DNA from: Paraescarpia echinospica
Taxonomy: Eukaryota > Annelida > Polychaeta > Sabellida > Siboglinidae
Assembly (NCBI GenBank): GCA_020002185.1
Contig: CM034535.1
Location: 71,903,768 to 71,967,767 of the forward strand
Direction: 5' to 3'
Length of the DNA: 64,000 nucleotides
How positions within the stretch are numbered: position 1 is the first letter of the stretch; the number at the start of each line of letters is the position of its first letter. Below the pieces are notes generated by a model. That model searched no databases. It was given only the letters and a program-made list of their open reading frames with translations, and was not told the DNA's origin. Below are positions 1-64,000 of this stretch, in pieces. A program made the position numbers and the translations under genes.

Positions 1-326
1 AAAATGGGTAAAAACACTCATCAAATAGTACTTCATACATGTTTTTCTGTTAACAGTTTACTTAAAACTAGCACTTAAGATTAAAATGGCAGAGGGAATG
101 TTTCTTTCTTTAAAAAAACTTGGTACATTCAAATGTCTCAGTGACAGAAGTTTTTGGAAAGCTGCGTTAAGAGGATCATTGGGGTAAGGTTGGCCTCGAT
201 ACTGAGCATTTTGAAAAGCTTCTTAAATGTAACAAGGATTCTGTTTAGTGGTGGATTTTCTCGATGAGTTCTTTACCGTAATGAAACAGACCCTGGTGTC
301 ATGGACAGTTGTTCTCTCTGTTGCAG

Positions 327-432
327 CCTGCGCCGGGGGCATTAACAAGCCAGGAACAACAACACAAGCAGGACGCCCAGACCGAGAGGATCCTGATGCT
401 GATGAGGAGGCAGCTCTCCATTCCACTGATGG
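327..432 (+). CDS. putative internal exon, unidentified protein
   Basis: Bounded by a good acceptor (a CT-rich tract ending TTGCAG) and a consensus donor (ATGG|GTGAGA). It is 106 nt long. Two frames are open. The one I prefer begins at phase 0 and reads as a Gln/Arg-rich, probably helical peptide containing EQQHKQDAQTERILMLMRR, ending at phase 1. The other frame gives a Pro/Asp-rich peptide (GINKPGTTTQAGRPDRED). I do not recognise either. No neighbouring exon can be joined with confidence; the next candidate lies 7 kb downstream. It could be a chance open segment between good splice-like sites. Confidence 0.35.
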
Positions 433-1429
433 GTGAGACGCAGGCCCTTAGCCAGAAATAAGTTTTTGGCAGTCTTGAATTAATTAAAAGTATGTGTTTT
501 AGCACATGAACAGCTTGTGTGGAAGCCATTCACGTAAATCACAGCCATTATTGGTCAGTTTAGTTTTCAATAACAAACCCTTGTCATTTGAGCCATGTGC
601 TAGTTTTTGAGACACTCATCCCATTCCTTTCAGTTTCTGTCTGCTGTTGTGACTTATGGAGCTCAGGTTTGCTTCTGCAGTGCCTGAAGTGTATATCAGC
701 AGCTGTCCTGATTGGTCAGCTAGTGTGAACATGCTCGTTAACATGCTGTCTTGTCAAAGAATCTCAGAACATCATTCACAGATTCACTTAGTACTCACCC
801 CATCTTTTCTGAGTTCACTTAAAATCATTTGAGCATTATATAGACTACAAAAACAGCCCATCGTCAGGATGGCGCTACATAGATATATATATGCACAATA
901 TGGTTCCCTGAAGTTTTAATACCTTACATTTTAGGACATAAAATTGTGATCAGTTTTTCAAAACACAATTTTATTTCTGCCATGACCAGGGCAAAAATAG
1001 GGGGAAAAGGTATTTCTGCCATACCCAGTGCAGAAACAGTTGATGCCCGGCAGAAATGGCAACAACCAGGGAATACATGCCATTAATTGGAAATTGCGAC
1101 TATTTTTATTAATATGTTGCCAGTATCTTTCTGTACCTGTCTTTGTGCAATCTAAGTAAAAGTACGAGTGCATTCACATGAGTACAAGTACATTTGTATA
1201 ACAACATATTTTTGTCTCTGTCTTGCAGTGCTTGCATTTCCCTAGTGATTCCCTGGTTTTAATACAGTGGATACGAGTATTGTGTTAGATGTATGCTTAC
1301 TATCTTGTAATATAAACAAGTCACTGATCTAGTGTAACCAGACATAATCCTTCGGGACAAAATCCCACCACTTGCATTCGTTTGTGAGTATTTTTGTGTG
1401 TCATTTGGCTTGTTTACATTTATTACCAG
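433..1429. other. non-coding, AT-rich, no gene seen
   Basis: No convincing reading frame or splice-bounded segment was found. Part of it (about 964-1170) is a dispersed repeat described separately. Confidence 0.5.
964..1170. repeat. dispersed repeat with TTTCTGCC motifs
   Basis: Contains the motif TATTTCTGCCAT twice, then CCGGCAGAAAT, ATACATGCCATT and TTTCTGTACCTGTCT. Diverged relatives with the same order of motifs occur at about 6990-7040 (first part) and 46945-47075 (second part), so this is an old interspersed element. No coding potential was seen. The alternating TTTCTGCC and GGCAGAAA suggest an inverted-repeat, MITE-like element. Confidence 0.45.
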
Positions 1430-1840
1430 GCTAGAAGTTGGCTGGCAATTCAAACTAATTATCACCTGGTCATCTTGTGGTCAGTGGAAAGCCTGGTTTT
1501 GAAGTATCTGGCCACTGTATCCAACTTACTAGGCTAGCTGCTAGAGCTTGCTATTGTTTCAGTGGTTGGGTGTAAGAAGGTTTTTGATTGATTGATTTAC
1601 AATATTATTATATTAACCTGACAACACTTGGACTGCAGCATTCCTTTGTTCAGTATTTCACTTACCTCTGCACTCTCAGTCTCTGTGTACCCCTCTTTTA
1701 TTACCAGGCTAGAAGTTGGCTGGCAAGTCAAACTAATTATCACCTGGTTATCTTGTGGTCAGTTGAAAGCCTGGTTTTGAAGCATCTGGCCACTGTATCC
1801 AACTAACTAGGCTAGCTGCTAGAGCTTGCTATTGTTTCAA
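1430..1840. repeat. direct duplication of about 135 bp, spacing 268 bp
   Basis: The block starting TTATTACCAGGCTAGAAG and ending GCTTGCTATTGTTTCA occurs at 1430-1562 and again at 1698-1840 with a few substitutions. The copies are separated by a LINE-tail-like fragment (1570-1602) and unique sequence. The second copy directly abuts the tail of a minus-strand LINE. Confidence 0.8.
1570..1602 (-). mobile_element. isolated LINE 3' tail fragment
   Basis: The sequence GTGTAAGAAGG followed by TTTTTGATTGATTGATTTAC is the same as the 3' terminus of the larger minus-strand LINE at 2964-2996. The GATT tetramer repeat is typical of CR1/L2-type tails. No LINE body is attached here, so this is either a very 5'-truncated insertion or the old target of one. 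Confidence 0.5.
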
Positions 1841-1841
1841 T

Positions 1842-2905
1842 AAATAAATAAATAAATATACTTATATAGCGCCAACTCTAGTTAGAAACTATTAAAGGCG
1901 CTTTACATGTTAAATAGTAATAAATCCAAAAAGTTATTAATGAAATAAAAAAAATGATATTAAAAACAAATATCTTTAAATATTAGTATTATCATGTTAT
2001 GTAAACAAAAGATAATTGATAAAAGCTTAATGCCAAGTCTAAAAGTCACAATTGCAGTTAAAATATTAATTAAAAGAGAGTGTTTAAAAGTGCTCTTAAA
2101 AGTGTCAGTGTTCATTACATGCATTGAAAACAAGTAGATCACTCCGCAGATCCGGGACTGCTGCGGCTGCTGGAGTTAAAATATCGATTAAAATAGAGTG
2201 TTTTTAATGCGCTTTTAAAAGCTGCTTCATTGTTTAGTTCACGCATTGATGTGGGTAAATCGTTCCAGAGGTCCGGAGCTGCTGCCATAAAACTCGCGTC
2301 TCCGACTTTGCATCTTGTTCGCGGTCTCGCAAGTTGACGATTTCCGGTTGACCGAAGGGACCTGGTGGGCACGTAGAGGCAGACAAACTCGCTCAGGTAC
2401 ACGGGCCCACACTTGTTGACAGCTCTGTGCACGAATACCAGGACCTTGAAACGAACGCGTTCTCGTACCGGCAGCCAATGTAGGTCTTGGAGCACTGGCG
2501 TTATGCTTGCGTATTTGGGCACTCGCACGATCATTCTGGCTGCAGAGTTTTGGACACGCTGTAACCGTACAAAGTTCTTGTCCATGGTGCCGTACAGGAG
2601 GGAGTTGCAGTAGTCGAGCCTTGATGTCACTAATGCGTTGACTACTCTCTCCCTCGTCTGTCTTGGCAGGAACTTGTTGATTTGGCTGATGTGATGTAGG
2701 TGGAAATAGCAGGACCGGATAATCGCTGATGTGTTGGCAGTCATGTCCATATGACAGTCTAAGGCGGCACCAAGGTCTTTAATCTGATGCACAGCTCGGA
2801 TGAGAGAACCACCAACATTGATGCTGAGATCATTTACTAACTTCTTTGCAGAAACTGGGACAATCGGAAGGAACTCGGTTTCAATGGTTGGGTGAGCTGA
2901 CCGTC
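1842..2905 (-). mobile_element. CR1/L2-like LINE, 5'-truncated copy
   Basis: Read on the minus strand, the element begins inside the reverse transcriptase and ends with a 3' UTR carrying GCGCTATATAAG and an ATTT-type tetramer tail (AATAAATAAATA on the plus strand near 1843). The short tandem-repeat tail instead of poly(A) is characteristic of the CR1/L2/Jockey-related group. The pair GCGC / AGCGCTTTACAT in its 3' UTR recurs in diverged form near 49163. Confidence 0.8.
2139..2905 (-). pseudogene. LINE reverse transcriptase C-terminal fragment
   Basis: An open frame of about 255 codons has no true start. It opens just after an in-frame stop near 2906 and ends at the TAA-side terminus near 2139. 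Diagnostic segments of the thumb/C-terminal part of CR1/L2-type RT are visible: LGAALDCHMDM, SRLDYCNSLLYG, LQRVQNSAARMI and LHWLPVRERVRFK, then a W-x-x-LP segment (DLWNDLPTSMR). The catalytic palm (FADD box) lies upstream and is missing, so the copy is dead. The long undamaged frame implies a fairly recent insertion. Confidence 0.88.
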
Positions 2906-3229
2906 AAGCTGTCTGTGTTTTAATAACTTGTTGGGGCTGTCACCACAATATGACACAGTATTGGTGTAAGAAGGTTTTTGATTGATTGATTTACAATTTT
3001 ATTTTTACTCAGTGACATACTTAGTTTTCACTATTTTCGATGGCCGAGCCATTCATACACCATTTACATCAATCATACAACACATGTTGATATATGTACA
3101 AAGGATACAGGTTAAAAGAGATTAAAATAAATAAGTAATAATAATAAATAGAATGCATCAAATAAAAAATAAATGAAGTATATAAAGTAGTCATAACATA
3201 CAAGAAACAGATAAAAACAAAGTACATTT

Positions 3230-4579
3230 AAAATGGTGGTGTAACACTTAAATATTTGTGTAGGGTGTTTTTGAAGGATGGAACAGAATGGATGTTTTGA
3301 ATTTCAATTGGTAGTTTTTTCCATAATTTCAAACCGGATACATTGAAACTGTGTTGGTAGTAGACAGTTTTGGCTTTTGGGTTGTTTCAGCTGAGAGGCA
3401 ATTCTGGTATTGTATGAATGACTATTTGATGTAAACATATCACACAAATATTGTGGTGCTAGACCATTTACACACTTGTACATAAGAACACATTTATTAA
3501 AATCCCTTCTTTGCTATAGTGATAACCAGCCTAGTGTTTTAAACATAGTATTTCTATTTTGCCTAGGACTAGACCCAGATATGAGTCTAGCAGCTCTGGT
3601 ATGTAGTTTCTGTAATTTAGTTTTGGTTGATACTGAGGCTGAATCATAGATTACATCTCCATAATCAAAGTGTGGTTAAACTATTGCTTTATATAATTGC
3701 CTGAGAATGTCGATTGATACTAATTTATGAAGAGATCTTAGGATTCCTATTTTGGGTGAAATTTTAGGAATCATGCTGTTAATGTGGTCGTCCCATTTTA
3801 GGTTTGAGTCGATATACTTACCAAGGTACTTGGCTACCGATACATGTTTAAGTGCATTTGATATGAATTCTAACATCAGCCATCTTGGAAATGGACTGAT
3901 GAGTGCCAGTTAGTATAAATTGACATTTCTGTACATTAATACTAAGTTTGTTAATATCAAAATACTGTTTGACTTTGCATAGATCACTGTTGATATTGGA
4001 TTCTAATTGAGCCGAACACACTGGTTTTTCAGCTGAATCAATTTCAGTGATGTCTGCAAACATGTTTATGTTGCAAGATTCGGTGACTGTAGGCAGATCA
4101 TTTAGTATAGCAGAAACAACCAAGGGGCCCAAGATTGACCCTTGGGACACCCCAATTTTCACAGGCAGAGGATCAGACAGATGGCCATCCACCAAAACTG
4201 ACTGTGATCTACCAGTGAGGTAACTCGAGAACCACTTATGTTCAATGTGTGTAACCCCAAATCCTTTAAGATTGACCCACAGAATATAACTGTCCACTGT
4301 ATCAAAGGCCTTCCGGAGATCAATGAACACTACTCCTGTTACAAGTCCTTTATCAATGTTTTTTAACCATCGATTTGTAACATTTAGCAGTGACGTTACA
4401 GTGGAGTGCAATCTTCTGAAACCTGATTGGGCATTCGTGAGAAGTTTATGCTCTTCCAAATAATCTGTAAAAGAACTATGAACAAAACGTTCAAGTAGTT
4501 TAGACAAAATGTGTAGAATTGAGATCGGTCTGTAGTTGTTAGTTTCCATTGATGGACCTGATTTGTAAAGTGGTAGCAC
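3230..4579 (-). pseudogene. LINE reverse transcriptase, frameshifted
   Basis: The main open segment (4579-3848, 243 codons) holds RT palm motifs: NNYRPISIL near residue 15, motif A FIDLRKAFDTVD at about 85-96, motif B GVSQGSILGPL at about 143-153, and motif C FADIT at 174-178. Motif C normally carries two aspartates (FADD); the second is Ile here, so the catalytic site is lost. A frameshift near 3860 moves the thumb (AKYLGKYIDSNLKWDDHI) to another frame. The C-terminal part continues down to about 3230 through further stops: HFDYGDVIYDSA, LQKLQTRAARLI, LKLWKKLPIEIQ and a terminal SVTPPF. Confidence 0.88.
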
Positions 4580-5229
4580 CTTTGCCCATTTCCATTCTGT
4601 AATAAACTTGCCAGATGTCAGAGAGAGATTTAGAATGTAAGTGAGTGGTTGTGATATGACTGGTGCTGCTACACGTAGTACCCTCCGGGTAGTCTGCCAG
4701 GCAGTCTGTCCAGAACAACAGTTTTATTTCCAGGCATATTCCTTGGTTGTTGTTCAATAAAATCAGGTGTGACAGTAGGGAAAGTAAAAGCAGGTATTTC
4801 GGGTGATTTAGGTGGAGTGAATGAAGCAGCTGGTGAAAGCCTACTTGTCAATTCTTGACCAATGGATGTAAAATACTTGTTGAATGCATTGGCCTTACAT
4901 TTTGGATCAGTAATTTTTTTTGACATTCAACAAGTACACCTTTGGGGCTGGACTTGGATTTTCCTGGCAGGAGTTCTTTTAGGCATTTCCACATTAATTT
5001 TGGTTTCTTCTTATTTTCCAGTATTAGACCAGTGTAGTAGTCCTGCTTTGCCCTCTTGAGAGAATTCGAAACGACATTCCTGAAGTGCCTATACATTTGC
5101 CAAAATATTTCTAATCCTTTAAAATGTGCTATTTTTCAAAATGATGTTTCATTTTAATATCATCTTTAATTTCTCATTTCCACTGTTCTATGAATCTGTG
5201 TAGGTGCATGGGACTCATAAGAGGTGATG

Positions 5230-5864
5230 CACTAGACAATATAGTGGTTTGCAATTCCACTAGATATGACCTCATGCTTCACTATCATATCAGGCTCAGT
5301 AGTTATAATCACATCGAACAAGGTACAACTTGTGGATGTTACTCTGGTGGGTTTGTTAACAAGCTGAGTTAACTGATGTGACATACATATTTGTACAAAG
5401 TTCTTAGTGTGATTTTCTAATGGTTGTAATAAATCACAGTTAAGATCACCATTGATGATGAACACCAGCTTAGTATATAACTAAAGTTATCAAGTAATAA
5501 TCTTGTTTGTTTTTTAATGTCACTATTCCACAAATGGCTTCCAGATCTTGTGGTATCAAATCTGATTTTTCTTGAAAGTTTATGTTGTCTCTAATATAAA
5601 AAGCACAGCCTCCTCCTGGCTTTTTACTCACTTTCTTCCTATCAGCTCAGAATAATTCATATCCACCAATGTCAAACTTGCTAGTGGGCATATCATTTGT
5701 GAGTTTTGTTTCAATAATGCCAATAATGTCGAAAGGCTTTCGTTGAAAAAGTTGTCTATTTCATCTATCCGTCCCTCGACATCAATACCGTTTACATTAA
5801 TATGAGCAAAAGATAGACCAGCAACAGTGGGAGGGTCTAGTATTTTTTGTATATCTCCACCCAT
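5230..5864 (-). pseudogene. LINE AP-type endonuclease, broken
   Basis: The N-terminal portion reads LSFAHINVNGIDVEGRIDEI, the usual start of an AP endonuclease-like domain. A second frame near 5620-5700 holds the ETKLTNDM-type segment. The C-terminal part (5465-5232) contains the GDLN box (INGDLNCDLLQPL), then LTQLVNKPTRVTSTS and LFDVIITTEPDM. The SDH box expected near the end appears as ANHY, so catalysis is lost. At least two frameshifts separate the pieces. Confidence 0.8.
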
Positions 5865-5942
5865 GTCAATATTTGAGAATCTATCGCCGCCACTAAATAC
5901 ATCACATTCAATGTTATTTATGTCATTGTTGTCATTTTCCTC

Positions 5943-6200
5943 CTATTCACACATTGGACACATAAAAAGGATATCATACGTTTCAAATGCACAAAGTTCC
6001 TGTTGGTTAACATTGACACAGCCGGGGTGCAGCCAAACATCACAAGTGTCACATTGTAGACCATGTTGTGAGTCCACTGTCTTGCTGCAAACATGGCAAC
6101 CATTCTCTGTGGGCCCCGGGTTTAGCTGAATGTCTCCTGCTTTTAATATCTTATAGTCCAGGTAGGATGTGTGAGATGTTTGCTCTAGGAGTGGGTTAAG
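5943..6200 (-). pseudogene. LINE N-terminal 2A-like peptide plus PHD-type zinc finger
   Basis: One open frame reads AGDIQLNPGPT followed eight residues later by a C4-H-C3 finger: CHVC, then CDTC, WLHPGC and a final CPMC. Spacing fits a PHD finger such as occurs in ORF1 or the N-terminus of CR1-like LINEs. DIQLNPGP (6111-6137) is close to the ribosome-skipping 2A consensus D(V/I)ExNPGP with Glu replaced by Gln. Known family members with this change may be less active or inactive; activity is not inferable here. The frame extends upstream to 6323. Confidence 0.75.
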
Positions 6201-6322
6201 GATTGCTGTTTCACCCCAAATTACTCCAGTGGCATCATTCATCGGTGCGACGGTGTTTGTTGCTGGGGTGACTGGACCATGGCTTAGCTCAATGCCCCCC
6301 ATAAGCAACAGCGATGCCAGCA

Positions 6323-6480
6323 TCAGGCCGACGTGAAGAGCTGCATGGCCCTATCCACCCGACGATCTATTTCGCGTGGTTCGCATTCGCAAAGCTCTGC
6401 CAGAGCGGCCATTTCATCGCTGTAGCGCACCCGCATGGAAAGAGCCAATATGGACTCTCCAGGTTTCTGTGGAGATACCA
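6323..6480 (-). pseudogene. possible LTR-retrotransposon gag fragment
   Basis: The open frame contains SPQKPGESILALSMRVR followed by a Glu/Arg-rich helix (EPREIDRRVDRAMQLF). The pattern QKPGES...RVR resembles the 'RPGESxxxFxxRLR' stretch of gypsy-type gag proteins. It stands alone, with no protease, RT or LTR nearby on this strand, and it adjoins the LINE 5' end. The similarity is short, so the call is weak. Confidence 0.3.
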
Positions 6481-7116
6481 TTATAGGTGAGCGATTCGAG
6501 CATGACCATTTTGATTGGCGATTTCTGACCATTGCTGCCAGTTCTATATACACACTGACACAGCAGTATTTATTGCTAGTTTCACACGGACATGGGCTTT
6601 GGTGTTGACGACAGCAACAATTTTTTATCAGATTTTGCATCCAGCATGCAAGTGAATTTTAAGGATTGTAATGTTTACGCTTGACCGCGCACAGGTTGTG
6701 TCAATTTGTGCTGGGCAATGAAGATGCAATTAAGTACGCATGTCAGTTGGCATTGACATCTCCGGTCATGCATGACATGTAGGTAAGGACCTGACTATAG
6801 TTCACGCATGGCTGAATCACAGCTTGTTTCACACAGGTGCACCCTGATATTAAAACTGATTAAATCATAAAAACGTCACTTCTACTTACTAAAATCACAA
6901 AGTCCGATAGAATCGCATACAATATGGTTCAGAGGAAGCAGGAATGTTGATATTGATAACAAAATAAATGTGTATAAAACTTGGAGTATTTTGGGAGTTT
7001 CTGCCGTAAGGACAGAAACTAGGGGAGAAAGATATTTCTGTCGCATGAAGAATTTAGATAAAAGAAACAGATAGGAGCAGAGATTAATTTCTGAAAGTTT
7101 GGCACATTAACACACA
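6481..7116. other. non-coding, no gene seen
   Basis: No splice-bounded frame was recognised. Around 6990-7040 lies a fragment of the dispersed TTTCTGCC repeat also seen at 964-1170. Confidence 0.45.
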
Positions 7117-7474
7117 CACGCGCACACACACGTGCACACACACTCACACACGCGCACACACACTCACACACACACCCACACTCACTCACACATACACACT
7201 CACACACACACTCACACTGACACACTCACACGCACACAGTCAGACACACACACACTCACACACATACTCACACACACACTCACACACACACACTCACACA
7301 CACACTCACACACTCACACATATACACTCATACACACTCAAACACACACACTCACACACACACCCACACTCACACACACTCACACACACATTCACATACA
7401 CACACACACCCTCACATACACACACACTCACACACACACACACACTCACACACACACACACACACACACACACT
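7117..7474. repeat. CA-type microsatellite with interspersed CACTCACA
   Basis: About 360 bp of CA dinucleotides broken at intervals by TCA, giving CACACTCACACACA-like higher periodicity. Long open frames in it (Thr-His on one strand, Cys-Val on the other) are compositional artefacts. Confidence 0.97.
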
Positions 7475-7541
7475 AGCTTGATTATGATGGGATTGGTGCC
7501 AGATTCCTCTTTGACTGTTTCCATGTCTTTGTGTGCATCAG

Positions 7542-7660
7542 ACATGAAGGAGTAGAGCCCCATGTGAAGGAGGCGAATGAGAAGGCACTGAGGAGTCTGA
7601 AGGAACTGAAGTCTTATGAGGACGCACTGGTAACTCAACAAGTTTACACTTTAGACATAC
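7542..7660 (+). CDS. putative internal exon, unidentified helical protein
   Basis: A strong acceptor (a pyrimidine-rich run ending GTGTGCATCAG) is followed by an open frame with a charged, helical look: [19 protein letters not shown], then [20 protein letters not shown]. Two donors are possible: GTAACT after codon L at 7630 (phase 0) and GTATGT at 7661 (phase 1). With the second, the exon ends at phase 1 and would join in frame to the phase-1 acceptor of the downstream repeated 102-bp exon, but such agreement has a one-in-three chance. The peptide resembles HEAT/armadillo-like helices; I cannot assign a family. It lies immediately upstream of the higher-order repeat. Confidence 0.45.
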
Positions 7661-7671
7661 GTATGTGACCT

Positions 7672-7864
7672 GCCACAGCGGAGTGGGTATTAAATCACAA
7701 AATTGTGAAAGTGAGTTTTATACCTTTTTGGATCCCACAGATCGTGTGCCTTAAAACGATACCTCAATTGTTGTAATATCTTCTGTAGTTTTTGATTTAT
7801 CACCAAAATTGAAGAAAACTTAAAATGTGATGTTATGAGAAACAAGGTCCTACTGACTCATACT
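7672..7864 (+). repeat. diverged leading AT-rich block of the higher-order repeat
   Basis: This block, running from CCTGCCACAG to GAGAAACAAGG, is homologous to the AT-rich block that precedes every minisatellite array downstream. It is more diverged than any internal copy (for example GAGTGGGTATTAAATCAC is absent elsewhere), so it marks the edge of the amplified region. Confidence 0.8.
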
Positions 7865-10331
7865 GATTGTGGCTGTTGGTGTGTGTCGGTACCACTTCGT
7901 GATTGTGGCTGTTGTTGCATGCATGTACCACTTGGTGATTGCGGCTGTTGTTCCATGCAGGTACCACTTGGTGATTGTAGCTATTGTTGCATGTAGGTAC
8001 CACATGGTAATTGCGGCTGTAGTTGCATGCAGGTACCATTTGGTGATTGCGGCTGTTGTTGCATGCAGGTACCACTTGGTGATTGTCGCTGTTGTTGCAT
8101 GTAGGTACCACATGGTGATTGCGGCTGTTGTTGCATGCAGGTACCACTTGGTGATTGTGGCTGTTGTTGCATGTAGGTACCACTTGGTGATTGTGACTGT
8201 TGTTGCATGTAGGTACCACTTGGTGATTGTGGCTGTTGTTGCATGAAGGTACCACTTGGTAATTGTGGCTATTGTTGCATGTCGGTACCACTTGGTGATT
8301 GTGGCTGTTGTTGCATGTAGGTACCACTTGGTGATTGTGGCTGTTGTTGCATGAAGGTACCACTTGGTAATTGTGGCTATTGTTGCATGTCGGTACCACT
8401 TGCTGACTGTGGCTGTTGTTGCATGTAGGGATCACTTGGTGATTGTGGCTGTTGTTGCATGTAGGGCCACTTGTTGATTGTGGCTGTTGTTGCATGTAGG
8501 TACCACTTGGTGATTGTGGCTGTTGTTGTGTGTAGGTACCACTTGGTGATTGTGGCTGTTGTTGCATGTAGGTACCACTTGGTGATTGTGGCTGGTGTTG
8601 CATGTACGTACCACTTGGTGATTGTGAGTGTTGTTGCGTGTAGGTACCACTTGGTGATTGTGACTGTTGTTGCGTGTAGGGACCACTTGGTGATTGTTGC
8701 TGTTGTTGCGTGTAGGTACCACTTGGTGATTGTGACTGTTGTTGCGTGTAGGGACCACTTGGTGATTGTTGCTGTTGTTGCGTGTAGGTACCACTTGGTG
8801 ATTGTGGCTGTTGTTGCATGTAGGTACCACTTGGTGCTTGTGGCTGTTGTTGCATATAGGTACCACTTGGTGATTGTGGCTGTTGTTGCATGTAGGTACC
8901 ACTTGGTGATTGTGACTGTTGTTGCATGTAGGTACCACTTGGTGATTGTGGCTGTTGTTGCATGTAGGAACCACTTGGTGGTTGTGGCTGTTGTTGCATG
9001 TAGATACCACATGGTGATTGCGGCTGTTGTTGCATGCATGTACCACTTGGTGATTGCGGCTGTTGTTGCATGCAGGTACCACTTGGTGATTGTCGCTGTT
9101 GTTGCGTGTAGGTACCACATGGTGATTGCGGCTGTTGTTGCATGCAGGTACCACTTGGTGATTGTGGCTGTTGTTACATGTTGGGACCACTTGGTGATTG
9201 TGGCTGTTGTTGCGTGTGCGGACCACTTGGTGATTGTGGCTGTTGTTGTGTGTACGGACCACTTGGTGATTGTGGCTGTTGTTGCATGTAGGTACCACTT
9301 GGTGATTGTGTCTGTTGTTGCGTATAGGTAACACTTGGTGATTGTGGCTGTTGTTGCGTGTAGGTACCACTTGGTGATTGTGGCTATTGTTGCATGTAGG
9401 TACCACTTGGTGATTGTGGCTATTGTTGCATGTAGGTACCACTTGGTGATTGTGGCTGTTGTTGCATGTTGGTACCACTTGGTGATTGTGGCTATTGTTG
9501 CATGTAGGTACCACTTGGTGATTGTGGCTGTTGTTGCATGTAGGTACCACTTGATGATTGCGGCTGTTGTTGCGCATAGGTACCACTTGGTGACTGTGGC
9601 TGTTGTTTTGTGTAGGTACAACTTGGTGATTGTGGCTGTTGTTGCATGTCGGTACAACTTGGTGATTGTGTCTGTTGTTGCATAAAGGTACCACTTGGTG
9701 ATTGTGGCTGTTGTTGTATGTAGGTACCACTTGGTGATTGTGGCTCTTGTTGTGTGTCGGTACAACTTGGTGATTGTGGCTGTTGTTGCATGTCGGTACA
9801 ACTTGGTGTTTGTGTCTGTTGTTGCGTAAAGGTACCACTTGATGATTGTGGCTGTTGTTGTATGTAGGTACCACTTGGTGATTGTGGCTGTTGTTGCATG
9901 TAGGTACCACTTGGTGATTGTGGCTGTTGTTGCGTGTAGGTACCACTTGGTGATTGCGGCTGTTGTTGCATGTAGGTACCACTTGGTGATTGCGGCTGTT
10001 GTTGCGCATAGGTACCACTTGGTGATTGTGGCTGTTGTTTTGTGTAGGTACCACTTGGTGATTGTGGCTCTTGTTGTATGTAGGTACCACTTAGTGATTG
10101 TGGCTTTTGTTGCCTTTAGGTACCACTTGGTGATTGTGACTGTTGTTGTGTGTATGGACCACTTGGTGATTGTTGCTGTTGTTGCGTGTAAGTACCACTT
10201 GGTGATTGTCGCTGTTGTTGCATGTAGGTACCACTTGGTGATTGTCGCTGTTGTTGCATGTAGGTACCATTTGGTGATTGTGGCTGTTGTTGCATGTACG
10301 GACCACTTGGTGATTGTGGCTGTTGTTGTAG
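7865..10331 (+). repeat. 36-bp minisatellite array 1 (about 68 units)
   Basis: The unit begins GTACCACTTGGTGATT and ends GGCTGTTGTTGCATGTAG, with an overlap of a few bases in how I divide it. The period is 36 bp. Each standard unit has a GGTACC site. This is the longest array and the likely source region. Variable positions are mostly CG/CA/TG triplets (TTGCGTG, TTGCATG, TTGTGTG), the signature of methylated-CpG decay. A one-base loss near 8467 is among the few indels. All three minus-strand frames and one plus frame are largely open because 36 is divisible by three; I do not treat these as genes. Confidence 0.97.
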
Positions 10332-10433
10332 GGACGGTGATCCTGAAGAGCACGGAGACAGTGAAGTCAGGGATGTGGATGACCATCGTAGCAGAACGCA
10401 GTCAGCAGGACATCTCACTGTGCATCATTGGCG
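10332..10433 (+). CDS. repeated 102-bp exon, copy 1 (laminin-G-like segment)
   Basis: The segment sits between TTGTTGTAG and a consensus donor GCG|GTGAGA. It is 102 nt, phase 1 at both ends, so skipping or adding copies keeps the frame. The peptide reads ILKSTETV, then KSGMWMTIVAERSQQDIS, then LCIIGG. The pattern S-x-x-x-V-x-x-G-x-W-x-T-I-x-x-E-R-S...SL-x-I-x-G matches the central strands of a laminin G domain (usual form: V-x-D-G-x-W-H-x-V...R...L-x-V-D-G). The Trp is kept; the usual His is Met. Copy 1 has Val in place of Ala near the start. Laminin-G end exons lie downstream at 42-43 kb, which supports the family call. Whether it is translated is unknown. Confidence 0.6.
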
Positions 10434-11265
10434 GTGAGATATCCAACTCATGCCAAATCCAACTCATGACAGATCAAACTCGTAAGAGATCCAACTCAAG
10501 ACAGATCCATTTCATAACAATCCAAGTCATGTCAGATCTAACTAATGACAGATCCAACTTATGCCAGACCCAACCCTTGTCAGATCCAACACACGATATA
10601 TCCAACTCATGACAGATCCAAATAATGAGAGATCCAACTCATGAAAGATCCACGTCATGACAGATCCAACTCATGATAGATCCAAGTCATGCCAGATCCA
10701 ACTGACGAGCGATCCAACTAGTTGCATGGGAGATCCAAATCATGCCAGATCCAACCCATGCCAGATCCAACTCCTCTTGAACTTGGTATGTACCAAGTTC
10801 AACATTCCTGTAAGACCATTAATCAGATTGACACCTTACAAAGTCCAAGGCAGTTCTGTTATTATACATTCGTACCATGTAAGGACTACATCAAATATTC
10901 GCATACCAGTTTTTGTTGTAGCAAATATATCCCAACTTCACATATGACCCCTTATAAACTTTGTAGAGGATCATGTACTAGTCTTGCAGAGGATCATGTT
11001 CAAGCTTTGCAGAGGATCATGTATTGGTCTTGCAGAGGATAATATACTAGCCTTGCAGAGGATTGTGTACAAGCCTTTCAAAGGATCATGTACAAGCTTT
11101 ACATATATGGACTGCCACAGTTGAAAAATTGTGAAATTGAGTTTTGTACCTTTTTTGATTCCACTGGACTTGAGCTTTAAATTAAAATATCTTCAGTAGT
11201 TTTTGATTTATTGCTAAAATTGAAGTAAACTTAAAATGTGATGTTATGAGAAACAAGGTCATACT

Positions 11266-11804
11266 GATTGTGGCTGTTGTTGCATGTCGGTACCACTTGA
11301 TGATTGTGGCTGTTGTTGTGTGTAGGTACCACTTGGTGATTGTGGCTGTTGTTGTATGTAGGTACCACTTGATGATTGTGGCTGTTGTTGTGTGTCGGTA
11401 CCACTTGGTGATTGTGGCTGTTGTTGCATGTAGGTACCACTTGATGATTGTGGCTGTTGTGTGTAGGTACCACTTGGTGATTGCGGCTGTTGTTGCGCAT
11501 AGGTACCACTTGGTGATTGTGGCTGTTGTGTTGTGTAGGTACCACTTGGTGATTGTGCCTGTTGTTGCATTTAGGTACCACTTGGTGATTGTGACTGTTG
11601 TTGTGTGTAGGGACCACTTGGTGATTGTGGCTGTTGTTGCGTGTAAGTACCACTTGGTGATTGTGGCTGTTGTTGCATGTAGGTACCATTTGGTGATTGT
11701 GGCTGTTGTTGCATGTGTGGTGATTGTGGCATGTAGGTACCACTTGGTGATTATGGCTGTTGTTGCATGTACGGACCACTTGGTGATTGTGGCTGTTGTT
11801 GTAG
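11266..11804 (+). repeat. 36-bp minisatellite array 2 (about 15 units)
   Basis: Same unit as array 1. It contains a shortened unit near 11459 and a deleted one near 11718, so it departs from the 36n+20 length rule. Confidence 0.95.
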
Positions 11805-11906
11805 GGACGGCGATCCTGAAGAGCACAGAGACAGTGAAGTCAGGGATGTGGATGACCATCGTAGCAGAAATCAGTCAGCAGGACATTTCACTGTGCATCA
11901 ATGGCG
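11805..11906 (+). CDS. repeated 102-bp exon, copy 2 (EIS/INGG class)
   Basis: Same boundaries and phase as copy 1. It carries AEISQQ in place of AERSQQ (a two-base codon change CGC to ATC) and INGG at the end. One silent change is present in the ISL segment. Confidence 0.55.
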
Positions 11907-12861
11907 GTGAGATATCCAACTCATGCCAGATCCAACTGATGACAGATCAAACTCCTAAGAGATCCAACTCAAGACAGATCCATTTCATAAAAATCCACGT
12001 CATGTCAGATCTTGCTAATGACAGATCCAACTGATGCCAGACCCAACCCGTGTCAAATCCAACTCATGATAGATCCAACACACGATAGATCCAACTCATG
12101 ACAGATCAAACTCATGAGAGATCCATTTCATAACAAATCCAAGTTATGTCAGATCAAACTCATGCCAGACTCAGCCCATGTCAGATCCAAATTATGAGAG
12201 ATCCAACTCATGAAAGATCCACATCATGACAAATCCAACTCATGATAGATCCAAGTCACGCCAGATCCAACTGTTGAGCAATCCACCTCACGGGAGATCC
12301 AAATCATGTCAAATCCAACTCATGCCAGATCCAACCCATGTTAGATCCAACCCATGCCAGATCCAACTCCTCTTGAACTTGGTATGTACCAAGTTCAACA
12401 TTCCTGTAAGACCATTAATCAGATTGACACCTTACAAAGTCCAAGGCAGTTCTGTTATTATACATTCGTACCATGTAAAGACTACATCAAATATTCGCAT
12501 ACCAGTTTTTGTTGTAGCAAATATATCCCAACTTCACATAGGACCCCTTATAAACTTTGTAGTGGATCATGTACTAGTCTTGCAGAGGATCATGTTCAAG
12601 CTTTGCAGAGGATCATGTATTGGTCTTGCAGAGGATAATATACTAGCCTTGCCGAGGATTGTGTACAAGCCTTTCAAAGGATCATGTACAAGCTTTACAT
12701 ATATGGCCTGCCATAGTTGAAAAATTGTGAAATTGAGTTTTGTACCTTTTTTGATTCCACTGGACTTGAGCTTTAATTTAAAATATCTTCAGTAGTTTTT
12801 GATTTATTGCTAAAATTGAAGTAAACTTATAATGTGATGTTATGAGAAACAAGGTCATACT

Positions 12862-13313
12862 GATTGTGGCTGTTGTTGCATGTCAGTACCACTTGGTGAT
12901 TGTGGCTGTTGTTGTGTGTCGGTACAACTTGGTGATTGTGACTGTTGTTGCATGTCGGTACAACTTGGTGATTGTGTCTGTTGTTGCATAAAGGTACCAC
13001 TTGGTGATTGTGGCTGTTGTTGCGTGTAGGTACCACTTGGTGATTGCGGCTGTTGTTGCATGTAGGTACCACTTGGTGATTGCGGCTGTTGTTGCGCATA
13101 GGTACCACTTGGTAATTGTGGCTGTTGTTTTGTGTAGGTACCACTTGGTGATTGTGGCTCTTGTTGTATGTAGGTACCACTTAGTGATTGTGGCTTTTGT
13201 TGCCTTTAGGTACCAGTTGGTGATTGTGACTGTTGTTGTTTGTATGGACCACTTGGTGATTGTTGCTGTTGTTGCGAGTAAGTACCACTTGGTGATTGTG
13301 GCTGTTGTTGTAG
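12862..13313 (+). repeat. 36-bp minisatellite array 3 (12 units + 20 nt)
   Basis: Length is exactly 12 x 36 + 20. One unit has TGCATAAAGG, which places TAA in the otherwise open plus frame. Confidence 0.95.
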
Positions 13314-13415
13314 GGACGGCGATCCTGAAGAGCACGGAGACAGTGAAGTCAGGGATGTGGATGACCATCGTAGCAGAACGCAGTCAGCAGGACATCTCAC
13401 TGTGCATCATTGGCG
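13314..13415 (+). CDS. repeated 102-bp exon, copy 3 (ERS/IIGG class)
   Basis: Intact acceptor and GTGAGA donor, no stop. It belongs to the ERS/IIGG class shared with copies 1, 4, 5, 6, 8, 10 and 11. Confidence 0.55.
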
Positions 13416-14263
13416 GTGAGATATCCAACTCATGCCAAATCCAACTCATGACAGATCAAACTCGTAAGAGATCCAACTCAAGACAGATCCATTTCATAAC
13501 AATCCAAGTCATGTCAGATCTAACTAATGACAGATCCAACTTATGCCAGACCCAACCCGTGTCAGATCCAACACACGATATATCCAACTCATGACAGATC
13601 CAAATAATGAGAGATCCAACTCATGAAAGATCCACGTCATGACAGATCCAACTGATGATAGATCCAAGTCACGCCAGATACAACTGACGAGCGATCCAAC
13701 TAGTTGCATGGCAGATCCAAATCATGCCAGATCCAACCCATGTTAGATCCAACCCATGCCAGATCCAACTCCTCTTGAACTTGGTATGTACCAAGTTCAA
13801 CATTCCTGTAAGACCATTAATCAGATTGACACCTTACAAAGTCCAAGGCAGTTCTGTTATTATACATTCGTACCATGTAAAGACTACATCAAATATTCGC
13901 ATACCAGTTTTTGTTGTAGCAAATATATCCCAACTTCACATAGGACCCCTTATAAACTTTGTAGAGGATCATGTACTAGTCTTGCAGAGGATCATGTTCA
14001 AGCTTTGCAGAGGATCATGTATTGGTCTTGGAGAGGATAATATACTAGCCTTGCAGAGGATTGTGTACAAGCCTTTCAAAGGATCATGTACAAGCTTTAC
14101 ATATATGGCTTACCACAGTTGAAAAATTGTGAAATTGAGTTTTGTACCTTTTTTGATTCCACTGGACTTGAGCTTTAAATTAAAATATCTTCAGTAGTTT
14201 TTGATTTATTGCTAAAATTGAAGTAAACTTATAATGTGATGTTATGAGAAACAAGGTCATACT
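13416..14263 (+). repeat. representative inter-array spacer (anatomy of one unit)
   Basis: From the donor of copy 3, a degenerate 16-bp satellite (AGATCCAACTCATGAC type, about 350 bp) starts within a few bases of GTGAGAT. It is followed by a unique block with the hairpin at 13777-13798. Six head-to-tail 23-bp repeats (TTGCAGAGGATCATGT plus seven variable bases) follow at about 13959-14096. An AT-rich block of about 165 bp then ends GAGAAACAAGGTCATACT, directly before the next array. Spacers in longer units have extra 16-bp repeats. Confidence 0.9.
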
Positions 14264-14499
14264 GATTGTGGCTGTTGTTGCATGTCAGTACCACTTGGTG
14301 ATTGTGGCTGTTGTTGTGTGTCGGTGCAACTTGGTGATTGTGGCTGTTGTTGCATGTCGGTACAACTTGGTGATTGTCGCTGTTGTTGCATGTAGGTACC
14401 ACTTGGTGATTGTCGCTGTTGTTGCATGTAGGTATCATTTGGTGATTGTGGCTGTTGTTGCATGTACGGACCACTTGGTGATTGTGGCTGTTGTTGTAG
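14264..14499 (+). repeat. 36-bp minisatellite array 4 (6 units + 20 nt)
   Basis: Exactly 6 x 36 + 20. Nearly identical to arrays 5, 6 and 11. Confidence 0.95.
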
Positions 14500-14601
14500 G
14501 GATGGCGATCCTGAAGAGCACGGAGACAGTGAAGTCAGGGATGTGGATGACCATCGTAGCAGAACGCAGTCAGCAGGACATCTCACTGTGCATCATTGGC
14601 G
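14500..14601 (+). CDS. repeated 102-bp exon, copy 4 (ERS/IIGG class)
   Basis: Splice dinucleotides and frame intact. The first full codon is ATG (Thr to Met), shared only with copy 5. Confidence 0.55.
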
Positions 14602-15449
14602 GTGAGATATCCAACTCATGCCAAAGCCAACTCATGACAGATCAAACTCGTAAGAGATCCAACTCAAGACAGATCCATTTCATAACAATCCAAGTCATGT
14701 CAGATCTAACTAATGACAGATCCAACTTATGCCAGACCCAACCCGTGTCAGATCCAACACACGATATATCCAACTCATGACAGATCCAAATAATGAGAGA
14801 TCCAACTCATGAAAGATCCACGTCATGACAGATCCAACTGATGATAGATCCAAGTCACGCCAGATACAACTGACGAGCGATCCAACTAGTTGCATGGGAG
14901 ATCCAAATCATGCCAGATCCAACCCATGTTAGATCCAACCCATGCCAGATCCAACTCCTCTTGAACTTGGTATGTACCAAGTTCAACATTCCTGTAAGAC
15001 CATTAATCAGATTGACACCTTACAAAGTCCAAGGCAGTTCTGTTATTATACATTCGTACCATGTAAGGACTACATCAAATATTCGCATACCAGTTTTTGT
15101 TGTAGCAAATATATCCCAACTTCACATAGGACCCCTTATAAACTTTGTAGAGGATCATGTACTAGTCTTGCAGAGGATCATGTTCAAGCTTTGCAGAGGA
15201 TCATGTATTGGTCTTGCAGAGGATAATATACTAGCCTTGCAGAGGATTGTGTACAAGCCTTTCAAAGGATCATGTACAAGCTTTACATATATGGCCTACC
15301 ACAGTTGAAAAATTGTGAAATTGAGTTTTGTACCTTTTTTGATTCCACTGGACTTGAGCTTTAAATTAAAATATCTTCAGTAGTTTTTGATTTATTGCTA
15401 AAATTGAAGTAAACTTATAATGTGATGTTATGAGAAACAAGGTCATACT

Positions 15450-15685
15450 GATTGTGGCTGTTGTTGCATGTCGGTACCACTTGGTGATTGTGGCTGTTGT
15501 TGTGTGTCGGTGCAACTTGGTGATTGTGGCTGTTGTTGCATGTCGGTACAACTTGGTGATTGTCGCTGTTGTTGCATGTAGGTACCACTTGGTGATTGTC
15601 GCTGTTGTTGCATGTAGGTATCATTTGGTGATTGTGGCTGTTGTTGCATGTACGGACCACTTGGTGATTGTGGCTGTTGTTGTAG
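15450..15685 (+). repeat. 36-bp minisatellite array 5 (6 units + 20 nt)
   Basis: Exactly 6 x 36 + 20; differs from array 4 by isolated substitutions. Confidence 0.95.
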
Positions 15686-15787
15686 GGATGGCGATCCTGA
15701 AGAGCACGGAGACAGTGAAGTCAGGGATGTGGATGACCATCGTAGCAGAACGCAGTCAGCAGGACATCTCACTGTGCATCATTGGCG
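15686..15787 (+). CDS. repeated 102-bp exon, copy 5 (ERS/IIGG class)
   Basis: Thr to Met as in copy 4. The donor is GTAAGA instead of GTGAGA, still a good 5' splice site. Confidence 0.55.
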
Positions 15788-16635
15788 GTAAGATATCCAA
15801 CTCATGCCAAATCCAACTCATGACAGATCAAACTCGTAAGAGATCCAACTCAAGACAGATCCATTTCATAACAATCCAAGTCATGTCAGATCTAACTAAT
15901 GACAGATCCAACTTATGCCAGACCCAACCCGTGTCAGATCCAACACACGATAGATCCAACTCATGACAGATCCAAATAATGAGAGATCCAACTCATGAAA
16001 GATCCACGTCATGACAGATCCAACTGATGATAGATCCAAGTCACGCCAGATACAACTGACGAGCGATCCAACTAGTTGCATGGGAGATCCAAATCATGCC
16101 AGATCCAACCCATGTTAGATCCAACCCATGCCAGATCCAACTCCTCTTGAACTTGGTATGTACCAAGTTCAACATTCCTGTAAGACCATTAATCAGATTG
16201 ACACCTTACAAAGTCCAAGGCAGTTCTGTTATTATACATTTGTACCATGTCAGGACTACATCAAATATTCGCATACCAGTTTTTGTTGTAGCAAATATAT
16301 CCCAACTTCACATATGACCCCTTATAAACTTTGTAGAGGATCATGTACTAGTCTTGCAGAGGATCATGTTCAAGCTTTGCAGAGGATCATGTATTGGTCT
16401 TGGAGAGGATAATATACTAGCCTTGCAGAGGATTGTGTACAAGCCTTTCAAAGGATCATGTACAAGCTTTACATATATGGCTTACCACAGTTGAAAAATT
16501 GTGAAATTGAGTTTTGTACCTTTTTTGATTCCACTGGACTTGAGCTTTAAATTAAAATATCTTCAGTAGTTTTTGATTTATTGCTAAAATTGAAGTAAAC
16601 TTATAATGTGATGTTATGAGAAACAAGGTCATACT

Positions 16636-16871
16636 GATTGTGGCTGTTGTTGCATGTCAGTACCACTTGGTGATTGTGGCTGTTGTTGTGTGTCGGTGCA
16701 ACTTGGTGATTGTGGCTGTTGTTGCATGTCGGTACAACTTGGTGATTGTCGCTGTTGTTGCATGTAGGTACCACTTGGTGATTGTCGCTGTTGTTGCATG
16801 TAGGTATCATTTGGTGATTGTGGCTGTTGTTGCATGTACGGACCACTTGGTGATTGTGGCTGTTGTTGTAG
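16636..16871 (+). repeat. 36-bp minisatellite array 6 (6 units + 20 nt)
   Basis: Exactly 6 x 36 + 20; third member of the 1,186-bp tandem series. Confidence 0.95.
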
Positions 16872-16973
16872 GGACGGCGATCCTGAAGAGCACGGAGACA
16901 GTGAAGTCAGGGATGTGGATGACCATCGTAGCAGAACGCAGTCAGCAGGACATCTCACTGTGCATCATTGGCG
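16872..16973 (+). CDS. repeated 102-bp exon, copy 6 (ERS/IIGG class)
   Basis: Intact, consensus sequence of its class. Copy 11 lies 6,767 bp downstream in matching context. Confidence 0.55.
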
Positions 16974-17821
16974 GTGAGATATCCAACTCATGCCAAATCC
17001 AACTAATGACAGATCAAACTCGTAAGAGATCCAACTCAAGACAGATCCATTTCATAACAATCCAAGTCATGTCAGATCTAACTAATGACAGATCCAACTT
17101 ATGCCAGACCCAACCCGTGTCAGATCCAACACACGATATATCCAACTCATGACATATCCAAATAATGAGAGATCCAACTCATGAAAGATCCACGTCATGA
17201 CAGATCCAACTCATGATAGATCCAAGTCACGCCAGATCCAACTGACGAGCGATCCAACTAGTTGTATGGGAGATCCAAATCATGCCAGATCCAACCCATG
17301 TTAGATCCAACCCATGCCAGATCCAACTCCTCTTGAACTTGGTATGTACCAAGTTCAACATTCCTGTAAGACCATTAATCAGATTGACACCTTACAAAGT
17401 CCAAGGCAGTTCTGTTATTATACATTCGTACCATGTAAGGACTACATCAAATATTCGCATACCAGTTTTTGTTGTAGCAAATATATCCCAACTTCACATA
17501 TGACCCCTTATAAACTTTGTAGAGGATCATGTACTAGTCTTGCAGAGGATCATGTTCAAGCTTTGCAGAGGATCATGTATTGGTCTTGCAGAGGATAATA
17601 TACTAGCCTTCCAGAGGATTGTGTACAAGCCTTTCAAAGGATCATGTACAAGCTTTACATATATGGACTGCCACAGTTGAAAAATTGTGAAATTGAGTTT
17701 TGTACCTTTTTTGATTCCACTGGACTTGAGCTTTAAATTAAAATATCTTCAGTAGTTTTTGATTTATTGTTAAAATTGAAGTAAACTTAAAATGCGATGT
17801 TATGAGAAACAAGGTCATACT

Positions 17822-18309
17822 GATTGTGGCTGTTGTTGCATGTCGGTACCACTTGATGATTGTGGCTGTTGTTGTGTGTAGGTACCACTTGGTGATTGTG
17901 GCTGTTGTTGCATGTAGGTACCACTTGATGATTGTGGCTGTTGTTGTGTGTAGGTACCACTTGGTGATTGCGGCTGTTGTTGCACATAGGTACCACTTGG
18001 TGATTGTGGCTGTTGTGTTGTGTAGGTACCACTTGGTGATAGTGCCTGTTGTTGCATTTAGGTACCACTTGGTGATTGTGACTGTTGTTGTGTGTAGGGA
18101 CCACTTGGTGATTGTGGCTGTTGTTGCGTGTAAGTACCACTTGGTGATTGTGGCTGTTGTTGAATGTAGGTACCACTTGGTGATTGTGGCTGTTGTTGCA
18201 TGTACGGACCACTTGGTGATTGTGGCTGTTGTTGAATGTAGGTACCACTTGGTGATTATGGCTGTTGTTGCATGTACGGACCACTTGGTGATTGTGGCTG
18301 TTGTTGTAG
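17822..18309 (+). repeat. 36-bp minisatellite array 7 (13 units + 20 nt)
   Basis: Exactly 13 x 36 + 20. Almost identical to array 12, including TTGAATG and TGTGTTGTGTAG variants. Confidence 0.95.
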
Positions 18310-18411
18310 GGACGGCGATCCTGAAGAGCACAGAGACAGTGAAGTCAGGGATGTGGATGACCATCGTAGCAGAAATCAGTCAGCAGGACATCTCACTGTG
18401 CATCAATGGCG
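18310..18411 (+). CDS. repeated 102-bp exon, copy 7 (EIS/INGG class)
   Basis: Intact. Class shared with copies 2, 9, 12, 13 and 14. Confidence 0.55.
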
Positions 18412-19350
18412 GTGAGATATCCAACTCATGCCAGATCCAACTGATGACAGATCAAACTCCTAAGAGATCCAACTCAAGACAGATCCATTTCATAACAATC
18501 CACGTCATGTCAGATCTAACTAATGACAGATCCAACTGATGCCAGACCCAACCCGTGTCAAATCCAACTCATGATAGATCCAACACACGATAGATCCAAC
18601 TCATGATAGATCAAACTCATGAGAGATCCATTTCATAACAAATCCAAGTCATGTCAGATCAAACTCATGCCAGACCCAGCCCGTGTCAGATCCAAATTAT
18701 GAGAGATCCAACTCATGAAAGATCCACGTCATGACAAATCCAACTCATGATAGATCCAAGTCACGCCAGATCCAACTGTTGAGCAATCCACCTCACGGGG
18801 AGATCCAACTCATGCCAGATCCAACCCATGTTAGATCCAACCCATGCCAGATCCAACTCCTCTTGAACTTGGTATGTGCCAAGTTCAACATTCCTGTAAG
18901 ACCATTAATCAGATTGACACCTTACAAAGTCCAAGGCAGTTCTGTTATTATACATTCGTACCATGTAAGGACTACATCAAATATTCGCATACCAGTTTTT
19001 GTTGTAGCAAATATATCCCAACTTCACATAGGACCCTTATAAACTTTGTAGAGGATCATGTACTAGTCTTGCAGAGGATCATATTCAAGCTTTGCAGAGG
19101 ATCATGTATTGGTCTTGGAGAGGATAATATACTAGCCTTGCAGAGGATTGTGTACAAGCCTTTCAAAGGATCATGTACAAGCTTTACATATATGGCCTGC
19201 CACAGTTGAAAAATTGTGAAATTGAGTTTTGTACCTTTTTTGATTCCACTGGACTTGAGCTTTAAATTAAAATATCTTCAGTAGTTTTTGATTTATTGCT
19301 AAAATTGAAGTAAACTTATAATGTGATGTTATGAGAAACAAGGTCATACT

Positions 19351-19514
19351 GATTGTGGCTGTTGTTGCATGTCGGTACCACTTGGTGATTGTGGCTGTTG
19401 TTGTGTGTCGGTACAACTTAGTGATTGTGGCTGTTGTTGCATGTCGGTACCACTTGGTGATTGCAGCTGTTGTTGCGCATAGGTACCACTTGGTGATTGT
19501 GGCTGTTGTTGTAG
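19351..19514 (+). repeat. 36-bp minisatellite array 8 (4 units + 20 nt)
   Basis: Shortest array, exactly 4 x 36 + 20. Confidence 0.95.
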
Positions 19515-19616
19515 GGACGGCGATCCTGAAGAGCACGGAGACAGTGAAGTCAGGGATGTGGATGACCATCGTAGCAGAACGCAGTCAGCAGGACATCTCA
19601 CTGTGCATCATTGGCG
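19515..19616 (+). CDS. repeated 102-bp exon, copy 8 (ERS/IIGG class)
   Basis: Intact, class consensus. Confidence 0.55.
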
Positions 19617-20464
19617 GTGAGATATCCAATTCATGCCAAATCCAACTCATGACAGATCAAACTCGTAAGAGATCCAACTCAAGACAGATCCATTTCATAA
19701 CAATCCAAGTCATGTCAGATCTAACTAATGACAGATCCAACTTATGCCAGACCCAACCCGTGTCAGATCCAACACACGATATATCCAACTCATGACAGAT
19801 CCAAATAATGAGAGATCCAACTCATGAAAGATCCACGTCATGACAGATCCAACTCATGATAGATCCAAGTCACGCCAGATCCAACTGACGAGCGATCCAA
19901 CTAGTTGTATGGGAGATCCAAATCATGCCAGATCCAACCCATGTTAGATCCAACCCATGCCAGATCCAACTCCTCTTGAACTTGGTATGTACCAAGTTCA
20001 ACATTCCTGTAAGACCATTAATCAGATTGACACCTTACAAAGTCCAAGGCAGTTCTGTTATTATACATTCGTACCATGTAAGGACTACATCAAATATTCG
20101 TATACCAGTTTTTGTTGTAGCAAATATATCCCAACTTCACATATGACCCCTTATAAACTTTGTAGAGGATCATGTACTAGTCTTGCAGAGGATCATGTTC
20201 AAGCTTTGCAGAGGATCATGTATTGGTCTTGCAGAGGATAATATACTAGCCTTCCAGAGGATTGTGTACAAGCCTTTCAAAGGATCATGTACAAGCTTTA
20301 CATATATGGACTGCCACAGTTGAAAAATTGTGAAATTGAGTTTTGTACCTTTTTTGATTCCACTGGACTTGAGCTTTAAATTAAAATATCTTCAGTAGTT
20401 TTTGATTTATTGCTAAAATTGAAGTAAACTTAAAATGTGATGTTATGAGAAACAAGGTCATACT

Positions 20465-20916
20465 GATTGTGGCTGTTGTTGCATGTCGGTACCACTTGAT
20501 GATTGTGGCTGTTGTTGTGTGTAGGTACCACTTGGTGATTGTGGCTGTTGTTGCATGTAGGTACCACTTGATGATTGTGGCTGTTGTTGTGTGTAGGTAC
20601 CACTTGGTGATTGCGGCTGTTGTTGCGCATAGGTACCACTTGGTGATTGTGGCTGTTGTGTTGTGTAGGTACCACTTGGTGATAGTGCCTGTTGTTGCAT
20701 TTAGGTACCACTTGGTGATTGTGACTGTTGTTGTGTGTAGGGACCACTTGGTGATTGTGGCTGTTGTTGCGTGTAAGTACCACTTGGTGATTGTGGCTGT
20801 TGTTGAATGTAGGTACCACTTGGTGATTGTGGCTGTTGTTGCATGTAGGTACCACTTGGTGATTATGGCTGTTGTTGCATGTACGGACCACTTGGTGATT
20901 GTGGCTGTTGTTGTAG
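20465..20916 (+). repeat. 36-bp minisatellite array 9 (12 units + 20 nt)
   Basis: Exactly 12 x 36 + 20; close to array 14. Confidence 0.95.
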
Positions 20917-21018
20917 GGACAGCGATCCTGAAGAGCACAGAGACAGTGAAGTCAGGGATGTGGATGACCATCGTAGCAGAAATCAGTCAGCAGGACATCT
21001 CACTGTGCATCAATGGCG
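20917..21018 (+). CDS. repeated 102-bp exon, copy 9 (EIS/INGG class)
   Basis: Intact; one silent change (ACG to ACA) near the start. Confidence 0.55.
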
Positions 21019-21970
21019 GTGAGATATCCAACTCATGCCAGATCCAACTGATGACAGATCAAACTCCTAAGAGATCCAACTCAAGACAGATCCATTTCAT
21101 AACAATCCACGTCATGTCAGATCTAACTAATGACAGATCCAACTGATGCCTGACCCAACCCGTGTCAAATCCAACTCATGATAGATCCAACACACGATAG
21201 ATCCAACTCATGATAGATCAAACTCATGAGAGATCCATTTCATAACAAATCCAAGTCATGTCAGATCAAACTCATGCCAGACCCAGCCCGTGTCAGATCC
21301 AAATTATGAGAGATCCAACTCATGAAAGATCCACGTCATGACAAATCCAACTCATGATAGATCCAAGTCACGCCAGATCCAACTGTTGAGCAATCCACCT
21401 CACGGGAGATCCAAATCATGCCAAATCCAACTCATGCCAGATCCAACCCATGTTAGATCCAACCCATGCCAGATCCAACTCCTCTTGAACTTGGTATGTT
21501 CCAAGTTCAACATTCCTGTGAGACCATTAATCAGATTGACACCTTACAAAGTCCAAGGCAGTTCTGTTATTATACATTCGTACCATGTAAAGACTACATC
21601 AAATATTCGCATACCAGTTTTTGTTGTAGCAAATATATCCCAACTTCACATAGGACCCCATAAACTTTGTAGAGGATCATGTACTAGTCTTGCAGAGGAT
21701 CATGTTCAAGCTTTGCAGAGGATCATGTATTGGTCTTGGAGAGGATAATATACTAGCCTTGCAGAGGATTGTGTACAAGCCTTTCAAAGGATCATGTACA
21801 AGCTTTACATATATGGCCTGCCACAGTTGAAAAATTTTGAAATTGAGTTTTGTACCTTTTTGATTCCACTGGACTTGAGCTTTAAATTAAAATATCTTCA
21901 GTAGTTTTTGATTTATTGCTAAATTTGAAGTAAACTTATAATGTGATGTTATGAGAAACAAGGTCATACT

Positions 21971-22477
21971 GATTGTGGCTGTTGTTGCATGTCGGTACCA
22001 CTTGGTGATTGTGGCTGTTGTTGTGTGTCGGTACAACTTGGTGATTGTGGCTGTTGTTGCATGTCGGTACAACTTGGTGATTGTGTCTGTTGTTGCATAA
22101 AGGTACCACTTGGTGATTGTGGTACCACTTGGTGATTGTGGCTGTTGTTGCATGTAGGTACCACTTGGTGATTGTGGCTGTTGTTGCGTGTAGGTACCAC
22201 TTGGTGATTGCGGCTGTTGTTGCATGTAGGTACCACTTGGTGATTGCGGCTGTTGTTGCGCATAGGTACCACTTGGTAATTGTGGCTGTTGTTTTGTGTA
22301 GGTACCACTTGGTGATTGTGGCTCTTGTTGTATGTAGGTACCACTTAGTGATTGTGGCTTTTGTTGCCTTTAGGTACCAGTTGGTGATTGTGACTGTTGT
22401 TGTGTGTATGGACCACTTGGTGATTGTTGCTGTTGTTGCGAGTAAGTACCACTTGGTGATTGTGGCTGTTGTTGTAG
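21971..22477 (+). repeat. 36-bp minisatellite array 10 (about 14 units)
   Basis: A truncated unit near 22119 (GATTGTGGTACCACTT) breaks the 36n+20 rule. It also carries TGCATAAAGG (TAA in the plus frame). Confidence 0.95.
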
Positions 22478-22579
22478 GGACGGCGATCCTGAAGAGCACG
22501 GAGACAGTGAAGTCAGGGATGTGGATGACCATCGTAGCAGAACGCAGTCAGCAGGACATCTCACTGTGCATCATTGGCG
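22478..22579 (+). CDS. repeated 102-bp exon, copy 10 (ERS/IIGG class)
   Basis: Intact, class consensus. Confidence 0.55.
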
Positions 22580-23402
22580 GTGAGATATCCAACTCATGCC
22601 AAATCCAACTCATGACAGATCAAACTCGTAAGAGATCCAACTCAAGACAGATCCATTTCATAACAATCCAAGTCATGTCAGATCTAACTAATGACAGATC
22701 CAACTTATGCCAGACCCAACCCGTGTCAGATCCAACACACGATATATCCAACTCATGACAGATCCAAATAATGAGAGATCCAACTCATGAAAGATCCACG
22801 TCATGACAGATCCAACTGATGATAGATCCAAGTCACGCCAGATCCAACTGACGAGCGATCCAACTAGTTGCATGGGAGATCCAAATCATGCCAGATCCAA
22901 CCCATGTTAGATCCAACCCATGCCAGATCCAACTCCTCTTGAACTTGGTATGTACCAAGTTCAACATTCCTGTAAGACCATTAATCAGTTCTGTTATTAT
23001 ACATTCGTACCATGTAAAGACTACATCAAATATTCGCATACCAGTTTTTGTTGTAGCAAATATATCCCAACTTCACATAGGACCCCTTATAAACTTTGTA
23101 GAGGATCATGTACTAGTCTTGCAGAGGATCATGTTCAAGCTTTGCAGAGGATCATGTATTGGTCTTGCAGAGGATAATGTACTAGCCTTGCAGAGGATTG
23201 TGTACAAGCCTTTCAAAGGATCATGTACAAGCTTTACATATATATGGCCTACCACAGTTGAAAAATTGTGAAATTGAGTTTTGTACCTTTTTTGATTCCA
23301 CTGGACTTGAGCTTTAAATTAAAATATCTTCAGTAGTTTTTGATTTATTGCTAAAATTGAAGTAAACTTATAATGTGATGTTATGAGAAACAAGGTCATA
23401 CT

Positions 23403-23638
23403 GATTGTGGCTGTTGTTGCATGTCGGTACCACTTGGTGATTGTGGCTGTTGTTGTGTGTCGGTGCAACTTGGTGATTGTGGCTGTTGTTGCATGTCGGT
23501 ACAACTTGGTGATTGTCGCTGTTGTTGCATGTAGGTACCACTTGGTGATTGTCGCTGTTGTTGCATGTAGGTATCATTTGGTGATTGTGGCTGTTGTTGC
23601 ATGTACGGACCACTTGGTGATTGTGGCTGTTGTTGTAG
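23403..23638 (+). repeat. 36-bp minisatellite array 11 (6 units + 20 nt)
   Basis: Exactly 6 x 36 + 20; 6,767 bp from array 6. Confidence 0.95.
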
Positions 23639-23740
23639 GGACGGCGATCCTGAAGAGCACGGAGACAGTGAAGTCAGGGATGTGGATGACCATCGTAGCA
23701 GAACGCAGTCAGCAGGACATCTCACTGTTCATCATTGGCG
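23639..23740 (+). CDS. repeated 102-bp exon, copy 11 (ERS/IIGG, Cys to Phe)
   Basis: Intact splice sites. SLC becomes SLF (TGC to TTC), the only copy with Phe here. Confidence 0.53.
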
Positions 23741-24588
23741 GTGAGATATCCAACTCATGCCAAATCCAACTCATGACAGATCAAACTCGTAAGAGATCCA
23801 ACTCAAGACAGATCCATTTCATAACAATCCAAGTCATGTCAGATCTAACTAATGACAGATCCAACTTATGCCAGACCCAACCCGTGTCAGATCCAACACA
23901 CGATATATCCAACTCATGACAGATCCAAATAATGAGAGATCCAACTCATGAAAGATCCACGTCATGACAGATCCAACTCATGATAGATCCAAGTCACGCC
24001 AGATCCAACTGACGAGCGATCCAACTAGTTGTATGGGAGATCCAAATCATGCCAGATCCAACCCATGTTAGATCCAACCCATGCCAGATCCAACTCCTCT
24101 TGAACTTGGTATGTACCAAGTTCAACATTCCTGTAAGACCATTAATCAGATTGACACCTTGCAAAGTCCAAGGCAGTTCTGTTATTATACATTCGTACCA
24201 TGTAAGGACTACATCAAATATTCGCATACCAGTTTTTGTTGTAGCAAATATATCCCAACTTCACATATGACCCCTTATAAACTTTGTAGAGGATCATGTA
24301 CTAGTCTTGCAGAGGATCATGTTCAAGCTTTGCAGAGGATCATGTATTGGTCTTGCAGAGGATAATATACTAGCCTTCCAGAGGATTGTGTACAAGCCTT
24401 TCAAAGGATCATGTACAAGCTTTACATATATGGACTGCCACAGTTGAAAAATTGTGAAATTGAGTTTTGTACCTTTTTTGATTCCACTGGACTTGAGCTT
24501 TAAATTAAAATATCTTCAGTAGTTTTTGATTTATTGCTAAAATTGAAGTAAACTTAAAATGTGATGTTATGAGAAACAAGGTCATACT

Positions 24589-25076
24589 GATTGTGGCTGT
24601 TGTTGCATGTCGGTACCACTTGATGATTGTGGCTGTTGTTGTGTGTAGGTACCACTTGGTGATTGTGGCTGTTGTTGCATGTAGGTACCACTTGATGATT
24701 GTGGCTGTTGTTGTGTGTAGGTACCACTTGGTGATTGCGGCTGTTGTTGCACATAGGTACCACTTGGTGATTGTGGCTGTTGTGTTGTGTAGGTACCACT
24801 TGGTGATAGTGCCTGTTGTTGCATTTAGGTACCACTTGGTGATTGTGACTGTTGTTGTGTGTAGGGACCACTTGGTGATTGTGGCTGTTGTTGCGTGTAA
24901 GTACCACTTGGTGATTGTGGCTGTTGTTGAATGTAGGTACCACTTGGTGATTGTGGCTGTTGTTGCATGTACGGACCACTTGGTGATTGTGGCTGTTGTT
25001 GAATGTAGGTACCACTTGGTGATTATGGCTGTTGTTGCATGTACGGACCACTTGGTGATTGTGGCTGTTGTTGTAG
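24589..25076 (+). repeat. 36-bp minisatellite array 12 (13 units + 20 nt)
   Basis: Exactly 13 x 36 + 20; duplicate of array 7 at 6,767 bp. Confidence 0.95.
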
Positions 25077-25178
25077 GGACGGCGATCCTGAAGAGCACAG
25101 AGACAGTGAAGTCAGGGATGTGGATGACCATCGTAGCAGAAATCAGTCAGCAGGACATCTCACTGTGCATCAATGGCG
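25077..25178 (+). CDS. repeated 102-bp exon, copy 12 (EIS/INGG class)
   Basis: Intact; 6,767-bp duplicate of copy 7. Confidence 0.55.
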
Positions 25179-26133
25179 GTGAGATATCCAACTCATGCCA
25201 GATCCAACTGATGACAGATCAAACTCCTAAGAGATCCAACTCAAGACAGATCCATTTCATAACAATCCACGTCATGTCAGATCTAACTAATGACAGATCC
25301 AACTGATGCCAGACCCAACCCGTGTCAAATCCAACTCATGATAGATCCAACACACGATAGATCCAACTCATGATAGATCAAACTCATGAGAGATCCATTT
25401 CATAACAAATCCAAGTCATGTCAGATCAAACTCATGCCAGACCCAGCCCGTGTCATATCCAAATTATGAGAGATCCAACTGATGAAAGATCCACGTCATG
25501 ACAAATCCAACTCATGATAGATCCAAGTCATGCCAGATCCAACTGTTGAGCAATCCACCTCACGGGAGATCCAAATCATGCCAAATCCAACTCATGCCAG
25601 ATCCAACCCATGTTAGATCCAACCCATGCCAGATCCAACTCCTCTTGAACTTGGTATGTTCCAAGTTCAACATTCCTGTAAGACCATTAATCAGATTGAC
25701 ACCTTACAAAGTCCAAGGCAGTTCTGTTATTATACATTCGTACCATGTAAAGACTACATCAAATATTCGCATACCAGTTTTTGTTGTAGCAAATATATCC
25801 CAACTTCACATAGGACCCCTTATAAACTTTGTAGAGGATCATGTACTAGTCTTGCAGAGGATCATATTCAAGCTTTGCAGAGGATCATGTATTGGTCTTG
25901 GAGAGGATAATATACTAGCCTTGCAGAGGATTGTGTACAAGCCTTTTAAAGGATCATGTACAAGCTTTACATATATGGCCTGCCACAGTTGAAAAATTTT
26001 GAAATTGAGTTTTGTACCTTTTTTGATTCCACTGGACTTGAGCTTTAAATTAAAATACCTTCAGTAGTTTTTGATTTATTGCTAAAATTGAAGTAAACTT
26101 ATAATGTGATGTTATGAGAAACAAGGTCATACT

Positions 26134-26653
26134 GATTGTGGCTGTTGTTGCATGTCGGTACCACTTGGTGATTGTGGCTGTTGTTGTGTGTCGGTACAAC
26201 TTGGTGATTGTGGCTGTTGTTGCATGTCGGTACAACTTGGTGATTGTGTCTGTTGTTGCGTAAAGGTACCACTTGGTGATTGTGGCTGTTGTTGTGTGTG
26301 ACTTGGTGTGGCTGTTGCACGGTATGTAGGTACCACTTGGTGATTGTGGCTGTTGTTGCATGTAGGTACCACTTGGTGATTGTGGCTGTTGTTGTGTGTA
26401 GGTACCACTTGGTGATTGCGGCTGTTGTTGCGCATAGGTACCACTTGGTGATTGTGGCTGTTGTGTTGATTGTAGGTACCACTTGGTGATTGTGGCTGTT
26501 GTTTTGCGTGTAGGTACCACTTGGTGATTGTGGCTGTTGTTGCATGTAGGTACCACTTGGTGATTGTGGCTGTTGTTTCATGTAGGTACCACTTGGTGAT
26601 TATGGCTGTTGTTGCATGTATGGACCATTTGGTGTTTGTGGATGTTGTTGTAG
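26134..26653 (+). repeat. 36-bp minisatellite array 13 (about 14 units, rearranged)
   Basis: Contains a scrambled segment near 26291-26325 and odd-length units near 26463 and 26505. It is the most disturbed array. Confidence 0.93.
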
Positions 26654-26755
26654 GGACGGCGATCCTGAAGAGCACAGAGACAGTGAAGTCAGGGATGTGG
26701 ATGACCATCGTAGCAGAAATCAGTCAGCAGGACATCTCACTGTGCATCAATGGCG
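26654..26755 (+). CDS. repeated 102-bp exon, copy 13 (EIS/INGG class)
   Basis: Exon intact despite the disturbed array in front. The acceptor is preceded by GGATGTTGTTGTAG. Confidence 0.54.
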
Positions 26756-27726
26756 GTGAGATATCCAACTCATGCCAGATCCAACTGATGACAGATCAAA
26801 CTCATAAGAGATCCAACTCAAGACAGATCCATTTCATAACAATCCAAGTCATGTCAGATCTAACTAATGACAGATCCAACTCATGCCAGACCCAACCCGT
26901 GTCAGATCCAACTCATGATAGATCCAACACACGATAGATCCAACTCATGACAGATCAAACTCATGAGAGATCCATTTCATAACAAATCCAAGTCATGTCA
27001 GATCAAACTCATGACAGATCCAACTCATGCCAGACCCAGCCCGTGTCAGATCCAAATTATGAGAGATCCAACTCATGAAAGATCCACGTCATGACAAATC
27101 CAACTCATGATAGATCCAAGTCACGCCAGATCCAACTGTTGAGCAATCCACCTCACAGGAGATCCAAATCATGCCAAATCCAACTCATGCCAGATCCAAC
27201 CCATGTTAGATCCAATCCATGCCAGATCCAACTCCTCTTGAACTTGGTATGTGCCAACTTCAACATTCCTGTAAGACCATTAATCAGATTGACACCTTAC
27301 AAAGTCCAAGGCAGTTCTGTTATTATACATTCGTACCATGTAAAGACTATATCAAATATTCGCATACCAGTTTTTGTTGTAGCAAATATATCCCAACTTC
27401 ACATAGGACCCTTTATAAACTTTGTAGAGGATTATGTACTAGTCTTGCAGAGGATCATGTTCAAGCTTTGCAGAGGATCATGTATTAGTCTTGCAGAGGA
27501 TAATATACTAGCCTTGCAGAGGATTGTGTACAAGCCTTTCAAAGGATCATGTACAAGCTTTACATATATGGCCTGCCACAGTTGAAAAATTGTGAAATTG
27601 TGTTTTGTTCCTTTTTGTATTCCACTGGACTTGAGCTTTAAATTAAAATATCTTCAGTAGTTTTTGATTTATTGCTAAAATTGAAGTAAACTTAAAATGT
27701 GATGTTATGAGAAACAAGTTCATACT

Positions 27727-28178
27727 GATTGTGGCTGTTGTTGCATGTCGGTACCACTTGGTGATTGTGGCTGTTGTTGTGTGTAGGTACCACTTGGTGA
27801 TTGTGGCTGTTGTTGCATGTAGGTACCACTTGATGATTGTGGCTGTTGTTGTGTGTAGGTACCACTTGGTGATTGCGGCTGTTGTTGTGCATAGGTACCA
27901 CTTGGTGATTGTGGCTGTTGTGTTGTGTAGGTACCACTTGGTGATAGTGCCTGTTGTTGCATTTAGGTACCACTTGGTGATTGTGACTGTTGTTGTGTGT
28001 AGGGACCACTTGGTGATTGTGGCTGTTGTTGCGTGTAAGTACCACTTGGTGATTGTGGCTGTTGTTGAATGTAGGTACCACTTGGTGATTGTGGCTGTTG
28101 TTGCATGTAGGTACCACTTGGTGATTATGGCTGTTGTTGCATGTACGGACCACTTGGTGATTGTGGCTGTTGTTGTAG
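27727..28178 (+). repeat. 36-bp minisatellite array 14 (12 units + 20 nt)
   Basis: Exactly 12 x 36 + 20. Confidence 0.95.
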
Positions 28179-28280
28179 GGACGGCGATCCTGAAGAGCAC
28201 AGAGACAGTGAAGTCAGGGATGTGGATGACCATCGTAGCAGAAATCAGTCAGCAGGACATCTCACTGTGCATCAATGGCG
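28179..28280 (+). CDS. repeated 102-bp exon, copy 14 (EIS/INGG class)
   Basis: Intact, class consensus. Confidence 0.55.
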
Positions 28281-29219
28281 GTGAGATATCCAACTCATGC
28301 CAGATCCAACTGATGACAGATCAAACTCCTAAGAGATCCAACTCAAGACAGATCCATTTCATAACAATCCACGTCGTGTCAGATCTAACTAATGACAGAT
28401 CCAACTGATGCCAGACCCAACCCGTGTCAAATCCAACTCATGATAGATCCAACTCATGACAGATCAAACTCATGAGAGATCCATTTCATAACAAATCCAA
28501 GTCATGTCATATCAAACTCATGCCAGACCCAGCCCGTGTCAGATCAAAGTTATGAGAGATCCAACTCATGAAAGATCCACGTCATGACAAATCCAACTCA
28601 TGATAGATCCAAGTCACGCCAGATCCAACTGTTGAGCAATCCACCTCACGGGAGATCCAAATCATGCCAAATCCAACTCATGCCAGATCCAACCCATGTT
28701 AGATCCAACCCATGCCAGATCCAACTCCTCTTGAACTTGGTATGTTCCAAGTTCAACATTCCTGTAAGACCATTAATCAGATTGACACCTTACAAAGTCC
28801 AAGGCAGTTCTGTTATTATACATTCGTACCATGTAAAGACTACATCAAATATTCGCATACCAGTTTTTATTGTAGCAAATATATCCCAACTTCACATAGG
28901 ACCCCTTATAAACTTTGTAGAGGATCATGTACTAGTCTTGCAGAGGATCATGTTCAAGCTTTGCAGAGGATCATGTATTGGTCTTGGAGAGGATAATATA
29001 CTAGCCTTGCAGAGGATTGTGTACAAGCCTTTCAAAGGATCATGTACAAGCTTTACATATATGGCCTGCCACAGTTGAAAAATTGTGAAATTGAGTTTTG
29101 TACCTTTTTTGATTCCACTGGACTTGAGCTTTAAATTAAAATATCTTCAGTAGTTTTTGATTTATTGCTAAAATTGAAGTAAACTTATAATGTGATGTTA
29201 TGAGAAACAAGGTCATACT

Positions 29220-29887
29220 GATTGTGGCTGTTGTTGCATGTCGGTACCACTTGGTGATTGTGGCTGTTGTTGTGTGTCGGTACAACTTGGTGATTGTGGC
29301 TGTTGTTGTGTGTCGGTACAACTTGGTGATTGTGGCTGTTGTTGCATGTCGGTACAACTTGGTGATTGTGTCTGTTGTTGCGTAAAGGTACCACTTGGTG
29401 ATTGTGGCTGTTGTTGTATGTAGGTACCACTTGGTGATTGTGGCTGTTGTTGCATGTAGGTACCACTTGGTGATTGTGGCTGTTGTTGCGTGTAGGTACC
29501 ACTTGGTGATTGCGGCTGTTGTTGCTTGTAGGTACCACTTGGTGATTGCGGCTGTTGTTGCACATAGGTACCACTTGGTGATTGTGGCTGTTGTTTTGTG
29601 TTGGTACCACTTGGTGATTGTGGCTGTTGTTGCATGTAGGTACCACTTTGTGATTGTGGCATTTGTTGCCTTTTGGTACCACTTGGTGATTGTGACTGTT
29701 GTTGTGTGTATGGACCACTTGGTGATTGTTGCTGTTGTTGCATGTAAGTACCACTTGGTGATTGTCGCTGTTGTTGCATGTAGGTACCACTTGGTGATTG
29801 TGGCTGTTGTTGCATGTAGGTACCATTTGGTGATTGTGACTGTTGTTGCATGTACGGACCACTTGGTGATTGTGGCTGTTGTTGTAG
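29220..29887 (+). repeat. 36-bp minisatellite array 15 (18 units + 20 nt)
   Basis: Exactly 18 x 36 + 20; contains a TGCGTAAAGG unit. Confidence 0.95.
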
Positions 29888-29989
29888 GGACGGCGAACCT
29901 GAAGAGCACGGAGACAGTGAAGTCAGGGATGTGGATGACCATTGTAGCAGAACGCCGTCAGCAAGACATCTCACTGTGCATCAATGGCG
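29888..29989 (+). CDS. repeated 102-bp exon, copy 15 (INGG class, most diverged)
   Basis: Carries Ile to Asn near the start (GAACCTG) and ERS to ERR, plus silent changes. Still stop-free with intact splice sites. Confidence 0.52.
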
Positions 29990-30965
29990 GTGAGATATCC
30001 AACTCATGCCAGATCCAACTGATGACAGATCAAACTCATAAGAGATCCAACTCAAGACAGATCCATTTCATAACAATACAAGTTATGTCAGATCTAACTA
30101 ATGACAGATCCAACTTATGCTAGACCCAACCCGTGTCAGATCCAACTGATGATAGATCCAGCACACGATAGATCCAACTCATGACAGATCAAACTCATGA
30201 GAGATCCATTTCATAACAAATCCAAGTCATGTCAGTTCAAACTCATGACAGATCCAACTCATGCCAGACCCAGCCCGTGTCAGATCCAACACACGATATA
30301 TCCAACTCATGACAGATCCAAATAATGAGAGATCCAACTCATGAAAGATCCACGTCATGACAGATCCAACTTATGATAGATCCAAGTCACGCCAGATCCA
30401 ACTGACGAGCGATCCAACTAGTTGCATGGGAGATCCAAATCATGCCAGATCCAACCCATGCCAGATCCAACTCCTCTTGAACTTGGTATGTACCAAGTTC
30501 AACATTCCTGTAAGACCATTAATCAGATTGACACCTTACAAAGTCCAAGGCAGTTCTGTTATTATACATTCGTACCATGTAAGGACTACATCAAATATTC
30601 GCATACCAGTTTTTGTTGTAGCAAATATATCCCAACTTCACATAGGACCCCTTATAAACTTTGTAGAGGATCATGTACTAGTCTTGCAGAGAATCATGTT
30701 CAAGCTTTGCAGAGGATCATGTATTGGTCTTGCAGAGGATAATATACTAGCCTTGCTGAGGATTGTGTACAAGCCTTTCAAAGGATCATGTACAAGCTTT
30801 ACATATATGGCCTGCCACAGTTGAAAAATTGTGAATTTGAGTTTTGTACCTTTTTTGATTCCACTGGACTTGAGCTTTAAATTAAAATATCTTCAGTAGT
30901 TTTTGATTTATTGCTAAAATTGAAGTAAACTTTTAATGTGATGTTATGAGAAACAAGGTCATACT

Positions 30966-31741
30966 GATTGTGGCTGTTGTTGCATGTCGGTACCACTTGG
31001 TGATTGTGGCTGTTGTTGTGTGTCGGTACAACTTGGTGATTGTGGCTGTTGTTGCATGTCGGTACAATTTGGTGATTGTGTCTGTTGTTGCGTAAAGGTA
31101 CCACTTGGTGATTGTGGCTGTTGTTGTATGTAGGTACCACTTGGTGATTGTGGCTGTTGTTGCGTGTAGGTACCACTTGGTGATTGCGGCTGTTGTTGCA
31201 TGTAGGTACCACTTGGTGATTGCAGCTGTTGTTGCGCATAGGTACTACTTGGTGATTGTGGCTGTTGTTTTGTGTAGGTACCACTTGGTGATTGTGGCTG
31301 TTGTTGCATGTAGGTACCACTTAGTGATTGTGGCTTTTGTTGCCTTTAGGTACCACTTGGTGATTGTGACTGTTGTTGTGTGTATGGACCACTTGGTGAT
31401 TGTTGCTGTTGTTGCATGTAAGTACCACTTGGTGATTGTGGCTGTTGTTGCATGTAGGTACCACTTGGTGATTGTGGCTGTTGTTGCGTGTAGGAACCAC
31501 TTGGTGATTGCAGCTGTTGTTGCATGTAGGTACCACTTGGTGATTGCGGCTGTTGTTGCGCATAGGTACCACTTGGTGATTGTGGTTGTTGTTGCGCATA
31601 GGTACCACTTGGTGATTGTCGCTGTTGTTGCATGTAGGTACCACTTGGTGATTGTCGCTGTTGTTGCATGTAGGTACCATTTGGTGATTGTGGCTGTTGT
31701 TGCATGTACGGACCACTTGGTGATTGTGGCTGTTGTTATAG
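30966..31741 (+). repeat. 36-bp minisatellite array 16 (21 units + 20 nt)
   Basis: Exactly 21 x 36 + 20. Confidence 0.95.
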
Positions 31742-31843
31742 GGACGGCGATCCTGAAGAGCACGGAGACAGTGAAGTCAGGGATGTGGATGACCATCGTA
31801 GCAGAACGCAGTCAGCAAGACATCTCACTGTGGATCAATGGCG
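31742..31843 (+). CDS. repeated 102-bp exon, copy 16 (ERS/INGG, Cys to Trp)
   Basis: SLC becomes SLW (TGC to TGG). The acceptor reads TTGTTATAG. The donor is GTGAGA. Confidence 0.52.
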
Positions 31844-32785
31844 GTGAGATATCCAACTGATGACAGATCAAACTCATAAGAGATCCAACTCAAGACAGAT
31901 CCTTTTCATAACAATACAAGTTATGTCAGATCTAACTAATGATAGATCCAACTTATGCCAGACCCAACCCGTGTCAGATCCAACTCATGATAGATCCAGC
32001 ACACGATATATCCAACTCATGACAGATCAAACTCATGAGAGATCCATTTCATAACAAATCCAAGTCATGTCAGTTCAAACTCATGACAGATCCAACTCAT
32101 GCCAGACCCAGCCCGTGTCAGATCCAAATTATGAGATATCCAACTCATGAAAGATCCACGTCATGACAAATCCAACTCATGATAGATCCAAATCACGCCA
32201 GATCCAACTGATGAGTGATCCAACTAGTTGAATGGGAGATCCAAATCATGCCAGATCCAACCCATGTTAGATCCAATCCATGCCAAATCCAACTCCTCTT
32301 GAACTTGGAATGTGCCAAGTTCAATATTCCTGTAAGACCATTAATCAGATTGACACCTTACAAAGTCCAAGGCAGTTGTTATTATACATTCGTACCATGT
32401 AAGGACTACATGAAATATTCGCATACCAGTTTTTGTTGTAGCAAATATATCCCAACTTCACATAGGACCCCTTATAAACTTTGTAGAGGACCATGTACTA
32501 GTCTTGCACAGGATCATGTTCAAGCTTTGCAGAGGATCATGTATTGGTCTTGCAGAGGATAATATACTAGCCTTGCAGGGGATTGTGCACAAGCCTTTCA
32601 AAGGATCATGTACAAGCTTTACATATATGGCCTACCACAGTTGCAAAATTGTGAAATTGAGTTTTGTACCTTTTTGGATTCCACTGGACTTGAGCTTTGA
32701 ATTAAAATATCTTCAGTAGTTTTTGAATTGTTGCTAAAATTGAAGTAAACTTAAAATGTAATGTTACGAGAAACAAGGTCATACT

Positions 32786-33453
32786 GATTGTGGCTGTTGT
32801 TGCATGTCGGTACCACTTGATGATTGTGGCTGTTGTTGCGTGTAGGTACCACTTGGTGATTGCGGCTGTTGTTGCATGTAGGTACCACTTGGTGATTGTG
32901 GCTGTTGTTGCATGTAGGCACCACTTGATGATTGTGGCTGTTGTTGCGTGTAGGTACCACTTGGTGATTGCGGCTGTTGTTGCATGTAGGTACCACTTGG
33001 AGATTGTTGCTGTTGTTGCATGTAGGTACCACTTGGTGATTGTGACTGTTGTTGCATATAGGTACCACTTGATGATTGTGGCTGTTGTTGTGTGTAGGTA
33101 CCACTTGGTGATTGCGGCTGTTGTTGCATGTAGGTACCACTTGGTGATTGCGGCTGTTGTTGCGCATAGGTACCACTTGGTGATTGTGGCTGTTGTTTTG
33201 TGTAGGTACCACTTGGTGATTGTGGCTGTTGTTGCATGTAGGTACCACTTGGTGATTGTGGCTGTTGTTGCATTTAGGTACCACTTGGTGATTGTGACTG
33301 TTGTTGTGTGTAGGGACCACTTGGTGATTGTGGCTGTTGTTGCATGTAGGTACCACTTGGTGATTGTGGCTGTTGTTGCATGTAGGTACCACTTGGTGAT
33401 TGTGGCTGTTGATGCATGTACGGACCACTTGGTGATTGTGGCTGTTGTTGTAG
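32786..33453 (+). repeat. 36-bp minisatellite array 17 (18 units + 20 nt)
   Basis: Exactly 18 x 36 + 20. Confidence 0.95.
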
Positions 33454-33555
33454 GGACGGCGATCCTGAAGAGCACGGAGACAGTGAAGTCAGGGATGTGG
33501 ATGACCATCGTAGCAGAACGCAGTCAGCAGGACATCTCACTGTGCATCAATGGCG
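33454..33555 (+). CDS. repeated 102-bp exon, copy 17 (ERS/INGG class)
   Basis: Intact; reference form of the class that occupies copies 15-21. Confidence 0.55.
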
Positions 33556-34478
33556 GTGAGATATCCAACTCATGCCAGATCCAACTGATGACAGATCAAA
33601 CTCAAGACAGATCCATTTCATAACAATCCAAGTCATGTCAGATCTAACTAATGACAGATCCAACTTATGCCAGACCCAACCCGTGTCAGATCCAACTCAT
33701 GATAGATCCAGCACACGATAGATCCAACTCATGACAGATCAAACTCATGAGAGATCCATTTCATAACAAATCCAAGTCATGTCAGTTCAAACTCATGACA
33801 GATCCAACTCATGCCAGACCCAGCCCGTGTCAGATCCAAATTATGAGAGATCCAACTCATGAAAGATCCACGTCATGACAAATCCAACTCATGATAGATC
33901 CAAGTCAAGCCAGTTCCAACTGTTGAGTAATCCACCTCACGGGAGATCCAAATCATGTCAGATCCAACCCATGCCAGATCCAACTCCTCTTGAACTTGGT
34001 ATGTACCAAGTTCAACATTCCTGTAAGACCATTAATCAGATTGACACCTTACAAAGTCCAAGGCAGTTCTGTTATTATACATTCGTACCATGTAAGGACT
34101 ACATCAAATATTCGCATACCAGTTTTTGTTGTAGCAAATATATCCCAACTTCACATAGGACCCCTTATAAACTTTGTAGAGGATCATGTACTAGTCTTGC
34201 AGAGAATCATGTTCAAGCTTTGCAGAGGATCATGTATTGGTCTTGCAGAGGATAATATACTAGCCTTGCAGAGGATTGTGTACAAGCCTTTCAAAGGATC
34301 ATGTACAAGCTTTACATATATGGCCTGCCACAGTTGAAAAATTGTGAATTTGAGTTTTGTACCTTTTTTGATTCCACTGGACTTGAGCTTTAAATTAAAA
34401 TATCTTCAGTAGTTTTTGATTTATTGCTAAAATTGAAGTAAACTTTTAATGTGATGTTATGAGAAACAAGGTCATACT

Positions 34479-35470
34479 GATTGTGGCTGTTGTTGCATGT
34501 CGGTACCACTTGGTGATTGTGGCTGTTGTTGTGTGTCGGTACAACTTGGTGATTGTGGCTGTTGTTGCATGTCGGTACAACTTGGTGATTGTGTCTGTTG
34601 TTGCGTAAAGGTACCACTTGGTGATTGTGGCTGTTGTTGCGTGTAGGTACCACTTGGTGATTGTGGCTGTTGTTGCGTGTAGGTACCACTTGGTGATTGC
34701 GGCTGTTGTTGCATGTAGGTACCACTTGGTGATTGCAGCTGTTGTTGCGCATAGGTACTACTTGGTGATTGTGGCTGTTGTTTTGTGTAGGTACCACTTG
34801 GTGATTGTGGCTGTTGTTGCATGTAGGTACCACTTAGTGATTGTGGCTTTTGTTGCCTTTAGGTACCACTTGGTGATTGTGTCTGTTGTTGCGTAAAGGT
34901 ACCACTTGGTGATTGTTGCTGTTGTTGCATGTAAGTACCACTTGGTGATTGCGGCTGTTGTTGCATGTAGGTACCACTTGGTGATTGCAGCTGTTGTTGC
35001 GTGTAAGTACCACTTGGTGATTGTGGCTGTTGTTTTGTGTAGGTACCACTTGGTGATTGTGGCTGTTGTTGCGTGTAGGAACCACTTGGTGATTGCAGCT
35101 GTTGTTGCATGTAGGTACCACTTGGTGATTGCGGCTGTTGTTGCGCATAGGTACCACTTGGTGATTGTGGTTGTTGTTGCGCATGGGTACCACTTGGTGA
35201 TTGTGGCTGTTGTGTTGTGTAGGTATCACTTGGTGATTGTGGCTGTTGTTGCCTTTAGGTACCACTTGGTAATTGTGACTGTTGTTGTGTGTATGGACCA
35301 CTTGGTGATTGTTGCTGTTGTTGCGTGTAAGTACCACTTGGTGATTGTCGCTGTTGTTGCATGTAGGTACCACTTGGTGATTGTGGCTGTTGTTGCATGT
35401 AGGTACCATTTGGTGATTGTGGCTGTTGTTGCATGTACGGACCACTTGGTGATTGTGGCTGTTGTTGTAG
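34479..35470 (+). repeat. 36-bp minisatellite array 18 (27 units + 20 nt)
   Basis: Longest array inside the amplified region, exactly 27 x 36 + 20. Confidence 0.95.
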
Positions 35471-35572
35471 GGACGGCGATCCTGAAGAGCACGGAGACAT
35501 TGAAGTCAGGGATGTGGATGACCATCGTAGCAGAACGCAGTCAGCAAGACATCTCGCTGTGCATCAATGGCG
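35471..35572 (+). CDS. repeated 102-bp exon, copy 18 (ERS/INGG, Val to Leu)
   Basis: STETV becomes STETL; silent TCA to TCG in the ISL segment. Splice sites intact. Confidence 0.54.
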
Positions 35573-36420
35573 GTGAGATATCCAACTCATGCCAGATCCA
35601 ACTGATGACAGATCAAACTCATAAGAGATCCAACTCAAGACAGATCCATTTCATAACAATACAAGTCATGTCAGATCTAACTAATGACAGATCCAACTTA
35701 TGCCAGACCCAACCCGTGTCAGATCCAACTCTTGCCAGACCCAGCCCGTGTCAGATCCAAATTATGAGATATCCAACTCATGAAAGATCCACGTCATGAC
35801 AAATCCAACTCATGATAGATCCAAATCACGCCAGATCCAACTGATGAGTGATCCAACTAGTTGAATGGGAGATCCAAATCATGCCAAATCCAACCCATGT
35901 TAGATCCAATCCATGACAAATCCAACTCCTCTTGAACTTGGTATGTACCAAGTTCAACATTCCTGTAAGACCATTAATCAGATTGACACCTTACAAAGTC
36001 CAAGGCAGTTCTGTTATTATACATTCGTACCATGTAAGGACTACATGAAATATTCGCATACCAGTTTTTGTAGTAGCAAATATATCCCAACTTCACATAG
36101 GACCCCTTATAAACTTTGTAGAGGATCATGTACTAGTCTTGCAGAGGATCATGTTCAAGCTTTGCAGAGGATCATGTATTGGTCTTGCAGAGGATAATAT
36201 ACTAGCCTTGCAGAGGATTGTGTACAAGCCTTTCAAAGGATCATGTACTAGCTTTACATATATGGCCTACCACAGTTGCAAAATTGTGAAATTGAGTTTT
36301 GTACCTTTTTGGATTCCACTGGACTTGAGCTTTGAATTAAAATATCTTTAGTAGTTTTTGATTTTTTGCTAAAATTGAAGTAAACTTAAAATGTGATGTT
36401 ATGAGAAACAAGGTCATACT

Positions 36421-37232
36421 GATTGTGGCTGTTGTTGCATGTCGGTACCACTTGGTGATTGTGGCTGTTGTTGCATGTCGGTACCACTTGGTGATTGTGG
36501 CTTTTGTTGCATGTCGGTACCACTTGGTGATTGTGGCTGTTGTTGCATGTAGGTACCACTTGGTGATTGTGGCTGTTGTTGCATGTAGGTACCACTTGGT
36601 GATTGCGGCTGTTGTTGCATGTAGGTACCACTTGGTGATTGTGGCTGTTGTTGCATGTAGGTACCACTTGGTGATTGTGGCTGTTGTTGCGTGTAGGTAC
36701 CACTTGGTGATTGCGGCTGTTGTTGCATGTAGGTACCACTTGGAGATTGTGGCTGTTGTTGCATGTAGGTACCACTTGGTGATTGTGGCTGTTGTTGCAT
36801 GTAGGTACCACTTGATGATTGTGGCTGTTGTTGCGTGTAGGTACCACTTGGTGATTGCGTCTGTTGTTGCATGTAGGTACCACTTGGTGATTGCGGCTGT
36901 TGTTGCGCATAGGTACCACTTGGTGATTGTGGCTGTTGTTTTGTGTAGGTACCACTTGGTGATTGTGGCTGTTGTTGCATGTAGGTACCACTTGGTGATT
37001 GTGGCTGTTGTTGCATTTAGGTACCACTTGGTGATTGTGACTGTTGTTGTGTGTAGGGACCACTTGGTGATTGTGGCTTTTGTTGCGTGTAAGTACCACT
37101 TGGTGATTGTAGCTGTTGTTGCATGTAGGTACCACTTGGTGATTGTGGTTGTTGTTGCATGTAGGTACCACTTGGTGATTGTGGCTGTTGTTGCATGTAC
37201 GGACCACTTGGTGATTGTGGCTGTTGTTGTAG
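36421..37232 (+). repeat. 36-bp minisatellite array 19 (22 units + 20 nt)
   Basis: Exactly 22 x 36 + 20, the most homogeneous of the long arrays. Confidence 0.95.
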
Positions 37233-37334
37233 GGACGGCGATCCTGAAGAGCACGGAGACAGTAAAGTCAGGGATGTGGATGACCATCGTAGCAGAACGC
37301 AGTCAGCAGGACATCTCACTGTGCATCAATGGCG
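37233..37334 (+). CDS. repeated 102-bp exon, copy 19 (ERS/INGG class)
   Basis: Intact; one silent Lys codon change. Confidence 0.55.
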
Positions 37335-38289
37335 GTGAGATATCCAACTCATGCCAGATCCAACTGATGACAGATCAAACTCATAAGAGATCCAACTCAA
37401 GACAGATCCATATCATAACAATCCAAGTCATGTCTGATCTAACTAATGACAGATCCAACTGATGCCAGACCCAACCCGTGTCAGATCCAACTGATGATAG
37501 ATCCAACACACGTTAGATCCAACTCATGAGAGATCCATTTCATAACAAATCCAAGTCATGTCAGATCAAACTCATCACAGATCCAACTCATGCAAGACCC
37601 AGCCCGTGTCAGATCCAAATTATGAGAGATCCAACTTATGAAAGATCCACGTCATGACAAATCCAACTCATGATAGATCCAAGTCACGCCAGATCCAACT
37701 GTTGAGCAATCCACCTCACGGGAGATCCAAATCATGCCAAATCCAACTCATGCCAGATCCAACCCATGTTAGATCCAACCCATGCCAGATCCAACTCCTC
37801 TTGAACTTGGTATGTGCCAACTTCAACATTCCTGTAAGACCATTAATCAGATTGACACCTTACAAAGTCCAAGGCAGTTCTGTTATTATACATTCTTACC
37901 ATGTCAGGAATACATGAAATATTCGTATACCAGTTTTTGTCGTAGCAAATATATCCCAACTTCACATAGAACCCCTTATAAACTTTGTAGAGGATCATGT
38001 ACTAGTCTTGCAGAGGATCATGTTCAAGCTTTGCAGAGGATCATGTATTGGTCTTGCAGAGGATAATATACTAGCCTTGCAGAGGGTTGTGTACAAGCCT
38101 TTCAAAGGATCATGTACAACCTTTACATATATGGCCTGCCACAGTTGCAAAATTGTGAAATTGAGTTTTGTACCTTTTTGGATTCCACTGGACTTGAGCT
38201 TTCAATTGAAATATCTTAAGTAGTTTTTGATTTATTGCTAACATTGAAGTTAACTTAAAATGTGATGTTATGAGAAACAAGGTCATACT

Positions 38290-38669
38290 GATTGTGGCTG
38301 TTGTTGCATGTCGGTATCACTTGGTGATTGTGGCTGTTGTTGCGTGTAGGGACCACTTGGTGATTGTGGCTGTTGTTGCGTGTAGGTACCACTTAGTGAT
38401 TGTTACTCTTGTTGTATGTAGGGATCACTTGGTAATTGTGGCTGTTGTTGCATGTAGTGACCACTTGGTAATTGTGGCTGTTGTTGCATGTAGGTACCAC
38501 TTGGTGATTGTGACCTTTGTTGTGTGTAGAGACCACTTGGTGATTGTGGCTGTTGTTGCGTGTAAGTACCACTTGGTGATTGTGGCTGTTGTTGCATGTA
38601 GGTACCACTTGGTGATTGTCGCTGTTGTTGCATGTACGGACCACTTGGTGATTGTGGCTGTTGTTGTAG
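38290..38669 (+). repeat. 36-bp minisatellite array 20 (10 units + 20 nt)
   Basis: Exactly 10 x 36 + 20; more diverged units (GGGATCACTT, GTAGTGACC). Confidence 0.95.
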
Positions 38670-38771
38670 GGACGGTGATCCTGAAGAGCACGGAGACAGT
38701 GAAGTCAGGGATGTGGATGACCATCGTAGCAGAACGCAGTCAGCAGGACATCTCACTGTGCATCAACGGCG
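38670..38771 (+). CDS. repeated 102-bp exon, copy 20 (ERS/INGG class)
   Basis: Ala to Val near the start as in copy 1; silent Asn codon change shared with copy 21. Confidence 0.54.
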
Positions 38772-39702
38772 GTGAGATATCCAACTCATGCCAGATCAAA
38801 CTCATGACAGATCAAACTCATAAGAGATCCATCTCAAGACAGATCCATTTCATAACAATCCACGTCATGTCAGATCTAACTAATGACAGATCCAACTAAT
38901 GCCAGACCCAACCCGTGTCAGATCCAACTCATGATAGATCCAACACACGATAGATCCAACTCATGAGATATCCATTTCATAACAAATCAAAGTGATGTCA
39001 GATCAAACTCATGACAGATCAAACTCATGCCAGACCCAGCCCGTGACAGATCCAAATTATGAGAGATCCAACTCATGAAAGATCCACGTCATGACAAATC
39101 CAACTCATGATAGATCCAAGTCACGCCAGATCCAAGTGTTGAGCAATCCACCTCACGGGAGATCCAAATCATGCCAGATCCAACCCATGTTGGATCCAAC
39201 CCATGAAATATCCAACTCCTCTTGAACTTGGTATGTACCAAGTTCAACATTCCTGTAAGACCATTAATCAGATTGACACCTTACAAAGTCCAAGGCAGTT
39301 CTGTTATTATACATTCGTACCATGTAAGGACTACATCAAATATTCGCATACCAGTTTTTGTTGTAGCAAATATATCCCAACTTCACATATGACCCCTTAT
39401 AAACTTTGTAGAGGATCATGTACTAGTCTTGCAGAGGATCATGTTCAAGCTTTGCAGAGGATCATGTATTGGTCTTGCAGAGGATAATATACTAGCCTTG
39501 CAGAGGATTGTGTACAAGCCTTTCAAAGGATCATGTACAACCTTTATATATATGGCCTGCCACAATTGTGAAATTGAGTTTTTTACCTTTTTGGATTCCA
39601 CTGGACTTGAGCTTTCAATTGAAATATCTTCAGTAGTTTTTGATTTATTGCTAAAATTGAAGTTAACTTAAAATGTGATGTTATGAGAAACAAGGTCATA
39701 CT

Positions 39703-40334
39703 GATTGTGGCTGTTGTTTCATGTCGGTATCACTTGGTGATTGTGGCTGTTGTTGCGTGTAGGGACCACTTGGTGATTGTGGCTGTTGTTGCGTGTAGGT
39801 ACCACTTAGTGATTGTTGCTCTTGTTGCATGTAGGGATCACTTCGTAATTGTGGCTGTTGTTGCATGTATGTACAACTTGGTGATTGTGGCTGTTGTTGC
39901 ATTTAGGGACCACTTGGTGATTGTGGCTGTTGTTGCATGTATGTACAACTTGGTGATTGTGGCTGTTGTTGCATGTAGTGACCACTTGGTGCTTGTGTCT
40001 GTTGTTGCATGTATGTACAACTTGGTGATTGTGGCTGTTGTTGCATGTAGGGACCACTTGGTGATTGTGGCTGTTGTAGGATGTACGTACAACTTAGTGA
40101 TTGTGGCTGATTTTGCATGTAGGGACCACTTGGTAATTGTGGCTGTTGTTGCATGTAGGTACCACTTGGTGATTGTGACCTTTGTTGTGTGTAGAGACCA
40201 CTTGGTGATTGTGGCTGTTGTTGCGTGTAAGTACCACTTGGTGATTGTGGCTGTTGTTGCATGTAGGTACCACTTGGTGATTGTGGCTATTGTTGCATGT
40301 ACGGACCACTTGGTGATTGTGGCTGTCGTTGTAG
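39703..40334 (+). repeat. 36-bp minisatellite array 21 (17 units + 20 nt)
   Basis: Exactly 17 x 36 + 20. Units alternate between GTACAACTTGG and GGGACCACTTGG types, giving a local 72-bp period. Confidence 0.95.
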
Positions 40335-40436
40335 GGACGGCGATCCTGAAGAGCACGGAGACAGTGAAGTCAGGGATGTGGATGACCATCGTAGCAGAAC
40401 GCAGTCAGCAGGACATCTCACTGTGCATCAACGGCG
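40335..40436 (+). CDS. repeated 102-bp exon, copy 21 (last)
   Basis: Intact. The donor is GTGATA, weaker than the others. The acceptor context is GGCTGTCGTTGTAG. Confidence 0.53.
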
Positions 40437-41330
40437 GTGATATATCCAACTCATGACAGATCAAACTCATAAGATATCCAACTCAAGACAGATCCATTTC
40501 ATAAGAAATCCAAGTCATGTCAGATCTAAGTAATGACAGATCCAATTCATGCCAGACCCATCCCGTGTCAGATCCAACACATGATAGATCCAACTCACGA
40601 CAGATCAAACTCATGAGAGATCCATTTCATAGCAAATCCAAGTCATGTCAGATCCAACTAATGACAAATCCAACTCATGAGAGATCCAACTCATGAAAGA
40701 TCCATGTCATGACAAATCCAACTCATGATAGATCGAAGTCACGCCAAATCCAACTGTTGAGCGATCCAACTCATGGGAGATCCAAATTTTGCCAGATCCA
40801 ACTCATGGCAGATCCAACCCATGTTAGATCCAATCCATGCCAGATCCAACTCCTCTTGAACTTGGTTTGTGCCAAGTTCAACATTCCTGTAAGACCATTA
40901 TTAGATTGGCACCTTACAAAGTCCAACGCAGTTCTGTTATTATACATTCGTACCATGTCAGGATTACATCAAATATTGGCATACCAGTTTTTGTTGTAGC
41001 AAATATATCCTAACTTCACATAGGACCCCTTATAAACTTTGTAGAGGATCATGTACAAGTCTAGCAGAGGATCATCTTCAAGCTTTGCAGAGGATCATGT
41101 ACTGGTCTTGCAGAGGATAATGTACTAGCCTTTCAAAGGAACATGTTCAAGCTTTACATATATGGCCTGCCACAGTTGCAAAATTGTGAAATTGAGTTTT
41201 GTACTTTTTTTTATTCCACTGGACTTGAGCTTTAAATTGAAATATCTTCAGTAGTTTTTGATTTATTGGTAAAATTGAAACAAACTTAAAAAAAGTGATA
41301 TTTTGAGAAACAAAGTAATTTTGACTGATA
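40437..41330 (+). repeat. terminal spacer of the higher-order repeat, no array after it
   Basis: Contains the 16-bp satellite, hairpin, shortened 23-bp series and AT-rich block of a normal spacer, more diverged. It ends near GAGAAACAAAGTAATTTTGAC without any 36-bp unit, marking the downstream edge of the amplification. Confidence 0.85.
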
Positions 41331-42193
41331 TGGATTGATAAAAGATGGGTTCATAAGTGCATGTATTTTATTAGTTTGGGATTACTTGTCAAGTAAAATA
41401 AACTGGACATTGGAATATGAGATTATAAAGTATGCATTTATGCCAAAATCTTGAAATTGATGGAACATGACTTACATAGTTATTCTTGGTTTGTGTTCAA
41501 AATAGACCTGTGCGACTTAATACCTGGTTTGCTGTGCGCAGGTCATGTATGAAGTGTTTAGGATATTGATCGGTTATGAACCTTGACATAGAACTATTTA
41601 TTCTCCAGAACAATGTAGTGTTTGTGGCATTTTCACTATATGATAGTCAAAGAATTGTTATTTGAATTAAACTAGATACACATTAAAGAGAACATAGTCT
41701 GCTACAAGTATACGCACCTAGATAAATGTGCTACAATGGTTACTATATATTATGTACATAGCACGTCACGCCAGTGCAGTCACATATGTAATTAAATAGT
41801 AAATTAAGCAGCAAGAAATAAACTTTGGAGCAAATGTTTAAACAAAGTAAGTTTATTTTTTGTAGTCTAATGGAATCTTGGAGCCATAAACAATATTATA
41901 TTTCATATATAATAAATTAGGCATTTTATAATGCACAGTATATCTGGATTTAAACCAGCTCAAAGATGGTGCCAATATAAAATGTATAAGAAAAGTCTAG
42001 TTAAATTAAGTAATTGAGTTTAATTTTAAACCAATCAGACTAAGCTAAGATAATAATAAGTTAAATCCAGTTAATGAATACATTGAAACCAATGTTGTTA
42101 CTATATATTTTAACAGTCCTTAGCAATCTTTACAAATTATTACTTCTCATCATTTATTCTGTTTTCCCGTAGTTTGATTCCAGTGATGTGTCA
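41331..42193. other. AT-rich non-coding, no gene seen
   Basis: No open splice-bounded segment or repeat recognised. Probably intronic or intergenic. Confidence 0.5.
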
Positions 42194-42456
42194 TTTATTT
42201 TAATAAAACAAAATAGGTTTGAATATCTGTTATGTGCAAAATGGTGGCAACTGAAGACTCCAGTTAGAAAATGGTGATGCAAGATTCCCAACATTTAAAC
42301 ATACTGATTTTTGATCATATTAATAGCTAATTATAGATCATACTTTAACCGATATGAATTTTAAAGCATTTTTTTCAGTTTAAAAATAAAACCCAGGTAT
42401 TTGTTATATTAGCTGTGGTATGAGTAGATGAATATGGATGAAGTTGTTGACTTCAG

Positions 42457-42560
42457 AACTGGGAGGAAAGGAAGTCTTGAGATCAGCGGATTCAGCTTTG
42501 TAAAGGGAGAATCTGGAGTGGTATTACTTCTGCTGAAAACATGCGGCAACTTGTATATTG
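42457..42560 (+). CDS. laminin-G domain exon (penultimate), copy 1
   Basis: Bounded by GACTTCAG and ATTG|GTAAGT, 104 nt, no stop. The peptide TGRKGSLEISGFSF, then KGESGVVLLLLKTCGNLYIG, ends at phase 1. It joins in frame to the exon at 43216, giving the diagnostic LYIGG-x-PNL of laminin G domains. The strand pattern R-x-G-R-x-G-S-L-x-I-x-G is the usual L-x-V-D-G region. The acceptor phase is 2, whereas the repeated 102-bp exon ends at phase 1, so direct splicing between them would shift the frame unless another exon or acceptor is used. The frame is open upstream to 42428. Confidence 0.7.
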
Positions 42561-43215
42561 GTAAGTTTCACAAATATCTTGTACTTAAAAATGTAGCAAG
42601 TAACAGTTATAGAAAACATGCATGGCATTGCATACAACTGTCCCAAGTTACGCAATCTTCATCAAATGTCTTATATAAATACGTCTTGAAACCGTCTCTT
42701 GCGTCTATGAGGGTAGCGCCATGATGCACACAAAATACCCAACTAAGCACTTGGTTTCTTACCTAAGCATGAAAATACAAGTGACCAAGTGATCCCTTCT
42801 GATGGAACAGTATTTTTGTTAGTTTGTGTAATAATTGATGTATCCACTACATCGCGGTTATGCTTACATCACAATTGAATTTTGTACGTGACCTCCGTCA
42901 AGCTTTGCTTTGCCAACATTGTTGTTAATGGTTATATATCTGTGAATTACATTGCTATTGCTGCATGACATCTCATAAATGAAACATTCCCACATGCAGT
43001 TGTCAATTTAGAAACTTTGCCTTTTCTTTTTGCCATTAAGAAACACTTGTGACCAGAATTTCAACAAAATATTCAAATGGAATGTCCGATACCACCACAT
43101 GTTTTCTGATGACTTGACAGAGGTTTTGCTAGGCAACAGGTCACGTGTGGATAGGTTAACTGTAGCGTGTTTGACCAGTGTTGCCAGAGGGTTGACAGTG
43201 GTTGTTATGCTTCAG

Positions 43216-43328
43216 GCGGCGCGCCTAACCTGGACGGCATGACATTTGCCCAGCACGAGAAGATGCAGGAGGGTTGTGTCAGCAACCTGTACATCCAGGG
43301 CAAGGGACCCCTTGACATCACTCTCTAA
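43216..43328 (+). CDS. laminin-G domain last exon, copy 1
   Basis: Acceptor GTTATGCTTCAG, then GGAPNLDGMTFAQHEKMQ, then EGCVSNLYIQGKGPLDITL and TAA. The GC-x-x-NLYI-x-GK-x-x-LD-I ending is the conserved C-terminal strand of laminin G domains (including the second Cys of the usual disulfide). Against copy 2, copy 1 has lost roughly 60-70 bp just after the LDIT codons. This creates the TAA, so the ancestral protein was longer. Confidence 0.75.
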
Positions 43329-44752
43329 ATTGTTCTTGTTTCTTTATGTTTTGGGGCTAGTGTTGCAGGCAGTATTTTGTTAAACAAAACATCTATTATT
43401 ATGTCAACTTTATTAGTTTTATTAACAGAAATGTAACCAATTAAAATTATATATTTCAGCTGGTTGATACTTGATTTAAAACTTATTAACACAACAACAA
43501 GAACAAGAAAGTTTATTCACCTGGTTGATATTTGAAACAAAAGAAGTTTTGTTGTCATCTGGTTGGAAAATGTGTATAATAAAAAGATCTATTATATGAC
43601 TGATGAAATTATTAAGTATTGGAAATCGTGAGAAGTGGCAAACGAAATGTCACGAAGGTGAATGCCTATGCAACAGGAAGGTAGATGTTGGAGTATTGGT
43701 TGGTTGGTTGGTTCTGCTAGGCCTGATGCTGTAATATGTAATGCTGAAGAGTAGATATTGACTTAGGCAGCATAGCTAAGTCAACCAAAGAGAAACACCC
43801 GCTGTATTTTTAATGTTGCAAACAGCATCTAGACAATGTAAACTTGTGTGTAGCTACAGTGATATGAAATGTGTAGATCAAGTCTATGCGAAACAGGAGG
43901 TTAAATAATATCTGAATGAATTGTACCATTAGCCTGTAGATATGAATTGTTTGTAATTTGATTTGATTTGTACACATTTTCTAGCAGTAAATTGTTGTCC
44001 TTGAATTTTGAAGGTCAGATTCACAAAGCAATGTTGATATGATGGAGTGATAAGGTAATTATATGCAATCATACCACTAGATCATGCCAACAAAAGTGAT
44101 GGTCTAATACAAAGTATTTATTGAGCGCATATGTCAAATATGCCAACTACAAATATTGAATATTTTTCCACACAGAAACAGAGTTGAAGGGGAAAGAAAT
44201 CTTGTGATGTATTTCATTAGAAAGTGCAACATTTCACATATCCCATGCCTGCTTTTGTAGAGTTGGATGAACCATGTGTGGTTTAATGATATATATGTTT
44301 AAAATACACCATCGTTGCCTTATATTTTAGATGCCAGTATGTTATAATGAAAATGTCAAAAGCATGAAACATTAGGTTTAAGTAGTAAATTATTTAAAGA
44401 TTTATTGACATGCTCGTCTACCTGACCTGGTGAAAACTAGATGCTCATTGGTTCTAAGATGAAAACAGTTTATGGTGTGTAGATCTACATTTAGGTGGGT
44501 AATGTTGGATTTTCTTTCATATTGGGGGTAACAAGCAAAGTTCACACGATTCAAATATGTATACTATCAATAGTAACTTGTGTATTATTTATTTTGATAT
44601 AAAGAAACACACTGTTTCGTCAATGAGAACATTATTTTGTTATTCCCTAACTTGAACTTGTTTCAAACATTTGACATTCTGTAACACTGTCTTTTAAAAT
44701 TTGTATTTAGGGTTGATTGTGTCGCGCCTCTATGTGGCTGCACCGAAACAAT
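43329..44752. other. non-coding, mostly within the segmental duplication
   Basis: No further exon was recognised after the TAA. Contains a short TTGGTTGG run near 43697. Confidence 0.5.
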
Positions 44753-44885
44753 GTGATGTGGTTTTGAGAAGGGCCCTTGAGACCACCCCCAACACTAGAT
44801 TTTGTTTAATGTGCCACAAAGTCAGCAGTGTGACTAATCTCTACAGCCCTGTCCATTGATACATTGACTAATCTTTAATTGATAG
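44753..44885 (+). repeat. 133-bp direct repeat flanking an inserted block, left copy
   Basis: TGATGTGGTTTTGAGAAG through ACTAATCTTTAATTG recurs at 45866-46002. The two copies bracket an orphan unit of the higher-order repeat plus an interspersed element. Confidence 0.85.
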
Positions 44886-45515
44886 ATAGATCCAACTCAT
44901 GACAGATCAAACTCAAGAGAGATCCATTTCATAACAAATCCAAGTCATGTCAGATCCAACTGATGACAAATCTAACTTATGCCAGACCCAGCCCGTGTCA
45001 GATCCAAATCATGAGAGATCCAACTCATGAAAGATCCACGTCATGACAAATCCAACTCATGATAGATCCAAGTCACGCCAGATCCAACTGATGAGCGATC
45101 CAACTAGTTGTATGGGAGATCCAAATCATGCCAGATCCAACCCATGTTAGATCCATCCCATGCCAGATCCAACTCCTCTTGAACTTGGTATGTGCCAAGT
45201 TCAACATTCCTGTAAGACCATTAATGAGATTGACACCTTACAAAAACGAAGGCTGTTCTGTTATTATACATTCTTACCATGTCAGGACCACATCAAATAT
45301 TGACATACCAGTTTTTGTTGTAGCAAATATATCCCAACTTCACATAGGACCCCTTATAAACTTTGTAGAGGATCATTTACAAGCCTTTCAAAGGAACATG
45401 TTCAAGCTTTACATATATGGCCTGCCACAGTTGAAAAATTGTGAAATTGAGTTTTGTACCTTTTTGGATTCCACTGGACTTGAGCTTTAAATTGAAATAT
45501 CTTCAGTAGTTTTTT
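44886..45515 (+). repeat. orphan unit of the higher-order repeat (spacer only)
   Basis: Starts in the 16-bp satellite, has the hairpin at 45181-45202, only two of the six 23-bp repeats, and the AT-rich block. It has no 102-bp exon and no 36-bp array. It lies 3.5 kb beyond the end of the main array, downstream of the laminin-G end exons. Confidence 0.92.
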
Positions 45516-45862
45516 ATTAGTCCTTTGGCCGAAGGTTCAAGGGACTATTGCTATCACTCTGCGTCCGCCGTCTGCCGTTAGCTGCCGTATCTCAGAATCC
45601 GTTCAGCAACTTTTTCTCTAATTTTGCATAGTCATATTAGGGCACTGCATTTTAAGGGCTCCCTAGGGCCTCCAAGGACCCCAAAACTGGTAAAAATGTA
45701 ACATTTGGCCTATTGTTTTTCAAAAACTGTTCAACAACTTTTTTTCTAATTTTGCATAGATGTATCTTAGGGTGCTGCCACTATATACAAGAAATTTGTA
45801 TTTGATTGAATCATGTTAAGGGCACCTAAGGGGCCCCCAAAGTGCAAACGTTTTACATTATC
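45516..45862. repeat. interspersed repeat with near-palindromic end
   Basis: Begins with an imperfect palindrome (TAGTCCTTTGGCCGAAGG, then TTCAAGGGACTA). Inside are two tandem half-copies sharing TTCAGCAACTTTTT or TTCAACAACTTTTT followed by CTAATTTTGCATAG. No coding capacity; MITE-like. A distant relative may lie near 53480 on the opposite strand (AGTCCAAAGGACTTC). Confidence 0.55.
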
Positions 45863-45865
45863 TAG

Positions 45866-46002
45866 TGATGTGGTTTTGAGAAGGGCCCTTGAGACCAACC
45901 CCAACAGTAGTTTTTGTTTAATGTGCCATAAAGTCAGCAATGTGACTAAACTCTGCAGCCTAGTGCTACTGTTCCATTGAGACCTTAACTAATCTTTAAT
46001 TG
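45866..46002 (+). repeat. 133-bp direct repeat, right copy
   Basis: Partner of 44753-44885, with several substitutions and a short insertion (TAGTGCTAC). Confidence 0.85.
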
Positions 46003-47139
46003 GTCACAGCACCCAGGCAGAGCAGACACTTGACCCCTGTTAGACTGAACAGTTGCCTAACACTTTTAAACTGTATCTTCAAAACTATTGATTTTCTATA
46101 ATTGCAAGTTGTGTTTATTTTGATGTTCATTTGATTATTATAAAATGGTGTGACTTTGGTGTCTATTGGTTAAAGATGTATTGTCTGTAGAAACCTGTAG
46201 GTGACAAACATAGAAAATTAATATTCTGTCACCTGTAGGTGACAAACATAGAAAATTAATATTCTGGACATCTATAGAGTGAAATATCCTACACTTTATT
46301 TATATCAAATGCATTCTACTGTTCTGTTTACGCTTGCCATGCCTTGTGTAGACATGGTACTGTGTAAATCAATTGTATCAATATAGACTAATAATTACAG
46401 ATTCACAATATAGTTGACACCTGAAACAACCAAATGTCAACCATTAGAAGAGTTGACATAGTTAAGGCACAATAAAGCCTTTTGTGTCAAGACAAATACA
46501 ATTCAACCAATACCCCTATCTGAACACTGTCAAGTTCAAAAACATCAGCACGTTTTTCACACCTGCATGGTAGTTTAGGCTCAGTAGTGTGCTGGCAGCT
46601 ACTAAACCTATAGGCTTGTGTGAAAAGGATAGTTGGCAGAAGAACTAACTTCAAAGCACCATTGCATCCATTTAGCCAGGCAGCAGTCACACTGTCCCAG
46701 TGTCTGCTGCTATGTTTATATAATAATTATATAGGCTTAATGATCCCAATACACCAATCTGTTGGCACAATGTCACATAATGGAACTAGGTTAAACATCT
46801 TAACAATAACTATAATTAGTTCTGTGGAGCTGTTTTTTCAGTGAACAGTAAACGTGTAAACATTTTACTTCCATCATAACCCTTAATGATCTGTAACTAT
46901 GATTCACCAAAAAACATTTGATTAATAATTACCTACAGGGTTGTTTGATTTATGCCGACCAGAAACTGTTTCTACCCGGCAGAAACAGCAACAATAGAAA
47001 ATACATGCCATTGTTAGGCAAACGTGTTCTTTTTATAGAAAATTTCAGTTTCTTTCTGAACCTGTCTACGTATGATAACCATTTGTCCGCCCTGCTCACA
47101 ATAAACATCACATGAATGATAAAAGGAAGATCTAGAGTC
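46003..47139. other. non-coding with small repeats
   Basis: 46192-46265 is a two-copy tandem repeat of a 38-bp unit (CTGTAGGTGACAAACATAG...). About 46945-47075 is a fragment of the dispersed repeat seen at 964-1170. No gene seen. Confidence 0.6.
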
Positions 47140-47350
47140 TAGTTGTGCACCACACAGCAGTGTTCTATTAACTTACTTGTCTGTGTACAGTATATGTTGT
47201 GGTTGCAAGAATGTCATACGAGGCCTTGTTCAATTAGTCAACCTTGTTCAGACCACTATTGGTATGCTGACCTTTAGGTGCTGGCACTGAGAGTGACCAC
47301 TGCCTGGATGCATTGCATCCTAAGTAATAATAATAATAATATTTATTTCT
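47140..47350. mobile_element. SINE-body-like fragment with TAA microsatellite
   Basis: Shares GTTCTATTAACT, then CAATTAGTCAAC or CAATTAGCCAGC, GCTGACCTTT or GCCGACCTTT, and GCACTGAG with the SINE at 59345-59724. It lacks the tRNA-like head. A TAA trinucleotide run (47325-47345) lies at one edge. Confidence 0.5.
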
Positions 47351-47545
47351 TTAATTTCATGATTAAAAATGTTAATTATTTATTGTTATCCTCTATAGGA
47401 CTGCATACATACTAGTCCATGAGAAATTATATGCTGCCTGGTTTGCCTTAAAGATCCTCCATATTTAAAATATGCAATCTGTAAATGTGTCTTACTAATG
47501 GAACTGCTGTTATTTCTCTGAGTAAATGTGTCATCTTTTATCCAG

Positions 47546-47656
47546 CTCCCCCTGACCACTGCCAGAGTTGTACAGTGAATGCTGATGGAGCTGCAGAATG
47601 CGATGCTGACAGATGTGATTCAAGATATGGCCTCAAGGTGGGCAAGAAATGCCAGG
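47546..47656 (+). CDS. cysteine-rich domain exon
   Basis: Acceptor CTTTTATCCAG; donor CAGG|GTTAGT; 111 nt, phase 1-1, no stop. Peptide: PPDHCQSCTVNADGAAECD, then ADRCDSRYGLKVGKKCQG. The C-x2-C...C-x3-C...C spacing fits extracellular cysteine-rich (growth-factor-receptor or furin-like) repeats. It is phase-compatible with the next exon at 48295, so the two plausibly belong to one secreted or membrane protein that also has EGF and laminin-G parts. Confidence 0.65.
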
Positions 47657-48294
47657 GTTAGTCACACCAGCTGTTGTTTTATTGAGGAAGGGCAAATTTT
47701 GACATGTCTACCACATTCTTGCAGCATGCACTGCAATTGTTAGAAATGTGTGCTTTTGCCCAGTCAATTCACTTTGTCAAAGTAGTCAGTATTTCAAGCC
47801 ATTGTGTTATGGTTATAGTTAACAAAGCACTTTTCACAGTGGAATCTTGAACCAAATATAAACAGCAGACAAGTGATAGATGCTTAACAAGAGAATATTG
47901 TCATCTTAAACACAACACTGCCTCGCAGACATCTTCCATGAAGCTGTATCAATCAACTATATAAAAGCTTATTTGTGTAGGTATGATTGTGGTTAAATGC
48001 ATTCTCATATTAATGCTACACACAGGCATGCATACATGCACACACACACGTATGCACATAAATAGAAAAACATTGACAAATATCACAAAGTTTAGACTGT
48101 GTCGCGACCCAATGTAATAAATAAATAAAAGCTAACACGTAAATAAAGATATTAATAAATAATATGTGAATTCAACAGAGTGTCATCTCTGAAAGCATGG
48201 TTGTCCCACTGTTCACTAGACACAGCCATGTTATATAAACAAATGAAGTCCATTTGCAGTAGTATTTTACCTGGGCATGACTTGTGTCTTGCAG

Positions 48295-48493
48295 CATGTC
48301 CGTCACACTGCGTAACGTGCTCAGATGTTGGCAGTGGAGTGATGGTGTGTTGTCCCTACTACAAGCGCAATGGTGGTTAGTGTGCCTAGTGTCCAGCCAA
48401 CTGTCTCGAGTGCAGTGGGAGTGAAGGCGCCATGCTCTGCTCCAAGTGCAACTGTGATTTTGTCCTGATGGATGACAGACAATACTTGCAACA
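48295..48493 (+). pseudogene. cysteine-rich (growth-factor-receptor-like) exon with two TAG stops
   Basis: Acceptor CTTGTGTCTTGCAG, phase 1. The peptide CPSHCVTCSDVGSG...YYKRNGG is followed by TAG, then C-A, a second TAG, then CPANCLECSGSEGAMLCSKC. The cysteine register continues unbroken through both stops (48378-48380 and 48387-48389). Lysine codons (AAG) are the simplest ancestral state at both. A donor ACA|GTGAGT follows at phase 2, which does not match the next exon. I read this as a decayed exon; assembly error is the alternative. Confidence 0.65.
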
Positions 48494-48970
48494 GTGAGTA
48501 TCTACAAAGTTTAACAAGATAGAGCAAAAACATCATATGGCAACTGAACTAGGAAACCTATAACTTACAGAGAATCCAACATTTTAATTTCTATGTGTAA
48601 CTTACTCTTCTGAGATATTTCTCAGTTTTATATGGAAACCTGTTCAAACAATCAGCATTTACACAACCAGCAGATAATGTGTTCCATTGAATACTTTCTT
48701 ATATATATATATATCCTCACTGTTTCAATAATATTAATATTTATTTCTTTATACAAATAAATACCATGTTTAGGTGCATAAAATACACCATTGGTCAAAA
48801 CATTTAGATAGGATACAGAATGTAAATACACATCTGTAAAGAAAATATTACACATTTCAATCATTGTTCAGATAATCTGAAATACATAGCAAATGAACTT
48901 AACAGAAATAAATTATTGTCTTTATAAATGACAGTGGTGCAGTTGATTACTCACCCTATGTATGCTTCAG
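48494..48970. other. intron-like, no further exon seen
   Basis: AT-rich, with a short TA microsatellite near 48703. No open splice-bounded segment. Confidence 0.5.
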
Positions 48971-49055
48971 GTGCATGTGGAGAGAAGGGTAAATGCTACA
49001 GCCAGCTACAGGTGTACCTGTCCAGTTGGAAGGGCTTGTGACAGGTATGAAATAG
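48971..49055 (+). pseudogene. EGF-like exon with a one-base frameshift
   Basis: Acceptor TATGCTTCAG; donor ATAG|GTAAGT. The first part in one frame is ACGEKGKC. The remainder in the next frame is ASYRCTCPVGRACDRYEIG. Together they make the C-x-C-x-G and aromatic pattern of the second half of an EGF domain. A one-base indel around TGCTACAGCC breaks the frame. Confidence 0.55.
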
Positions 49056-49149
49056 GTAAGTCACTCTGCGTTTTACGTCACTTCACAATGTTTAGTTGAG
49101 AATTGAGAAGAGAGTGGTAGAAGGAGAAGAGGGAGACCATCTGTAAAAT

Positions 49150-49510
49150 GTAAAAGTAAGTTCTTATATAGCGCAGTATCCAGTCCTTAGGACTGCTCAA
49201 AGCACTTTAAACTTTCTTTCTGGCAGACCTGTTTAAATGAAATCTCAATCGAGAGAACCCTGTTTCGAGTCCTTTGCTGTTGCATTGAACATTGAGCAAG
49301 TTCTTTCACTCTACATTGCTACAGTTCACTCAGCTCTATGGCTGCCTGAAATAGACAGTGGTGGATATTTGTATATGAATAGTGTTTGTGCATTAATTGC
49401 AGCAAGGCTGAATGCTTCCCAGAGAAGTCGAAATGGTGTTCGATTGAACATGTCTGCCAGGGAGTGAAGTATAAAAGTGCTTTGAGCAGTCCTGAGAACT
49501 TACCTTTATG
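49150..49510. mobile_element. short element with inverted CAAAGCAC ends
   Basis: GTAAGTTCTTATATAGCGC, then AGGACTGCTCAAAGCACTTT on the left; AGTGCTTTGAGCAGTCCTGA then GAACTTACC on the right, inverted. The left side has the GCGC/AAAGCACTTTA pair seen in the 3' end of the LINE at 1842. It may be two LINE or SINE tails in opposite orientation. Confidence 0.5.
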
Positions 49511-49555
49511 TGTTCTGTCTCTTTAATTATGATTAATTATGACCATTTGTTGAAG

Positions 49556-49620
49556 GCATCGCTGTGAGGGACCCGATGTTCAACTATGAGACCCTGTCCG
49601 ATGCCCTTTTGGAGACACAG
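49556..49620 (+). CDS. laminin-G domain start exon (partial, tentative)
   Basis: An AG acceptor, then IAVRDPMFNYETLSDALLE, then TQ at a possible donor CAG|GTGATC. Reading on gives VILMFKAQS, which looks like the first buried strand of a laminin G domain. Phase 1 is compatible with the EGF-like exon (ATAG). A LINE fragment begins just downstream, so the rest of the domain may have been disrupted. Confidence 0.4.
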
Positions 49621-49735
49621 GTGATCCTTATGTTCAAGGCCCAGTCAGTTCGTTTGTTGTTCACTGCGTTGAGTTATGTGTACCTAGCACGATGGAATGA
49701 CAACAGAGTGTCATGATTTTTATCCTGTCTCCAGA

Positions 49736-50860
49736 TCAATTCAGCTTTACGTCTTTGCAACTATAGTGCTTTGAGTTCATCATCAAACCAAGTGGCCTCA
49801 CTACCCTAGTTTTGGATTTGGTGGGTGTGTGCCTATCCAACAACTGTCTTAATGCGGTATTGTATTCACCAGCTAGATGATTGATATCCGTGATGCTCAA
49901 TAGTGCATTAGCTATACCCCTGAAGTCAGTGCTGAAAGCTTTGTTATCAATTTGTGTCAGTTTCCTATACGATATAGTACATGTCTCTAAAGGAGGTCTG
50001 GGCATGTTTACTCGATAACGCACAAACATGTGATCCGAGACCATGTAATCAGCCACCGGGTAACTAAGAAGTTCACGATTACGCCTAGTGACAATTAAAT
50101 CGAGAGTATGACCAGATCTATGAGTTGCAACCCTAACATGTTGTTTTAAGTCATACATACTCAGTACATCACACATTGTTATTGCATCAGCATCGATGTC
50201 AATATCCATATGAATATTAAAATGACCTACTACAGGAGTGATTGAGGGGTGTGAACTGCATGTGACAGGTAGTTCTGAAATTCCTCAAAGAAAGTAGCAG
50301 TAGTGACACGATGGTTTTACGAATACGGTGGTCGGTATATCACATGCACATCAACTTTCGTCTTTTCGCACAATAATTCATAGCAAATTAAAAGGAACAT
50401 CACTTTTCAGTGAATACTGCCGGACAGTCTTGGATTGTTCTTGAGATGATAGCCACTGGGTGTTAGTTCCTCGCGTTTGACCGCATCACCAGATGTCAAT
50501 CAGGTCTCCGTTATCAGAACGATATCAGTGTCACTAGTAATGATATTCTCACTGACGTCTGCAGTTTTGTTCCACACACAACACGGATTCACAAGAGCGA
50601 GTTGGATGTCCCTTGTCCGTCACGATGGTGTGTTTACTCGCTTAACATGGATTAGATTGTTCAGATTAGCTCCTGTCCGAGCATCACGAATATTGAGCAG
50701 TTTCTCTGTTGCTGTTGTTACTGCTGTCGCCATCACTGCTGCTGCTGCCGCCATCGCTGCTTCTGCCGCCGTTGCTGTTGTCGCTGCTGCTGCTGTTGTC
50801 ATTGTTGATGCCGCTGCCAAAGTTGCATGCGAGGTTGCGTCATCACTGTGCATAATTGAA
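49736..50860 (-). mobile_element. LINE endonuclease fragment (CR1/L2 type), decayed
   Basis: On the minus strand, from about 50860: an Ala/Thr-rich low-complexity stretch, LNIRDARTGANLNNL, ALVNPCCVWNKTADVSE, DIVLITET followed by a stop where Trp is expected, KVDVHVIYRPPYS, FFEEFQNYLSH, GHFNIHMDID (GDFN box with Asp to His), then RSGHTLDLIVTR and VSDHMFVRYRV (SDH box present). The longest intact frame is 50209-49736. No RT follows; the element ends inside the region after the endonuclease. Confidence 0.8.
50700..50815. repeat. GCT/GCC/GTT trinucleotide-rich tract
   Basis: Imperfect trinucleotide runs coding for Ala/Thr in the LINE frame on the minus strand. They are continuous with the endonuclease reading frame, so they are probably part of the element's ORF rather than a separate microsatellite. 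Confidence 0.7.
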
Positions 50861-51390
50861 GTTGTGCAGATATCAGTGGTGTATGTGTAATGTTGCCATA
50901 AAATATATTAGTTAACACAGTTAATGTCGGAATCGAATGATAGTGGTTAATTCCGCAGGGTCAGTGTGTTTTTGCCATGGAACAAATCTTTAATAACCGA
51001 AGCGTTTGTAGAGTCTTTAGCGGTATCGTTTGTTTGGCCTTCATTGCAATGACCCCGAAGGCATGCAGTTCTTGACTGGTGAAAGCCAGCATGTTTACAA
51101 ACAGTCTGTTAAGCGTAAACACTGATTTAACAATGGGAAAGTAATTTTACTTATTTATTCACTTATTTTAATAAAAAATAGGTTTCAGTATATGTTATGT
51201 TACAAATGGTGGCAACTGAAGACTCCAGTTAGAAAATGATGATGCAAGATTCCCAACATTAAAACATACTGATTTTACTTTAACCAATGTGAATTTTAAA
51301 GCATTTTTTTCAGTTTAAAAATAAAACCCAGGTACTTGTGATATTAGCTGTTGTATGAGTGGACCAATATGGATGATGTGTTCACTTCAG

Positions 51391-51494
51391 AACTGGGAGG
51401 AAAGGAAGTCTTGAGATCGATGGATTCAGCTTTGCAGAGGGAGAAACTGGAGGAGTATCATGCATGCTGAACACACGCGGCAACATGTAAATTG
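51391..51494 (+). pseudogene. laminin-G domain exon, copy 2, with a stop
   Basis: 104 nt as in copy 1, bounded by CACTTCAG and ATTG|GTAAGT. The frame reads TGRKGSLEIDGFSFAEGETGG..., then NTRGNM, TAA, IG. TAA replaces the Tyr-containing stretch of LYIG. Outside the stop it is closer to the family consensus than copy 1 (EIDG and NTRGN against EISG and KTCGN). Confidence 0.65.
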
Positions 51495-52156
51495 GTAAGT
51501 CTCACAAATATATTGTACTTAAAAATGCAGCATGGAACAATCATAGGAAACATGCATGGCATTGCATACAACTGTCCCAAGTTATGCAATCTTCATCAAC
51601 TGTCTCATATAAATCCTTCTTCAAACCGTCTCTTGCGTCTCTGTAGGTAGCGCCATGTGTCACACAAAATACCAGACTAAGCACTTGGCTTCTTACCTAA
51701 CCGTGAAAATGATCACCATACAAATAACCAAGTTATTCCTTCTGATGGATAAGTATTTTTTAGTTTGTATAATAATTGATGTATCCACTACATCGCGGTT
51801 TTGCTTACATCACAATTTAATTTTGTACGTGACCTCCGTCAAGTTTTGCTTTGCCAACAATGTTGTTAATGGTTATATATACGTGAATTACATTGCTATT
51901 GCTGCATGACATCTCCTAATTCAAACATTCCCACATACAGTGGTCACTTTACAAACTGCATTATATTTTTGTTATAAAGAAACACTTTTGTGACCAGAAT
52001 TTCAACAAAATATTTGACGGAATGTCCGAACCCACTACATATTTTCTGATGACTTGACGGAGGTGTTGCTAGGCAACAGGTCACATGACGGAGAGGTTAA
52101 CTGTAGCGTGTTCGGCCAGTATTGCCAGAGTGTTGACAGTGGTTGTTATGCTCCAG

Positions 52157-52284
52157 GTGGCGTGCCTAACCTGGACGGCATGACATTTGGTCAGCACAAG
52201 AAGATGCTGGAGGGTTGTGTCATCCATGGCAAGGACCCCTTGACCTCACCATTGTCGCTGTTCGGGTATGTCCTGGCGCCCTGA
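52157..52284 (+). pseudogene. laminin-G domain last exon, copy 2, with deletions
   Basis: Reads GGVPNLDGMTFGQHKKM, then LEGCVIHGKDPL. Relative to copy 1 it lacks 12 nt (SNLY) and one G in GGGACCCC, which shifts the frame to end in TGA after VLAP. In the unshifted frame the sequence continues LDLTIVAVRVCPGALTPLF, a hydrophobic C-terminus deleted in copy 1. The two copies thus have different lesions. Confidence 0.65.
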
Positions 52285-52832
52285 CACCCCTCTTTGCTGC
52301 AGCCGTCCAGTTGCTACAGTGTTTTTGTTTCTTTATGTTTTGGGGCTAGTGTTGGAGACAGTTTTTTCTTAAACAAAATGTATTATTTTGTCAGCTTTAT
52401 TAGTTTTATTAATAGAAATGTAACCGATTAAAGTTATATATCTCGGCTGGTTGATACTTGATTTGAAACTTATGTTGCCAACATAATTAGGAGGTTAACT
52501 AATGTCAGAATGAATTGTACTATTAGCCTATAGATGTGAATTCTTTGTAATTTTACTTTATTTGTATACATTTTCTAGCAGTAAAATGTTGTCTTTGAAT
52601 GTTGAAGGGCAGATTCACAAAGCAATGTTAATATGATGGAGAGATAAGGTAATTATGTGCAATCATACCATGATATCATGCCAACTGAAGTGAAGGTCTG
52701 ATACAAGGTATTTATTGTGCGCAAATGCCAAATATGCCAAATACTTATTGAATATTTTTCCACACAGAAACAGAGTTGTAGGGGAAAGAAATCTTGTGAT
52801 GTATTTCATTAGAATGTACAACATTTGACACA

Positions 52833-54241
52833 GTCCCACTGATATATATTTATAACAGACAGACATACAGACAGACAGTATTTTTTTTACACCATAACAC
52901 ATATTTTTTTTACCACCATAAGCACATAAACTACAATATAATATTCATTGTAAGGTCAGGGAGGCTCCCATTAAGACAATTATATGCAGCTATCATGGGA
53001 GCAACCCTACTGATGTAACTGGATAGTGGACTTTGCCCTGGTCACTTACTAGGCTGTGAGTGGAGTGGCCAGCTGTAAATGTGTGTATTGGTCTAGCCTA
53101 GTTAATTTTCTTTAGTGTACCTTTTGTTCTCAAATAATCTGTCCTCTTAGTTTTACAAATGAAGACATAATCTGGCATAACTTGATAAGTTTTTGTAGCA
53201 GTACATTTGTACTTCCAATGTAACTTTGCAACATAACATACACACTGTATGTAATATTCTCATGCAATCCATTTGCATATATAATGTAAAACTTCAACAG
53301 CAGTTTTCTTCATTTTCACTTTTTGACCCCTACCATGTTCAATGCGCCATAACTTCGCAAATTTTTGTAGCAGTCATAATTTTTGAAACTGTAAAAGCAC
53401 CCTACCCAACCTTTACAAGAATGAAAGAAAACAATGTTAAAATTTTTCTGACTTATCACTCATTTGGTCAGCCGGGGTCACATAGACGTATTAGTCCAAA
53501 GGACTTCAGGGCCACTTGGCCCATTTTGTTTTATAAATATTCTTATCTATTTATTATATATATATGTTTTAATGTTTTTTAACAATCTTATTGAGTACAT
53601 TCCATGTTCTAGTATTGTGATGCACCTCCAAATTATTAATTGCCATATTTATGGTGCAGAAGAATCCTGTTGAATTATTATTATAAGACAATATTCATAA
53701 TTACAGAGAATCCATTGTTAAATTTAAGTGGAGACACCCCAGTCTGAAAAATTCCCAGTACGACACATGGTGGCATTGTTTCCTTATTTCCCATATAATT
53801 ATCTTTGTATTATAATTTTTCAGAAATGTTTTGATCTTATTTATTATTTATATATAATGTATATATATATAAATATATATATCAATGATCTTAATGGGTA
53901 CATTCCATGTTTTAGTATTATAATGCACCTCTGAATGGTGGAGTGGAGACACCATACTCTTAAATATGTTTTTCTAAAAAGCTGATCAATCTCATCAGAA
54001 ATGAATTGTATGAAGTTAGTATATTACTATTGTAAATAAAATGTCTCATGAAAAGAAATGTCAAAAAACTGTTGATAGCAGTGACAAGAAAGTATCCCAG
54101 TGAATGGCAGACATCAACTGGATGTTCCCTTAGTTTTTCAAATGTTTCAGTATCAGATATATAATATATCACCATAGTTGTTATACTGATTGGGTGGACT
54201 AGTGAATTATGCAGCGTATACAGAGCAGCCTTGTGTTGTAG
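52833..54241. other. AT-rich non-coding, no gene seen
   Basis: Contains an ACAG-type microsatellite near 52858-52880, TA-rich tracts near 53550 and 53860, and a possible interspersed repeat near 53290-53510. Two related blocks (ACATTCCATGTTCTAGTATTG near 53598 and ACATTCCATGTTTTAGTATTA near 53899) show a local duplication. Probably an intron of the KDM6 gene. Confidence 0.5.
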
Positions 54242-54350
54242 AAAGAAGAAATTCCGCATGATCAAGTTTGGCACCAACGTTGATTTGTCTAATGAGAAGA
54301 AATGGAAGGCACAACTCCAGGAGTTGGGAAAACTTCCCGCCTTCACACGA
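54242..54350 (+). CDS. KDM6: KDM6 (UTX/JMJD3) exon just before the JmjC core
   Basis: KDM6 enzymes remove methyl groups from lysine 27 of histone H3 in the nucleus, using Fe(II) and 2-oxoglutarate. The exon follows TTGTGTTGTAG at phase 2 and ends CGA|GTATGT at phase 0, 109 nt. Its peptide [20 protein letters not shown], then [15 protein letters not shown], closely matches the conserved KDM6 stretch immediately N-terminal to the JmjC core (form: IKFGTNIDLS...W...LQEL.KLPAF.RV). The catalytic Fe(II) and 2-oxoglutarate ligands are further downstream and not in this window. The next exon at 55652 joins exactly in phase. Orthology to UTX versus JMJD3 cannot be decided; most invertebrates have one gene. 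Confidence 0.92.
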
Positions 54351-54421
54351 GTATGTCTCCCATTGTCTCCCTCCCTCTCTTTCTCCCTCCAACCATCCCT
54401 CCCTCCTTCCCTTCCACACAG
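54351..54421 (+). promoter_or_regulatory. strong pyrimidine tract and first (ancestral-looking) 3' splice site
   Basis: After the donor GTATGT the intron is almost all C and T and ends TTCCCTTCCACACAG at 54421, a near-ideal acceptor. It is followed by GTTGTAGCCGCCAGTAA, a close copy of the true exon start 1,230 bp downstream. Splicing here would be in frame for 32 codons ([13 protein letters not shown]...) and then meet TAA at 54518-54520. Confidence 0.7.
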
Positions 54422-55651
54422 GTTGTAGCCGCCAGTAATATGTGCCACTGTAACCGTTACAGGTTGTACCAGCCAGTAACCTGTACCACTGTAACCATTA
54501 CAAGTTGTAGCATCCAGTAACCTGTGCCATTGTAACGGTTACAGGTTGTAGCATCCGGTAACCTGTGCTAATGTAACAGTCATAGGTTGTAGCAGACAGT
54601 AATATGTGCCACTGTAACCGTTACAGGTTGTAGCCGCCAGTAACATGTGCCACTGTAACCGTTACAGGTTGTAGCAGCCAGTAACCTGTACCACTTTAAC
54701 CGTTACAGGTTGTAGCATCCAGTAACCTGTGCCACTGTAACCGTTGCAGGTTGTAGCAGCCAGTAACCTGTGCCAGTGTAACTGTTACAGGTTGTAGCAT
54801 CCAGTATCCTGTGCCAGTGTAACCGTTACAGGTTGTAGCATCCAGTATCCTGTGCCACTGTAACCGTTACAGGTTGTAGCAGCCAGTAACATGTGCCACA
54901 GTAACCATTACAGGTTGTAGCCACCAGTAACATGTACCACTGTAGCCGTTACAGGGTGTAGCCACCAGTAACATGTGTCACTGTAACCGTTACATGTTGT
55001 AGCCACCACTAACATGTGTCACTGTAACCATTACAGGTTGCAGCCACCAGTAACATGTGCCACTGTAACCGTTACAGGTTGTAGCCACCAATAACATGTG
55101 TCACTGTAACCGTTACAGGTTGTAGCCACCAGTAACATGTACCACTGTAGCCCTTACAGGTTGTAGCCACCAGAAACATGTGCCACTGTAACCATTACAT
55201 GTTGTAGCCATCAGTAACATGTGTCACTTTAACCGTTACATGTTGTAGCCATCAGTAACATGTGCCACTGTAACCGTTACAGGTTGTAGCCACCAGTAAC
55301 ATGTGCCACTGTAACCGTTACAGGTTGTAGCCACCAGTAACATGTGTCACTGTAACCGTTACAGGTTGTAGCCATTAGTAACATGTGTCACTGTAACCGT
55401 TACAGGGTGTAGCCACCAGTAACATGTGTCACTTTAACCGTTACAGGTTGTAGCCACCAGTAACATGTGCCACTGTAACCGATACAGGTTGTAGCCACCA
55501 GTAACATGTGCCACTGTAACCGTTACAGGTTGTAGCCACCAGTAACATGTGCCACTGTAACCGTTACAGGTTGTAGTTGCCAGTAACATGTACCACTGTA
55601 ACCGTTACAGGTTGTAGCCACCAGTAACATGTGCCACTGTAACCGTTACAG
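54422..55651 (+). repeat. 41-bp satellite, exactly 30 units, derived from the exon boundary
   Basis: The consensus unit runs GTTGTAGCCACCAGTAAC, ATGTGCCACTG, TAACCGTTACAG. The first 21-22 bases copy the start of the KDM6 exon at 55652 (GTTGTAGCTGCCAGTAAC) with two changes, and TTACAG is the acceptor used before that exon. The distance between the first and last acceptor is 1,230 bp, which equals 30 x 41 with no net indel. Each unit also has the inverted repeat GTAAC-C-GTTAC. Early units (54422-54850) contain AGCATCC or AGCAGCC variants; later ones are AGCCACC. Confidence 0.95.
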
Positions 55652-55680
55652 GTTGTAGCTGCCAGTAACATGCTGAGTCA
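55652..55680 (+). CDS. KDM6: KDM6 next exon, truncated by the assembly gap
   Basis: Starts at phase 0 after CCGTTACAG and reads VVAASNMLS plus the start of a His codon before the Ns. The KDM6 family has VVSAGN(L/M)LSH directly after LPAF.R, so the continuation is exact. Only nine complete codons are visible. The pyrimidine tract before this acceptor is poor, because it is the end of a satellite unit. Confidence 0.88.
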
Positions 55681-56680
55681 NNNNNNNNNNNNNNNNNNNN
55701 NNNNNNNNNNNNNNNNNNNNNNNNNNNNNNNNNNNNNNNNNNNNNNNNNNNNNNNNNNNNNNNNNNNNNNNNNNNNNNNNNNNNNNNNNNNNNNNNNNNN
55801 NNNNNNNNNNNNNNNNNNNNNNNNNNNNNNNNNNNNNNNNNNNNNNNNNNNNNNNNNNNNNNNNNNNNNNNNNNNNNNNNNNNNNNNNNNNNNNNNNNNN
55901 NNNNNNNNNNNNNNNNNNNNNNNNNNNNNNNNNNNNNNNNNNNNNNNNNNNNNNNNNNNNNNNNNNNNNNNNNNNNNNNNNNNNNNNNNNNNNNNNNNNN
56001 NNNNNNNNNNNNNNNNNNNNNNNNNNNNNNNNNNNNNNNNNNNNNNNNNNNNNNNNNNNNNNNNNNNNNNNNNNNNNNNNNNNNNNNNNNNNNNNNNNNN
56101 NNNNNNNNNNNNNNNNNNNNNNNNNNNNNNNNNNNNNNNNNNNNNNNNNNNNNNNNNNNNNNNNNNNNNNNNNNNNNNNNNNNNNNNNNNNNNNNNNNNN
56201 NNNNNNNNNNNNNNNNNNNNNNNNNNNNNNNNNNNNNNNNNNNNNNNNNNNNNNNNNNNNNNNNNNNNNNNNNNNNNNNNNNNNNNNNNNNNNNNNNNNN
56301 NNNNNNNNNNNNNNNNNNNNNNNNNNNNNNNNNNNNNNNNNNNNNNNNNNNNNNNNNNNNNNNNNNNNNNNNNNNNNNNNNNNNNNNNNNNNNNNNNNNN
56401 NNNNNNNNNNNNNNNNNNNNNNNNNNNNNNNNNNNNNNNNNNNNNNNNNNNNNNNNNNNNNNNNNNNNNNNNNNNNNNNNNNNNNNNNNNNNNNNNNNNN
56501 NNNNNNNNNNNNNNNNNNNNNNNNNNNNNNNNNNNNNNNNNNNNNNNNNNNNNNNNNNNNNNNNNNNNNNNNNNNNNNNNNNNNNNNNNNNNNNNNNNNN
56601 NNNNNNNNNNNNNNNNNNNNNNNNNNNNNNNNNNNNNNNNNNNNNNNNNNNNNNNNNNNNNNNNNNNNNNNNNNNNNNNN
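55681..56680. other. assembly gap, 1,000 N
   Basis: Exactly 1,000 Ns, the usual placeholder for a gap of unknown length. It lies between the truncated KDM6 exon and a CT-rich tract. Further JmjC exons may lie within it. Open frames through it are meaningless. Confidence 0.98.
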
Positions 56681-57116
56681 CTCTTCTCTCTCTCTCTCTC
56701 TCTCTCTCTTTTGTCCTCCATCTTCTATGTTTGTCTGTTCGAATGTTAGGTTTTACGTATATTAGACATTCCGCCAGTGTCCTTGCTTGCCTGTCTGCCT
56801 GCCTGTCTGCCTGTATGGCTGCCTGCCTGCCTGACTGCCTGCCTGCCTGTCTGTATGTCTGTATGTCTGTATTACACCTGCCTTCCTGCTTGCCAGCTGG
56901 CTTTGTGTTTATCTGCCTATCTCTGTCTCAGTTTTAGCCCGTCTCTACCCCCCCATCTCTGTCTCTGTCTTTCTTTCTGTCTTTCTGTCTCTATGTCTCT
57001 CTCTCTCCCCCTCTCTCTTCTTCCTTTCTCTCTCTATCTCTATGTCTTCTCTCTCCTCTCTCCTTTCTCTCCTCTCTATCTTCCATTTCTCTTCACTCTA
57101 TCTCTCTCTTATTTCT

Positions 57117-57156
<40 letters not shown>

Positions 57157-57732
57157 ACTCTCGTCTCTCTCTCGTCTCTCTCCTCTCTCCTCACTCCTCC
57201 CTCTCTCCCTCTCTACTCTATCTCCTCCCTCTCCTCTCTCTGTCTCAGCTCACTCCTCTCTGTCCCCTCTCTCTTCTCTCTCTCTCTCTCTTTTCTCCTC
57301 CATCTTCTATGTTTGCCTGTTCGAATGTTAGGTTTTACGTCTATTAGACATTCCGCCAGTGTCCTTGCTTGCCTGTCTGCCTGCCTGTCTGCCTGTATGG
57401 CTGCCTGCCTGCCTGTCTTTCTGTTTGTGTGTCTGTCTGTGTGTATGTCTATCTGCCTGACTTGACTGTATGGCTGCCTGTCTGTATGCCTGCCTGTATG
57501 TCTGTACGTTTGTAAATCTGCTGCCTGCCAGCTTTCCTGCTGGCTGTATGTTTTTCTGCCTATCTCTGCCTCAGTCTTTGCCCCTATACGTGTCTCTGCC
57601 TTTCGGTATCTCTTTTATTTCCTGACTGCTTATCTACCTGGATGTTTGTCTCTCTGTATGTTTGCCAGTCTGCCTGTATGCTGTATGTTTATTTGCCTAT
57701 GTCTGCCTCAGTCTCTGCCTCTCTCTTTCTCT

Positions 57733-57791
<59 letters not shown>

Positions 57792-58240
57792 ACCTCTCTC
57801 TCTGTCTGTATGTCTGTCTGTTTCTATCTATCTATATATATATATATATCTGTCTATCTGTCTGCCTGTCTGCCTGCCTACCTTCCTGCCTGTCTGCCTG
57901 CCTGTCTGTCTGTCTGTCTGTCTCTCTCTCTTTCTCTCTCTCTGTCTCCTGTCTACCTGCCCAACTGCCTGCTGACTGTATGCTTGCCTTCCTGTATTTG
58001 CCTCTTCCTCTGCATCTGCCTACATCTGCCCCTTCCTCTGCATCTGCGTATATGTGCCCCTTCCTCTTCGTTTGCCTCTGAAATTGTATATGTCTTAGTT
58101 CCTGGCTCTATATCTCTCCCTCTCTTTGTCTCTGCCACTGTCTCTCTATCTGTGTCTGCTGCCTGTATATCTGTCTCTCTGTCTTTCTCTCACTCTCTTG
58201 CCCTCCCTCCCTCCCTCCCTCCCTCCCTCCCTCACAAAGA
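56681..58240 (+). repeat. CT-rich simple sequence with CTGCCTGT runs and an internal duplication
   Basis: Long CT, CTGT and CTGC tracts (and CCCT near 58205). The unit from CCATCTTCTATGTTTG to GCCTGTATGGCTGCC occurs at about 56718-56828 and again at about 57300-57407, including the non-repetitive core GAATGTTAGGTTTTACGT, so the tract grew partly by a duplication of roughly 580-590 bp. Leu/Ser- and Cys-rich frames here are compositional. Confidence 0.93.
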
Positions 58241-59128
58241 AATCTGCAGGAAGAATACTCTCTAACCCGTTGAATATTTTATAAACTTCCAGTAAATGGA
58301 AGTTCATGATGGAGGTCAACAGCTCCTGATGATATAACTGTCTTTACTTTTTTAGTTTTGGTGCTATTATTGACTTCAATATATATAACGCTCTGGAATA
58401 AACATGCTCAAAATCACCCAAAATGTAAAATAAAATTCTTAATAATGGCACAAGTTATTTCCTTTATGCCTAAACTGTTGACATTAACAAGGATAATTGT
58501 AAAATAAAACGTATTAGTTGCGCAATAACATATTTAAGGAGACCGGCTCCTGTCTCCTTAAAACAACAGTCTTCTATACGCCGTGAAATATGAATCAACA
58601 TGTATGTCGTATATAATATATATATATGGAACTTCATTATGAAAGTCACCATTGGGACTGGGTAAAAGTAATGTGAATAGCTTGGTGACCATATTAGTGG
58701 GACTAATTTCCAATACTTTACACTATATATGGAACTAATTTGGGACTGTCCTAGGGTGACCTAATTTGCAATGTGGCTATATTAATGAGGGGACCGTAAA
58801 CAGAGGTTCAACTGTAACTATATAACATGTGAGGATGTAGATTCTAATTCGTTTTAGGCTATATTTTACCATTGTAACTGCCGATCACTAACATTGTGTA
58901 CACCGTTTCGAAAGATGTGTATGTCAAAATCCGGAGTGTCTGTTTAAATGATAATGTACTTCCAACCTAACTGAAATCCTGAGATGTTGTCCAGTTAGGC
59001 AAACTATTATGGCATGAATATCCACTCCCTAGACTTTATCCTAGTTGTTGTGTAGCAGTATGCTTAGAATGACGTCTTCGTTATTTGTTGTCTCCATACC
59101 TGCTCTGGTCCTATTTATATATTTGAAT
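58241..59128. other. non-coding, no gene seen
   Basis: AT-rich, with a short inverted element around TCCTTAAAACAAC and TA tracts near 58615. No exon recognised. Confidence 0.45.
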
Positions 59129-59344
59129 GCAGAGGCATGTTTATTGTGCTTAACTATCTTGCTGACATCAAAAAGTATCTTGGCTCTCTTTCTCCTAGGA
59201 GGGCACTTAGGGAGGTGATGGCAATGCAGGATTTTTCATAAGTCACCTGCACAATGTGACATCATTCTACTCCCTCAGCAGTGATTGCAGAGGCATGTTT
59301 ATTGTGTTTAACTCTCATGCTGACATCAAAAAAATATCTTGGCT

Positions 59345-59724
59345 CTTCCTAGTTGTTTCCAGCACTCGGCAACGTTCTATTAACTGACTAGTCTGTATAT
59401 ATAGTAGTTACAATGTTATGATCTTATCAGGTCTCATTCAATTAGCCAGCGTTTTTCAGAACATTATCGCCAAGCCGACCTTTCTATGCTTGCACTGAGG
59501 GTAGTCACTACCAGGGTGCTTGTCGTCCTCAGTGGTTCGTTTACGTCCCAAATCGAGTCGAGACCGATATTAACATGATCTCCGATTCACGAGGGATACA
59601 CAGTCCCCAATGTTGAGAGCCAGGTTTTTACACCAAATATACGATACCTGCCCGGTCCGGGTATTGAACTCGGGGCGCCTGCATGTCAGGCGGATGTGCT
59701 AACCATTATACTATCGGCGCCCCC
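59345..59724 (-). mobile_element. tRNA-derived SINE
   Basis: About 380 bp inserted in the tandem duplication. The 5' (minus-strand) head is tRNA-like (59724-59650) and the body extends to about 59345. A related headless body fragment is at 47140-47320. A short CTCT sequence occurs on both sides and may be a target-site duplication. Confidence 0.75.
59650..59724 (-). ncRNA. tRNA-like SINE head with A and B boxes
   Basis: Read on the minus strand: GGGGCGCCGA, A box TAGTATAATGGTTAGCAC, anticodon stem CGCCT/AGGCG, B box GAGTTCAATACC. By position the anticodon would be GAC, but the acceptor and T stems do not pair cleanly, so this is a SINE promoter, not a functional tRNA gene. Confidence 0.72.
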
Positions 59725-59829
59725 TGTGCTCTCTCTCCTAGGAGGGCACTTAGAGAGGAGATGGCAATGCAGGATCTTTCATAAGTCACTTGCACAGTGT
59801 GACATCATTCTACTCCCTCAGCAGAAAAC

Positions 59830-60488
59830 ATCAAGGGTGGTCTGTGTCACAAAATGGTTTGTATAGAATTTAATCAGGCTTTAGAACAGTGGTTTTGTAT
59901 ACATAGTATGGTTGTTGGGATGGTGCTGCCATCTCTGGTATGTATTGTCGCGGAGGTATACGCTGGTGCCCTCTGGCGATTAAGGCGTGTAACGTTTTAA
60001 CTGCCGACGAGTCAGATTTAATTAATTTCATTTGTAGCGTACACCACTAATTCTACGGTTAGGTATATCAAATTTGGTACCTGTAGAAATTATTTAACAT
60101 GACTGGTAATATGATGACCTGTCAAACTACTTATGTTGTGGTTATAAGAAGATTATATTATGAACTTATAAAAGTTGTTTACAGTGAAAAACACTAGGGT
60201 CACACCTAGCTTATGAATAGAGTGCGTGTTTTATTAAAATTATGGATTAATTCATGAGGTTTGGAATGTACGATGAATATTGTGGTATCCGGCTCGATAC
60301 AGGGAATCCAGTGATATTAATTATGTAAGTAATTCACGTAAGTTAAAGATTGAATGAGCACTTATATAGCCATACGTTTAGCTCGTAAAATCTATTTTAA
60401 ATTCAGCGAGTTGAATGGATTGCTTTGAAGTGTGAATGGTTTCGGGAGCCAGGTTTTGAAGCGACTTTAATTTGTATTAAGTGTTGTA
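59830..60488. other. non-coding, no gene seen
   Basis: AT-rich upstream flank of the promoter-like element; nothing recognised. Confidence 0.45.
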
Positions 60489-60526
60489 ATTGGTCAGACT
60501 AACTTCCGGCCAACAAGCTATATAAG
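60489..60526 (+). promoter_or_regulatory. inverted CCAAT box plus TATA box
   Basis: ATTGG (inverted CCAAT) at 60489-60493 and TATATAAG at 60519-60526 have RNA polymerase II core promoter spacing. Start of transcription would be near 60550. The element could belong to a gene or to a solo LTR. Confidence 0.5.
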
Positions 60527-60549
60527 GGCAGGACGGCCATTCGTGGCCA

Positions 60550-61071
60550 GACGAACATTTGAGCAGAAGAAAGTGTTGCACTCTCGTCTCCAGGAATTGG
60601 GCTGAAACGTGTGTCCGCCCAACGCCTGTAGTAAATACTTCTACGATTTCAACAGTACTGATTAGTTGTGAGACGCTGCACTTCTCACGCGTTGAAGAAG
60701 ACTGAGCGATAACCGACTGCAGTTCCGTTTTGACGAGACCTTCGAATGCGAGGCCACCACCGTTTCGTCTGCTAGCTGTCGTAACACAGACTCCGTGACA
60801 GACCTTCTCGACATCGCCGATGTCGTGATATCGATTCCGTGTTGTCGCCTGGTGATTCGCGTGGGATCGACAAGGCAAATCTACCGTCTACTTGATCTCC
60901 GGAGTCGCCTGCTTTCATCTACGTGAATTCGTTTGCCGAACGCCGAGCGACTTTCGACTTCGTCCTGACATCTCGCCGAACGCGACCGATGCGAACGTTG
61001 ACATTCACACATCACGAGACATTCGTTGGTTATAGATCATAGACTTTACAACGGTGTATACCCGTCTTCAT
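60550..61071 (+). other. CpG-rich putative 5' leader exon ending at a consensus donor
   Basis: The 520 bp after the TATA box are much richer in CpG than the rest of the window and end at CTTCAT|GTAAGT. No long plus-strand frame is present, so it would be an untranslated first exon. CpG richness suggests an unmethylated promoter region or a young mobile element. I see no TG...CA ends or primer-binding site that would prove an LTR. Confidence 0.4.
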
Positions 61072-62070
61072 GTAAGTGACCAGCTGTTTAACTTGTCTCC
61101 CATGTTATTTCGTATTTGGATGCATACTCGTTGAGTACAATGTATGGTGTTATAAATATAATGTCATAGCAGAGTAACGGTTGGCCAACTATCACTGAAC
61201 CGCTTTTGTTTATTGTTGATGTATTAAATGGGAATGCCAGTTGGCTTCTCGTACATACATATCTGATGTGACGTTATGTCTCTCGTTCACTCCGATTCGT
61301 AATGCACCTGAACCTATAACTTGCTATGTCAAATCGGGTACCGCCAATTTATTAATACTTACACTCGATTTTGTGACAGTCTGATAAGATTGCCTTAACT
61401 TCTTAAGTATGCCTCTCTAGGGATGTAGAAAGTTGACTGTTATACATAGTGGACAGGGACACATGTCACGCACAAGCACTCGATCGCACATGCACACACA
61501 TGGTGTCATTTTAGTGGATGTAGCTGTTTTTGTTGTTGTTGAAATGCTTTTGGAATAAACTTTGGAAATAAAAAATTTGTTAGTAAGACTGATGCAGAGA
61601 CCCCCACACTCATGTAACGCTTGATTACGCTTGTCCACAGACCTCCCTCCATATTTTATAGATGGCCCCTTACATAAAGTACACGTATGTAAATGTGACT
61701 TTTGGAAGAGCATCCAAATTAAATTTTCATTCACACGTTCATTGTGTTGAATATGTTTGGATTAGTTAATGTTTCAACTGCGCCTCTCAGTTGAAAATAA
61801 AATTTGAATTTTTCCAATATGTAATACGAATTTGGTTTTCTGTTACAGGAGCGGGCTGGCGGCTTAATATAGCAAATGAAGATATATGCAGTTGGTAGCT
61901 GAACACTGAAAAAGTGGGTTGATATGATTGTTTAGACAGTTTCATAACAAGTATATATTTTATTATTTTTATGTTAAATGATACAAACATATGGTATTAT
62001 CTCATTTGTGAAACATTAACATCCGTTTATCAAATTTCAGATACACACGTATCAGGGGTAGAACTTCAGC
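61072..62070. other. non-coding, no gene seen
   Basis: Follows the GTAAGT donor; probably intron if the leader exon is real. No further exon recognised. Confidence 0.4.
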
Positions 62071-62075
62071 ATTTA

Positions 62076-62612
62076 TTTTACTGGACAGCAGGACTAGTAA
62101 AGACAAAAGTTTACTAGTCCGCCAAAAGGTTTACTAGTCCTGAAAATATCAAAACAACACAAATTTAAATTGCAACAAATGCGTCAGACGGTCCATGGTG
62201 GCCGTTTTCAGCAGTTGAATGGCTCGGTGGGCAGTTGCAGTGTTTTTCCAGCTTGCGTTTTTCTGCTGGTTTTGCAACCCCAGTCAAGTAATGATACATC
62301 GTGCATAAACGTAGACTAATAAAGCAATGTAGATGTAAACCGTATTCGAAAACCGTGCATTTGAAAATGACCACCAATTGCACTCATTAGCCCTACCCCT
62401 CTACCAGATACGCTAAACCAAACAAAACTGTCATTTCAGAATTCGATGTCACACAACAGCCAATCAAAAGCACTGTTTCACTGTCGTCTCATTACGTAAA
62501 GAATTAGTTTGTCAATGGTACGGATGGTGGCATCATGCAACATGCTGATTTTTACTAGACAGCCGGATTAGTTGGTAGGCGGATTTACTAGTCCGCCGTA
62601 ATCTTTACTAGT
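62076..62612. repeat. segment with repeated TTTACTAGTCCGCC motifs at both ends
   Basis: TTTACTAGTCC and CCGCC(A/G) words recur at 62081-62142 and 62551-62612 with the same order (TACTGGACAGC or TACTAGACAGC, then ACTAGT words). The two ends look like copies bracketing about 410 bp of other sequence. Confidence 0.55.
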
Positions 62613-62616
62613 GTTA

Positions 62617-63900
62617 AGAGTATTGCGTTGTAAATGCAAACATACTATGTCATTTGTTTATTTAAAAAACTGTTGAACTGTGTTGTTTATGACAATAGTG
62701 TTTCAGTGTTGTGTGTGGCAGGTTTGATCCCTGCTGGGGTTCCATATCCAAACTCTACTGGTTGTGCACACACACTTATTCCATTCAATAACTTAAGCCG
62801 TTTACAATAACTCCATCTAAGCCAAGTTAATTCCACTTAAACAACTATTGGAAATAGCACAGCAAATTAGCATGCCACATATAACATGGTAATGGCAGCT
62901 AGGTAGGAAGAAATTTCAGAAGGCTGAGCTGACTCGGTCGTAGAAAGAAGGGTGGAACCCAAGTGGGATGAAAATGTAGGAATTCGTACAGAAGTAGAGT
63001 TTTAAATTCACAGAGAAAACCCATCCACAAGGGAGTATTTAAACCTGAAGAGGGCATGAATACAACACTTCACCCCGCAATATCGCCCATTTGTATATGT
63101 CATAGCACACCAACATGTGATTGAAATGTTGCCTATGTGCTATGCAGTGAAAATATGGCTGGAGGAAAGAGCAGTCTTACATGGTTTCAATGACTCAGCC
63201 GTGAAAACAAGGGTGGAACACAAATAACACAAGTGGGATGAAAATGTAGGAATTTGTATAGAAATAGTTTTAGATACCTGTATGTACCATATGACTTTTC
63301 CAACAATGTAAACAATATATTTGTGACTGAATCCTGTTAGAGTATTTTGTTGTAAATGCAGACATACTATGTCATTTGTTTGTTTCAAAAACTTTTGAAC
63401 TGTGTTGTTTATGACAATAGTGTTTCAGTGTTGTGTGTGGCAGGTTCAAACCTGCTGGTGTACTGTATCAATACACTACTGGCTGTGTGCACACACACTT
63501 ATTCCATTCAGTAACTTCAGCCGTTTACAATAACTCCATCTAAGCCAAGTTAATTCCATTTAAACAACAATTGGAAATAGCACAGCAAATTAGCATGCCA
63601 CATATAACATGGTAATGGCAGCTAGGTAGGAAGAAACTTCAGAAGGCTGAGCTGACTCAGTCGTGAAAACAAGGGTGGAACCCAAGTGGGATGAAAATGT
63701 AGGAATTTGTACAGAAGTTTTAAATTCACAGAGAAATCCACCAACAAGGGAGTATTTCAACCTGAAGAGGGCATGAATATAACATTTCACCCACAATGTC
63801 GCCCATTTGGATATATCATAGCACACCAACATGTGATGCAAATGTTGCCTATATGCTATGCAGTGAAAAGATGGCTGGAGGAAAGGAGCCATCTTGCATG
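62617..63900 (+). repeat. tandem duplication, period 722 bp, with a third partial copy
   Basis: AGAGTATT...GTTGTAAATGCA through GCATGAATA...GTGATGCAAATG at 62617-63150 matches 63339-63880. A partial copy of the middle block (GGGTGGAAC, AAGTGGGATGAAAATGTAGG) sits between at about 63205-63270. No coding content recognised. Confidence 0.9.
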
Positions 63901-64000
63901 GTTTCTACAGAAAGATGTCAGTAGGCGACCACATGCTTAATGTTCGACAACTACAACTGTACTCTATCTAGTATGAGAGGCTATTCTGCTGATACATATA

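Follow-up and report, generated by a model that had tools for sequence, protein, structure and literature searches.

Minisatellites formed from KDM6 splice junctions in a fuller gene and in its scattered partial copies in a probable spiralian genome

Introduction

Tandem duplications across intron/exon boundaries have been described in lancelets as mirages. In excerpts from two reports (PMC3087553, PMC3902484), they are found in the globin genes BflGb6 and BflGb9, in Adh3 and in troponin C, and similar imperfect repeats are described in PGBD5. According to the same excerpts (PMC3087553, PMC3902484), either boundary can be affected, regular mRNAs were reported, and cryptic use of the repeats was held possible. 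An excerpt on human genes in segmental duplications describes minisatellites at exon-intron boundaries that can give rise to novel introns and alternative transcripts (PMC2812944). A model of intron gain, cited in the excerpt of PMC3087553, holds that duplicated exon sequence containing AG and GT becomes an intron. No splice-junction minisatellite of a spiralian was recognized in open-licence full texts, and nothing recognized as such a case emerged from the literature on oyster splice-site minisatellites and on bivalve KDM6 copy number. One paper gives a single KDM6 orthologue for each of three annelids.

Here we analyzed an array in a stretch of DNA of 64,000 nucleotides (the window), together with related arrays elsewhere in the same genome. 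The present arrays show the structural features of mirages as these excerpts describe them: units that span the boundary at both 5' and 3' splice sites, a genuine copy that is kept, a variable copy number, and AG or GT in many units. Unlike the lancelet cases, they occur in what appears to be a spiralian, at five edges of one gene and in tens of scattered gene fragments, and they reach about 80 copies at one of the junctions in the gene on contig C14 and 196 copies of a 43-bp unit in a dispersed copy. The units measure 41-83 bp here, compared with 10-72 bp in Adh3 and 150-160 bp in the globins in the excerpt of PMC3087553. The human duplicated genes, as excerpted, resemble the present case in having minisatellites in duplicates, some of them at exon-intron boundaries and expanding in the copies; the human units average 30 bp and four copies, whereas the arrays here are longer and occupy the intron side of junctions that already exist (PMC2812944). 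As in the excerpted intron-gain model, exon sequence becomes intronic when splice signals are included in a duplication; here, however, an existing intron was lengthened, and no new intron was seen. We consider it likely, with a probability of roughly 0.7, that the array is a mirage-type splice-junction minisatellite with exon-proximal splicing, carried in amplified KDM6 fragments.

Results

A tandem array of a KDM6 3' splice junction

Exon 1 of the JmjC part of a partial KDM6 copy was located at positions 54242-54350 of the window, on the plus strand like all features of this copy, with an acceptor AG at 54240-54241 and a donor GTATGT from 54351. It matched KDM6A (PDB 3avr), with an E-value of 3.2e-14 when combined with the peptide VVAASNMLS encoded behind the array, and its amino acids were identical to those of the exon in a copy on contig C10. 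The intron starts with a CT-rich stretch (54357-54417) and, at the end of this stretch, the first acceptor's pyrimidine tract (CCCTTCCACACAG; pyrimidine fraction 0.88). This is followed by 30 tandem 41-bp units (54422-55651), each composed of 21 bases of the start of exon 2 and 20 further bases mostly ending in TTACAG, and then by the first 29 bases of the genuine exon 2 (VVAASNMLS, 55652-55680), which is cut by a scaffold gap of exactly 1000 N (55681-56680). Gaps in L009 and L018, the two others seen among the fetched loci, also measured 1000 N, and exon 2 in other copies runs on to ...MKVPGSRTPG. Exon 1 and these 29 bases were the only KDM6 JmjC sequence in the window; neither human nor family-specific queries revealed a later KDM6 exon in its remainder.

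Tandem Repeats Finder described the array (54418-55672) as having a period of 41, 30.6 copies, 90% matches and 0% indels. Copies of the exon start were found at 54422+41k with k from 0 to 30, and the distance from first to last was 1230 bp, or 30 x 41; the thirty-first copy of the series is the KDM6 exon start itself, with 30 head-to-tail 41-bp units before it. The original prediction had described the unit as the 3' splice junction of exon 2 in tandem, with the real exon start 30 units downstream and parted by the array from a strong pyrimidine tract at the first copy. The analysis confirmed this description, and the idea of a duplicated junction proved right. The predicted stop after 32 codons upon choice of the first acceptor was also reproduced, and the remaining upstream copies led to stops after 8-32 codons; the sole open choice in the window was the last copy, over the 27 bases present. 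Up to 31 competing acceptors had been envisaged. There are indeed 31 copies, but an AG is retained before only 27 of them, the exon's own included, leaving 27 candidate acceptors; it has been lost before copies 3, 15, 20 and 21 (4 of 31).

Each of the 30 upstream copies differs from the first 21 bases of the exon at one to four positions, a resemblance far beyond chance, which contradicts the possibility raised with the prediction that unit and exon are alike only by accident. That the array adjoins a scaffold gap might speak for an assembly artefact or for an unrelated satellite that happens to resemble the exon. We regard this as extremely improbable, given that 21 exon bases are involved, that 26 further loci analyzed carry an array before this exon, and that gap-free examples run on through the exon. 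Chance likeness or an independent satellite was ruled out by the 21-base exon match together with the same-exon arrays elsewhere.

Arrays at five exon edges of the fuller gene on C14

The genome searched comprised 1,083,790,144 bases in 3111 contigs. A KDM6 exon lying upstream of those in the window had one match genome-wide (C14:25703655-25703906, 67% identity, E-value 3.3e-27), and this genome search found none in the window. Because this exon was matched once, on C14, we interpret the window as containing a partial 3' copy and C14 as containing a fuller gene. The window copy is therefore not a complete KDM6 gene, a possibility ruled out by this sole match, and the original placement of the array in "the" KDM6 gene did not hold. 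Homology between the window and the single C14 gene starts near 53637 and includes a common intron piece (53637-54241), in which 53701-53925 is inverted relative to C14.

Exon sequences matched the JmjC and C-terminal parts of KDM6A, and the exons read encode what we take to be iron-site residues, namely HxE and the later His. The best near-full-length match in a search with the spliced protein showed 68% identity, and no close relative was found.

A repeat unit crosses the exon-intron boundary at five edges of the C14 gene, compared with one acceptor visible in the window. Positions here refer to a 22-kb stretch starting at C14:25693500. Array 1 (4882-9999; unit 63 bp, roughly 80 copies) contains the end of exon A with the donor GTATGTTT and a CTCTGTCAG stretch, and array 2 (12653-13495; 41 bp, 20.6 copies) contains the acceptor and start of exon 2. 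Array 3 (14842-15740; 42 bp, 21.7 copies) carries the end of exon 3 with the donor GTAAGT, array 4 (15985-16956; 43 bp, 23.0 copies) the acceptor TTTGTAG and the start of exon 4, and array 5 (19586-20419; 83 bp, 10.0 copies) an acceptor and the whole last coding exon, extending downstream of it. Two further arrays in the interval from exon A to the last exon, with units of 49 bp and 22 bp, are intronic, so that five of the seven non-coding arrays overlap exon edges. The coding sequence of exon 6 contains a 21-bp repeat, which was left out of this count together with CT-rich microsatellites and with arrays out of range (e.g., a 44-bp array downstream). When seven units of these lengths were placed at random in the collapsed gene, in a comparison framed after the arrays had been seen, with two exon edges misplaced by a single base and the last exon's end treated as an edge, at least five edge hits had P values of 0.001, 0.0004 and 0.00008 at required overlaps of 1, 5 and 10 bases, respectively.

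We also compared the 20 non-exon bases of the 41-bp unit with the next bases of the exon. The first unit on C14 gave a shuffle p of about 0.007, in one of two tests, and the common C14 unit gave about 0.5. A derivation of the filler from the next exon bases is thus weakly suggested by the first unit and not by the common unit.

Dispersed partial copies

Searches with two 41-bp units gave at least 454 genome matches (40 of 137 first-look candidates scored), and a human JmjC-part query gave at least 123 matches (452 candidates). Around the arrays, we read 25 loci (L001, L003, L005 and L007-L028) and one more found via exon 5 (L036); L002, L004 and L006 were shifted views of three other loci. The 41-bp array preceded the same KDM6 exon in all 26 further loci analyzed, 25 of which had been chosen for a matching array. 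The preceding exon and the CT-rich tract were present in 21 of the 26 and absent from L007-L009, L019 and L026; L028 contained two such arrays, and L019 an extra array piece with no exon behind it. The main 41-bp array ranged from 12.0 to 60.6 copies (27 entries, window included), showing that the repeat number is unstable between loci, which were compared here rather than alleles. In two other loci found via exon 5 (L037 and L038), no 41-bp array was present in about 10 kb each; the L037 stretch was filled by an exon-4 array, and no other exon was seen in L038. The L037 array (28-8383 of a locus on C65) comprises 196 copies of the 43-bp unit over 8.4 kb, with a higher-order period of 470 bp. 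Arrays 2 and 4 are mostly long across the dispersed copies, in contrast to the short array 3 (2.1-5.8 copies).

Exon 5 occurred at no fewer than 75 places in the genome. Among the 75 listed, 42 were on contigs C1-C14, on 13 of these 14, and 27 carried at least one stop; some of the short contigs may be second haplotypes. For the copy on C10, homology to C14 includes the last exon and reaches position 21493 of the 22-kb C14 stretch, and several copies lie 20-55 kb apart. Exon 6 is whole on C14, and its start is missing in three copies that were read (L030, L034 and L035). Examples of frameshifts were found in exon 3 of L014 and L026 and in exon 4 of L023. The copies thus resemble the KDM6 (UTX/UTY/JMJD3) H3K27 demethylases in their JmjC and C-terminal exon matches and differ from KDM6 genes in lacking the upstream exon, found on C14 only, in the lost start of exon 6 in these three, and in the stops at 27 of the 75 listed exon-5 places. 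The window holds one of dozens of scattered partial KDM6 copies.

The left flank of the window copy (50417-53636, plus strand) is partly common to 13 of the 20 loci L009-L028, a count in which many loci were truncated where the fetched stretch stops, and it is absent from the C14 stretch read. Two versions of this flank occur in the window, at 42191-44245 and 50919-52556; the same flank parts of other loci are ~84-90% identical to the former and ~92-98% to the latter.

The shared flank and the wide spread of exon 5, with at least 75 places and 42 on 13 of the contigs C1-C14, would fit the capture of a 3' part of KDM6 by a transposable element that spread it as cargo along with the arrays. Against this, no terminal repeats, target-site duplication or transposase was tied to the copies, whose fragment ends are unmapped, and the 20-55 kb spacing of several copies fits segmental duplication as well. 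We consider transposon cargo possible, if rather unlikely; it covers the dispersal only and is compatible with a mirage-type array carried in amplified fragments.

Mean pairwise dN/dS was calculated over distinct sequences with at least 85% ungapped coverage, a set that favors intact copies because shorter and frameshifted ones were dropped. The values were 0.49 for exon 1 (22 copies), 0.20 for exon 3 (19 copies), 0.31 for exon 4 (10 entries, 9 loci) and 0.32 for exon 5 (7 entries, 6 loci). None of these sequences had a stop. Exon 2 (27 copies, L001-L028 and L036) showed hardly any synonymous and many amino-acid differences, unlike the four other exons tested, with a dN/dS of about 9 (pS 0.005, pN 0.048).

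Acceptor choice and retention of splice sites

On C14, each of the 20 upstream copies of the gene, 17 of which carry AG, led to a stop after 9-32 codons, and the last copy alone was open through the exon. The original prediction had raised the possibility of an unproductive-splicing switch on a histone demethylase. In such a switch, use of an early acceptor would lead to nonsense-mediated decay and less KDM6, possibly tuned by repeat number. Three observations agree with such a switch: the first acceptor has the best pyrimidine tract in the window (fraction 0.88 over positions -20 to -4, compared with 0.47-0.65 for the others), every upstream copy in the window and in the C14 gene gives an early stop, and boundary minisatellites of human duplicated genes are reported, in the excerpt cited above, to alter splicing (PMC2812944). 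However, the window copy is a partial duplicate, the repeat number is unconserved, ranging from 12.0 to 60.6 among copies, and lancelet mirages are reported, in the excerpted parts, without aberrant mRNAs (PMC3087553, PMC3902484). Moreover, donors are repeated too, at two of the five C14 edges, which a one-acceptor switch does not predict. Given that the window contains a scattered fragment and that the arrays are spread over donors and acceptors of the C14 gene, the proposal is unsupported, and we consider it very doubtful, though conceivable for the C14 gene.

The exon-proximal acceptor is most likely the one used in splicing, as judged from our comparison of sites and as reported for lancelet mirages. 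The repeat acceptor had a pyrimidine fraction of 0.59. Seven further acceptors of the gene, placed by homology, covered a range of 0.41-0.82; one of these itself adjoins an array, and the eighth (exon 5) was unmatched by its pattern. The last acceptor is therefore not unusually weak for this KDM6 gene.

Exon-adjacent sites were kept in nearly all copies read. With each locus counted once, the AG before exon 2 was present at 27 of 28 places (27 of 27 recognized, plus L013, where a small deletion had removed it), the AG before exon 4 at 13 of 13, and the GT after exon 3 at 22 of 22. The corresponding sites elsewhere in the arrays were present in 708 of 775 (exon 2), 711 of 941 (exon 4) and 55 of 76 cases (exon 3). 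In these counts, the copies share ancestry, and strongly changed or broken sites would escape the patterns used; for the 41-bp array alone, the excess of exon-adjacent over other AG was not significant.

Host lineage and comparison loci

Nine Hox matches were found in one stretch of C3, and the eight that were read include what we take, from signature motifs, to be Lox5 (KLTGP behind the homeodomain), two Lox2/Lox4-like genes and one Post2-like gene. These spiralian-type Hox genes ruled out a lancelet genome and point to a spiralian one, perhaps that of a bivalve. Eight homeobox loci, measuring about 1.3 kb, and a 10-kb myosin stretch showed no junction array; the myosin stretch has two short arrays (2.0 and 2.8 copies), neither of which falls within the exon matches. 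In this small sample, junction arrays are not a property of every gene. The C5 myosin gene (L050, 5476-6228) contains adjoining similar myosin-head exon frames that look, by eye, like tandem alternative exons.

Elsewhere in the window, a 102-bp laminin-G-like, exon-like stretch occurs in 21 tandem copies spaced 1.2-2.0 kb apart (10332-40436, with arrays over 7864-41152). Its Pfam match (PF00054, E-value 0.036) falls below the cut-off of that family; all 21 copies are open, each with an AG before and a GT after it. Arrays of 36, 16 and 23 bp lie between the copies, and the 36-bp unit carries an acceptor and perhaps four exon bases. On the minus strand, the window contains two retroelement-like frames, one that resembles an endonuclease by eye, with no Pfam match (49739-50284), and a reverse transcriptase (3851-4723) with 559 relatives at an E-value of 1e-30 or better.

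Discussion

The mirage-type reading can be set out as a series of steps. The start of a KDM6 exon and its 3' splice site would have been duplicated in tandem and expanded on the intron side, while the exon-adjacent copy stayed in place. The array would have arisen in the single fuller C14 gene, or before that gene was duplicated, and a 3' fragment of the gene with its introns and arrays would later have been duplicated and scattered to tens of loci. Expansion probably proceeded by slippage or unequal exchange, and we infer that repeat number drifts in a nearly neutral manner, with splicing to the exon-proximal acceptor.

Alternatively, a mutational or selective process biased toward junctions may have acted in a spiralian at five edges of one chromatin-regulator gene. 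Spare sites may then be favored, or buffered by exon-proximal choice, and the arrays would travel with the fragments as genome-wide satellites. We consider this broader explanation unlikely.

Whichever process formed them, junction minisatellites offer natural experiments on how splice sites are chosen, in which dozens of near-identical sites stand beside one genuine site. The gene with five arrays makes the choice of the spliceosome among such sites directly testable. The present arrays extend a phenomenon named in lancelets to another branch of animals, one that the Hox genes suggest is spiralian. They further indicate how part of one gene can give rise to a genome-wide satellite, which annotation could misread as many KDM6 genes.
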